Shown here one piece after another: positions 1 through 64,000 of a DNA stretch of 64,000 nucleotides. Within the stretch, counting starts at the first letter, position 1, and the number at the start of each line of letters is the position of its first letter. The notes beneath the pieces were generated by a model, which worked only from the letters and a program-made list of their open reading frames with translations, was not told the origin of the DNA and made no database searches. The position numbers and the translations under genes were made by a program. The stretch is from Nymphaea colorata. Taxonomy: Eukaryota; Streptophyta; Magnoliopsida; Nymphaeales; Nymphaeaceae. The stretch lies in NCBI RefSeq assembly GCF_008831285.2, contig NC_045144.1:15611858-15675857 (forward strand), read 5' to 3'.

Positions 1-511
1 AATTGTGTAAGAGAGGGTGGTGCTAAACTGCACCATAATGTTCAAACTTCAAACATTTTCGGAGCTTAGCTGATTCTAGGAGGATAAGCTGATTTATGAT
101 GAAATATAAGTTTATAAAGGTGTTCAAGCAACAAGTAATTGTATCTCTGTTAAGGTTACTGTTGTTGAGAACTATGTTGTCAATGGGTGCAGCAATCATG
201 TTCAAGATCTATAAGCATGGTGCTTGATGAAGCCTTGGCATAGTATATCTCATCATATAGCCCCAGTTAGCACCATATTTATCAATGCATAGTAAGAACA
301 TAAACCATATTTAACCAGAGTTAGATCAGATACTCAGTTGCTAAGTTTTCATGCGTCTGATATCTACTGGTATGGTAACAAATAATGTACAGAGATAAGT
401 CAGAGATTAGGTGCCAGTCTTTCAAAAATTTTAAGTCCTACAACCAGTCAAGGAAATATGTAAACACCTCTGCTTAACAGCAATACTGAACTCTTTGCAT
501 TGTGATCATAT
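1..511. other. Downstream flank of the receptor-like kinase gene
   Basis: No coding region or recognisable repeat is seen here. Because the kinase gene reads on the minus strand and stops at 512, this stretch should hold its 3' UTR and terminator region. I could not fix a polyadenylation site. Confidence 0.4.
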
Positions 512-3500
512 TCAAGCATTGAAAGACTCCTTATTTGATTTGATCTGCTCCAACATTTTGACAACCTCACTCATGGTTGGCCTCTGAGATGGATCTGGTT
601 CCAGGCACCTGAGTGCAATATCAAATGCCTGCTTGACTTCCTCCATGGGAGAACAGGCTAATCCGTCATCTATTGCATATTCTTCCCTCTTGCTTTCTCT
701 GACTGCTCTCACCTGCAAAAACATTATTAGCTTCTCAATGATTAATTTCACACAAACAGTTAAAAATCCATTTCCTTTGTTCTCTTAATGGGCATGAAGC
801 ATGCAATAAATTTTTTTTTTTTTTTGGTTTCAACTAGAAGTCCAACCAACCCATGGTTACAAAAATGCATCTTTATAAAAAAACCCAATAGAAACGTTTT
901 AAAAATGAAAACGACAAAAAAACATCTTTTTCTCATTTTCTTTAAGATTCCAAAATGTTTGCATTTTTTCACATATTTATTGCATTCTTTTCTTATTATT
1001 TTTATGTCATTTTTTGCTTTAATTTTAAAAGTCAAGTTACATTGTTTATTTTCATTTCTATCATTGCTAAAACATCATTTTTATCATTTTATCAAGTTAC
1101 TTTTTATGTTTCTTATTAGTTTCATTTATTTTACTTGTTCCTAAGTTTTAGGTTTTTTCTTTTCTAAAAAGATTACTGAATCTTTCCTGGGATTTTTAAT
1201 TTTGCCAAAAGACACCCGAGAGAAACCTTGCTGTTTAAAATCTGTTAATGATATTTGCGGCTATGGTCCAACCTATGAATATCCACCTAATTCTATCAGT
1301 CTGTAGATTCTTGACCAACAGATGAAGAAAAAAAAATTTGTTTGTTATCTCTTCCTTTTCTTTTCAGCATTCATTTCAATAAGGTATTGCTCTCTCTGTC
1401 TATGCCTCTCTCCCTCCTTCTCTCTTGCTGACACCTTATACTTTATAGTTAACTTCAAAGGAAGTCACCAGTGCAACACTGTTTTTTGAAATTCAAGCTC
1501 AGAAGGGCTTATTGTGAAAGCGCCGATCAGTTCTCACAACAAAACATCTTCAAGTAGCATAACCATTGAAGAAAAGTTTCAAAATACAGTTACTATATAA
1601 TTATCATCTTTAAAATGAAATCTAAAGTGTATAAAGAAGAACCAATAGAAATGATAAGAAAGTCATTCAACCCTAAATTACAATTTTTTCTACAAAATAA
1701 AGTAATATCAGAAGTATTGCTAAGGAAAATGTTTTCAGAGGGATAAAGACATGAGAAAAAAAAAGTAGCTCACTGGTCTCAAGAGCCATGAGAATGGAAA
1801 GTCAGTTTTATGTGGCATTCGAACAACTTTCAATTAGTGAAACTAGTGAACTTGTCTATGTGTTTGGATCAAAACAACACTTTCTGAAACTAAGGCAAAT
1901 CGGTTGTCAGAAATTGTAGGTTAACTAACAAGCTTGAGCCTAACATGTTAATGAAACTAATTTAAGCCTCAGTTTGTGGGACTCAAATTGTTGAACCAAA
2001 ACCTTCGATGGATCTGAGCTTATCTTGAATGAGAAACTCTTGGTTTCCAATGTTTGTTTCACTACTTAAAGCAACAAACGTTAGGTCCCTAGATGAAATA
2101 TATTGTATATATGCAAGATTGTCCACAGTGGTAGTTGTCACTTTTGTACAGCACAATTTCTATTGCTATGGTTAAAATTCTTTCATGAAACCAATTGGAT
2201 GATGAACTTCAGAGAGAAAGATGCCTCCTAATGAGAAGCTCTTTATGCTGCCACCAAGTTTTCTTTCTTTTTGTTCCTTAAATTTTTCTGGAGGGCTTCC
2301 AATTGGCTGAGATCATTGCTCCTTTTACCAGCCGGCCAGCCTTAAGCTGTCTTTGGATTTAAGGTCCTTCAGGGACACCACATAAATGTGATCTAAATTT
2401 ACTTTCTGCACCTTTCCATCTTGGATTCAGTGTTGACCAAGAACTAAGTTTTCATGGTTTAGGTTTAATGTGACCAGACGTGAGTAACCAAATTCTTTAT
2501 TTTTCTGCTGGATTTCTTGCTTGCTATCATATGTTATTCTGACAGATCATAGAAGCTTGCTTCGTTTTGTAGTGGTGTCAACTGTAATGCTCTACTGTTA
2601 TTTGTTTGTACAGATAATTGACCTGACACGCCTCTTCTGAATGATCTCAACATCCAGTAAGATGTTTTATGTCAATTTTGTCAGTCCATTACCATGTGGC
2701 CGACCGGAAATTAACTAGGTAGGACACACAAAAAACAAGAGAGCCTTTTCTACTAGTTTTTCTTTCATAGACTAGAGTTGTTTGGCATGGAGCTTTAGAT
2801 GTTACCCATGTTACGAGCTTCGTGCCTTCCTCTATAAATGTTTCATCTGTTGGCCTCTTTCCAGTCAAAAGCTCAAGCAGCAGGACACCAAAGCTGTAAA
2901 CGTCCCCCTTCTCAGTTGCTCTTCCCGTATCTATGTACTCTGTTAAGAAGAGAAAGAAAGCAGATGAACCGCTGGTTATGGTTATGCAGGAGACCATAAT
3001 GATTAGGCATTTAAGTTGAGATTTACCTGGAGCTAGGTAGCCAAACGTGCCTGCTACAATGGTTGATACATGTGTTTGGTCTGGATCCATTAGTGTGGCA
3101 AGTCCAAAATCTGACACTCGAGGCTCCATGTTTTGATCAAGCAATATGTTGCTAGATTTGATATCTCTATGAATTATATGAGGAATGCAGTCATGATGAA
3201 GGTATGCTAGCCCACGAGCTGATCCTAGTGATATTTTATACCTTGTCGGCCAGTCCAAGGGTTTCCGGTTGCCAGATTTTCCTGCACCACATTTGCAGTT
3301 TAAAACTTAGAAACGAATAAAAGAGTATAGAAAAAGCAAAAATAGAAACTTTAAAAAGTGAAAGCAAATAGAAAAGGAGGATTAAGGTCATAATTTGAAA
3401 GAATTACCATGAAGTAGCGCATCTAAACTTCCATTTGGCATAAGTTCATATATCAGAAGGTTGAACTGTGGAGCAGTATAATACCCATGAAGAGGAACAA

Positions 3501-3965
3501 TGTTTCTGTGCTTGATATCACTCATAGATTCAAGCTCCCGCTCAAACCCACGATCCCTCTCCACGCAGTCCCTGTTCAGCTTCTTTACCGCAAATGAGAT
3601 GTTGTCATTTATGATAAGTTTGTAAACAGTGCCATAACCTCCAGATCCAATGATGTCTTTGGTTGATAACTTCATTGTCTTTTTGAGGAAAGCCTCAGAG
3701 GTAAGTGACCGCATGACTGACGATTTAAAGATCACCATTTTCCCACCTGTTATGCAAAGTACTCAGATCTGTTGTGGCAGAGTTCTCAAACAGAAAAATG
3801 CTAGAGATAATGTGAGATTTTTCACGTACCTGATATTTTATCCTGGAATACCAGTCTCTTCTTGCACCATCTCAAGTAAAGTAGCACTGATATGATAATC
3901 TTGGAAATGATGAATGCCACACAGCATATTGTTATGTAAAATGCTAGTATTCGAGCGTTTCCCAT
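512..3965 (-). CDS. Short receptor-like Ser/Thr kinase, At1g78530 type (5 exons, 354 aa)
   Basis: Exons on the minus strand are 3830-3965, 3408-3746, 3027-3281, 2806-2939 and 512-712; they sum to 1065 nt with GT-AG borders. Residues 1-45 hold one membrane segment followed by a basic stretch (RWCKKR), and there is no LRR or other ectodomain. The kinase domain starts near residue 70: glycine loop GSGGYG at 79-84, catalytic lysine in FAVKK at 100, HRD at 196-198 and DFG at 216-218, so it is an RD kinase predicted to be active. The chosen ATG gives a start like that of Arabidopsis At1g78530 (about 355 aa as I remember it), which also lacks an ectodomain. The protein should sit in the plasma membrane, probably with a partner receptor; its ligand and pathway are unknown to me. 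Intron 4 (713-2805) is unusually long at 2.1 kb. Family assignment is strong; biological role is inference. Confidence 0.9.
713..2805 (-). other. Long intron 4 of the receptor-like kinase gene
   Basis: The donor follows codon TGG at 2806-2808 and the acceptor precedes 712 after a T-rich tract. The AT-rich, T-rich stretch at 800-1150 produces chance open frames on both strands, which are not genes. I see no clear transposon ends inside. Confidence 0.75.
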
Positions 3966-4977
3966 TCTGCTGATCTACTTTTTGCATACAAACACGAACA
4001 AAACAATTTCAACTGTCAAAATTGCTGCATCCGGTGCTTTCTTCTGCTGTTTCTCCAAGATTCTTGTATGAAACTAAGTACTCTTGTTGCACCAGTTTCT
4101 TCTGTTGGCCCAAGAACTCTGTCAGGAATACACAGTGTCTTTAAGCTGAACTAAGTGATCTCTGTTTGTGTGTGACTGAATAGGTTGATAAATATATGAC
4201 TGAAAGATGACGAGACCAAAAAGGCTATGAGTTTGAATATTCAACAAGAAATGTGAGAAGACCTCCTCGTCATATAAATGGCCAATCGTGTTCTTCTACA
4301 GGACAAGCAGCAGACATACATGTGAATCAAACTTACAGATGGAAGAACTAATGAGAAGGAATGGAAAGAGGAAGTACCATCATAAGAAAAATGGTCAATG
4401 TATTGAGCAAAGCATGTCCTGGACTGCTGAAAACAGACAAATTTTGCTTCCAAACACCAATTCAAGGAAGTTCAAAAGGTTCATGTACAGAAGAGAGAGA
4501 GAGGTGTGAATGCGGCCGATAAAGTGCTAGTTTGTCATTACTTTCAACTTTTGATACCAAAATGTCGGGCAGCCAATCATGGTTGCGACCTGCGATTGTC
4601 TATGCATGAAACTCGTGCATGTGGATCCTTTTAGAGAAAGTCAGATGTGGATTTCAAAGAAAGTCATCTGTGTTCTTACCAACGTGTGTAAGGAGACGTG
4701 GCACGAAGATGATGGCTTGAGATGTCAATCTCTCTTACCTACTTCACGACGCGGTTCATGTGAATCGTTGTTGCCTCCGGGACAGCTTTCGTTTAGGTGC
4801 TCACCTTTGACTATTCGTCTCCAAAAAGAGAAAAATGCTCATATGTTTTTCAGTTTTCTTAGTTTCTTAAAATATTTATTTAAAGGAAACTGTCTTTGGA
4901 GTAAAATCTCTATGAATAATACCCTTATACTTTTAATCTTTTAGGTTGCTTCGGAATTTAGGTGAACCTATACATAT
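3966..4977. other. Upstream region of the receptor-like kinase gene
   Basis: This should contain the promoter and 5' UTR of the minus-strand kinase gene. Chance open frames of 70-120 codons lie at 4241-4944 but show no family resemblance. No TATA box could be assigned with confidence. Confidence 0.35.
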
Positions 4978-5147
4978 TTTTATCTTTTGCCATCATATAT
5001 TTTTATCTTTTGCCATCATTTACATGTCAGAGGACCTTTTAAGTGTAAAAGAGGACCTTTTAAGTGTAAAAGTAACTATGAGATTTGAACTTTGAACCCT
5101 TTAAGTGTAAGTCACCTTACTGCCCAATTAGGCTATGATAAATTTCA
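4978..5147 (-). mobile_element. Possible tRNA-derived SINE
   Basis: Read on the minus strand, the head has an A-box-like TAGCCTAATTGG near 5131-5142 and a B-box-like AGTTCAAATCTC near 5082-5093, about 40 bp apart, as in Pol III promoters of tRNA-derived SINEs. The body holds two short tandem duplications: a 22-bp unit containing AGGACCTTTTAAGTGTAAAA near 5030-5073, and TTTTTATCTTTTGCCATCAT near 4978-5020. No target-site duplication was confirmed, so this stays a candidate. Confidence 0.35.
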
Positions 5148-5640
5148 AATATACATAAACCTCAAGGTACATTATATCATCTTGCAAGGTCCAAAGCTCT
5201 ATGGTTTTCAATACTGCTCTTTCAAGTAGAAAAATATATCTTTACTTTCTGAAAAAAATGTAATATTGTTATTCAATTCAGTTGATTTTTAACTAAAGAC
5301 TGGAACTTCATCTTGGATTCTTGATATGTTTTTTCCAGAAAACAGACTCTTTTTTCCCCTTCACATATTAGCCTCAATTTTGCTGACAGTGGCTAAGTTT
5401 ACTTCACTTCGTAAAATACGAAGCTTTTGTATGTTTCAGTATTATTCCTTTCAATTTGAGAAAAGTTCCTCACCTGCCATGCAAAAATTAAAGGCAACAC
5501 TTCACTTTAACTGATCATTTAATGATGGGCAGCAGATTACTAAAGTAAACTTGCATTCAACAGCTATTTGCCAAGTTGGGGTTTGAGCCACGAAAGTGAA
5601 ATTAATTTAAGGCCCTCATTGAAAATTATCACTAAAAAGA
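5148..5640. other. Intergenic, nothing recognised
   Basis: AT-rich sequence. The only open frame (5326-5514) has no family resemblance. Confidence 0.4.
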
Positions 5641-5675
5641 TATATATATATATAACTAAAACGCTACTAAAATTA

Positions 5676-5730
<55 letters not shown>

Positions 5731-5731
5731 A
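5641..5731. repeat. Compound microsatellite (TA)n (CA)n (TA)n
   Basis: A short TA run at about 5641-5653, a CA run at about 5678-5705 and a TA run at about 5706-5731 lie together. Open frames reading THTH and YIYI through here are microsatellite translations. Confidence 0.9.
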
Positions 5732-6074
5732 ACAAAGATCTTTTTTTTAGTGTGAAATACAAGAGGGCAAGTTGTGATGCAACACCTGAGAGATGTGATT
5801 CTGACGAACTGTAGCATTCAATATTAGACCTAAAAGAGAGTTTTCTGATTGTAATGTTGCAGAAAGAGGCTGCCATCGAGTGTTTTATCACCTTCACATG
5901 TTTTCTGTGGACTTCATAGATTACAGCTGACTCGGTTTAGATCAGGGCATGTGTCAGGAACAAAATATCACCGATATTTTGGGAAAAAAAATCCTTGTTA
6001 TCCAAATGCCGTCTACTTAACATTTACATCACAAATTTGTATTTTAAATGTCAAAAGTTTTACTTAACTTGTTA

Positions 6075-6800
6075 TTGGAGATGTCAATGAATCCAATTTG
6101 AATTAGATGTACTCTTTAATAATCTGCTTTTTCAGATATTCATATAGTTCGAATTGAAATTTCTATCCCAATAAAACCGAAAACAAATTTAATACCATAT
6201 CGCGGAATTCACTATCTGATTCCAACTTTAGATTCACACCCCCATTTGGATTTAACTTTTAAACTGAATCCAAACTGCATTAGGACATGTTAAGATAAAA
6301 CTTTTAAACGTTTTGGCATTAGAGATAATATATTTTCTTAAAATTTAATCTGGACCCTAATCTTGATCTGATCGGCTATTTACTTAAGTCTGAATGATTT
6401 TTAATGTTTCAAATCCGATTTTTTAAAGTGGTTTGATTAGATATTTGGTCTAAATCGAATTTATTGGTATGCCTAGGTGGCACAAGTGAATTAAGTAGAG
6501 ATTGGACTTGCTGTCTGATCTAGTAGACTTAGAAAAATGTGATTATAATTCTATCTAAATCCAACGTCAAAATTCAAATCAGAATCCCAATACGACTTTT
6601 AAAGCCAACCCAAACTTTATTATAATATGTTAAGAACCAACTTTTGAAATGTATGGACATTAGATATAGGATATTTAATTAAAATTCAGTGCAAATCCAA
6701 ATCTGGTTGAGTATTTATTCAAATATGAATCCTATTGAACGCAATTTTCTAAATCCGAATCTAATCCAATTTCTTAATTAGTAGAAAACCATTCCGTGGT
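6075..6800. repeat. Diverged dispersed repeat of the ATCCGAAT type, copy 1
   Basis: The left edge reads GGAGATGTCAATGAATCC, which resembles hAT-type element ends. The body repeats words such as AATCCGAAT, TCTGATCGG and GATATTTA in both orientations. It aligns loosely with 6945-7330, 21555-21900 and the loop of the palindrome near 49085. No boundaries or target-site duplication could be fixed. Confidence 0.4.
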
Positions 6801-6944
6801 GTTCACTGGGTCCAGCAATTAGCACAAGGAATTAAATACCAGTTGAACGTGAAGGCAATCCCATGCATGTGATTCTGTGTTAGCAGCTATGTGGACACGA
6901 GGCAGGAGCAAGAACCACTCTCTTTTGTGATCATGGAAGTGATT

Positions 6945-7330
6945 GTGAGGGATCGGATTCGGATTAGATATATCTTTAATCATATCCGCTTTTTTGGATA
7001 TTCACATATTCAGATTGAATAAAGAAAACTCATATCCGAATCTAAATCCGAAATCTGATTTTACAACCCGAATCCAAACCGAATCCAATTTTTATATTTA
7101 TATCCGAATCTGAATTCGAATTTTGAACCTAACTTTGCCAATTTCCAAAATTTAATAGCATTAGATACATGATACTTGCCTAAAAATGAATCTGATCCGA
7201 ATCTGATCGGATATTTATGTATATCCAAATCCGATTGGATGCCATTTATTAAACCCGATCTGAATTCTTAATTGGATATTAATTTTTTAAACATATCTGA
7301 TTTTTTCGGATCGGATTGGTCGGATTTAAC
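6945..7330. repeat. Diverged dispersed repeat of the ATCCGAAT type, copy 2
   Basis: The opening, with GGATTCGGATTAGATATAT then ATATCCGC then GGATATTCACATATTC, parallels the opening of copy 1 at 6100-6160 but is better preserved. The body is made of repeated ATCCGAATC words. Probably a non-autonomous DNA transposon remnant; the class is inference. Confidence 0.4.
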
Positions 7331-7926
7331 TGACTAGCTATGCCATGGCCCTCGGGGCAATTTCTAGCCCTAGCTTGACTCAAGCCCACACATGAGCATT
7401 GCTCACCATGTTCATCTAAGTTTTTCCGTTGCCATTGCGCCAACCCCTTTAGAGATCGAAAAACATTTTGAGTATACCTCTCTTAACAACAAAAACGTAG
7501 ACGTTTCTGCTAAAAGTTTTATCTGCAAGGTGGTTTTATGTTAAAAGCTTTATCTACAATCCAAAATGCAAGCAACACGTAAAACCAACAAATTTAAACA
7601 CATAAAATTACAAGTGTGATTTGTAGTCCAGTCCATAAAGAATTGATGCCATCTGAAAAATTAAAGCATGGCCAAGAAAATGTGATTACTCTATCAATGG
7701 ATGGAGAACAAGTTTTTACATGAAAAAGAAATTTTGCACTTTATCAAATTAGCTGCATAAATCAGATCTAGTGGTCAAATTTAATTAAAAATGCGATTAA
7801 TATTGCTATGACAAGATCAACACTTGCACATGAAGAAAGGGATTGGTAATATCAGCTAAAATTATACATAGAGTGGATATGGTGCAGGCAAATATTCGGA
7901 TCTCACCCATTCACAACCCAAAATTT

Positions 7927-7929
<3 letters not shown>
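7331..7929. other. Intergenic, nothing recognised
   Basis: AT-rich sequence with no convincing open frame or repeat boundary. Confidence 0.4.
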
Positions 7930-8008
<79 letters not shown>

Positions 8009-8022
8009 AGAGAGAGAGAGAG
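7930..8022. repeat. Long (AT)n microsatellite with (GA)n tail
   Basis: A perfect AT run of about 76 bp (7930-8005) is followed by a GA run (8008-8022). It is self-complementary and likely to be length-variable. Overlapping poly-IY frames on both strands are not genes. Confidence 0.95.
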
Positions 8023-8534
8023 ATGTTGATACTCCAACTCCTTGTTTTATAGATTTTATAGTAAAATAACAATTAGAAAGCTCAACGGTTTTTTGTGAAA
8101 TATATCTTTGTATTGAGAAAACCATATTTCTGTCGAGGAAAAGGCGAAAAGCATATCATTTTTCATTTTTCCAAAGTTAAGCAATTCGCATAAATCTTGC
8201 AATTTCACACTATGAAGGTGAGCTCTTTTAAAAGTGAGAAGTTGGGGTTTCAAATAACCTCTTCATTGGTAACTTCACTTGTTTCATCTGTGCATCCCAT
8301 CAGAAAATGAATCGTTGCAATATCATGTAGTTAGATATCATATATGAAGATACGAAGCATTAGATCAAGATTAATTTGGAAGGGTTGGTGATTGTGGCCT
8401 ATGGAAACCTTTAATTTACTGACGTTGGTGATTGTGGTTTAAGTGGTTAATGTATGTAGTAGTTGTGACATGCATGGCATTTCCAATTCCTTGGTGGTAT
8501 ATAGTTATTCTTTGGAATTAGAAATAAAGGATTG

Positions 8535-8735
8535 GAGCCCGTCACTGCCAGAAATTTTTCATGAGGGGGGCCAAAATTAAGTTTCTAAATTTTGACTAGG
8601 GTCGAAATATCATTCTTCAAAATTTTTATAAAGAACAAATAAAATTTTCTAAATTTACATGTAAATTTATTTTAAAAAAATTTTGAGGTAAGGACAGGGC
8701 CCAAGCGGGCCCTACATTGGCTCCGCCCGAACTGG
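8535..8735. mobile_element. Degenerate MITE with GGCGGAGCCAG-type ends
   Basis: The left part reads CTGCCAGAAATTTTTCATGA and the right part ends GGCTCCGCCCG. This matches the inverted ends seen at 37916, 39191 and 47923. The AT-rich interior is non-coding, and the element is too decayed to show a target-site duplication. Confidence 0.45.
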
Positions 8736-9399
8736 TACGCAGTTAATCTTCATTTCAAGTGTAGAAGCGTCAACTTCTTGTATTAGAAGGAGGGTCAGGT
8801 GACATCCCAAGGAATTGAAAATTTACCTTATATCTTAGGGAAACAAGAGGTTGTGTGGGAGCTTCGGTTCTCTGCTCGAGAGTCAAGAGTGGGTCTTCTC
8901 CACTCACCCGGGAATAAAGGTTTGGAAGTTACTTCCATACAATTTAATTGAAATAATTTGTAATATTTTGAATGGACCAATTGAAGAGGAACCTTTATTT
9001 GCTTTGGAAAGTTTTCATTTAAGCAACCAATTATACTTCAAGTTTGAAAGAAGTCTCACTTTTTTTTAATCTCTTTATGCATGTAGGCTTCACTTCACTT
9101 CTGGCAACAGCTCCCAGCTGGGAGCTCAGTCTCTAGAATGATCAAATTGATTGAAGTTAAAGCATAGACAAGTGAAGAAGCACTTCAGCTTTTAACTTGA
9201 AATAGCAATGTATGGAGGTGTAAATTTCCTTTTTTTCCTTTTTTGAAGATGGAAAGCTTTGGAAATCAAGCCTTTATTTGTCCATTCATAAAAGTTTAAG
9301 AAAGTAGGCTTGTTTATAATAGTACCCCTCATGCCAATGTAAAAACAATCTTGAAGACGAAAACATGTGTAAAGTATTTTGTCTAATTCTTCATATTTA
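8736..9399. other. Intergenic, nothing recognised
   Basis: Contains a 72-codon open frame (8851-9069) without family resemblance. No repeats were recognised. Confidence 0.35.
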
Positions 9400-9615
9400 C
9401 TAATTTATAATAATTTATGCAGGCCATAAGAGAGAGAGAGAGAGAGAGAGCCGATAAAATGGAAATCAATACCAAAATTTGAGAGAGAATAGGGAGACAG
9501 AGTGGCACAATCACCCAACTGCAAATGAAGGACGACGTCGCAGCCGAATGACAAAATGTACATCCCCCTGCACAAGACAGGCCACAAACTCCGACCAGAG
9601 AGAGAGAGAGTTTGT
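9400..9615. repeat. Dispersed repeat related to 34895-35010
   Basis: After a GA microsatellite (about 9429-9451), the segment with GTGGCACAATCACCCAACTG, then CAGCCGAATG and then CCTGCACAAGACAGGCCAC closely matches sequence at 34910-35005. The two are about 25 kb apart in the same orientation, so this is a dispersed repeat or a small shared transposon. The overlapping minus-strand ORF has no family resemblance. Confidence 0.5.
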
Positions 9616-9913
9616 CATATTTTTGTGTCTTCTTATTTTTTGAGGGATTGAAGGTACAAAGCTTTTTATTTTCCTTTCTCTTCATTGGACAACTAAACAC
9701 CCTTACTACCCATCTTTTCTTCCCTTGGATTCCCTCTACCCATATTTTCATATAAATCGACTTGAGAGGATCAAAAGCAAGTTTTTACCTAAATAAGTTG
9801 TCACCACCTTTTATTACAACCTACCTCCAATCAAAAGCTTACAAAATTTTAATCCTAAAATAATGTCTTGGTTCCCATTTTGTCTATGACAAAAGGTTGT
9901 CCACTCTTAAAAG

Positions 9914-10212
9914 TAAGCATGGGCTTTCGGCGGGCCTGACAAGATAAGGAGTTGGGCTCGGGCCAGTCCGATACCTAAAACCCGGGCCTGGGCCTGGCCT
10001 GACACTTAAAAATTGAGCCTAGCCTGCGCTTGGTTCGATTAATTAAAAAATATATTTTAAGATAAAATAATATATAAATATAATTAGTTATAATAAAATA
10101 TTATAATTATATATAAAAATCAATAAAATGTATATTAAAAATATTATGGAGTCCACCCAAACCAGTCCGGTAACCTTTTTTTTGGGGGCCCGAGCGGAGC
10201 CGGGTGTCCTTA
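9914..10212. mobile_element. Non-autonomous hAT-like element with perfect 8-bp target-site duplication
   Basis: The 8-bp direct repeat CTTAAAAG stands immediately left (9906-9913) and right (10213-10220) of a 299-bp element. The ends begin TAAGCATGGGC on the left and TAAGGACACCCG on the complementary right, giving short imperfect inverted ends. Subterminal GGGCCTGGGCC-type words are typical of plant hAT-like MITEs. The interior is AT-rich and non-coding. An 8-bp duplication is the hAT hallmark. Confidence 0.75.
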
Positions 10213-10287
10213 CTTAAAAGGAAACTAGTTTAAACTTTCAAATAAAAAGAATGTAGTTACACAAACCTATACTAACAAGCTTCAATC

Positions 10288-10290
<3 letters not shown>

Positions 10291-10362
<72 letters not shown>
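10291..10362. repeat. (AT)n then (GA)n microsatellite
   Basis: An AT run (10291-10324) passes directly into a GA run, the same AT-then-GA order as at 7930-8022. Confidence 0.9.
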
Positions 10363-10364
<2 letters not shown>

Positions 10365-10381
10365 CAAGAACCAATCTACTT

Positions 10382-10476
10382 GACCTCATAATGACACTCT
10401 AGATTTCAAGAACAATACTACTCCTCAATAGACCTCATACACTTCAGATTTCAAGAACAATACTACTCCTCAACAA
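10382..10476. repeat. Two-copy tandem repeat, 49-bp period
   Basis: Copies begin at 10382 and 10431 with GACCTCATA. They share AGATTTCAAGAACAATACTA and CTCCTCAA, with a few substitutions. A shorter GAGAGAAAGAGAGAGTG repeat follows at about 10533-10575. Confidence 0.8.
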
Positions 10477-10599
10477 GAAACACCATCAAGATAGCACATC
10501 AAGAATGGAAACCCAATCCAACTGGTTGCGTTAAGAGAGAGAAAGAGAGAGTGTCAAGAGAGAGAAAGAGAGAGTGCGTTTGTGTTATACAAATGTAGG

Positions 10600-11430
10600 C
10601 AGCCTGCACTTGAGAATGTAAATGAGTCCGACGTATCAAGTCATGGACTCGAATTTGGATCCATCTAGTGAGATTTGAAAAAAAAATTTGTCTGATTATT
10701 AAGCTGGTTCCAATTCAGCACTCAGTTTCATAACCAAATCTGAATCAGGAATATGAAAAAGTGATGTATTTACATATATATAAGTGTTGGGTCCAAGTTG
10801 GATTTGCAGAAATAACGGTTTGAAGTTGAATTTGAAAAAAAAAAAAAAAATCTTACTAATCCAGTCGAATAAAAACTGAATCCCATCCAAATGGAAGCCA
10901 CATATCTACATGGACGGCTCGAATCTGCATGCTACCGACCACATGCAGTTGGACGGCCCACACACGGTGCAGTCCAACTTCATATCCCTTCTATATTTTC
11001 TGGCCCTCATTATTCATTCTACCTTATTTCGTCTCAGTCCAATCTTTTTAACAATATTCTCAAAACCTGCCTCAAAGTTTTGAGTTCATGCACGAAAGGT
11101 TTAGGGTCAAAGCATACTCTTTTGTTCTTTTTGTTGAATGACCTTAAACGCCCATCAGTCAATTTTACTACCTGTACCGTATGTCGTAAATAGTTGGCAC
11201 TTTTCACGATCGTAAGTGAGCCAGTACCATCCAATTTTTAGATATTATGAGTTTTAAAACATAATTAAAATATTTTTAATTAAATGAATTTTATGAATTA
11301 GAGTGCAATTAGGCCTCATGTATTGGTGTGCTTTTTTGCATGTTGAAAACTGAATGCAGAAGTATTTTTTAAGGTTTTGGAGATGCCAATAGAAGGATGG
11401 TTCAAGTGTTATGCTCGTAAGAAGGGTGCA
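10600..11430. other. Intergenic, nothing recognised
   Basis: Open frames of 60-100 codons at 10699-11234 on both strands overlap one another and show no family resemblance. Confidence 0.35.
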
Positions 11431-11439
11431 CATTAAGGT

Positions 11440-11590
11440 CCGCCCCTTTCTTAAGTTTGGGCATCGGGTTGGGTACCTGTCTCGACACGAGCCTAGGTTC
11501 GAACTCAAAAAATTGAACGTTGGACAAGCTCAATAAGTTGTTGGGTCGACTTAGGTTAACCTGACTCAACCCAATTCAGCTTGATAATCT
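11440..11590. repeat. hAT-like terminal fragment (GGGTTGGGTACC type)
   Basis: The stretch beginning TTAAGTTTGGGCATCGGG, followed by alternating GGTTCGAACTC and CTCGAC-like words, resembles the word-repeat ends of other hAT-like fragments in this window. No target-site duplication was found. Confidence 0.3.
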
Positions 11591-11984
11591 TAATACGATA
11601 TAAAACCAATTTATCGTTTGGAAGAGGTTGGAAGGTCCTCCATTTCCCTTGCATTTGGGGTCTTAGGTTGCGTCTAGTACTAAGTGGATAACATACTATC
11701 TTGATAAAACACTCCATTCTTTTGCATTTCAGAGAAATATTAATTTATGAAAATCTAAGTAAAACCTGCCATCTATGCATACCATGCTCCTCAAGTTGGT
11801 AAAAACGAAAATGAAAAAGAGCGGACGCTTATAATTTAATAATTTTTTAGTATGTATCGGCATAATGGTAACCACTGGGGGACGTTACCGAAATTATTGT
11901 CAAAAGGCTGTGTGAAGCAGAAAATTTCATATACGAACAGTCGCGTGCGGACAGATCAGGAGGGCGGATGAGGGGGTCCTTTCC

Positions 11985-12786
11985 GGCCGCTTCTCTCTCT
12001 CTCTCTCTTCTGCCTGAGAATTTGCAGAGAAAGAGGATCATGAAGTAGGGGCGGAGCCGTAGGGGTAAGCTCTATTTCTTGCTCCCTTCTTCTCCTGAGA
12101 TGGTGATTACTGATTATAATTCAAGCAGACACACCGATAATGTCTTCTTCCCTTTCCTCTCCTTCCTTTCCCACCCGTTCTTTCTTTTTTCTTCCTACTT
12201 TTTCCCACACTTTCTTAGGCCTCTCTCTCTCTCTCTTTTTATTTGTTTCCATTCTTCTGGTGTTCATTGTGGATATTTGCTTTATCATTATCGATCATGG
12301 TGGTCTGTTAACTACATGGCTGGTCGTCATATAATCATCAGCAGTGTCTTGCCGTCAGTGCATTGACGCGTCAAGGAAGACCAAGTTGCAGTATCGTGTG
12401 TCCTTTGCTCAGGCAATATTCCCCTCCGCTTTATCTCTCCCTTTTTGTGGGGCTTAGCGATTACCGATACACTTCGTATACCCGAGCGCCATTAAAAAAT
12501 TTCTTTTGTCTCTCTTCTTTCTTTACTCTTAAAAAGCCACGCCTCTCTGTTCTCCCTTTTCTTGTTCTCCCCCTTCTTTTGGCTTCCTTTTTCTGTTCTT
12601 TCTTTGTTTTTCATCAATTGTTGCTTTCCCTTGAAGCTTTGTTTCCTTTTCTCTTTCTTCTTTTCGGTATTGGTTTTGTTTCTCGGGATAATTTCTTGCC
12701 GTTGTGTTTAGTTTTTGGGGCTTTTCTTCTTGGTTTGATCAGTTTATTTCTTGGTTCAGTTTGGTTAGTAGGGGGCCTCTGCAACC
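11985..12786 (+). promoter_or_regulatory. Probable 5' leader with a leader intron, upstream of the coiled-coil gene
   Basis: A CT-rich tract at 11990-12010 and the sequence to about 12065 look like a plant 5' UTR. A good donor (GTAAGC, near 12065) and T-rich sequence ending in an AG just before 12775 suggest a leader intron of about 0.7 kb immediately before the start codon. The leader includes GGGGCGGAGCC (about 12049-12059), matching the ends of a MITE family in this window. Overlapping CT-rich open frames at 12079-12854 are probably chance. Confidence 0.45.
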
Positions 12787-13992
12787 ATGAGTGCCGAAGA
12801 GCTCCCCAATGGCGGAAAGAAAGAGAACAGAGACGAATTTGGCGCGAACTCTAACGGGGATGTGCTGTCCCCCCCTGATCAACTTGTTGCTCAGAAAGAC
12901 CGAGAAATCGAAGAGCTGAAGAAGAAGTTAACATCTCTTGAGGCACAACACTTGGACCTGCGCACTCTGGTCGAAGAGCAGACTTTCAAGATGATGTCTG
13001 CCATTGAATCGAGCGAGGAATCCGAACGGAGGGCGGCTACAACTAGTTTCAGGTTGGAAGCAACACTGGAGGAACTCGGCCGAGCTAACTCTACTGTGGG
13101 TGATCTCCAGCAGGAGCTGAGGATGCTCAAGTCAGTGGCTTCGAGGGCGACTGAACTTGAGACCCAAGTCGCGCGCCTGCAGCACGATCTGAACATCGCC
13201 ATGAACGAGAGGGATGAAGTCTCGACAGGGTTTCAGGAGATGAGAAGCGCATTTGAGGCCATGAAGAACACTGCCAATGCAAAGGACTCGGTGATTAGAG
13301 GCCTCAAATATGAAAGGGATTCCTTGAAGGAGCAGAAGGAGGAGCAGGATCAGAAGTTGGAAGTTATCATGAAGGAGTTGGAGAAGAGCTTGCTCGAATC
13401 GAAGTCCAAGTTGGAGGAGGAGAAACGTTCTCTGGAGACAGCCAACGACAAATTGAAGTTCTTAGAGGACAAAAGCAAAGATCAGGAAGAGAAGGTGAGG
13501 TCCCTTGAGACTCAGGCAAGACAGAGTGAGATCGAGCGAGAAAGAGCCGCTCAGGTTTGTGCTGAAAAGCAAGTGAAAGTCGGTCAGTTGTCTAGGGAAT
13601 TGGATGAATTGAGATCTCAGTTGGAGAAATCTTTGAATGAGAAAAGGGCAACTGAAGAGCAATCTATGCGAAATGAGCTAAAACGGAGGGAAGAAAATGA
13701 AATGGTGAGGAAGAAGTTAGATATTGAAGTGGAGACGTCCAGATCGAAGCAGGGGGAGATAATGGCGTTGGAGAAGGCAGTCAGTGAGCTTAGTTCTAAA
13801 CTGGAAGCGACTGAGATGGAGAGGAAAAGCCTGATCGAGAAACTTGAATGCAGTGAGAATGGCGCTATCAAAGGAATCCCTGTCCAAGATGATCTTGGGA
13901 AAATTTTCTGGCCGGCAGCTGCAGTAGCATCTACCGGGACATTGGCAGCTGCTGCCTTCATGGTCTATCTCAAATACTCTAGGGAGAGGTAG
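12787..13992 (+). CDS. Tail-anchored coiled-coil protein, peroxisomal/mitochondrial division factor-like (401 aa)
   Basis: A single-exon frame. Residues 1-30 are polar. From about 35 to 355 the protein is almost continuous heptad-rich coiled coil, dominated by Glu, Lys, Leu, Gln and Ser. One hydrophobic segment (about 375-395, beginning WPAAAVASTG) lies at the very C-terminus, followed by a basic tail (KYSRER), which is a tail-anchor layout. This matches plant PMD1/PMD2 proteins, known to sit in the outer membranes of peroxisomes and mitochondria and to promote organelle division or shape. PMD1 of Arabidopsis is somewhat shorter as I recall. The alternative is another tail-anchored coiled-coil protein, because coiled coils align promiscuously; the WP-containing anchor is the best specific hint. 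The gene is clearly real, with codon use richer in GC than its flanks. It stands alone. Confidence 0.85.
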   Translation: MSAEELPNGGKKENRDEFGANSNGDVLSPPDQLVAQKDREIEELKKKLTSLEAQHLDLRTLVEEQTFKMMSAIESSEESERRAATTSFRLEATLEELGRANSTVGDLQQELRMLKSVASRATELETQVARLQHDLNIAMNERDEVSTGFQEMRSAFEAMKNTANAKDSVIRGLKYERDSLKEQKEEQDQKLEVIMKELEKSLLESKSKLEEEKRSLETANDKLKFLEDKSKDQEEKVRSLETQARQSEIERERAAQVCAEKQVKVGQLSRELDELRSQLEKSLNEKRATEEQSMRNELKRREENEMVRKKLDIEVETSRSKQGEIMALEKAVSELSSKLEATEMERKSLIEKLECSENGAIKGIPVQDDLGKIFWPAAAVASTGTLAAAAFMVYLKYSRER

Positions 13993-14480
13993 GCAGTTTC
14001 TTTACCCTTCTCCTGGGTTTTTTGAGCATGTAACATTTGAAAGAGCTATTGTGTATCTAATAGCAAAGCAGTATATTGCTTGAACTAGAAGTGCTGACTA
14101 ACTAAAGGGTTTGATTTACTTCTTCAAGGAAACTGCTAGTATTATTGATATTATTATTGATATTTTTTTTTGGGGTATCAAAGGTTGTTTGAGGTGAATG
14201 CATGTTACTTGGAACTTAATACAGTCTAAGTGTTTATAGCTAATGATGAGCAAATTTGAAGATTGAATCATTGTCTAACTAAAGGTTTATATTTATAACT
14301 AGTGTTGTTTGGACAGAATTTTCTGTTCCTTTTTTACTTTCTTTTTCAAATATACATTATACCCACACCTCTATCTAGCGTCTTTTGGAATTCTCGAAAA
14401 TGCTTGCATCGTTATGGGTTATGGAAGTGGAACTGGTCTTTCTTTTAAGTGTATCAAATTACAGCGCAGCTACATGTCAC
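13993..14480 (+). other. 3' flank of the coiled-coil gene
   Basis: Likely contains the 3' UTR; the polyadenylation site was not fixed. A segment at about 14415-14465 recurs at 15378-15425. Confidence 0.4.
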
Positions 14481-14481
14481 A

Positions 14482-14568
14482 TAGGTGCGGGGTGTGGGTG
14501 TCGGAGTGGCACATCTCAAAAATTTAGGTGTGGCGGTGCGGCGATGGTATTTATTATTATTAATAATT

Positions 14569-14607
<39 letters not shown>

Positions 14608-15336
14608 TATATATATAATATGACAAAAATGGTCTATAAACCACAAAATTATCAAATAATAAAATCAAAATTGCAATTTGCAAATCATGACATCATTATC
14701 AATCATCAATTCAACAAGAAATATACTCTAATTTTGAGTTTCCAGTTCATACTTCATCCATCATCAATCAGAGTGGCTGCTCAACGAAACATGCCATCTC
14801 TTTCAAACTTATTTGAATAGTACAATTAAAATAAAATAAAATGAAAATTTGCATTCACCTGATTAATCTAATACACAATCAGTCATATGCACATGACAAA
14901 CAACTTACAATTTACAAATACATGCAACATTTACCTCGAAATTTGAATCCATTCTGTTTGATTCTAATAGTTAGAGTAACTTTTTACGACGGATTACTGT
15001 CATCAAACGGATGACACTAAAAGAATAAACATTCAATATTAAGATATAACTAAGCACAATAGACAAGAACTAGAAAACAAAGGTTACAGCCTTAGTATTA
15101 TACCCCGGTTATGTATTTGGCAACCTAGCACTTGCAAAAAAGGACATTTGAGCATAACTAGAGTTCAGACATGAGTCGAGATTCTTGTCCATCTTTCGAT
15201 TAGAAAAACACAAAGCACATTTGATGCGAGTCAGGTGCGCATCCAGATATGACAAAAATGGTCGGGTGCAGCTGACCACACCAGACTTACCTTGACTATG
15301 TATGGGTGCGAATCCAGGTCGCACCTGCACCTGCGT
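14482..15336. mobile_element. Candidate DNA transposon insertion with GGTGCGG-rich ends
   Basis: The left end is rich in GGTGCGG and GGTGTGG words (14482-14545). The right end, read on the other strand, has the same flavour (ACGCAGGTGCAGGTGCGACC, about 15320-15337). The interior is AT-rich, non-coding and holds an AT microsatellite. Inverted word-repeat ends suggest a non-autonomous DNA element. An exact target-site duplication was not found. Confidence 0.4.
14570..14620. repeat. (TA)n microsatellite
   Basis: A TA run of about 36 bp followed by an interrupted run, inside the candidate transposon. Confidence 0.9.
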
Positions 15337-16580
15337 AAAAAATAGTGAGTCTCTGTGACTTAGCAGCGTAGTATTGATAATGTAATGTGAAACCGGTCTT
15401 CCTGTAAGTGTATCAAATTACAGCATGGTAATGATCATGTGAGCTTTAGCAGAAGAAATAAATTGGAGATGGTGCTAGTATTAATCATTTTGAAAGTTCT
15501 TGCCTGGTTAAGAATATCGCATTGTTCCTGCTGTTGTCACCTAGTACAGTATTGATTATATGAGCTTTAGCCGAAGGGTAATTGGATGACTAATGATCAC
15601 TCTAGACTACTTCCATGTCTATGAACAATTCATATTGTGATCAATCTCTCCTGCAAAGTGTAAATCCAAACTTCAGCTTTTAAACTTCTGACTCGAGCTT
15701 TCATCGCGGGCCAACTGTTCCTAAATACTACATATGTGTGCTTTTGTCTTGCTAGTGACCACTTTCGGACGGAACAAATACAATTGGAACTTGGAACAAG
15801 AATATTAACTGCCTACATAAACTATTGATGAAAATTGTTGAGACACACTAAGAAGCCTGAAGACATAGAGCAGGTTGGATTACAAATCATATAGAGTCCT
15901 AAATTCTGGTCCTCCATTATTGGAGAAAAAAAAATTCAACTTTCTTACTAAACTATCATATTTGAGCTTCATCATTTAAACCAACTGGAATCGTGGGGCG
16001 CTATCTGTTGAAAAAGTATCTGTATTCCGCAAGTCGGCTACTACTAACGGTGCAGACAAAGCCACATACCAGAGGTCAAACGAAGCACCTCTCAAGCTTC
16101 AACTACAAACTCAAGCTTAACCATTTGTAGCTCATGGAGCTCAACTCTGGCGAGGGGGAGGAGGAGGAGGAGGAATAGGGGGGTGTGTGTATGTGTGTGT
16201 GAGAGAGAGAGAGAGAGATCCCAAGCCCAACGAGAAAATGACAGTGCCTATTCTTACTCTTGGAAATTAGTCACTGCTTGTCCCTCTTAGCCACACTGAA
16301 GGTTGGGGGGTGGGGGGAAGGGGATGATGGTACCTATTGTCCACCTTTGGAAAATAGGCACTCCTTGTCCCTCAGAGCCAGAGAAAGACAGAGAGCTTTC
16401 CCGAGCCCAATGGAAAAGGAAGGCCGATGAAGAACTCAGAGAGAGAGAGAGAGAGAGAACAAAATGGAAAATTCATTACCAAAAGGGTGACAAGGTTCGC
16501 AAGTTTACTAAAACAACCAATAGCAAATACAAAGAGGAGAGAGAGGTGCCCTGCACAGGAGGCAGAGAGAGTATACTTTT
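15337..16580. other. Intergenic with short repeats
   Basis: Holds the second copy of the flank repeat (15378-15425), two copies of a GAGCTTTAGC-GAAG motif (about 15442 and 15562), a GT/GA microsatellite (16185-16218) and a rough duplication at 16230-16380 sharing words such as CACTGCTTGTCCCTC and CACTCCTTGTCCCTC. No gene was recognised. Confidence 0.45.
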
Positions 16581-16594
16581 GCTGCATAAAGGAT

Positions 16595-16732
16595 CAAATT
16601 TAAATGAGCTTAGAGTCAAGTTCTTAAAGCTCTTGAATTCATTAGTTACTCTTGAACTTTGGCTTGAGCTCGACTAATTTACTAAATGAGAGCTTGAGTC
16701 AAGCTCACGTAGCTGCGCCCATTCATTTCTAG
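16595..16732. repeat. hAT-like terminal fragment with AGCTTGAG words
   Basis: Repeated GAGCTTGA and TCAAGCTC words run up to a right end that reads, on the complement, TAGAAATGAATGGGC, resembling hAT element ends. The left end was not located. Confidence 0.35.
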
Positions 16733-17280
16733 CTCCTACTAAAGCTGACAAAGGGTTGATTAACAATATCCAGCACTTTATTTTCTATCAATAGGGTTTG
16801 GGAAAATGCACGTTGTAAGATGCAATGTCAGCCTTTCACAGAATGGGTTCTTGGAGTATTGGTCTTATCGCCAAAATTGTGCTTATACGATATGATCATG
16901 ACTTGCAGGCAGAACATTGCTTTAAATGGTTTAGAAGAATGTCAATGACTGGTATGGCTTGGGCCTTTCTTTCGTCTTCCTGCGAAGGAAACCTCGGGAT
17001 CTTTCCACATAATGTCATATTCACCAATGGCTACCAACAATCAGCTTCGTTAACACTACGTGTGATTTGAAGGCAAAATGGTTTAGCAAATGCAATCGCA
17101 ACTAGAAGCAGAGGATAGCATAGTACTTGAAAACAAGTTCCACTGGAACACTAATATCCAGTAAAACTATCATTAAATTGTGTCACTCGAGGGCAACTTA
17201 CTATTAAAATTCTGTAACGAAATTGACCAAAAAAAGAACTCTTGGTGCATATATTAAAAAATAACCTATTATGTTATTTA

Positions 17281-20200
17281 TCAGAACCTATGTTTAAGAG
17301 AGTGCCTGCGTTTTGGCCTCGGGACAATGACATCGAAGTCGCTCAATATCCACTCTGCTACTTCACCTTCTTCGCTCACATATATCTCTGTTCCAACATC
17401 AAGAGATGGCCATTCTCTTTTAGCTGGTGGAGTACCAGGGTCCTGCACAGAAACTAAATGTCAATAGTTGAGAAAAGGTTTTAATGGCAATGTTAAACTT
17501 GGTTACACTTTTGAGCTATGAATCAATAGGCAAGTAGGTCATTGTCAAGTTAAGCTGGTTGTCATCGAGGTCTTACAGCTTGAGGGGTAACTGGATTATA
17601 TTGGTACTGCATTTATCATGAATAATATTGTAACTATATTCATACACCATTCTGCTGGAATCAAAGTCAAGTTCTTGATTTTAGGAACTTGGTTATAAAT
17701 ATGAGGTTGCCCATATCAGGCTTTTTGCTCTCTGGTTGCATATGAACGACCTTGCAGGTTCAATGCTAAATGTCTCAATTTGCCTAAGGCCTCCGTCCAG
17801 AGAGCAAATTGTTATGTTACTATTATGTTTAGAGCTCGTTTGGTTTATTAGAGTCATAGGACTAAGTAAAATATTAGACAAATTAATGAAGATTGGGTTA
17901 TTCAAAATAACGGTCATCTGTTTGGCGGTCTGATGCCTGAACTGGATTAACTTATAGATACTTGGTTTAATTTCTTCATGATACTCCCTCTCAATGAAAC
18001 CATCAATAGGTAGTTTGAAGCTTTTGAACATGCTTGTACCTAGTTGTCTCAGTCTTGATGTTTATTGTTGAGTGTAATTAGCATGTTAAAATAATTAACT
18101 AAAGTTACAGACCAATCTACGACACTGTGTTGTGCAAATGTACTAGCTATCTAGCAATGGTTCTACATTTAGAGCATTCATGCTCTAATGTTTGCCTTAA
18201 ATTAGACCCTACTATAGCTGGCAGAGCAGAGCAATGTTAATGTTGAGAGGAAGAACACATGGCTTACCTGATAAAAGAACAAAGCCTGAGAGAGCCTGCC
18301 AACATCGAGTTCCCATGTTCTCGGATCACCGATCCAACCTTCACCTGGCTTTGTAGGATAGCCATAGTCACCCCATGCAGGATGTGGGAGGATCTGCACC
18401 AGCTCCTGTGGTTGAGGGTTGCTGTAGGCATCACACAAGTTGTACGGTTCCTCCAGATGTTCTGCATTTCCAGGAGAGCAGTACATGTGATAAGCGCCAT
18501 AGGGGAAGTTGGACGTGTCAGTTCTGTGTATTCTTGTGCCATTCGGGAGAGTGTGGTACGGCGGGCATGTATTAAGGTTAGTAGGAGAGCACCATGCTGT
18601 TGTATTTGGATTCAGTATCATCTCGCTGTAACGAGTAACATCAGTCGTTACGTCTCCATCACATGGCTGGCCGTTGTTCTTCCAACAGCTTCCAATGTCC
18701 ATGAGGTAGAATTGGCTCTTGGGTCCTCCACCTTGCTTGATATCTAAAGTCAGTCTCACTTTGAAGTCTGGTGATTTTGGGATCTGAAGATAATGAGGAA
18801 GAAATCAGCACAGACAAACGAGTAAAACGAATGAACGATCAAAATGCTGCTTTGTTAAGGATTACTTCTCTGCTGAATCTTAGGATTCAGCACAACTATG
18901 GAGGGGTCTAGTTCAGTAGAACGCTTGTCATGGGGTGCAAACCTCATATCTTGCAATGCATTGCGTCTCTGCATTTCATTAGTGGAATGTTCCTGGAGTT
19001 TAGAGGGCCTTCACCAGGGAAATTTGCAGTGTCACAAAGGCAAGGCACTGTGGGTTGAACAAGTATGCCAAATATCTCAGAGTGAGAATTTTTGTCGTTT
19101 CTAAGAAAGATGGCTGTCTTTATGCCGTTAGATTGATATTAGTAAAAAGAATAAAATCTTGGTTATGAACATGAAACTTTTAGGTAACTTAGGATTCTGG
19201 TAAAAGTAATAGGGCCACAACCATTACCATCTAATTAACTTGCTGTCAGATCATGATTGGGGGAAAAAGGGATGCTACTAAACCGGGATCAGATTTTCTT
19301 AAGGTAATCGCTATAAATACATATAAATTCAGTTTGAGATATCAGGTCCAGCCCCAGGTGCCATGGTCAATCTAATTCTTTGGTTTGCCTCAAAACTGTT
19401 TTCATGGTCACAGTAGTAACACATATTCTGAGAAAAATGAAAAGAAAGAAGACTTACAATCTTCGTCATGCCTCTTGTCTGATAATGGTACCCACCAGAG
19501 AGACCTTCATGTGCATCTGCCCTAAGGTACAGCATGAGCCATGGATACTTCTTGTTGGTCTTAAGAAAATGGTGAAATTTCCACCCGCCCTTGCCAAGCT
19601 GCTTCTCCCATGTAACTGAATAATATGAAAGTTTGGTAGTTGCCAGATCTTCATGAAGATGGCTTTCACCATCTAGGTCGTATGTCCCGTAGAAACTGCC
19701 ACTTAGTCTGTCACCCTTCAGGGTGGTGTAGTTGTGGTACATCAAAGGTTGGTTCATGCAGCCTGTGCCAAAGCAGGGGAACCTGCTCTCATGTGGAAAT
19801 GGCCCTACCTTGCGCCCATTTGAAGGACAGAGGCCTGCTAGAGTGTCCAAATTTCCATTCTTGAGCATGACCATCCAGAACTGCCATGGGCTTGGTCTGT
19901 CCCTAACCTGGCACTTTGCACCCAAGTACTGCTCCTTTTCCACTGCATAAAGGTCAGTGTTGTTGAGGGTGGTAGAGAAGCCCCCAGGGAAGGGATCCCC
20001 CACACTCAACCTGTTGTCAGCCTCATCCACTCTGTGAATCAAGAGATGTTCTCCCGTCTGGTTGCATGGTTCGCAGTGTTTCCAACCTAAATGTTGAGAC
20101 ATATAGCTTACATTATTTGAGCATATGCAGTGGCAGAGCCAATTTTTTTTTTGAAGGGGCACTCATTCACTGATTTCCATATCCGAATAGACATTCATAT

Positions 20201-20659
20201 ATATAGCAAAGCAAATACTTGAAGATATTATTGTGAAAATAAAGAACATTAAGGAGTTGCCTAGCAGCCCATATGTCGCTCAGCCATGGAGCATATGCAT
20301 ATAAGAAATACAGAGAGAGAGAGACAGAGACGAGACACCATTATGTGGGTCAAACTTAATCTGTGTTTGGTCCAGGAAACTATTTGTGAACAAGAGCAGC
20401 TACTTGAAGAACATTGGCAGATATGTGCTGTCCAAGTAGGACTACAAATAATTTTACTTGTGTCTGTTCTCTTGTATTGATCACAGTTTGTTTTCTATGG
20501 GGAGATTTGGAGGGCCTACCTTGAGCCATACTCTCAAAAGGAGCCTCGTCTTTCTCGATTTCAGATAATAGGCCTGATTTTTATATTACAATTGCTAAAT
20601 ACGGGCTGCAGGTTAAATAACAAGGGTTCACTCTCTTTCATATTTATGTCCTAGTAACT

Positions 20660-20697
<38 letters not shown>

Positions 20698-21278
20698 GAC
20701 CGTTGTTATTTGACCTGCAGCCTTTATACAGAAAAATGGAAGTCTGGTTAGGATGAGGGACATGGTGATTTATGCCAAGCAAGTTATTAAGTTCACTTGT
20801 GAATGAACATTCTTTTCGAATTTTTCTTGTTTATGTAGATGAATTATTTTTTTGGTTACTTACAATATGACAGTTTTTCTTCAAATTTGGTTGCATATAT
20901 TGCAGATTTTTTCCCTATAAAAAGCCAGAAGCAGAAAAAACTACGTTTACGTAGCAAGATATGAATCAATGTTCAACAACTAAGAGAAGAACAAAAATCT
21001 AGTCAATACTGCAATCTCTTACCACGTTTGTGAGAGTCCTTAACAAAGACGTCGAAGCAGTCACCCAGCCGAGGACTTCCCATCTTGGGAGCCTCTTCGG
21101 CGACCTCATTGCAGAAGTTCCACGCTTCGAACGCCACCCTCAGTCCATCTCTTCTCATGCCTGGATCTCCCAGAGCAGTCACATACTTTCCGGCCAGGTT
21201 GCCGGTGGCGAGGACCGTGGCGGCCGGCGAAAGAAGGCCGAGCCATAATATGAAACAACCATACATCATCCTTGCCAT
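17281..21278 (-). CDS. Conserved secreted plant protein of unknown function, DUF7705-like (4 exons, 520 aa)
   Basis: Exons on the minus strand are 21023-21278, 19458-20086, 18268-18783 and 17281-17442 (1563 nt, GT-AG, phases consistent). The chosen ATG gives a signal peptide: a short basic start, a hydrophobic core (CFILWLGLLSP) and a small-residue cleavage region near residue 24. An in-frame ATG 16 codons upstream would weaken it. The mature protein is rich in Cys, Trp and aromatic residues, with well-conserved blocks such as GDPFPGGF, PWQFWMVMLK, PCFGTGCMN, YYSVTWEK, YPWLMLYLR, GGYHYQTRGM, SQFYLMDIGSCWKN, ILPHPAWGDYG and GWIGDPRTWELDVGRLSQ. I recognise these from a family found across land plants but know of no established function; the DUF number is from memory. 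The many cysteines and N-x-S/T sites suggest an extracellular or cell-wall location. No catalytic motif was recognised. Confidence 0.88.
20087..21022 (-). other. Intron 1 of the DUF7705-like gene
   Basis: A 936-bp intron. It contains GCAGTGGCAGAGCC (about 20129-20142), resembling one end of the GGCGGAGCC MITE family, and a TC/TA microsatellite at about 20657-20697. Both suggest old transposon activity in the intron. Confidence 0.7.
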
Positions 21279-21379
21279 GGCCAGCCACAGCGATCTAGAT
21301 GTTCGCCGCAGAAGGCAAATGTACAAACAAATGCCTCATGAATCCTTTTATAAGGCCTTACGAGTGTAACATGCAAATG

Positions 21380-22740
21380 ATAAAGATCTAGGAGATCGTT
21401 GATAAGGAAATGTGAAGAAAGGTTTTAGCTTGGGAAGGGATAAGGGTAAACCCATGATCACAAATCTATGTAATCTCAGAACTCCTGTTAATTAGCAACG
21501 GCCATTTTTTTACTTTTTCTTTGACTATGGGATTTTCTTAATATTTAATAAAGCAAAAAATGTTAATGAATCGGATTTGGATCGGCTATCTGACTGAACT
21601 GTTTTGAATAAGTTGGATATTTGGAACAAATCTAACATCCAATTAGGAAATTGGACTGGACCCTGTTTTATAAGATGAGATCTGATTGGATTCGAATTCA
21701 AATTCAGTTTTATATAAGTATATGATTGGTTAATAAGCATCGATATGGCCTGCCAATTTTGCATATACCCGATATCCTTACATTTTGAAAGTTGGCTCTT
21801 AAAATATCCGGATGTAGATTTTAAATGGGATATGAATTTAAGAATGGATTTCGGAATGGACTAGATTGTGAATTTGAAAGTTAGATTCAGATATGATAAA
21901 AGGCTTTACTTCATTTGCTTTTAGAATTTGAATCTGTAAGCATCCGCAATTGTGCGTTATGGCTCGGTGTGGAAGCTGGTAGGTGGCTAGTCTCTATGTC
22001 GAACACCAGGAGTGTCAACCTTCTATGCTGCAGAAAGTGCATGCATATACACAAATTGAAGTGCAATAGGGGCAACAAGCCAGATACCGAAAGTTGGTTT
22101 TGTACTTCAATGAACAAAAGGTTGAGTGGAAGCTTCAGCTCTTTACTCTTTGTTGATAAGTGAATCTATGATCATCAACAAATGTGACGAGAGCATACTA
22201 ATAATTAAAGTAAAGGGCTTTTTGTTTGGGACCTAATAAAGTGGAATGGGGATTATCCAATAAAACAAAAAAAAAAAAGTAAAAAACCGGATATTGGTCA
22301 TAAAAATATCTTTCATTACTGGAAAAGAAAAAATCAAACTACCCAAAATGCAGGTGCAATTGAAAAATTTTGTTTTGAAGCTTGCTTATATCCTTATCAT
22401 AGTTATTATACAAAAAAATGAACTTTCTTTTTAATTAAGAAAACTGAGAGATCTATCTTATCCAATAATAAGGGCCTAATGTGATCCAACCTTTTTTTTC
22501 GCATGAGTTTTTTTTTCTAAGAAATTTATTCATAGACGCTCAGCTTCTCATATATCTATATAAAAAAAAATCAACATTTAAAATGGACAGATTACTACTT
22601 AAGTATATAAAGTATTTCTACATTTTAAACATTTTTTATTCATATGATTTGTGAATTATTTTATAAACTCAGCAAGCTCTTTGTGATTTCCCAAACATAT
22701 AGTCGTTATCTGTACATGTGGTAAAAATCGAACACTTACA
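21380..22740. other. Intergenic, upstream of the DUF7705-like gene
   Basis: AT-rich. The part at 21555-21900 contains GAATCGGATTTGGATCGGC and related words, a diverged copy of the repeat family at 6075-7330. No gene was recognised. The promoter of the DUF7705-like gene should lie just above 21278. Confidence 0.4.
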
Positions 22741-22754
22741 AGTTACAATTAGCT

Positions 22755-22915
22755 TACGCATCGGGCTGAACGGCCTGACCCGACCCGAAAAAATTTCGCA
22801 GTTAAATACCCGGCCCATTTTCGGGGGGCCGGGCCGGGTATCGGGCCTGGATGACGTTAACTAAGGCCCGGCCCGGCCCGGCCCGCTTGTAAACCGCTAC
22901 TGCTACGGCGGCCGG
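22755..22915. repeat. GC-rich CCCGGCCC-type repeat
   Basis: Runs of CCCGACCCG, GGCCGGGCCGGG and GGCCCGGCCCGG stand out from AT-rich surroundings. These word repeats are common at the ends of plant hAT-like elements. I found no flanking duplication. Confidence 0.4.
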
Positions 22916-23640
22916 CGCCATTTACCAAGCGAACGAGAGAAAGAGAGAGAGCTTAGAGGCGGCCGACGCCGACAGGCGGCGCTCCGGCGGGTGACGAACT
23001 TCCGCCGAAGGCAACAAAGAAAGTCCGTTGAGTTTCACAGACCTCCTCCCAATCCCACCATTACTCGGCTCACTGCACGCAGAGGAGAAGCTCACGCCTC
23101 TCCCGTTACTACCGCTTCTTTTGACCCACACCTCCTACGACGCCATTCCAGGTGAGACGAATCACTCAGAAAGTCCCCTCATCCGCCACCGACCTCCGCA
23201 AAAGACCAGTCAGCATGTTGCCAAACCCTAAATCCAGAACCAAACCACCGTAAATCCCAAGCTCCCTCCCTCACATTATAGAGGATCAGAAGAAACCATA
23301 GGAACGCCCTACTCGACCAGAAACCTCAGAAATAACCTCTGTAGAGAGCGACAACACGGAAAATCGCAGGTAGAAGAGAAAAGGTAAACCCTCCCTTTCG
23401 CTACAGAATTCATGTTGCAGAAGGATAAAAAATGCAAGAATTCACACAAAAAAAAAGGACGGAATCCCAGCTCCTCCTCCATAAACCCTCGAATCCACTC
23501 CAGAACTGAATCGATGTAGACAAAGACAACGAAGAATAATCTATAAAGTTATAAACCCAATAAGGGTTGGCAAAGTGGCAAAATCCGATGGCGTCAACCA
23601 TAGATAGCTTTAACAGTTCCCCTCTCTTACCTTTCAGTCT
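22916..23640. other. GC-richer, leader-like tract without recognisable protein
   Basis: GC content is clearly higher than its surroundings at 22916-23400. It contains AAACCCTAA-type words and purine-rich runs, as in plant leaders or a captured gene fragment. Open frames of 63-69 codons on both strands match nothing I know. It lies beyond the 3' end of the ABCB gene, so it is not that gene's promoter. Confidence 0.3.
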
Positions 23641-23644
23641 GCTG

Positions 23645-23647
<3 letters not shown>

Positions 23648-23684
<37 letters not shown>
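23648..23684. repeat. (CT)n microsatellite
   Basis: An uninterrupted CT run of about 37 bp, about 0.5 kb beyond the ABCB stop codon. Confidence 0.95.
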
Positions 23685-23685
<1 letters not shown>

Positions 23686-24210
23686 AGTCTGAAGGAAACT
23701 CAGTTATAGATCAGAATATGTAGGATTTGGATGAAGAAAGCAGTTGTCTTGAGAAATTAATTCTGCCAAGAGGCAATCTCGAGTTCAAAGATTATTTTCC
23801 TTCCAATTGGTAGTACTCAGTCTGGGAGTTCAGCAGCAAAATCCTAGGCATCCATGGCCATTTTTGTAAAACAAAAAAACTTGAACAGCAAAAAGTCATG
23901 AAGATAACAAAATTTTTAATAAATATATTAAGCTGCCAAAGTTGCAGCCTTTCAGTAAAGAATTACATCGATCACTTGCCGGTAAATTCGCCTTCTGCAC
24001 TCAATCTCAGCCTCTTTGATACATGAGCGCCTGCTGTTGGTATTAATACACAAACTTTCCTTTACTTTCTCACTAATACAAAGAACATGTACTTGAAATT
24101 TAGAGAAAACGACACTTACAGCCGAAGGGTTCCCTCTCGCATCGAGACTCGAGACATCCTTCTCGTTTGCATGAAAGAATCGTTACGCAAAAAAAAAAAG
24201 GCAAACTGCA

Positions 24211-27200
24211 TCAGCTAGAACTTTTATGCAGTGCCACAAGTGATGCGTACAACCCATCTTTCATGCCAATGAGCACTTCATGTCTGCCCTTCTCTGCAAT
24301 CGCACCGTTCTGGACCACAGCAATCAAATCTGCACCTTGAATTGTTGAGAGACGATGTGCAATGACAATGGTAGATCTGTTCACCATAACTCTGTCCAGT
24401 GCATCCTGAACCACCCGTTCTGACTCTGCATCTAGAGCAGATGTGGCCTCATCAAGAAGAAGGATCTTTGGGTCCTTGATGATCGCCCTTGCGATGGCTA
24501 TCCTCTGCTTTTGTCCTCCAGATAACTGAACCCCGCGCTCGCCAACATTGGTATCATATCCTTCTGGCAGCCCTGAGATGAATTGATGTGCATTAGCTGC
24601 TTGTGCAGCAGCAATGATCTCCTTTTCAGTGACTGCCCCTTGCTTCCCGTATGCTATATTAGCGCGGATTGTGTCGTTAAACAATACAGGCTCCTGACTA
24701 ACTAACCCCATCTGCTGCCTCAACCATTTCAACTGAAACTTTTGAATTTCCACGCCGTCAAGCAATATGTGTCCTGAATCTGGATCGTAGAATCTCTCGA
24801 GCAGAGAGATAACTGTTGATTTCCCACTGCCACTCTCTCCTACTAGAGCAACAGTCTTTAAAAACAACTTCAAGTTAGGATATAATAGTGTGAGGTTACA
24901 AGCAGAGAAAATGCATGAGCACAGGTAAGGACATAAAGGATCAGATTGTGATAAATATATATTCAACCAGAGCATAGCTCCAACGTTGTTCATACCTTTC
25001 CTGAAGAAACAATAAGAGATAGGTCTCTGAATATCTGCACGTCTGGCCTAGTTGGGTATTTGAAACTGACATGTTGGAACTCTATATCGCCCTTCACACT
25101 AGGCAGCATGTCACCTGCTTCATTGCTTGGATCAATCTTTGATTTACGGTCAAGGATTGAAAAGATTGAGGCTGCAGCAGCCTTTGCTTTCGAAGAGTCT
25201 GGCGCTAAAGCACTTGTTTGTGAAACTCCAATTGCAGTCATTGTTAAAGCAAAGAAAACCTAAAAAAAAGTTGCAATGTCACTGTCTAGAAGAAGAAGGC
25301 ATAAATTAATGTGATGATGGCAACCATGTTGAATATTTCACGTACCCTAAATACTTTACCAAATGTTGTTTTTCCACTTTCTACAAGACGAGCACCGGCA
25401 TAAAAGCTCAGTGCATAGGAAGAAAAAAGAACAAAGAAAGAGAAACCAAATCCAAGACCACTAATGAGTCCTTGCCGAATTCCACTTTTCCTAGGCGCCT
25501 CACATTTTTTCTGGTAAAGATCCATCACCCGCTGTTCAGCACAAAAGGAAGCAACTGTTCGAATGCTACTGACAGCATCATTTGCTACTTGACTTGCTTC
25601 CTCATACATTGCCTACACACAACACAATACATCATCAGCAAATAAATTTCTGAGACACATAGCATAGAAGCATTTTAGTATCCTGAGTACAAAACCACTA
25701 AAACAAAAATGTAATTGTAAAATAAGAAACAAATAATCGATAATGTTATAACCGAGGACAACCTACCTTAGCATCTGCACTGAACCCTTTTAGAAACTTT
25801 ATCTGTGCAAAGCCTTGCAAACCAATCAAGGGAAGCAACGCCAAGATTATAAGTGACAGCTGCCAGTTGGCTACAAAAGCAATCACGACCCCGGAAATAA
25901 TAGTGGCAATGTTTTGTACTAACAAAGACAATGCATCACCAACAAGACTTCGCACTGTTGCAGCATCTGCTGACAATCTTGCCCCAATGGCCCCACTGAC
26001 AGAACAAAGAAGGAAAAAATTCATTTAAAGTTAAATAAAATTTTTTAAAATTTCACAAACAGATTTCTGGCAATCCACACACCTTGAGTTTTCAGCATCA
26101 TCGAACCAGCTGATTTCTTGGTGAATTACCCCCTCAAATGACATAGCCCGGATTCTTTTGATAAGTTGGGCACCAGCAACTCCAAAAAGATATGACTGTA
26201 TGGGTCCAACGAGAAAAGCAGTGACTCCTAGAACCAAATACATTAGAGCCCAGAAGTTTGCGTCCTTCCGAAGCTGGTGAGGTGGTTTAAAGAATGTCTT
26301 TATGATGCTTGAGATCAAGATACCAAACACTGGAAATATAACACCATTGATTGCTGCAGCAATGCAACCTAAGAATAAAACAGGAAGCTCTGGTTTATTC
26401 ATGTATGCCAGACGACGAACTGAGACCTTCTTGTCAGCCTTTGCAGAGGTATAATCACCATCTTCGACATCGTTGAGACTGAGGCCACTGTCATGAATGC
26501 CACTTATGCCAGGCAGGCCAAAGGATACTGAGAAAGAGTGTCTACTGCTCCGCCCAAGGGAAGAAGATCGTCCACTAATGGATCGGTTGAGCGAATATCG
26601 TTGACTACCAGATCTACTGGAAATCTTGTTAGACTCCAAATTCAATTCTGCATCAGGTTCAGTCATTCCCACTTGTTCACCCTGATTTATTTCTTGTAAA
26701 CGAATAAGCTGAGAGTATGGCCCTTCTGGATCTCTGATTAGCTCCACATGGGATCCTGTTTAGATGAAAGCAATTCAAAAGTTAGAAACCTTGAGTAACT
26801 CTTTGTCCAGGTTCATTTAATGTTACTAAATGCTTCATTCATGCCTTGCTCAACAATTTTGCCACGGTGCACAACAGCTATGAGATCAGCATTTCTTATG
26901 GTGCTCAAGCGATGGGCAATAACAATTGTGGTCCTCCCCACCATGATTCTGGTTAGAGCATCTTGCACTATACGTTCAGACTCTGCATCCAATGCACTTG
27001 TTGCTTCATCAAGTAAAAGAATCCGTGGATTCTTTAAGATTGCTCTAGCAATAGCTATTCTCTGCTTTTGTCCACCAGATAGTTGTGTACCATGTTCACC
27101 AACCATCGTGTCAAGGCCCTGCAAAATGGATAAGTTAATAGTCAATGACAAAAATTGAGATCATAGTATTTCCTAGAAAAAGGATATTAGATTAACAAAA

Positions 27201-30200
27201 TGCATCACCTGTGGCATCTTGTCTATGAATTTTGCAGCATTTGCAAGCTCAACAGCTGTCTTGATTTCCTCAAGTGTTGCACCAGCTTTTCCATATGCAA
27301 TATTTTCCTTTATAGATGTTGTAAATAAAACAGGCTCCTGACTAACAAGCCCAATTTTTTCTCTAATCCAACCAAGCTGAAGTTTCTTCAAGTTAACTCC
27401 ATCTATGAGCACTTCACCAGCTTGTGGATCGTAGAATCTCTCAACTAGACTAACAACTGTCGACTTTCCACTACCGCTTTCCCCAACTAGAGCTACAGTT
27501 GTGCCACAAGGCACATGCAGTGAAAAGTCAGAAAAGATTACGACTTCAGGCCTAGCTGGATAACTGAAATGTACATCTTTCAGTTCAATATCTCCTTTTA
27601 GGTCTTCTAGTACAATCCCACTCTTGTCATACGCATCTATCTCAGGTTTCCTATCAATTGTCTCAAACATCTTGTAAGCTGCTGCTCTTCCAGCTGCAAA
27701 TGCACTCACAGATGGTGAAGCCTGACCAAGGGACCTGTTTTAGGAAACCAAATGTACACCATTAATAAAGGAAAACATACTTTATAAAATAATTCCTATT
27801 GATATCAATGTGCTATGTAAAAACTACTTACATTCCTCCGGTCATAACAGCAATCATTACAGTGATCACCTGTCCACCTGTGTATCCTTTGTCAACTATG
27901 AGCTTTGAACCATACCACAAAGCCAATGCATAACTGGCAAAAATGATTAAGAACACTGCTCCAATTCCTACGCCTGCAGCTAGTCCTTGTTTAACAGTAG
28001 CTAGATATGCAGCTTTTAGTGCCCTATTATATTTTGTTATAGCTTCCTTTTCTCCAGTAAATGATGCAACCTGTGTATGTTGGATAGCCAAATTAATTTC
28101 CATTGGCTACTAGAAAGTTGGTTTTGGGGAAAATAAACCCAAACTAACAGTAGGAAAGATAAATGGTAAATATGTAACTGAAAATTCTTCTAAAAGCAAT
28201 TTCAAGGATAATCAGAAGATTCAGAACTCCAATCTGTGATTCATGGAGAGACCCATTTTAACCTGCTGATTGAGAAAGAACAAAAGGCATGCAACTTCAT
28301 AATGTGTATGGATAGAGAGGAAACTGCATACCGTTCTAATCGATCCAACTGTTTGTTCAACTACAATGCCAGCTTCAGCATAAGCAGCTTGCCCACGGGT
28401 TGAAAGCCTAGATATAGTTATGGACATCGCACCCCCAGCAATGACTATTAGAGGAATTGATGCTAACATAACAAGAGTAAGGAGCCATCCTTTGCTAAAT
28501 GCGATAACAAAGCCACCAAAGAATGTTGACACAAGCTGTACGAACTTTCCAACCTAATCAATACCAAGTTATAGCTTTAGTAGAATGTAATGAGGGACCA
28601 ATTACAGGATTTCTTGCAAGAGTTTACATTTACATTTCATAAACTTCAGAATGTCAAGAATAGAAGACAAACAATGTTTTGATCATGAGTTCATCGACTT
28701 GAAGTCTTAAACCAGTTGGTTATCATTATTGAAAAAACAACTTTAGTTTTTAAAATATCAGAAGTAACAAAGGATAGCAATCACAATCATAAAATCCAGA
28801 CCAAACCTCAACCTCACATTTAACAATTTGAAGGAGTCCTGAAGTCTTTACTTTTTTCTCATTCAATTTTTTCCTTGTGCTTAAACAACACAAAATAAAA
28901 GAAACAGCAAGAACATATAAACTAACTTTCCCTTTCCTTTTTCTTATTGGGCAGGCTGGGTTAGGCAGATCCCTACCAGATTTATGCAGACAGGTGTGCT
29001 TCCTGGATATTGTAATTTTGACCACCTTCAGTTAAAGGACTCAACAAACCTCCCAGCCGGGTGAACAGAATTTTTTTGTTGCCAAATAAATCCACAATCT
29101 TGAAACCAATAAAGACAGCACAAAAGAATGATGAACAATGTCAAGCATAAATACCATGACAGCACAAACTGCTTTAAAAGCCTGCCTTTTTTTATCCTTT
29201 TTGCCATTCTGATCACATTTGTCTAAGTACTAGTTTCATAAGCTTAGTTAGTTGTTGAACTAAATCCAATACTGCATGTCCATTACCAGATTGTTCATGA
29301 CATGTCATGACTAATAAAATTTGTTCACCAGTCATAGTTCTCTATATGAAGAAATAGAACAGCTAGTTTCCTGAAGTCGTTTAGAGAATTTTATAAATCA
29401 AGGAGAAGAAATGAAGAAACCAGCAATAGCAATCTCTTTCATATCACTCTATAATAAAAAGGATTATTCCCAAAGGTGAGTACATTTTCATATGGCCGAC
29501 ACATTTTTGGGCATCTCTGGCTTCAGAACATAACAAAGATACAGAAGTTCACCATCAAGTTCAGTTTAAAAAGGAAATGTATAGCTGACAAACTCTCGAT
29601 GCATTTTTCAATGTAGTACCATCAAGGCATCAACCATGCAGAGAATAAATCAGCAAAGTCACCCACAGTGTTATTCTTGAAAAGGCATTGCAAATCATTA
29701 TTTTAAACCGAAGATATGGAAAGCAACTAACCTTCTCCCCCATTGCATCCTGGATGAGGATGGTATCACCTGCCATTCTGCCAATAACTTCTCCTGTGTT
29801 CGTCTCCAGATCAAAAAATGCAACGTCCTGTCTAAGAATGTTACTGAGATACAAACCCCTGATACGAGCAGCCTGCCTTTCTCCAGTAGTCATCCAACAC
29901 GTGACCTCTGTGAATTACAGCAAAAAGATGAAAAAGAAAAAAAAGAAGGAAAAGTACAGCGACTAAATGTAGATACAGATTTGATCAAACAGAGGATTTA
30001 TATAGATGAAGGAGATCTATGACCATGAAACTGAACGGATTACTGCACCAATGAAACATAAGAAAGGAATTTCACTCACGTAGAAATGATACTACTGCGG
30101 CTCCAACAGCCAAATACACAAACTTAAGTGCCACCTGAAAAAAAGAAAAGAAAAGGAGGCAGCACCGATGAATATCCCCGAAACTGAAAAAACAGCTAAA

Positions 30201-30965
30201 ATAAAAAATGTAACCAACAGAAGAATGAAAAATCAAACTGAAAAAGTAAAAGTATTCTCCTTCGTGCAAAATCTAAATAACCATGACATCCATGTAAGCA
30301 CCCAAAGTGACAACAAGAACAAATGGAAAAACCACCACCATATCAGACAACAGGAAACAGTGCCAACCATTGCTCTCATAGCATCAAATTTAGTAGGAAA
30401 AAAAAAATCAAAGCATGATTAGTTAGTGCAATTCTTTATTTTGTGTAACGACAGCCACCAACTGTGAAGGGTGGCAGCTATAGAGTCCTGGCCTCCATCC
30501 CTTCCTCTTGGCCAAGCCATGCCCTTCCGGCGGTACCTTTGTGATCACCGGGTTCGTAGCGTTGTTGCATGAGACACACCCAGCGATGCCAACTCTTTGA
30601 TGCCTTGGAGCAGATCAATATAGCCACTATGAACAAAAACTGCAGAAACTTTCGGCAAAAAATTACAGTAGCGGACGGATTACACAATTTACCTTGGAGA
30701 CCTCATGAACCACAGTTGCTTGGTGTGATTGGCCAAATGAATCGATGAGCTCCCCGAACAGAAGGGTCATAAGGGGCATGGCCAGCCCGTTGCCAATTGC
30801 AGAGATTGTTCCCACCGTCATCAGAAAAACGTCCAACGGGTCTGCGAAGGCAAACAGTTTGTGGAAGGGGACAGAGGCAACTTTCCCGTTGCCTCCTTCA
30901 CTTTCCTTCTTCTCTGTATCATCCCCTCTCTGTGGATCACCACCACCACTATCTTTCTTCGTCAT
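24211..30965 (-). CDS. ABCB (MDR/P-glycoprotein) full transporter, ABCB4/11/21-like (12 exons, 1280 aa)
   Basis: Minus-strand exons are 30693-30965, 30080-30134, 29732-29907, 28332-28553, 27832-28070, 27209-27734, 26845-27118, 26083-26755, 25767-25995, 25346-25612, 24996-25259 and 24211-24855 (3843 nt in frame). The order is TMD1-NBD1-linker-TMD2-NBD2. Walker [10 protein letters not shown] lies near residues 405 and 1072, Q-loop VSQEPVLF follows each, signature [14 protein letters not shown] lies near 510 and 1177, Walker [13 protein letters not shown] is present in both, and [10 protein letters not shown] supplies the H-loop in both. All ATP-site residues look intact. The Ser/Arg-rich linker (about 610-690) is a likely regulatory region. 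The sequence resembles the ABCB4/ABCB11/ABCB21 clade, whose Arabidopsis members move auxin across the plasma membrane; substrate here is inference. Intron 7 appears to use a GC donor. Decayed relatives lie at 43.5-46.4 and 60.7-61.0 kb. Confidence 0.93.
28554..29731 (-). other. Intron 3 of the ABCB gene
   Basis: At 1.18 kb this is the longest coding-region intron of the gene. The donor follows the GEK codons (29732) and the acceptor precedes the VGKFVQL codons (28553). Open frames inside show no family resemblance. Confidence 0.75.
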
Positions 30966-32480
30966 TCTTTTTCACCTTCTTAGGAGCCTAACAGATCAGT
31001 TTGCCTCAGTATCCCAAGCAACAGATTCTTGGGCTAGTATTAGTGCCTGCAATCTACGAAGAGAGATTAAAATCGAGACGAAGAGTTATTAAAACACAGC
31101 AAACAAGAAAATCACGTTTCATCAACTAATAAAGTTTACGTGAAACCATGAAAAAGATTTTGTTATAATCGCAAAAAGAACGGAAAAAGAAATTACAAAA
31201 TCAACTTCGCTTGTCGAGCATCGAGTTGGAGAGTTTCATGAGATCATGAGCGCAGAGAAAGAAAAAGAAGGCAAAGATCAAGTGCGAAGAAAGTTTTCAC
31301 GTTCATCCTTTTTAAAAGGAAAGCAATAAATTTTAGAACCCGGGTGGTGATGAAATTGGTTGTAAGGACTACCTGGCAATTTCTGAAACCAACTACTAAC
31401 AAAAAGCGACATCTCACCGTCGAAACCAATAAAAAGAAATTCCTAAGATCACTAAAAATGGAAAAAAAAACTTTCACGATAAATTTAAGCACTGGGCCTG
31501 CAAGCATCAAATTTTAACAACTCCAGGAGATTCAGCAGACAGACAAAAGAGAAAGAGAAAAAAAAAAAACAAGAAGAAGATCAAGCAGAAGAGATTTCCG
31601 GTATCTGGTTTTTCAGACTTCAAAAGGAAAAAGAAAACTGTACGTCTTTGTTTACGTGGATTATCCAACGATTCGGTGCCAAAACAATCAGGAAATTTGA
31701 AAGCGAAAAAAGAATCAAAAGAACCGTAAAATGATGAGGTTGAGAATTTAGAAGCGAGTTGCGGAGCCAAAAAGGCAATGTACTCTGTACCTTCGGCAAT
31801 GTCAACTTTATTGTCGCAGGAAGATTCGAAATGCCTTTTCCTTCACAAATGGCTACAGCTTATGTCGAGAGAGAGAGAGAGAGAGAGAGGATGAGAGAAC
31901 CACTCACCAATAAAAGAAACAAAAGCACTGATAACAAAACGAATGCCCCTTTCGTTTCTTTTCCATTATTTTCCTTTCCATCTATTAAACATAGCCCAAC
32001 AAATAACAGACAGACACACAGAGGGACAGAGAAAAAAAAAGAAAGGAATAAAATTCTTGAAACCACCAGACTAAAATGTTGAAAACAAGAAGGAAACAAA
32101 AAAATAATCAAACTAACGAGAGAGAGAACGGATCATGAAAACAGAACAGTTGTAAACACCATTACAATTCTGTTTCTTCAAGAGTAAAAAAAAAAGATAA
32201 AAGCTAGCAATTCCGTAAACCAACGTGGTTTCATTCCCCAGAAAAACCACCAACCACGACCAATATGTCAAACCAGAACCGAAAAATCACCAAAAAGAAA
32301 GAAAAAGGAAAACGCAGCAAAAGCCGCAGTTTCTTCAAAAAAAATCTACCTCTAATGTCAAGCGAGAGCTTTCACACACCAACTTTCCTTGCCTTCTACT
32401 GTCGACCTCAGAGAGCTCAAAAGCCTCCTGAGACTCGAGAATGCATTCAACCTCTGAACCTTCTATATATGGTGATCTCC
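30966..32480 (-). promoter_or_regulatory. ABCB 5' leader, possible leader intron and promoter
   Basis: Upstream of the ATG on the minus strand, an acceptor-like GATTGCAG precedes 31046 and a donor-like GGTGAGTG lies at about 31908, suggesting a leader intron of about 0.86 kb. A TATATAGA box candidate at 32463-32470 would place transcription start near 32435. A GA run at 31867-31889 reads CT on the coding strand, common in plant leaders. All of this is inference from signals; open frames here are probably chance. Confidence 0.35.
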
Positions 32481-32599
32481 CCTTCTTTCTGCTCTCTCTC
32501 TCTCTACATCGGCACGTCTGGTTGCTTGCGCATTGGCACGCAGAGAAGAGAGAATACACGCATGGGCAGCTTGGCCCCGCCGGCCCCACCGGCTGACGC

Positions 32600-34050
32600 C
32601 ATTAAATTCTCATGGAGCTTGGGGACTACGGTTAAAGCTTGCTGGCCAAGGCTTTGACCTTTGGCCTTCTAGAGGATGACGTGCTGGCTACGGATCGGGT
32701 TAAATGCTAAGAGAAGGAAGACCCCCATGAAGTTCGAGGCTGTTTCGCAATAATAATACATTGTTCCATTAATTTTACCTTAAAAATAAACTGTACATTG
32801 ATACTGTTTAGAGGTAAATTGGTAAGACAATAACAATATATTACTATTGTCAAACAGCTCTAGACCATCTGAAAGACTCCTTCTTCCTTTCTTGCAATCA
32901 GAATTTAGAGTTGTTTAAAAACTTAAATAAAAACTTGTGGTACATCTATCAATTAAAGTGTCGCATTACTATTATTTATAGTATGTTACTGTAATTAAAA
33001 TAAAATTATGGTACAACTATCAATTAAAGTATCGCATTGCTATTATTTATAGTATGTTAATGTAATCAAAATGAAAGTGATGATCGGGCTTTCAACAACC
33101 ACCAACTTGATTAACTACGCTATGCCTCTAAAACCATTTGATAGATTTTTGTTTTTAAATTCAAATTCAGATTAGGTTAGCATGTGATGCCACAAAAGTG
33201 CATAATTGCTAAGATCTTGTTTGTTTGTGTCTCATATTTTATTCCATTTATATGCGTGGCGTGAGAATAATGGAAATAAGTAATCAAACGTACCGACACT
33301 GTTACAAAATATGACAAGGTTTGATGATATTTAAAAACGAAAAGCTTGCAAAAAAGGTGCTTACATCAACTAATAAAAAATCCATTGTTCTTCAAGGAAC
33401 GAATAAACTATTAACTTTTGAACGATAATAAATGAGCGCTCAACTTTTGAGATAAATTCTTCAAAAGTCACTTATTGATAAAAGCAATTATGTTTTATGT
33501 AAAATGATAAAAATAATGTCCATAGAGTTATGGCTGGAAAAGGATAACTTGGTCTGAAAATTGGGCATTTTTGTTAATTAATATAAAAAGTCAGTGTTTT
33601 CCTTCGATACGTGGCTTTCAGGAAAGTTGAATGTTAAGTTTCAAAAGGTGAGCAGTCGAGAGATGAGCATCAGTTTGTTATTTTCCTAGACTTTTGAGTG
33701 TTTTTCTGTAATTTTTTTCTGTTAAAGAGAGTTATAAGTTCGACTTCGTTGCGATTTTAGAGCGTGACGAATGGGAAGAAATTGAGAGGGCAAAATGGTC
33801 ATTATCCGTATTGCTGAATAGTTGTTGCTTTCTTGACTTCGTCCGAGTATTCAAATTTCTCACATATTGCAAAAACTTCAACATTTGTTTAAGGAACCAT
33901 AAATCGACATTAATCCTCCAGTAACAATTTTTTTCTTAGCAACAAATTATTATATTTAAACTTTTATATATCTACACTTAATATCTCGTGTAAAGAAAAA
34001 AAATATAAATAATGTGAATCTACTTAATACCCTCACAGTTTCTTTTCTTT
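32600..34050. other. Intergenic, AT-rich, nothing recognised
   Basis: Contains a short near-duplication (about 32935-33000 and 33003-33065, sharing GTACAACTATCAATTAAAG-like words and TTATTTATAGTATGTTA). No gene was recognised. Confidence 0.4.
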
Positions 34051-34055
34051 ATTCT

Positions 34056-34059
<4 letters not shown>

Positions 34060-34086
<27 letters not shown>
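34060..34086. repeat. (TA)n microsatellite
   Basis: A TA run of about 26 bp. Confidence 0.9.
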
Positions 34087-34469
34087 CCACAAAAAAAAAA
34101 CTTACACACTTGACACACATGTTTATAATAGGTTATGTGATCCGTGAATTGGTCTGTCCTAACCGGACAAAGAGTAGGTTGGTGACAAGTGCTTATTAAA
34201 CCTGCATCAAGCCATCAGAATCCTCTGGCTTGCCCATTTGAATTCCTTACATAATCCAATTCCAAACATGCCATATTTTGTTTTTTAAATATATTTTTCT
34301 GTTTCTTATTTTTTTCTTTTTGAATTTGATTTGAAAAACGTTTTTAACTACATATGATTGAAAGAAATCAGTTCACCATTGTATTCAAAACTAATTAATT
34401 GAGAAACCAATTTTAAATGCATTATTTATGTAAAAGAACTCTTTTTCTTTTTAATTTGAGGAGTCAAAA

Positions 34470-34570
34470 AAGGATGCAACAGTGCATTCGGCAGCAAGAG
34501 GTTTGAAGTTCAAATCCTATGGTTAATGCACCCTCTTCCCGCGCGCGCCCGCACACCCACACGCACACAA
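34470..34570 (+). mobile_element. Possible tRNA-derived SINE head
   Basis: GTGCATTCGGCAGCAAGAGG followed by a B-box-like AAGTTCAAATCC and GGTTAATGCACCCTCT has the layout of a Pol III promoter head in plant SINEs. A GC-rich, CA-rich tail follows. No 3' end or target-site duplication was confirmed. Confidence 0.3.
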
Positions 34571-34894
34571 ATCTCACAAGAAAGTCAAAGAGCCAGGTCG
34601 ATTTTGAAAACGCGACCACGCGGGCCCCACAATATCTTGCCGTCCCATGCTCTGTTGCTTCAGCCGTATCATACAAAGACAGAAACGACGATGGCTCTGA
34701 TTTGCACACGGTGTTGCTTGTCATAAAAAAAAATAAAAAATTTAAGCAGAGAGAGAAAGTCAACGCCTGAGAACAAGCAGTTCACGAGACGGTCATGTAA
34801 AATCCGACGGTTTTAGTTTTTCGTTTTTTTTTTTAATCACCCCATGAAAAGAAAGGGATATATATAGAAAAAAAGAATAATAAGAGAGTCAGGG

Positions 34895-35010
34895 TCGGAG
34901 AGAAAGATGGAGCGGCACAGTCACCCAACCGCAGACGAGCATCGGTGCTTCAACCGAATGGCAAACTGGATATTCCCTTGCACAAAACCAGCCACAGAAT
35001 CTGACGAAGA
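34895..35010. repeat. Dispersed repeat related to 9400-9615
   Basis: Shares GGCACAGTCACCCAACCGCA, then CAACCGAATGGCAAA, then TTGCACAAAACCAGCCACA with the copy near 9.5 kb, in the same order and orientation. No coding content. Confidence 0.5.
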
Positions 35011-36430
35011 GAAAGTACTGTTGTTACGCTCCTCCCAAATGCGCCACTAAGCTTAAATGAGCCACGGCCTCCAGACATGACCCTAGGAAGCAGACAGCTG
35101 GAGGGAATAACAAAAAAGAAAAAGAAGACGAATGGATGGTGAGTTTAGAAAACTACCAACAAGAAAAAGCCAAGTAAAAGCAAGGACAAAGAGAGAGAGA
35201 ACGAGATAAAGAAAGAAGAAAAAAAAAGAAAAAAGAAAAAAGTATGGAACAAAATCAGCTCCATTTGATCTCATAATAATATACTTTAATATCAAGATCA
35301 ATAAGAATTGAAAACATGACTATAACACACCACTCAACCCAACCAATTGCACTACCCATCACTTCTTGGTGAGAAAGATAGAAAAAAAGTGGGTAAAAAC
35401 AAAACATGTAGGTCAGAAATAAAAACCAAACTTTTTAGTTTTGATTTTTAAAATGTTTTTTTTTCTTTTTTGCAATGTAACTTTGTAGATATGATCTTAA
35501 AAATGAGTTGATGCAAAACATGTACTAAGTTGATCATTTGTTACATTTTAATGGTATCTTTATAATAAGAAAAAAGAAACTTCAACATTTTTCATTAAAA
35601 CAACTTGAAGTGAAGCATGTTTTATATCAAAATAGTCTTTATAAATATATTAAGATGTTTACATTCTATTTAAAATAGCTTTTGAACAAAAAAATAATAT
35701 GCACGACACTTGAATGTTTTTTGGGCCCTCCTTACAGGAGTGGGAGGCCATTGCCCCCCTCCCTCCCCCCCCTCATGAGAGGTATCCGGTACCTGTCGAG
35801 CATCCGAGCCCATTGCCCAGGCTTAAACCGGACATCAGACTTTGAAGAGCTAAACTATTAATCGATCTTAGTCTATCAAGGTTTCGTGGTCATATAAAAA
35901 AAGAGAAGAGAAAAAAAAAAACCTATGATTCATGAAACAAAAAATTAAGAAAATCGATGCCAAATTAAAAGGAAAATGGTAGCTAAGGAGGGAAAATTTT
36001 CCTCTCATAACCTTGAGAGTGACACCCTCAAAAGAACATACTATTTTGAAAAAAAAAAAAAAGTCTTTTTCAGCAAAATGTGTATATGCAATACATCCAA
36101 AACAATTTTCTTCTGAACAACGCGGGGTGGGTGGGATGAGGACTTCCCTGGCCCGATTTCTTGGAAGTTTTCGTTTCCTTCCCTTCCCTTGCACGCCAAG
36201 ATAGTCTCTTGCTTTTGAGCGAGGCCAGGACACGCACATTGGCTTTCAACTCCTCCATTGTTTGCTAGTCAAGATTCTTAATACGAAGAAGTCAACTTAG
36301 TTAGGTGATTGGGTTCTGATGATGTCTCATGTGTGACAGCATGTATATTTTTCCACTAAAAGTACAAACACAAGCTTTATTTGGTTCCTAGTAAGCACTT
36401 TAGTATTTCAATTGACGTCAAATGAGCTTA
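35011..36430. other. Intergenic, nothing recognised
   Basis: AT-rich with A/G-rich runs. A C-rich block near 35750-35775 and the open frames at 35868-36258 match nothing known to me. Confidence 0.35.
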
Positions 36431-36561
36431 TCTGCCTCAAGAAGCACGAGTCCAGTCAATCCCCGTGGTTGCTTTGCCGTTTGAGTTTGCTCCTTCTGGA
36501 GTTGAAGTGGTCGTAAGCATGATACCCGAGTTAAAGGATGCACTGTATGTCCATTCAAACC
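36428..36561 (-). pseudogene. Possible isolated terminal exon or gene remnant
   Basis: On the minus strand a convincing acceptor (TTGGTTTGCTTCAG) precedes 36561. About 120 bp of less AT-rich sequence follows, open in two frames: one ending near 36440 and one ending near 36428. Neither translation matches a family I can name. No upstream exon was found, so it may be a relic or chance. Confidence 0.2.
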
Positions 36562-36569
36562 CTGAAGCA

Positions 36570-37590
36570 AACCAAAATCTTGAAAACATAAAAGTATAGT
36601 ATGCCGAAAGCAGTTTTCTCTTAAATAAACATTAAAAATAAAAGAGTGAGTATGTTTGAATGCAAGAGTTACTTTTTGTCACACAAAAAAGATAAAGGCT
36701 TCAAATATTTGACCATAGTAAGCACATGCGCATTTTAAATTTGGACAGGTTTATCTAATTCTAGGGCAAGTTTAAATGTGAGAATTATTTTTCATAATGC
36801 GAAAAGTTAGACTTCAAATATTTGATCGTTTCAATTGTGTGACATCTTGAGAGAGAGAAAAATAAAATATTACCTAACCGTGCGAAAAGTTTTCCTTGAA
36901 AAAAATTTTAATCAATAAATATTTCAAATATTAATTATAAGTCCAAGTTATTTGGATATACTTAACCGTGTATTAATATTATTGCATATAATTAGGAAGA
37001 TAAAATAAATTAATGAAATGAAACTTGTTTTATAATAGTTATTTTGGTCGTTTTGTCATACGAACTAAATTTTATAATAGCTTTAGGTTAATGGGAAAGC
37101 GGTTGCTGTACTTAGTTATTAATTATATGAGACTTGGGGTGTCACGGGCCGGCTTTACAATGGGGTGTCGTTTTAACAATATACAAAGCTCAGCTGTGCT
37201 TTCATTATTACCAAAATTTTAACCGTGTTTTTTAATTTTTTTAAATCTGCTTTAATTATCGAGCTCCTACTTCGTTTGTGGCTTTGCTGATTTATTTTTG
37301 AAATATACTTACAAGAAAATACAAAACTTTTCCCTATGTACAAAATATCAACTAAGAAAATCTAAATTAAATTGCTTCTTCAACTTGTAGGCACAGAAAA
37401 AAGGTTATATGTTAGGCCTTTAACATGTGAATATGTAAAAAAAATTTACGGTAATTTTAGAAAATTTTACTTGTTTTATATAAAAAAATTTTAAAAATGA
37501 TATTTCGGTTCATGTTCAAATTTAAAAATTTTAATTTGGTCTCTCTCATGATAAATTTCTGCCTCTAAAAATGAAAAAAAATGTTTTTGA
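36570..37590. other. Intergenic, AT-rich, nothing recognised
   Basis: No coding region or defined repeat seen. Confidence 0.4.
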
Positions 37591-37597
37591 TAGTTAG

Positions 37598-37740
37598 AGT
37601 TGGGCATCGTGTTGGCATGGCCAGCCCAAGGTCCAATGAAGCGGGGTTTGGGTAGGTTACTAATGGCTCAAACTCAGCCCACTTAGTTATTACGCCGGAC
37701 TCAACCCCAACTTTATGCCTGTAAAATACTTGGTTAGATG
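37598..37740. repeat. hAT-like terminal fragment
   Basis: Begins TTAGAGTTGGGCATCGTG and continues with CAGCCCAAGG, CTCAGCCCAC and CTCAACCCCAAC words, like the other word-repeat ends in the window. The right end is unclear. Confidence 0.3.
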
Positions 37741-37915
37741 ATTACTTTTATTTGAAACCCTTAATATTTCATTTTCTAACATCTCTTAAAGTAATGCACC
37801 AAAAGTTTAAGTTTATGTGAGAGCACTCGGCGAAGAAAGAAGGCTAGATATAAGAGAGAGAGCAAAACGAAAAATGCGAAGATTTGAAGTTTAAATGTAC
37901 ATGTTGAGATATGAT

Positions 37916-38121
37916 CAGGGGCGGAGGGAAGGGGGGGGGGGGGCGCCTAGGCCTTGGCCCCACCCTAACAAATGAAAAAAATAAATTTTACATTAAAAAA
38001 AAATATAATTTTTTAAGTGCACAATGTATTTTTTAGAGTTGAATTCAATTTGGCCCTACCCAAATCCAGAAGTTGGACTGTCGGCCCGTCCCTAAGGAAA
38101 ATCCTGGCTCCGCTCCTAGCG
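37916..38121. mobile_element. MITE with CAGGGGCGGAG ends
   Basis: The left end is CAGGGGCGGAGGGAAG and the right end is CCTGGCTCCGCTCCTA. Internal words TGGCCCTACCCAAATCC and TAAGTGCACAATGTATTTTT are shared, in inverse orientation, with 39191-39406. A 12-bp G run follows the left end. No clean target-site duplication. Confidence 0.5.
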
Positions 38122-39190
38122 GTGGCCCGAATACGTGACCACTCATCGAGTATTGATAGTAAATTAGAAAACTCCTTTTATAAGGGCAAAAATGGAATTT
38201 AAAGACTGTTTATAACAAGAAAAAAAGGCCCCTATTGTGAAACAGTGGAACACTTACCAGCTAACATAAAATCCACCTCTAACTACCTTCATTTTGTTTT
38301 CAAATGGAACATTTTCTTTTTCCCAAATGGACCAACAGAAATCCATATTTGAATAAATGATCAGTTGTCCACAACAGCACTTACAGCCACTGGAAAATAT
38401 GTTTCCTACCTTATCCAACCTTATAAATATGATATTCATATATGATTTAGCAGAAAATAAATTTTAAATCACATAATTCTACCATAATATTTTTAATGTC
38501 ATAATTAAACGAGGTATCTTCATAATAAATAGTTCTTAAATGTATCTTTTAATTTCTATGTCATTTTTCTTCTTATATGATCTTTTGACAATGATAAAAG
38601 CTGCCAATTCCAAGTTACTAAAAATGAACTTCTTTTATAATAATTTTTTTTGGGGTCTTAATCTTACGGTCACGTGTCGTCAGGTGATTAAGTCATTCAT
38701 AACACGTAACGCTCACTCTCAACCAATTAGTTGACGACCGAAAGAGAAAAATAGTTTGGACATTATTTTTTTTTTAATAGTTGTTTTTCTTTCAACATTA
38801 AATACAACTATTCAAGTTACTACTATACCTACAAAAAAATATGACATTACATTACATCATTATGTAAAACATTTAATAACTTCGAGTGTACATGATCATG
38901 CAAGAGCTGGGGTCCTGATGCAGGGTGCAGTTCATGTCGTGATTGAGTTGTTCAATAAATGAATGCTCTGACTTTTGGACAAGTTGGCCATGTGTGTGGC
39001 CAACCATACACAGCCCTAATATCTTTATGTATAGTTCTGCTGGACCACCACAGATACTTGTTCCCCAAGCCAATATGTTGACCATATAAACTTGGTCCCC
39101 AAGGCAGCAAACCAAACCTTGAAGAAATGTGAACTCTTGAACCACAGCGCGTTGAAGTGACAAGACATGGAAATTTTTTCAACACCCAAG

Positions 39191-39406
39191 CAGGGGCGGA
39201 GCCAGAATTTTTCTTAGGAGCGGACCAACAGTTTAACCTTTGGAAGGGCGGGCCAACAGTCTAACCTTTGGATTTGGGTAGGACCAAATTAAATTCAACT
39301 TTAAAAAATATATTACGCATTTAAAAAATTATATTTTTTTTAATATATATATATTTTTTTCATTTGTCGGGTGGGCCATAACCTAGGCGCCATCCCTCCG
39401 CCCCTA
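39191..39406. mobile_element. MITE with CAGGGGCGGAGCCAG ends and an 8-bp target-site duplication
   Basis: The element runs from CAGGGGCGGAGCCAG to CTCCGCCCCTA (216 bp). The flanks are CACCCAAG (39183-39190) and CACTCAAG (39407-39414), matching at 7 of 8 positions. The 8-bp length points to the hAT superfamily. The interior is AT-rich and non-coding. It is the best-preserved member of a family also seen at 8535, 37916 and 47923. Confidence 0.65.
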
Positions 39407-39419
39407 CACTCAAGTGATA

Positions 39420-39910
39420 CGGACACCACAAAATTGCTGGCGGCAGACAAGAGTACGACGATACACTTGGACATAACTTAGAAAAACGTACATTTTTCAT
39501 ATTAGTTTTAATTTTTTTTTTTGTATATTATTTTTCATATTAATTATCCAAAATGTATTTTTCATTGTGTTTGTATTTTTCTCACCTGTTTTCCATTAAT
39601 TTTGCATTTTTTAATGAAATTTTGCACACACACACACATTGTTTTATCTCTACATCTATAAATTTTAAAATTGTTGTGTACCTACGTTCTTTTGCATTCC
39701 TACCAATTAAAAAAGTAAAAAAGTGATTATTTTGTGTTTTGCATTTTTATTTTAGGGGCGGTTGATTTATAGATGTTTTATAAGACTAATTTTCGTTATA
39801 AGGTCTTGATTTTTCATAATTTTACGAGATCCTCCGGTTTTTCAAATGGATGACAGAAATATTCTTGATAGTAAAGCAGAAAACACTTTCTTTTTTTTAG
39901 TCAGGATTGG
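39420..39910. other. Intergenic, AT-rich, nothing recognised
   Basis: Contains a short CA run near 39628-39640; nothing else recognised. Confidence 0.4.
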
Positions 39911-39914
39911 TTCC

Positions 39915-40990
39915 AACTCGCTTGAAAAAACTCGACTTGAGCTTGACTCGTTTATAAACGAGTTGAGCAAGCTCGAGTTTAAATTCATACTCGAAATGTT
40001 AAACAAGTAGAGTTCTTTTAGTTTGGATTGAACTCAACTAAGTAAAACCAGCTCATCATAGTTGGATTAGTTAATTAGTTAACAAACACTAGTTAAACAA
40101 GCTAAGAGAGTCAAGCTCAAACCTGTTCTATGGAACTCAATGCAAATTTTTAAGTCGAGCCCAGCCTACTTTTTGAGACGGAAAAAGTAAAATTTTACGA
40201 AACAATTTATTTCAAAAAACTAAAATTATTTGTAATTTAGAAAAAACAAATTGGAAGCGTCACAAGGTGAGGTCAACTCCTTAGTTGCCGCCGTTGGGGG
40301 AGGAGCAAAACAATGTATGAATACAAGTGGTTGTCTATATTCAACTCACTAAAGGCTGTTGATTAATAATTGGTCTATGCTTTCCAAGTTATAATATTTT
40401 TTTTAGGTGGTTGGTATGAATTGAGAGTACAAGTTCTTTGTTAGATGAGTCACGGGTTGCGTTTCACTTGCCTAAATAATAATTCAGCTTTTCTTTTCAT
40501 TTCTTTACCTGAAAGTAATAAAAGCAGGGTCATGTGGAAGGTGAGAGAAAGTTACGGCAGCCGGCGGCACCGTGTGCTGTAAAGGAGGGTAGATTATTTT
40601 AAAAATTTAATAAAAAAATGTTTTCATTATCTTTTTACTTTTTTTTTATTTTCAATATTTTCAATTTTATCTTTATCTTTTGCATACGAATAAAGTATTT
40701 TAGTCATTAACTATATTGGTTCACGAAGTTGAGCTTGACAATGTCAATCGAGCAAGTGGCAGAGCAAAAACAACTGACCAGCCTACATGTTACTACGCCA
40801 CTAGCTCGAGCTCAGCTAGATAAATCAAGATGACGTTTGAGCTCGATTAGTTTAAGCTCAAAAGTCTAAAAGACTCATGCAGCAGCCTCTTGTGGAGTGA
40901 ATCGATTATGACCGAAGCTGATTCGAGTTTAAATAAGTCGAGTTCTTGCAACTCGAACTCGACTTGGGCGCGTAATTGACAACCTTACGT
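39915..40990. repeat. AGCTCGAG-word repeats, possibly one old hAT-like element
   Basis: Two clusters of AACTCGACTTGAGC-like words (39915-40170 and 40730-40985) flank AT-rich non-coding DNA. The right end reads on the complement TAAGGTTGTCAATTACGCGC, a hAT-like end. The clusters could be the two ends of one element of about 1.07 kb or two separate fragments. Confidence 0.4.
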
Positions 40991-40999
40991 CCAATGATT

Positions 41000-42400
41000 A
41001 TGACCCTTAGGACAATAAAAGGTTGGGAATATACCTCCAGCAATGTTTTCATTTTAGCAAAAGTTAGCATTCTTTTAGACTTTCAATTTACTGTACAAGA
41101 TACAAAATAACATTTTGTGGGTCTTAAAGCTTTTTCATAAGTTCAACAAATATCGCTCATGCGGATCAAAATTATGCAAGCTGAAACATAGAACTGCACC
41201 GTGTCATTCAAATGAATGAATACACTCGCTTATATATAGGTCACAACACATATACAAAACTAAATCTGCCCCGTCTCAGGTCCAAATCATTTTAAGTTGC
41301 AGTCACAATTGTCATTGGAGAGTTGATGCAACATTTTGTGCATGGGGGCTAGTAGGTGGTCAGTTTTCATTTTAAATATCAATGTGTCAACTTCATGTGT
41401 ACTACAAAATAAGCAGTCGTTAATGGGCAAGTTGAAACGAACTGAAAGCAAACTCTGTATCTTACCCAAACAATGGGCTAAACGAGACCTTCTTCTCTTG
41501 GTCAGCGGTGCAGTTAACCTCATAAAAAATTATCTTAAAAGATTTACTCATGCAATTTAATCTATAACATCGTCACAGATCTGACTGTCAAGGTAGGTCA
41601 GATCGGCAGATCAACTAAATTAAATGCTCATAAATAAGCAAGCTGTTCCTTTCTTTTTCAACGGTTTTATTATGAAGTGTTAGTTCCAGTCAAAATCTAT
41701 ATCTGAAGCAAATGGCTTAGAGATATGGGTGGTGAAGACAAAAATTAGATTTTTTATTATGAAAAGGGAACAAGATTTTTAGATTTTTAGTTGGCTGAGA
41801 TATCAGCTGAAGTTCGTGGCAGACTGACAACATGTAGACTCAAAAATATTTATTTAATTTCGCCAATCGCATGAAAACAATGGGAAATGTGGAGCCAAAA
41901 AGAATTAAATTGGAGGCATATGTCCCTTTCCAATTGTTATTAAGGTGATTTCATAAATACTATATATAATATTTATAAAGTTGAAGGCAGGGAATGAAAT
42001 TATTGAGTTCCCGAGGTGATCATTAACATCGCATTATTTAGCACATTAAGGATGCATGCACATATAAGAGGTACTTTTTAACACTTTAATTAATTTAAGT
42101 ACTCTTAGAAATTTTTAAATAAAAATAAAAGAGATAAATGGTTGGGTGTGATACCTTATCTTTTAAAACTCTTATCTCAAAGGAGTGCTTGATAATGGTG
42201 GATCTCATATTTGAGGACCCTTTAATGACTCGACCCACTTTTGAGCTCGGACTCCTGATCTGGCGGATTAAAACACAACCTCTAACAGTTTTAGTTCAAC
42301 CCGAAAAAGGCTAGAGATTAGGACAACCAACTACTTTAACAACATTCTTTATAAACCTTTGAAGATCTCGAACAATTTTTAATGTGAAACTAAACCTTTT
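41000..42400. other. Intergenic, nothing recognised
   Basis: Overlapping opposite-strand open frames at 41287-41560 have no family resemblance. Confidence 0.4.
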
Positions 42401-42434
42401 GGAGTATTACAGTAAGTAAACTTTGAAGGCATGT

Positions 42435-42466
42435 GGGCTGGTGTGGGCGACTGCCCACACCAGCCC
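42435..42466. repeat. Perfect 14-bp inverted repeat with a 4-base loop
   Basis: GGGCTGGTGTGGGC (42435-42448) and its exact complement (42453-42466) flank GACT. The hairpin is GC-rich in AT-rich DNA. It could be the abutted ends of a deleted element or a structured RNA segment. Confidence 0.6.
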
Positions 42467-42904
42467 TTGAAAAAAAATTACTATGAGGAGGCTGGACTTG
42501 GGTTTAGGCAGGTGTGGTGCCCATACCAAACTCATGTCAATGCCCAGATGCATCAAGCCCACTAACTTTAGTTTTTCTTTCATAAAATTTTCTATCTCCA
42601 CCACTGGTTCCACATACAAAAGATTTCATATCAGTCTTGGATCTCAGATTCCGAGAACTAAAGGATTTAAAAAGAAAGGCCACTTTCATTTTTAGGGACT
42701 AAAGCAAACTTTCATGCACTGAACAAATAACATTTGGAGCAATTTTTTTCTCAACATGAATATGATCTACTAAATTATGTTCTTGCCTTCCATTACATTT
42801 TATTAGTTTTTAATGTCACCTGAAAGGGCAGAAGCACTCAATTTTTTGTTTTCAGGTGATCAGGAAGTTTATTAAATAAATGGTGCATCCTGATCTATAT
42901 TCAA

Positions 42905-43264
42905 ACCATGCCTCAACTAGATCCTAACCAGTCCCGACAAACCAAACCAACCTTACCGGTTCTTTCTCTTTTTTTCTCCTTTTACAGTGCAAACTCCTTA
43001 TGGAGAACGGCTTCTCCGCGTAGTTACAGGTGTCTCAGAAAAGAGAATCCTTTCTTTTACACGGCCATCATTGTCATCGATAAAGAACTCAAAAGGGTTC
43101 TCAAAGTTGAGGAACTACTCGTGCAAAGCTTCGTCAAAGCAACAGGAAGAAATACTGATGAAGTTGAACAGAGAATTTTGATTAAATTCTTAGAGCTGCG
43201 CCTAAGGTTGCTGATCTTTAACAAAAAACTACCTCAAATGACTTTGCATGAATCCATTTTATAA
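42905..43264 (+). other. Unassigned open frame, 118 codons
   Basis: Two overlapping plus-strand frames (118 and 64 codons) have fairly balanced composition but match no family I know. It ends about 260 bp from the stop of the minus-strand ABCB pseudogene. It may be a captured gene fragment or chance. Confidence 0.15.
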
Positions 43265-43527
43265 ATGAAAACTAACGTTTACATATCTATGTGAAAGTTT
43301 CACAAATTACACTCCCAATCTTAGACCATCTCTCATGAAGATTTTACAAAATAAAAGCCAACTTTAAAATTTCTTTCATTAAATTGTTTTTTTATGGGCA
43401 ATTGAAGTGATTAAATGTGACAAATTTAAGTCTGAGCTGGTTTTCTTCATAAAAAACTTTTATTTCTAACATACTGCAGTAGTTACAAAGTACTTGTCAC
43501 TTGCACGTTGGAGAGTCCTTAAGCACA

Positions 43528-46432
43528 TTAACTGAGAGCTGCAGTTCGGCTGGAACTCTTATGGAGTGCCATAAGTGATGCATACAACTCATTTTTCATG
43601 CCAGTGAGCTCTTCATGGCTCCATTCCTCTGCAATCACACCATTCTTAATCACTGCAATCAAATCTCCACCTTGAATTGTCGAAAGACGGTGAGCAATCA
43701 CAATGGTAGACCTGTTCACTGTTACTTTGTCCGGTGCTTCCTGAACTACATGTTCTGACTCTGCATCTAGAGCAGAGGTGGCCTCATCAAGTAAAAGGAT
43801 CTTTGGGTCCTTAATAATCGTCCCCGCCATGGCTATCCTCTGGTTTTGTCCTCCAGATAGTTGAACTCCTCGCTCGCCAACACTAGTATCATATCCTTGT
43901 GGTAGACTGGAGATGGAGCCATGTGCATCATCTGCTTGTGCTGCTGCAATGATCTCTTCATCAGTGACTGCTCCTTGCTGGCAACATTAGCACGGATTGT
44001 TATATTGAATAACACAGGCTCTTGATTAATATTAGCTTGGCTAATATGGCCAAGCTGTAAGCTATTCATACCTTTCCAGAAGAGACAGTAAGTGAGAGGT
44101 CACTGAATATCTGCACTTCTTGCCTAGATGGATATTTAAAACTGACATGCTGAAACACTATAGTACCCTTTACATTAGGAAGTGTTTCACCTGTTTCGTT
44201 GCTTGCATCTTGATTTTTGGTCAAGGATTGAAAAAGCTGAAGCTGCAGCAATCTGTGCTTTAGTTGCATCTGGTGCCAAAGCACTTGTTTGTGAAACTCT
44301 ATATGCTGTCAATGTTAAAGCAAAGAAAACCTATAGAAGAAGCTATAGTATCATCGTCTAGAATAAAACCATAATGTGTAAGAGAACAGTAATTAGTATT
44401 TTTTGCTCATACCCTAAAAACTTCTATGACTGAGGACTGCCTACTTTCTAAGATGCACTGGCATAAAATCAGGCAGCATAGGTAGAAAAATAAAAACAGA
44501 GACATAAACCAAATCCAAGACCACCAATGGTGGCTTGCCAAATTCCATGCTTCCTAGGTGCTTCACAATTTTTCTTATAAAGATCCATCACCCTTTTCTC
44601 AGAGCAAAAAGAAGCAACAATGCGGATGCTACTAACAGCATCATTTGCTACTTGACTTGCTTCCTCATACACCACCTAGAATAGCCAACACATGTACATT
44701 TGTTAAGAAACCAATTTCATAAAGTATAGTTGGTTTCAGATCCTAAGCACTAGCTTGATCAAATAAGACAAAAGCATAATAAACCAATAACCAAATGGCA
44801 CTGTCTATTATGTCACCCCAAATAACGATTAACCTTGGCATCTGCAGTGAACCCTTTCAGAAACTTCATCTGTGCAAAAGTATGCAGAGCAAAGGAAGCA
44901 ATGCCATAATTATGAGAGATAATTGCCAATTGGCTATGAATGCAATCAAGGGTCCTGCAATAATAGTTGAAATATTTTGCACTAGTAAAGACTTTGCACT
45001 TTTGCTGCATCTGATGACAATCTTGCACCAATGTCCACTGACAAGGAAAAAAGAAAAAAAAATGAATTACATGAAAAGTAAAGGTACTTTTGAGAGCATC
45101 ATATGGGATATATTTCATATTTATATGTGTACCTAGAGTTTTCAGAATCATCAAGCCAGCTAATTTCTTGGTGAATTATCCTCTCAAAAGACATGGTTTG
45201 AAATCTTTTGACAAGTTGGGCACCAGCAACTCCAGGAAAACATGTCTGTGCAGGTGAAACAAGAAAAGAAACACTTCCTATAACCACATATATAAGGGAC
45301 CAGAAATTGGCACTCTTTTGGAGTTGGTCTAGTGGTTGAAAGAATGCAGTTACGAAGATGGACATCAAGAAACCAATGGTTGGGAACATGACACCATGAA
45401 TTGCAGCAGCAATACAGCCCAGCATCAAAATAGGAAGCTCTGGCTTATTCAGGTATGCTAGACGGCATAGTGTGGCCTTCTTGTTGTCCTTCTTAGAGGA
45501 TTGACACCACTGTCATTAACATCGACCATCCCATGCACTCCCAAGGATGCTAAGAAAGAGCTGCCACTGCTGTGATCAAATGAAGAAGATTCTCTGCTGA
45601 TGTGAGAAGACATGGTTGGCTCTTAGCTTCAATTGAGATCTTGTCAGATTTCTAATTAGGGTGAATTGGTACGAAACTGTATGCAATTATGGATTCTTTG
45701 ATGAGTTGAATCCATAATTGCCCATAATATAAAATGGTAGTAGTTCTTGGGGTCGTGTGAACGGTTGCCTGCAACGTTGGTTTCTAGGATTATCTCTTCC
45801 CCATTTGAGAGAGACCTCACATGCGCCGCACAGACCCTGGAAGATCCTACTGCGATCTATCGTCCATGCAGTTCAGATGGATTCAAGTATACTTCTGCTT
45901 CAGTTAAAGTTTTGTTTCAATGATTTAGCACGAACACGATCTTGTTTAGAGCATATTGTTTTTGTATATGCATGAAGATTTTCTTAAAATACATCAAAAT
46001 TTGAGCAATTATTTCTAAACATGTGAACATGCAACCTTCTCCCCCATAGCATCGTGGATGAGAATGGTGTCTCCTGACATTCTGCCAATCACTTCTCCTG
46101 TGTTTGTCTCCATATCGAAAAATGTAATGTGCTGTCTAAGAATGTTACTGAGATACAACCCCCTGATACGAGCGGCTTGCCTTTCTCCTGTAATTGTCCA
46201 ACAAGCGACCTCTGCAAATTCCAAAGAGATGAAGAAGCAGTAAAAGCTTAGATGCCAAAGGTAAAAGCAATCCACACTAAGCAAAACCCACAAAATGAAT
46301 TGCTGAGTCCTGAAAAATATAAGTGCCAATTATATCAAAACAAAGAAACTGTTCTAAAGAAAGGATAATTTGCTCACGTAAAAAGGCTGGGACCATGGAA
46401 CCGATAGGCAGATATACACATTTTAGAGCAAC
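43528..46432 (-). pseudogene. ABCB transporter pseudogene with internal deletions
   Basis: Collinear with the intact ABCB gene on the same strand. Equivalents of exon 2 (46378-46432), exon 3 (46036-46213), exon 8 (about 45133-45640), exon 9 (about 44836-45050), exon 10 (about 44417-44676), exon 11 (about 44070-44331) and exon 12 (43528-44040) are recognisable. Exons 4-7, meaning the rest of TMD1 and all of NBD1, are missing between 45.65 and 46.0 kb, and exon 1 is not seen. The start of exon 12, including Walker A of NBD2, is also deleted: sequence passes from the exon 11 donor at 44069 almost directly to QEPVLF. Frameshifts lie near 43980 and 44215, with further breaks in exons 9 and 10. The signature LSGGQ and Walker B survive. 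It cannot encode a working transporter. Confidence 0.9.
45684..45720. repeat. 13-bp perfect inverted repeat at the pseudogene deletion
   Basis: CAATTATGGATTC (45684-45696) and its complement (45708-45720) flank an 11-base loop. The hairpin lies between the exon 8-like and exon 3-like parts, where four exons were lost. Confidence 0.6.
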
Positions 46433-46434
46433 CT

Positions 46435-47516
46435 GAAAAAGATGGTCGCCTAGGTGAATCTCTCAAAAGACTGAAGACATGAAACAGCAAAAAGGCAGAC
46501 CTCAAAATATGTCATCAAGCTGAAATTCAAGAAAATATTTGCTCCTTGGTGCAAAATCTAATGACCACAACCGTATTAGAGGAAATAAAGGAGGGCCAAC
46601 CACAATGCCAAACAAATTAAGATTTATTATTTTTTGGGAACCAATTCGGATGAACTTAAGGAGTGAAGGCCGAAGGGCTATTTGCGTGGCGCTTCCTTTT
46701 AAGAACTCGGACTTATTGTCTATCAATTAGGATAAACCGCATGTCCAAGAAGCTAAATGCCGAACCCTCCCCGTCACTTTTGGTTCACTTTATCTCTTAA
46801 ATACTCTCTCTCTCTCTCTTTCTGTCTCTCTCTCTCTCTTTCAAAATGTAAAATAAAATAAAATAAAAACTCTTTCTTTCTCTCACCTAAGGGTTGTAGG
46901 GTGGCAGGTCTCCCGTTCGATTTCTATGAATAACTCTTCTTTATTTCTATGAACAACTCTTCTTGAGGAGTTGAACTTGGGTAGAGAAGTGGGTATGAGC
47001 GGTCTCTCTCTCTCTCCTGCTGTCCACTGTTTCTTCCTGTTTCGGAGACACATATGGGTTACACTAACCGCTAAGAGTTTCTTTATTTTCAAATGTATAT
47101 TTTAAATATTTGCTATGTATGTATATGAGTGGCCCTTTAGACATGAAAATATTTTCTATGTTATATATATGAGTGCCCCATTAGACATGAAAATATTTGC
47201 TATGAGTACCCTTTTAGACATGAAAATCTATGAATAAGTATCAGCTTCAAAAATTTTTTCTGGGCCAAGTATCCGCCGCAAAAAAATTTTCTGGGTCTAC
47301 CGCCGCTTGTGGCCATCCACACAATGGCTGCTGGTGGCCCTCTCTACCCTTTCATTGATTTTCTGTTTGAGTTTGGCTGCTGGGTTCTGTTGGTGTCGCT
47401 ATTCGATTATGTCGTTAGTGTTTGCCGCTGTTGCCGTTAGAATATGTCGCTGTTGCTGCTAGAGCTTACAGCTTGCTGTTGGGGTTTGCCGCTGTTGCAG
47501 TTATTTGCCATTGCTG
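46435..47516. other. Intergenic with CT runs and a possible SINE head
   Basis: CT microsatellites lie at 46804-46842. The stretch at about 46884-46930 has a tRNA-like CCCGTTCGATTTC box. A ttgctgttggggtttgccg-type imperfect repeat runs through 47390-47510. No gene was recognised. Confidence 0.35.
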
Positions 47517-47836
47517 TAGGAATGTTTAACGAGTTGGCTTGGTTAAACTCGTACTCATAAATTAAACGAGTAGAGTTTGTAAATGAGTAAGTTTGAGTTG
47601 GATAGCTCAACTCGATAAAACTCGATTAGGCTTGTTTAACACCAATACTTTTGTAATTTTAAAAACTTAAAATGACATAAATAAAAATATGCAAATTTTA
47701 AGCATGAAATACAGAACACAAGCTTAAGCGAGCCAGCTCGAGCTCACCTCATAAAGCTCGAGTTGAGCTTGAGCCAAACTATATGTGAGTCGAGCCAAGT
47801 TCGAGCTTAGCTCGGCTCGCCCATTGTACATCCCTA
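47517..47836. mobile_element. hAT-like MITE with TAGGNATG ends
   Basis: The left end is TAGGAATGTTTAACGAG; the right end on the complement is TAGGGATGTACAATGGGCGA. Subterminal AGCTCGAG-type words occur at both ends and the interior is AT-rich. The 8-bp flanks CATTGCTG and CATTAGGG match at 5 positions, compatible with a decayed target-site duplication. Confidence 0.55.
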
Positions 47837-47922
47837 CATTAGGGTTTGCTGCTGTTTATGTTGGAGTTTTTCATTGTCATCGGGCTTCCACGGCTGTCGC
47901 TATTGCCCTTTGAGGTTCGGCC

Positions 47923-48052
47923 CAATGGCAGAGCCACATGGTTTGCCCACAGCACCCTCACAATGTTTTAACATATTTGATTGTTTATTATATATATATA
48001 TAAAGTTATTGAATTATTATGCCTTCAAGAAAATTTCTAGCTCTACTAGTGG
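47923..48052. mobile_element. Small degenerate MITE with GGCAGAGCCA ends
   Basis: The left end is CAATGGCAGAGCCA and the complementary right end is CCACTAGTAGAGCTAG; they match over GYAGAGCYA. It resembles the GGCGGAGCC MITE family. About 130 bp, AT-rich interior. Confidence 0.4.
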
Positions 48053-48284
48053 TTCTACAGTTGTTGTTGTTGGGTTTTGTGTTCTCTTATATATTGTGGT
48101 CATTGGGTTCTGCTGCTATCATTGAGTGAGTGAATGATGACTCTAGCTATCTGAGTCACCCAACAATGCTTGAGCGAAAAAAAAAAAATTATATGTATAT
48201 AGGCTAATATTGAATGGCAAAACTACCAACCACTTTTTTCTTATTGTTTTTTTCTTAACCATCTATCATAATAGATCTAGTTAA

Positions 48285-49885
48285 ATGGTTGAGCGAGTGA
48301 AGGTGATCGCAATAGAAAGAAATAGAGATGAGGCTAAGCACAATTTTTGCTTCCGTACTTCATGCGGAACGGCGTCTACCTCGTCTCCCCTTCTCCTCTT
48401 TTCACTGTTTTTTATATTTGAGATTCATGGAAAAATATCAAAACACCCCAACTTACGCTGCAACGACTATCCTAGGTGCTAGGGTTTTTCTTTCCCTCTT
48501 CCTTTTTCCCACTGTTTTCCCATTTTTTCACCGTTTGGTTAGAAACTTTTTCTGGTTTTGTTTTTCTCACTTGGTTGAGGTTAGGAGAGGATGGGGTCCA
48601 ACGGATGCATGGCAACAGATCTGCGGACGACAGCTGACGGTGGCACGATGTGAGCGGACCCCACTCATTCTGACTGAGCTGTCCAAGAAAAGTCAAAAGT
48701 CAAAAGCCATAGGAAACCAAAACCGGGTTGGGTCCGCGCGCCAAGGTCCAGGTTCCATTGGGCTCGAAGCAACGCCAAGGGATTTTATTTTAATTGTATG
48801 TACGCTTTACCATTCGATTTGTTAGACGTTTGTATGTTCGAATTTAAATTATTTGGCATCCACTTCTTAATTCACAATTAATTGGTCATCCCAATCAACA
48901 TAGAATTTAAGAACCAACTTTCAAAATACATGCACATTAACAAAATTTATTATGTTTATTATATGATCTGAAAACCATGTTTGAATTAGGAACTCATCGT
49001 ATATAGTTTTCAAAATTGATTCTTTTGCATATCTGACTTGTTTAGAGAAATGTGGTCAGATATCTAATTTGAATCTGATTTATTGACATCTCCTACTTTT
49101 GCTTTTCAAAAATTTGAGAATTTCTCTAAACAAGTCAGATATGCAAAAGAATCAGTTTTGAAAACTATATACGATGAGTTCCTAATTCAAATATGGTTTT
49201 CAGATCATATAATAAACATCGTAAATTTTGTTAATGTGCATGTATTTTGAAAGTTGGTTCTTAAATTCTATGTTGATTGGGATGACCAATTAATTGTGAA
49301 TTAAGAAGTGGATGCCAAATAATTTAAATTCGAACATACATCTAACAAATCGAACGGTAAAGCGTACATACAATTAAAATAAAATCCCTTGGCGTTGCTT
49401 CGAGCCCAATGGAACCTGGACCTTGGCTCGCGGATCCAACCCGGTTTTGGTTTCTGATGGCCTTTGACTTTTGACTTTTCTTGGACAGCTCAGTCAGATG
49501 GAGTGGGGTCCGCTCACATCGTGCGACCGTCAGCTGTCGTCCGCAGATCTGTTGCCATGCATCCGTTGGACCCCATCCTCTCCTAACCTCAACCAAGTGG
49601 GAAAAACAAAACCAGAAAAAGTTTCTAACCAAACGGTGAAAAAAGGAAAAACGGTGGGAAAAAGGAAGAGGGAAAGAAAAACCCTAGCACCTAGGATAGT
49701 CGTTGCAGCGTAAGTTAGGGTGTTTTGATATTTTTCCCTGAATCTCAAATATAAAAACAGTGAAAACAGGAGAAGGGGAGACGAAGTCGTTCTGCATCAA
49801 ATACGGAAGCAAAAATTGTGCTTAGCCTCATCTCTATCTCTTTCTATTGCGTTCACTTTCACTTGCTCCCTTGCTCGGTAGAATC
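48285..49885. repeat. Near-perfect 1.6-kb palindrome: arms of about 765 bp, loop of about 70 bp
   Basis: The left arm (48285-49050) and right arm (49121-49885) are inverted copies with few substitutions. Checked anchor pairs give centres of 49083.5 and 49085.5, so arms are almost free of indels. Both arms carry the same open frame in opposite orientation (165 and 96 codons), which is therefore an arm artefact. The outer ends (about 230 bp) match the foldback family at 50.0-51.1 and 61.7-64.0 kb; the inner parts do not, and the loop resembles the hAT-like repeat at 6075. If transcribed, the RNA would fold into a very long hairpin, a natural substrate for Dicer-like enzymes. Confidence 0.9.
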
Positions 49886-50036
49886 TCTCTGCCAATTTTT
49901 TTTTGCAGCAAAAACCCTAAGTTCCTATTTCCTACCATTGGATGGAGAAGAGAAACAAATATTTGAATCGGAATGAATTTGAATACGAATCCACAACCAA
50001 GCACAAGAACTCTGGAAACATATGGACAGATAACCA

Positions 50037-51058
50037 AGTCTCCATCAAAACCCCTACAAAATCAAGCATCTAGATACAAATCCACAAAAATTCAGAACCT
50101 AGAGTTGATGCCATAAACAAAGCACAATTATTCAAGATATCTGCAACTTTGCTAAGCAGCAAAAACACCAAAGGAGAAAAAGATCCAACCGACTCCTCCC
50201 TCCTGTCTCCTTTTCACTTTTCTCATCATGCAATTTATCCGAAACATTCGACTCTCGCCCCAATCCAATGGCGGGAAATCGGAACTTAGGGTTTTAGCTA
50301 CAAAAGTCGGAGAAAATTTGATAGGGATCTTACTGAAATAGAAAAAGCACGAAAGCAATCGAGACATAAAGAGAGAGATATGAGGCTAACCACAATTCTT
50401 GCCTCCGTATTTGATGTGCAGCAACATTTCTGTTGCCTTCTCTTCCCTCATTTTCACTCTTTTTATATTTCTGATGAAGTATGAAATACGAAAACACCAT
50501 CAAATTTTTGCTTCAATGACAACATGTTGTACAAGCTGCAGGCCGTTAAAGAGTGTAGACACTTAACCTCAACAATCGACATGATGGTCGTTGCAGCATA
50601 AGTTTTGGGGTGTTTTCTTATTTTTAACTAAATTTGAAACATAAAAAAAAACGAAAAGAAGAAAAGAGAATACGACCGTTCTGCGTCAAATACGGAAGCA
50701 AGAATTGTGCTTGGTCTCATCTCTCTCTCTTTCTCTAGCGATCGCTTTCGCTCGCTTCCTCGCTCGACAGAATCTCTCTGTCAATTTTTCTCATAATTCT
50801 GCAGCAAAAACCTTAAGTTCCGATTTCCCGCCATTGGTTTGGGAAGAGCATCGAATCATAAAGCAAAGAGAGTTTGATAAATTGCAGGAAAGGAAAGGGA
50901 GAGGAGACTGGAGGGATGAATCAGATGGATCTTTGTGCTGCTCCGGCAATACAAATCTCCTGATCGGCTGTGTGTTGATCCTAACTTCGTCACTAGGTAC
51001 TGCATTTTCGTGGATTTGTTTCCAGATGCTTGATTTTGCAATGATTTCAACAGTGGTG
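50037..51058. repeat. Foldback element of about 1.0 kb, second family member
   Basis: The left arm (about 50037-50527) and right arm (about 50578-51058) are diverged inverted copies around a loop of about 50 bp. Matching anchors include TCAAGCATCTAGATACAAA at 50062 with its complement-like partner near 51016-51033, and CACAATTCTTGCCTCCGTAT with AATACGGAAGCAAGAATTGT. Read outward, each arm has CT-rich tracts, an AAACCCTAAGTTCC-like motif and then a donor-like GGTACT, as in a plant leader with a first intron. The junction to the neighbouring palindrome (49.9-50.0 kb) matches the junctions of the array at 61.7-64 kb. Confidence 0.8.
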
Positions 51059-51059
51059 T

Positions 51060-52220
51060 ATTTAACTGTGCAGATGTTTTTGGAGTTCCCATGCTTGATT
51101 GCAGTTTCGTTGGTTTTTTGTGTTCCTCTGGGTAGGTTGTTGTTTCCTTGCCTAGTTTGTAGAGATCAAATGTTTCCTCTATTTTAGCACCCGTCTTTAC
51201 TACTCACTTTCATTGCCTTTGTGGATTTAGGTGTGCATATGGTAAGATGGAGCAGTCAGAGATTGTTATGGGTTGGCAAAGAGAGTAGGTGGTTGCAATT
51301 GCCGGTGGCCAAGGAGAGCAGCCGACCAGAGTGGGAGGAAAAAGAGAAAAAGGGTAGTGTTGGAAATAGTCATTAGCTGCATCAACAACTTTTACTGACA
51401 CACAAACAAAAACAATAGAATTTTGACCAAACCATTACTGCAGAGAAACTGCACCTCATTTGATGTAAAGAGTTGATCATTCATGAAAGTGCTGTTGCCA
51501 ACAACACTGTTTACTGTTGTTGCAGGAAAACATGAGAAATGAGGTCAGAGCAGTGCAATGTTATTACTGATATGCTCAACTGAGTATCAGAAATGACCAA
51601 TTATTATTGAAATAGAACCAACGGCATCAATAAAGACACTGACTTTGCTGACATCCCAAGAAAAATGTCAATATATGATGTTGTTGTTATTTGATCACAT
51701 GTTTGGTGCATCAGAGAATATTTTAGTGCAAGGCAAACTCATTTGCTAATGTAGATGGTTTGAAATGTATAACTGATGAAATATTAAAAAAAAAAACAAT
51801 TAAATAATTAAATAAACAAAAGCAACAACTTAAACAAAATTAGTATAAGAATGATTAAAAAGAATATTGCGAGTAGCATGGCACCTAGCCCGAAAACCTT
51901 ACTAACAGGTGATTTTTGGCGATACAAGAAAATTTTCACAAGAGAAAGCCCCATGTATTTAAGCATGTAATTGAGACCATAAAAGTAAAAAGAAATTAGC
52001 TTATAGACAAAATAGTTCAAAAATGGATTACTCAGAAAAGGCAAGCAAAAGAAAAGGCACACATCCTTGTTGTCGACAACCAAAAGATACAACAACTGTA
52101 GTGCGGATAAGAGAATGACCACATTTCAATGACCATGACTGTACACCAGTGCTAAGGCATGAACATGAGAATGCATAAGTGAAGAGTGTCTCTGGAAAGA
52201 GATAATGTGTGGTAGCATCT
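51060..52220. other. Intergenic, nothing recognised
   Basis: AT-rich sequence with small open frames of no known family. Confidence 0.4.
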
Positions 52221-52310
52221 TTTTCCCAATGTTGGTCAATAATACCATGGAAGGCTGGTAGCATTTTTTCCCAATGTTGGTCACTAATACCATGGAAGGC
52301 TAGCAGTAGA
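52215..52310. repeat. Two-copy tandem repeat, about 47-bp period
   Basis: TTTTTCCCAATGTTGGTCA then ATACCATGGAAGGCT occur twice in succession with minor differences. The repeat abuts the ankyrin-like fragment. Confidence 0.8.
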
Positions 52311-52500
52311 GGATATCTTTTGCAAATTCAAGATTGCCAAAGATAGCATTGATATGCAAACAAGAATTTGAACTAGAGTTTGTTACTCGATAGTTTTCCT
52401 CAAGCAACTTCTTCAAATCCACCAAGTATCTACCTATGGCTGCCTCACAAAGTCTGGAATCCATCCCTCCTTTCTTTTTACTCATGATCTCTAAGCAATG
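52309..52500 (-). pseudogene. Ankyrin-repeat protein fragment (ACD6/ITN1-like N-terminal part)
   Basis: The minus-strand translation contains LCEAAIGRYLVDLKKLLEE followed by SCLHINAIFGNLEFAKDIL. This fits the start of plant ankyrin-TM proteins (an EAA-D-L-LLEE helix pair, then a T-LHIAA-GHLEFAK-IL repeat). The usual TxLH repeat core is altered (SCLHINA), the frame stops just after IL, and no transmembrane part follows. Looks like a decayed fragment; only one repeat is visible. Confidence 0.45.
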
Positions 52501-52599
52501 AACGAATGGAAGCAAGCTAGAAATATATAGTGAGAGACAATGCATAGGGTATGCCTAGGCATCACATTTACATCCATTATTTCTATGATTTGCTAATTA

Positions 52600-53645
52600 A
52601 TTCATAGATTCAAAAATTTTTCACAAAAGTGGAAAGGTATCCTACTAGCTATCATAAGTTTCCTTCTTTTTCATTTTCAAATCTGCACCATCCTTTTTCT
52701 TTGGAATGCCCTTTCTATCTTTGACCTTTTCATATAATGAATGGTTTTATTGTGATATTTGGATTTTTTTTAGCTCATTGGAAAGATATGACATCTTTTC
52801 TCCTTGTCAAGGATGAATGTTAGGATCTGTAAAATAAGATTTTTGCATCTACATCTACTGTTAACTTCTATGGTAGCATGAACTTTAACATGCTCTCCCA
52901 AATCAAGCCAAGACATCCATGATAAGTTCATTAGCTAAAAGATTATGGTAGCCTCTATATTGAAAAGAACATTTGTATATGTTATTTCTACAAGTTGGTA
53001 GCAGATTTGCAAAATGTGTAGAATTTTTACAAAAATGGAAAGTGCTTCTAGTAGCTCTATTGCTACCACTTGTTTCATTCTTTTTTGGTCGTCAATCTAC
53101 ACCTTCCTTTTCCAGCAGAATGACTTTTTATCCTTGGCATTCATATTACAATACTTAGTTACCATCCTTAAAATTTTGTACCTTATTGAAAAAAATATAA
53201 TATATTTTTTTCTTATCGAGGATGAATACTGTGAGTGGTCATAACAAGATTTCTGCAACCAACTTATCCACCATTATATTCAATAGCAGTATGACCTCTC
53301 ACATGCTCCCTCAAATCAACCTTGGGACATACATTATAAAGGCTATATCATGAATTTATCACTTAAATATGACAGTAGTGGTACATAGTGCAAAACAAGT
53401 AAATCCATCATTTCTGATATTTGAAAATGAATTTCAAACTTGGAGAATTTCACAAGTGGAAAGAACATTTGCTCTCTAACAGTTATCATCAGCTTCCTTC
53501 TTTTTCACCATGAAATGTGCACTTTTTTTCTAAAAAATGACCTTTATGTCCTTGATTTTCATATTATGAAAGGTTTTGTTATCACATTCAGAAATTTATT
53601 TAGATTGTTGAAATGATATAATATTTTCCCACTTCTGAGCTGTCT
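52600..53645. repeat. Three diverged tandem copies, period about 405-420 bp
   Basis: Segments starting near 52600, 53005 and 53425 share, in the same order: a GTGGAAAG-like word, TTCCTTCTTTTTCA-like tracts, a CTTTTTCTNNNGAATGNC-like word and CATATTANNAATG-like words. The first two also share GAGGATGAAT-like and CACATGCTCCCTCAAATCAA-like words. Heavily diverged, no coding content seen. Confidence 0.45.
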
Positions 53646-53649
53646 TAAC

Positions 53650-54570
53650 AAGATGCTTGCTTTCATTGCTCCCTATTTTATCAATATTTTCCATGTAATT
53701 CTCTTGGTTAGGTGCTCTCCTTGCCATCAATGACATGAAAGGTTTGAACTAAGTAAAGCTACATTAAATTGCCAATGTTTCTTAGATAGATAATAGCCCA
53801 GTCTTAACTTGAGTAGTCATAATTACAAAAGCTAGTTAACTCAAGCAAATTGAGCACACAAAAACTTCTATTCTTTTGGTGATTTGAAGCTAATCTATCA
53901 TTTTGGGTGGTAAGTGGTTACCTTCTGTTGGAAAACATACAATTTTTTCTTGTGAATTATAATTAATCCTACCATTTTTTTTTTTCGGATAGGAAGGTGA
54001 AACAAATTAACTAACATGCACTCCAGCATTTGTAATGGTTGTTACCGAATCATAGACACAAGGTATGACCATTTCTTTGCTCATCCTTTGAATGAAGGTG
54101 TAGTTGTAATCATATCTCTCCAATTTCCCTAATGATTAATTAATATTCATAACACTCTCTTCCATAAGTGCACCAAAATAAATAATATGTTAATCATAGA
54201 GACAATAAAGGCATCATCAACTATAATTAAGAACCATACTTCACTGAACAAAAAAAAATGTTTTACTCTATATATATCATGACTTTTGTCTATTTTTGAG
54301 TCAAATGGACAGGTAATCAAACCTGCCTACTGCTGCCTTTTTATTATTATTATTTATTATTTTTTTCTCCTTTCTCTCTCACCGATCCCTCTCCACCTCC
54401 CCCAACTCATCCAATTTCCTCCAACACAGCAGCCACTGGCGCCCTTTTCCGAAGCCAGCGAGCCCATCATGCTTCCTTTATTCCCCAACTCCCACCCTCA
54501 TTTAACAACAGATGGGTGGAAAATTCCACCCAGTTCTCCTTCTCTACCTCTCTCCCTCTCACCAGTCACC
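53650..54570. other. Intergenic, nothing recognised
   Basis: AT-rich, then C-rich from about 54360. The 146-codon open frame at 54286-54726 overlaps a tandem repeat and shows no family. Confidence 0.35.
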
Positions 54571-54574
54571 ACTT

Positions 54575-55070
54575 CTGCCATCAACCGGGAGCCGACCAGT
54601 GGTATCCGCCGATGCTGGCAGTTGCTGCTGGTGATGGGATTTATTGAGAAGGAGGGAGAAAAAAAAAAAGAAAAAATGGACATAAATACATATAATATAT
54701 TTATTTATAAAAAAACTGAACCATAACTCTAAATCTTTTATGACATCTGTAGGCATAAAATTAAAGCTGTCCATCCTTTTAATCTAACAGTTGTAATTTT
54801 TTTTTTCTCCACCATCAACTGGGAGCCGACCAGTGGTATCTGCCGATGCTAGCAGCCGCTGCAGGTGATGGAATTTGATGAAAAGGAGGGAGAGGGTTGT
54901 GCAAGGGAAGGAGGGAGAAAAAAAAGAAAAAAAAAATAGACAGCATACATATAATATATGTATTTATAGAAAAACTGAACCATAACTCTAAATCTTTGAA
55001 TGACGTCTATAGACGTAACATTAAAACTGTCCATCCTTTCAGGATAACGGTTGTCTTTTTTTTTTTGATC
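54575..55070. repeat. Two-copy tandem repeat, about 234-bp period
   Basis: GGGAGCCGACCAGTGGTATC occurs at 54587 and, nearly unchanged, at 54821. It is followed in both by AGAAAAAA-rich sequence, ATACATATAATATAT, CTGAACCATAACTCTAAATC and CTGTCCATCCTTT. A young or conserved tandem duplication without coding potential. Confidence 0.85.
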
Positions 55071-55383
55071 CATCTTCCTTCACGAAGGAGGAAGGGGAAA
55101 GAAGGAAACCCTCCATGCCAAAATGCCCGCCGGTGGAAGGCATGCCGTTGCCAGCAGCGCGTACGCTGGGGAGGAAGGGGGCGTCGTCACGTCAAGATTC
55201 CGAAAGCAACACTGGACCCCTTGGGGGAAGTGATGAAGGGGAGAGACTTTGGCTTTCACTCGGGTGGGGGAAGCTCTTCCAAAACTGTAATGTATAAGAA
55301 ATAATTTTTGAGGCAAATGAGTGATTATTTTTAATGTTTTCTAATCATAATCCATGCTTGCTTTTGTGTAATATGAAGGATTT

Positions 55384-55651
55384 GACTTTTTCCATTGATT
55401 TCTACAACTTGAACCAATTAAAAAAAAAAAAAACTTGAATAAGGTGTTGAACTCCAGAGTTGTCTACATTCTTGGCTGGCCTTTCACCTTTAGCACCAAG
55501 TAGGGCTGCACACGATTGACTTTTTCCATTGATTTCTACAACTTGAACCAATTAAAAAAAAAAAAAACTTGAATAAGGTGTTGAACTCTAGAGTTGTCTA
55601 CATTCTTGGCTGGCCTTTCACCTTTAGCACCAAGTAGGGCTGCACACGAGC
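55384..55651. repeat. Two-copy tandem repeat, 134-bp period
   Basis: Copies at 55384-55517 and 55518-55651 differ at very few positions, so the duplication is recent. Each copy ends with TAGGGCTGCACACGA, the terminus of a hAT-like element that continues only after the second copy. Confidence 0.95.
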
Positions 55652-55760
55652 CGAGTCGAGCTCGAGTTGGACCAGCTCAAGGTCAACTTGACTTAGAAAA
55701 CTCCAGCTCGAACTCAAACTCGAGTTGAGCCCGACTGAACAAACTTGCCTCAAAGCCAAT
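55637..55760. mobile_element. hAT-like element end with AGCTCGAG words
   Basis: Starts TAGGGCTGCACACGAGCCGA and continues with CGAGCTCGAGTTGG and CTCGAACTCAAACTCGAG words, as at 47517 and 39915. The right end was not found. Confidence 0.4.
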
Positions 55761-55859
55761 GTTTGTCACATTAAAAAATTATACAAATCAATATTAAATA
55801 TTATTTTGCTTGAACATATAACAATTCAAATGTAAAAAAATCTTCAATGTGGGACTGTT

Positions 55860-56925
55860 CTCAAGCCATCATCTACAGTGTTGCATGAAATGTTTTAGTT
55901 GCCTTAGTTTGGCTCATTAGGCCGCTCTTACTAACAATCATGTTGTTGTCTTTGGGCTTTAATAAGCCGTTTGGAAGATGGAACAATAAGTGAGTGTCCA
56001 ATGAATCCAGTCCAAAGGTTATGGCAGATTCATGAAACACTAGTTATAGTGTCCAATGAATTTGTTTCAATTCTTTGGATATATTCATTGGACACTGTTT
56101 TCATCCCCAAGAATTTATTAGTTTTTGGAGTGCTTCAGAAAAATGAAAGGGAAAAGAACTCACCTGTCGGTACGAGGATCGATTGTTCCCAGCATATTTA
56201 TCAGAAATAATCAATCCAAGAGCTATGTTTATTCTTGATGCATTTCGTTTTGGCTTATACATCTTTTTCATTTTAAATGCGATGTGGTGGTTTGAAAAGT
56301 GTTGATTTGTTAATAAAGTTTTGAAGAAACATTTGAGAGTACAAAAGTTTTGATTTGAGAAACCTTGAATTGGGAAAACATTGTTTGAAAACATTTAAAG
56401 ATTATATTTTGAAATCAATATGGTGTTCTCTTAAGAACTTAAGTAAGTTTGAAATTTTGCTCTAATTCGATTACTACTTAATTAAAACTTCATCTCATCT
56501 TGTTTAAGTTCTTTTAGATATGTACTTGTGATAATGGGTAATGTTAAGTGAATATGGATGTATGAATGTATTGATCATACGTAATTAGAAGGAAATCATT
56601 CATTCTTACCGTGACATTCATCTAAAAGCATTCGTATCACCACATACATCTAAGTTTCCCATTTTATAATTGTCATAAATATTTTTGGTTAAAAGAAAAG
56701 AAGTTTTTGAAAATGAAATGGGGTTGTAGACTATCAAGCATGATTCCAATATTGGGTCATTACTTGAGCTTTAGTCTTGATAAATTCAGCAAATGAGAAA
56801 TTGAAACCCTAAATCATGGGAGAAAAATATTTGAAAGAATGGAAAAGATGAAAGACTTGAATGTAAGACAAATTTGGAAAAAAAGAGATTTTTTTTTTGA
56901 AAATCACAAAACAAAGGAGTTAAAA
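55860..56925. other. Intergenic, nothing recognised
   Basis: A short ATTCATTGGACACTGT / TAGTGTCCAATGAAT inverted motif occurs within 55990-56100. No gene was recognised. Confidence 0.35.
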
Positions 56926-56929
56926 GAAA

Positions 56930-57185
56930 GAAAGATACATATACATAAACATACTTATACATACATATATATATGTATACATGTACGTATGTATACATAT
57001 ATGAAAGCTTGTGAAAAAGTAGTTTAAATCAAATAGAGAAAGAAAAGAAAATTTTAGAAGGAGAGAGAGAGAGATTTTAAAGAGAAAGAGAAAAAGAGAA
57101 AATGGATCACACATACATGTTTTCATTTATATATATGTGTATGTACATGTATACGCATATAACATATATATACGTATATGTCTTC
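56930..57185. repeat. Alternating ATAC/ATGT simple-sequence region
   Basis: Two blocks (about 56935-57003 and 57110-57180) of ATACATAT/GTATACAT words flank GA-rich sequence. Chance frames through here read as Tyr/Ile/His repeats. Confidence 0.7.
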
Positions 57186-57189
57186 ATGA

Positions 57190-58150
57190 GAATGAAAATC
57201 AAGAAATGACTTGAAAATATCTTGACTTCGATTTTTTATGTAAGCTGGAGAGGAACTTGGACTCATGCAAGAGCCTAAGTTAAGTCTCCAAGGCATGATT
57301 AGAGAGGGTATTTGCTTTTAAAAATCTTTTGAAAAATATGATTCTAAATATTTTTGTAAGTGAATATAAAAACATGATTGTTACAAGAGCATATATTTCT
57401 TCCACCATTCAGTATGGAAGAAAATCAAGCAACATGATAAAGCACTCATTAAGGTTCATAATCAGGTGATTAAGAAAGAAACTAAACATGTGAATGATGT
57501 AAAAATGCATTTTAATATGTACATATTATTGAATGGTTTTCCTGGGTTGAACAAATCCCAACCTTAAAAATCAACATAAGATGGAGAAATCCCAACCCAA
57601 ACACTTTTTTTTGCCGTGCACTTGTTCATTGATTAAGGAAAATTAACACATCATGCATAAATATCATCTCAAGCATAAACGATGAGTAGAACAATATAAC
57701 AAACATAGTTTTGAAAATAAATGAAGAAATAGAATTTGGTTCACGTTGCTCATACTCCCAATGCACTCAAGATGCAGCTCTCGACTCCAGACAAGATATC
57801 ATTCGAGCTTTCTTGCATGGCCATGGGGAGGTAGCAAGGGGAAACGAAAAATAAAAATGAAATGAGGACTACATACCTTTAATATCTTTTCATGCTCTCT
57901 TGAAAAGTTGGAATTTGGAGAAACTTGCTTCCAAGGTTGGAGAAGAAAAAAGAAATGGAAATATATAACTAAGGGAAAATCGAAAATTTCAAGTGATGAA
58001 GCATTAGAGGTTCCTCCATGGTTGGCTCATGCCTAAGAGGGAAGATTGTGGAGGTATTTATAGGGAGTTTTCTAGCCAAAATTCAAAATTTGATTTTTTT
58101 AATTTAATAAGATTTTCTAGCGTTTCAAACACTTTTGAATGATTTTAATT
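57190..58150. other. Intergenic; possible old LTR-like promoter
   Basis: A TATTTATAGGGAG box candidate lies near 58054-58066, with AT-rich sequence around it, but no primer-binding site, LTR pair or polyprotein was found. Confidence 0.25.
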
Positions 58151-58490
58151 TTTTTAAAATAGGCTTTGACTAAGTGGAATTGGCCATTAGCCCTGCAAAC
58201 ATACCTTTGGGGCGTGGGTGCCCACCTACCCAAGCCAAAAGCACCCCCAAGGAGCGGTTGTTCATCAAAATGGGGGCCTGCGCACCTTGGCTAGGCGCAT
58301 TTGTGTGTGCGCGGCCGCAATTGGCAGCGTGCCCACGGCGCTGTTACGTCTGGCGTGTCGCTACCACACACGTAGCACGATAACGCGCGATAGCACACAT
58401 GAGAAAGCGCACGACGTGCCCCATCGTAACGCGTGATAGCGTGCACGAGCGCCACGCGGCGCTAGCCAGTGCATTGGCGGGCGAGCTCAA
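58150..58490. other. GC-rich island rich in ACGCG/GCGCG words
   Basis: Sharply higher GC than its flanks, with repeated CGTAACGCG / GATAGCGTGC / GATAACGCGCGATAGC words at 58360-58450. Two overlapping frames of about 70 codons match nothing. Origin unknown. Confidence 0.4.
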
Positions 58491-58499
58491 GCATTGCAT

Positions 58500-60560
58500 T
58501 GCACAATTTAACTAAAATGAAATAATTATAAAGTGATATATAACGAAATAAAATAAAATAAGATAAAATAGATAAATAAATAAATAAAAGCAGTTTTTCA
58601 TATAAAAAGCATAAAACCATTTTTTATTTAAAATATGTATAAAATTGGTTTTTGTTACAAATGAGTGGCCGACCGTTTTGAGTGACTCCAGGCTCGTTTT
58701 AAATCCAGATTGGGTTTGATTGGTCGCCGATGCATTCTAGTGAGTGATTTAAGCTCAAAAATAAATTTTTAGCGCGTGACATATAACAAAGGAAAAGTCT
58801 GTGCATGCGCGCATGGCGCTCATGGCACCAAATTTTGTCGTTTCAATATTGGGTTTGGATTTTGAGTTTGAAATTCTTGATTTAGATCTAAATTTAGATT
58901 TTGGATATGATAGTTGGATTTTGAATTTGAATCTTGCGCCTAAAGTTGGGTTTTGAATTTAAATTTTGTGTTTGGGTTTGGACAACAGTTTAGAAATTCA
59001 TGTTGGATCTAATAGTCACAAATTTGTTTTGCGTCTAGGATTGAGCTCAGGATCCGAAGATTAAATCTGAATACAATATTTTTAAAAAAATTTGGGGTGA
59101 TAACAAGCACTCGCATGCTATTCCAGCTAAGGGGTTGTTTATTAACAATAACATAGCAACAACCCGCTACAAAAAATGGAACAAATGCATAGAACACTAT
59201 AACAAGTTGAATCTACTCTGTTTTTCTTAAACAGATTCATATGATAGTAGCAATGTGTTATTGTTATCAAATGGGCCTTAAAGCATAGCCATGCATGCAG
59301 GTTGTCTATATTCAACATATTTTGTCATTTCATGCACATTTCTTTATTGACGTTGATCATACAAGTAGTGAAAGATAAGATTGACATATGGTAATACTAC
59401 CAAAGTGGTTGTCATGTGTTAATTATTTCTTTCGTTTACTATAAAGGTTTAATGACATAGTGAATACTGCTTTGTAAAATGTTTTGATAATGCTTATATT
59501 TTGAATGTTTGATTATGAAGCATAGATGAGGGTAATATCCACATTAAGAGCGGTAAAAGACTTAGATAAGTGTGCATTGGTGACCACCAAAGTGGCATAG
59601 TGCATGACTTATCTTGTATTCTATACTGCTATATGTGTAGTTCAAAGTTGGATTGTACTTAAACTTATTGAAGTGCTGTGCGGTACCCAAAGATAGTCTA
59701 TCATTTTCAAAGTTTAAATAGGGTAAAATAGGAGACATACACTCCAGCATTTGGCACGTAGTGCCCAAAGGTGCAATGTCCATTTGTCATGGTTTTGTAT
59801 GGATTTCTTAGTTTTATCAATTATAGTTTAGGTGGAGTACCTTTTGTTGTTAGGGTTTATCACCAAAGTGGTTCCCTAATGACCCCTTGTACTTGCCTTG
59901 GAAAGAGTAAATATAAAGAGCCTTGAAAATTTACCTTTCCATCAAAGTCTCGTATTAAAGACATTCTCTTGATTAATAGTTTAAATTTTACTAGATAAGA
60001 TTGTCTGTCTAGTTGTTTTGACATGAAGAGTTTGTCAAACTGTAGTTGATTGCACCTTGTGAGTGTGTGTCCATAAAATTCTCCATAAGTGTAAAAGGGA
60101 GAATTTATCTCTTACTTTAGTGCCCATAAATACAAAAGAGAATGAGCTTTCCTAATGGTACGGAGTACACTAGCACATGCTATATGGTTTATAACTTCAT
60201 TGAGATCTGATGAAAGTGAGCTTCATAAGTTCATGCATGATCATAGTCAAATAATGAAGTTGTATACATACAGTTTCCTTTTCATTATTTGTTTTTAGAA
60301 AGGATTGATAATCATTTGTTGTGTATCAACAATGAGAAATTGTTTTAGATCTTCTTATTAATATATTGGTGCCATATTATTTGGGGATTATTTGTGCATT
60401 TCGCTAGTTGGATACATTACATTTTATGTGATCACAATTGAGTATGTTATATGATTCTTAACAATGCTGTTTTGCATTTTGCATCAAGTTTCCTCTCCAG
60501 TACATGCATGTCCATTTTTTGCATGAGGGATGGCATGAACCAACACATCGTTTTAGAGAG
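58500..60560. other. Intergenic, AT-rich, nothing recognised
   Basis: Holds an ATAAATAAAT-type simple stretch near 58560-58600 and TTTGGATTTTGAATTTGAA-like word repeats at 58850-58980. No gene was recognised. Confidence 0.4.
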
Positions 60561-60689
60561 TAAGAGAGATTACAATGGGAATCGGCCCTGCTCCCCTTTG
60601 CCGGAAGGCCTGTGCTCATCACCGGGCTGTAATGGCAAAGGAGAAATCAACTTGTGCACTGTAGCAGGTGAAGCTTCAACAATGAATAC

Positions 60690-61005
60690 TTCATGCCTCC
60701 CCTTCTTTGCAAACACGCCATTCTTAACAATTGTAGTCAAGCCTGCAGCTTGAATTGTTGAGAGAAAACGAGTGATCATAATGGCAGATCTGTTCACAAT
60801 TACTTTGTCCAATGTTTCCAGAGCCACATGTTCTGATTCAGCACCAGAGCAGAAGTGGCCTCAACAAGCAGAAGAATCTTTGGTTTCTTGATGATTGCCC
60901 TTGTAATGTCCATCCGCTGCTTTTGTCCTCCATATCATTGAATTTCTTGCAGTATAGAGACAAAGCCATGCACATTAGCTGCTTATGATGCTGCAATTTT
61001 TTGTC
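60690..61005 (-). pseudogene. ABCB NBD2 remnant
   Basis: The minus-strand translation in pieces resembles the exon 12 region: AANVHGF, then [20 protein letters not shown] (signature end), then [10 protein letters not shown] (Walker B with the catalytic Asp-Glu pair reduced to Val-Glu), then [20 protein letters not shown] (H-loop region, with the histidine lost) and KKGRHEVFI. Stops and a frameshift interrupt it, and Walker A is absent. It is closer to NBD2 of the intact gene than to NBD1. It ends about 0.65 kb before the foldback array. Confidence 0.8.
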
Positions 61006-61009
61006 TGCC

Positions 61010-61665
61010 TCAAAAGTTAATCCAAAACCCAGATTTAAGCATTGGGAAAATCAGAAACCCCCATGAAAATTTGATTTATCATGTGCAACAGTGATTTCAA
61101 AGCAGACGTATAAAAAAATTTTGTCGGCTTTGATTCTTTTTGTACTCGAATAGTTTTAAAATTGGTTTAGAAGAATTTGAAACAAGATTTAGCAAAGAAA
61201 GCTTTGAAATCGATTGGATTTTCATTAAAATTGCTGGATGTGTTCTTCCTCTTTTCTGGTGGCAATTCATGAGTTTTGATGCAAAATGTGGGTTTTCGAC
61301 TTGATTAAATTGGGAACATTTTCTTGACGACATTTTTGCATTAGATTTGGAATGTTTTTGGATCAATAATCGATAGAAAACCGCAACGATCGGCTAGATT
61401 TTGGGGCAAAACTAAACCCTGTTACTGTCATTTAATACTGGGCATCGGATCGGGACACACTGGCCTAAGGCTTAACAAAGTTGGGCACAGCTTTTTTAAG
61501 ATGAATGCACCATGAAAAAGTTCTCATGGCATGATAGCCAATACTTAATTTCTTCTGTTCGCTTAAAGAATGTATCACCTAGTTAAATTTTGTTATTATC
61601 TCATATTTAGATAGGGTTGTTATACGCCAAAAAAACAACAACCAACCCAAAGGAACATAAAAAAA
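61010..61665. other. Intergenic, nothing recognised
   Basis: A short GGGCATCGGATCGGGAC word near 61440 resembles the hAT-like word repeats. No gene was recognised. Confidence 0.35.
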
Positions 61666-61667
61666 CC

Positions 61668-64000
61668 TCATGAAACCACAACCAAGCATGAGAATGCTAG
61701 AAACGTATGGACAATTAACCACGTCTCCATCGAAATCCTTATAAAATCAAGCATCTAGATACAAATCTACGAAAATCCAATACCAGGAGATGACATTGGG
61801 AAGAAAGCATAGTCGACCAAGAGATCCGCAATTTTTCCAAGCTGCAAAAACAGCAAACGAGAATGAAGATCCAAGCGACTCCTCCCCCTTGTCTCCTTTA
61901 TCCTTTACTATCGTGAAATTTTTCCGAAACATTCAACTCTCGCCCCAATCTAACGGCAGGAAGTCGGAACTTAGGGTTTTAGCTGCAGAAGTCAGAGAAA
62001 ACTTGACAGAGAGACCATACGAAGCAAGGAAAAGTGTGAAAGCATTCACGAGAGCAAGAGAGAGAGAGATCTGAGGCTTAGCACAATTCTTGCCTCCGTA
62101 TTTGATGCGCAACAACATTTGCGTCGTCTTCACTTCCCTCCCTTTCACTCTTTTTTATATTTCAGATTAAGTCTGAAATACGAAAACACTCTAAAAATTT
62201 TTCGTTCAATGAACAACATGTTGTAGAAGCCAAGCCGCAAGCGAATAAAAATTAAAGAAACTTGACCTCAACAGCTTTGTTCTAATGGCCGAGGAAATGA
62301 TGGTCGTTGCAGCATAAGTTTTGGTGTGTTTTCATATTTTTCCCTGAATATGAAATATAAAAAACAGCGAAAACAGGAGAAAGGGAGACGACGTAGACGC
62401 CGTTCCTCATCAAATACGGAAGCAAGAATTGTGCTTAGCTTCATGTCTATCTCTTTCTCTTGCGATCGCTTTCACTCGCTTCCTTGCTCAGTAGATTCTC
62501 TCTATCAATTTTTTTTGTAACTTTTACGGCAAGAACTCTATGTTCCTATTCCTTGCCATTGGATGGAGAAGAGAATTGAATATTTGAATCCGAATGAATT
62601 CAAATACGAAGCCACAATCCAGCACAAGAACTCCATAAACATATGGACAATAACCAGATTTCCATAAAAATTCCTGTAAAACTGAGCATCAGGATAAAAA
62701 TATGCGAAAATTCAGTACTTGGAGCTGATGCCGGAAACAAGGCACAATTGATCAAGAGATCTGCAATTTTGCCAAGCTGCAAAAACAGCAAAGGAGAACG
62801 AAGATCCAAGCGACTCCTCCCTCCTGTCTCCTTCTCCCTTTACTTATCGTGCAATTTTTCTGAAACATTCGACTCTCACCCCAATCCAATGGCAGGAAAT
62901 CAGAACTGAGGGTTTTAGCTGCAAAAGTTAGAGAAAACTTGACAGAGAGACCTTATCGAGCAAGGAAGCACGTGAAAGCATTCGCGAGAGAAAGAGAGAG
63001 AGAGATCTGAGTGTTAGCACAATTCTTGCCTCCGTATTTGATGCGCAACGACATTTGCGTCGTCTTCACTTCCCTCCCTTTCACTCTTTTTTATATTTCA
63101 GATTAAGTCTGACATACGAAAACACTCTAAAAACTTTCCGTTCAATGACCAACATGTTGTAGAAGCCAAGCCGCAAGCGAATAAAAATTAAAGAAACTTG
63201 ACCTCAACAGTTTTGTTCTAATGGCTAAGGAAATGATGGTCATTGCAGCATAAGTTTTGGGGTGTTTTCATATTTTTCCCTGAATCTGAAATATAAAAAA
63301 CAGCGAAAACGGGAGAAAGGGAGACGACGTAGACGCCGTTCCGCATCAAATACGGAAGCAAGAATTGTGCTTAGCTTCATGTCTCTCTCTTTCTCTTGCG
63401 ATCGCTTTCGCTCGCTTCCTTGCTCGGCAGATTCTCTCTGTCAATTTTTTTTTAACTTTTGCAGCAAGAACCCTAAGTTCCTATTCCTTGCCATTGGATG
63501 GAGAAGAGAATCGAATATTTGAATCCGAATGAATTCAAATACGAAGCCACAATCCAACACAAAAACTCTGTAAACATATGGACAATTAACTGGATCTCCA
63601 TCAAAATTCCTTTAAAATGTAGCATCTAGATACAAATCCGCGAAAATTCAATACCTGGAGCTGACGCCGGAAAAAAGGCACAGTTGATCAAGAGATCTGC
63701 AATTTTGGCGAGCTGCAAAAACAACAAACAAGAACAAAGATCCAAGTGACTCCTCCCTCCTGTCTCCTTTTCCCTTTACTTATCGTGCAATTTTTCTGAA
63801 ACATTCAACTCTCGCCCGAATCCAATGGCAGGAAATCGGAACTTAGGATTTTAGCTGCAGAAGTCAGAGAAAACTTGACAGAGAGACCTTACCGAGCAAG
63901 GAAGCGCGTGAAAGCATTCGTGAGAGCAAGAGAGATCTGAGGCTTAGCACAATTCTTGCCTCCGTATTTGATGCGCAACGACATTTGCGTCGTCTTCACT
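61668..64000. repeat. Tandem array of foldback units, period 930-936 bp, running off the window
   Basis: At least two complete units and part of a third. Anchors recur at constant spacing: TGCCTCCGTA at 62091, 63027 and 63957; TATGGACAA-type at 61706, 62642 and 63577; ATGGTCGTTGCAGCATAAG-type at 62301 and 63236. Within each unit, a left arm (about 61.69-62.19 kb in unit 1) and a right arm (about 62.30-62.57 kb) are inverted copies around a loop of about 110 bp. Read outward, both arms show CT-rich tracts and an AAACCCTAA-like motif. Open frames inside are arm artefacts. The same family makes up 48.28-51.06 kb. Confidence 0.9.

Follow-up and report, generated by a model that had tools for sequence, protein, structure and literature searches.

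The palindrome on C7 is, with a probability of roughly 70%, a composite inverted duplication that arose when errors of DNA repair or replication combined the 5′ ends of two host genes unrelated to each other. By sequence comparison, each arm contains, over its inner ~580 bp, a diverged copy of the putative promoter and leader of a PP2C gene (gene B), joined to the leader of another gene, a P4-ATPase gene (gene A). Coordinates are those of the window, by which we mean the whole 64,000-nt stretch analysed (C7:15611858-15675857), and genome searches were run against its own assembly (407.8 Mb in 783 contigs).

The inverted duplication that the initial annotation placed at 48285..49885 is real in the assembled sequence, with a left arm of 761 nt (48291-49051) and a right arm of 749 nt (49120-49868) on either side of a 68-nt loop. 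Global alignment of the arms yields 722 identical and 27 mismatched pairs (722/749, 96.4%) with 12 gap columns in 4 indel events, and a blastn comparison of the palindrome with itself, loop included, gives 92.6% identity over 1596 columns. The earlier description of the arms as near-perfect is a little strong, since the arms differ at 16 of 574 pairs in the inner part and at 11 of 175 in the outer part. The inner part is thus slightly more alike (Fisher p 0.037), while the spread of mismatches along the arms is not clearly uneven (KS p 0.11). Transitions make up 17 of the 27 mismatches, and just 4 of these 17 fall at CpG-type sites. The length of the arms excludes a chance origin. Among 19 sequences (198,118 bases), a partly overlapping set chosen for matches to the locus and hence no random sample, the palindrome at 48291-49868 is the longest inverted repeat of more than 90% identity. 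Of the inverted repeats in the window whose arms span 150 columns or more and lie less than 1.5 kb from each other, only one falls outside the gene A family, a pair of ~195-bp arms at 37924-38118 and 39215-39411 (202 columns, 80.7% alike, separated by ~1.1 kb) that may be a TIR element.

Table 1. Features of the palindrome and of the neighbouring gene A arrays, in window coordinates. 'A' denotes positions in the C10 parent stretch of gene A (L012).
Feature	Position	Strand	Remarks
Left arm, outer part	48291..48471	-	Inverted copy of P4-ATPase (gene A) 5′ region, A 3636->3479
Left arm, inner part	48473..49051	-	Putative PP2C (gene B) promoter/leader copy, points left; homology ends at 48473
Short dispersed repeat	49020..49098	.	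Spans inner arm edge and loop; at least 9 further matches in the genome
Loop, 68 nt	49052..49119	.	C1 promoter homology solely as left-arm continuation
Right arm, inner part	49120..49693	+	Putative PP2C promoter/leader copy, points right; homology ends at 49693
Gene A 5′ region, direct copy	49695..49953	+	A 3479-3773; first 174 nt (to 49868) form the right arm's outer part
Gene A 5′ region, inverted copy	50042..50527	-	A 3991->3475
Gene A 5′ region, direct copy	50578..51153	+	A 3474-4092; reaches the common end of the captured segment
Second gene A array	61628..64000	.	Inverted and direct 5′ copies alternate, period ~936 bp; continues beyond the window to C7:15677539

To trace the inner part of the arms, the left inner arm together with the loop (48472-49119) was used as a query against the genome. 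At least 18 matches were returned: 2 to the palindrome itself, 2 on C1, 5 shorter ones on C5 and 9 to a dispersed ~75-bp repeat. Among the matches listed, a lengthy match elsewhere occurs at a single place, C1:30970305-30970855, which accounts for both C1 matches. The left inner arm aligns to this place (4306-4856 of the C1 stretch, L009) in pieces at 86% and 84% identity and the right inner arm (L009 4346-4856) in pieces at 87% and 86%, with exact homology edges at the outer limit of each inner arm. The matching C1 stretch adjoins, on the 5′ side, a leader exon that contains a start codon and whose end, judged by eye, resembles a splice donor. On the same strand, the first frame with a PP2C domain is found at L009 9019, 4.2 kb downstream of the match (PF00481, E 2.2e-8 and 3.1e-8 in two scans), and a later frame has a strong PP2C match (E 2.8e-49). 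A Pfam scan of the leader frame itself gave no match; strand and order suggest that this exon is part of the PP2C gene. Each arm differs from C1 in 52 of 488 columns, one ambiguous site counted (~11% substitutions), with 44 differences common to both arms and 7 changes private to each. Both arms contain a ~90-bp piece (48803-48892 and its partner) that the C1 place lacks, and the true donor may have been a sister of the C1 gene rather than the C1 gene itself.

These results overturn the earlier suggestion that the inner parts are extra flanking DNA caught in the inversion, because the genome search puts them at the C1 promoter. Two further candidates for this region were rejected. A transposon of 1.2 kb ending at 48473 and 49693 does not fit, since the C1 and C5 sequence continues from these points into the gene's leader, which makes each of them a junction, and no target-site duplication of 8-11 bp was found. 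A coding gene in the left arm was discarded as well, its 169-aa open frame matching Pfam below threshold only (DUF4505, E 0.021).

The outer part of the arms has a different source. As initially proposed, only the outer ends match the neighbouring 'foldback family': positions 48292-48471 match two units of the 62-63 kb array at 86.8% and 87.4% identity, and the inner part lies outside the family. The family itself proved to consist of arrays of copies of a P4-ATPase gene 5′ region. Its parent is found at one place, C10:21359444-21360110, 5′ of an open frame that carries PF16209 (E 1.9e-23) and PF00122 (E 7.8e-10) and has a phospholipid-transporting ATPase as its best PDB match (E 9.8e-94). The left outer arm is 78% identical to this parent, compared with 87% for the two array units. 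With the C10 parent stretch as query, at least 22 matches were obtained, 1 being the parent, 20 on C7 and 1 a short match on C5. Within the arrays, inverted and direct copies alternate with promoter facing promoter (A 3475 versus A 3445-3474), and four array ends terminate at A 4089-4111. ATPase coding exons were not found downstream of the C7 arrays, translated matches being confined to the 5′ region. The stretch that follows the array beside the palindrome (51218-52959) is shared, at 85% identity, with two more places on C7 (L013 1866-3576 and L014 6813-8518); in this 1.7-kb stretch, which follows each of three C7 gene A arrays, no coding sequence was recognised.

Elsewhere in the window, minus-strand tandem stretches related to ABCB-type transporter genes (ABC_tran, ABC_membrane) lie at 24206-29945, 43528-46246 and 60680-60950, the one at 60.7 kb being a mere ~265-bp piece. 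An open frame on the minus strand at 18202-18804 has a strong DUF7705 match (E 7.6e-109), and two adjoining copies of a 134-bp unit at 55382-55649 are 99% identical, as expected of a very recent tandem duplication. A scan for tRNA genes in the window led to the rejection of that candidate, and a known structured RNA family was ruled out by 0 Rfam matches at gathering score over the whole window.

The relationship between the arms was examined in a tree that covers 20 gene A stretches rather than every copy. The two arm parts are sisters (100/98) placed among the direct copies, and the 8 inverted copies included form a separate clade (99/98). The left arm is therefore a duplicate of the same fused piece that makes up the right arm, and not the array's old inverted ATPase partner, a candidate that its direct-type position in the tree rules out. 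The loop complicates the polarity of this event. Aligned to the C1 promoter as a continuation of the left arm, it scores 56, compared with a maximum of 31 in 500 shuffles; as a continuation of the right arm it scores 21, below the shuffle maximum of 30, and shows no homology. Since the loop continues the left arm in this way and the array continues the right arm, which of the two arms is the copy stays ambiguous, and the mismatch between loop and array needs either homology-driven re-joining to the array, an asymmetric deletion at the centre, or loss of a left array.

As to timing, the inner divergence between the arms (16/574) is about a quarter of that between an arm and C1 (52/488), so that, if rates were equal, capture of the PP2C piece came before the inverted duplication or the last conversion between the arms. 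The 44 differences from C1 that the arms share, set against the 16 of 574 between them, likewise indicate that capture preceded the separation of the arms or their last homogenisation. The initial annotation's view that the duplication is recent, or kept alike by gene conversion, thus holds relative to the surrounding repeats, with the two alternatives not separable here.

Taken together, these observations are compatible with a three-step origin. The P4-ATPase promoter and leader, whose homology to the C7 copies is observed, would have been copied to C7, forming a head-to-head inverted pair that was then amplified into the arrays, in a direction and order that we infer. A ~0.55-kb piece of the PP2C promoter and leader (C1) would then have been joined, in the same orientation, to one of the direct ATPase copies at its start; the junction is visible, and its route is conjectural. 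Finally, the fused piece would have been duplicated in inverse orientation. The duplication is evident, and its mechanism may have been either fold-back template switching with the array re-joined by homology, or formation of a full palindrome followed by a partial, one-sided loss of the centre that left the 68-nt loop.

The C7 palindrome is not the only structure to contain this PP2C region. At two places on C5, 115 kb apart, the gene B 5′ region (B 4691-5184) is present as inverted copies that are flanked by inverted copies of a third 5′ region (gene C), and the C5 gene B piece overlaps the C7 piece at B 4691-4856. Among the matches listed, the sole other relative of gene C is at C11:1734902-1735532, 6 of its 7 matches being on C5, and the C11 stretch includes an open frame that has a start codon. 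If this C11 frame is the gene, the order on C5 would be C′ B′ B C with promoters central, parallel to A′ B′ B A on C7. The arrangement is head-to-head at 4 of 4 levels, a bare count that carries no chance expectation. The C5 structure is less clean than that on C7, its B and C pieces being kept apart by mutually non-matching stretches. In the shared piece (5 of 6 aligned rows), 6 sites unite C5 with C7, 6 unite C1 with C5 and 3 unite C1 with C7, counts that would favour neither a common nor a separate capture of the PP2C piece on C5 and C7. A 286-bp direct duplication, 100% identical, occupies the middle of the nested C5 structure (L011 3123-3694) and is either very recent or an assembly effect. 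A further inverted repeat lies 4.6 kb from the nested structure (L032 429-2292, C5:6480428-6482291; arms ~360 bp, 90.6%, spacer 1150) and could be a TIR transposon.

Among other explanations, a natural trans-silencing locus fares best and is still unlikely. In such a case the palindrome would be transcribed through and diced to 21-24-nt siRNAs that methylate or repress the C1 PP2C promoter, as Smi does with SP11. The inner 1211 nt do fold into one long stem of -1022.5 kcal/mol, a value that stands without a shuffled reference at that length. Moreover, the C1 promoter and 5′ stretch has exact matches to palindrome 24-mers at 96 positions, covering 234 of its 951 bp, and such matches are also present at 41 and 56 positions of two C5 stretches and at 4 positions in one other C7 array. 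Against this, both captured promoter pieces point outward from the loop, so that their own transcription would not make a hairpin and read-through from the flank would be required. In addition, the arms have diverged from the C1 promoter by ~11%, no exact 24-mer match was found in the C10 ATPase parent stretch or in the 61.6-kb array, and the low share of CpG-type transitions between the arms gives no sign of strong methylation-driven decay. Should outside transcription cross the loop, a long hairpin RNA would be expected, and siRNAs matching the PP2C promoter could follow.

There is a natural precedent: Smi and Smi2, inverted repeats at the Brassicaceae S locus that silence SP11, are described as acting through sRNAs that methylate the SP11 promoter (PMC8268441), and an account of Arabidopsis S-locus precursors describes repression outside canonical silencing pathways (PMC13128112). 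The C7 palindrome resembles Smi and Smi2 (PMC8268441) in being an inverted repeat similar to the promoter of another gene with exact matches of siRNA length. It differs from them in that it is known from sequence alone, in that the matching gene is an unlinked PP2C, and in its chimeric ~0.75-kb arms with outward-pointing promoter pieces. Our search of the literature on natural promoter inverted repeats found few direct precedents, which is not a claim of absence from print.

Also improbable is a non-autonomous DNA transposon, either a Pack-MULE or a foldback element, whose long TIRs would be the arms and whose cargo would be captured gene pieces. Pack-MULEs typically carry gene fragments enclosed by long inverted repeats, and MULEs that have several long TIRs and tandem repeat ends are described (PMC3310237); the palindrome does carry host gene fragments with long inverted repeats, and the same PP2C region recurs inside the nested inverted structure on C5. 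However, here the arms are the gene fragments themselves and take their boundaries from host genes, and the right arm passes into the local array with no element end. A target-site duplication of 8-11 bp (at most 1 mismatch) was found neither at the ends of the palindrome nor at those of its inner part, the flanks of the 61.6-kb array have no exact 8-mer in common, and 48230-48300 and 51140-51240 share no 7-mer. Nor were dispersed copies with the same ends seen: among the matches listed there is no second full-length palindromic copy of the inner part, and 20 of 22 gene A matches are on C7. As it has neither TIR ends on both sides with a 9-11-bp target-site duplication nor such dispersed copies, we do not class the palindrome as a Pack-MULE.

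A broader proposal is that this genome, that of an early-diverging flowering plant, repeatedly builds nested head-to-head duplications of 5′ ends with the PP2C promoter central and another gene outside (P4-ATPase on C7, gene C on C5), and that these act as hairpin siRNA sources silencing PP2C in trans from several chromosomes; we consider such a convergent, dispersed system highly unlikely. Palindromes are a known type of assembly artefact, and the least credible explanation is that one arm is collapsed or chimeric from fold-back reads: rather than being identical bar sequencing noise, the assembled arms differ at 27 sites and by 4 indels, which would make a simple fold-back artefact unlikely, the loop has its C1 homology on one side only, and each arm has its private changes relative to C1.

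The composite inverted duplication most likely persists as a palindrome that is not under selection and diverges slowly, its two promoter fragments pointing outward; a selected function is possible but unsupported by the sequence. That the same PP2C promoter region turns up again in a second nested inverted structure is the odd feature of these findings, one that a specialist would want explained. Inverted duplications of gene fragments are a proposed route to new plant siRNA or miRNA genes, and PAI, Muk and YUP have reportedly been put forward as young miRNA or siRNA genes of this kind. The C7 palindrome is like them in being an inverted duplication of part of a gene that would be able to target that gene, and unlike them in that the piece is mainly promoter and leader, not coding, and is fused to the leader of a second gene. 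In this case the likely donor, the fusion partner and the inverted copy are all locatable within a single genome, the arms are distinguishable, and the donor promoter retains siRNA-length matches.
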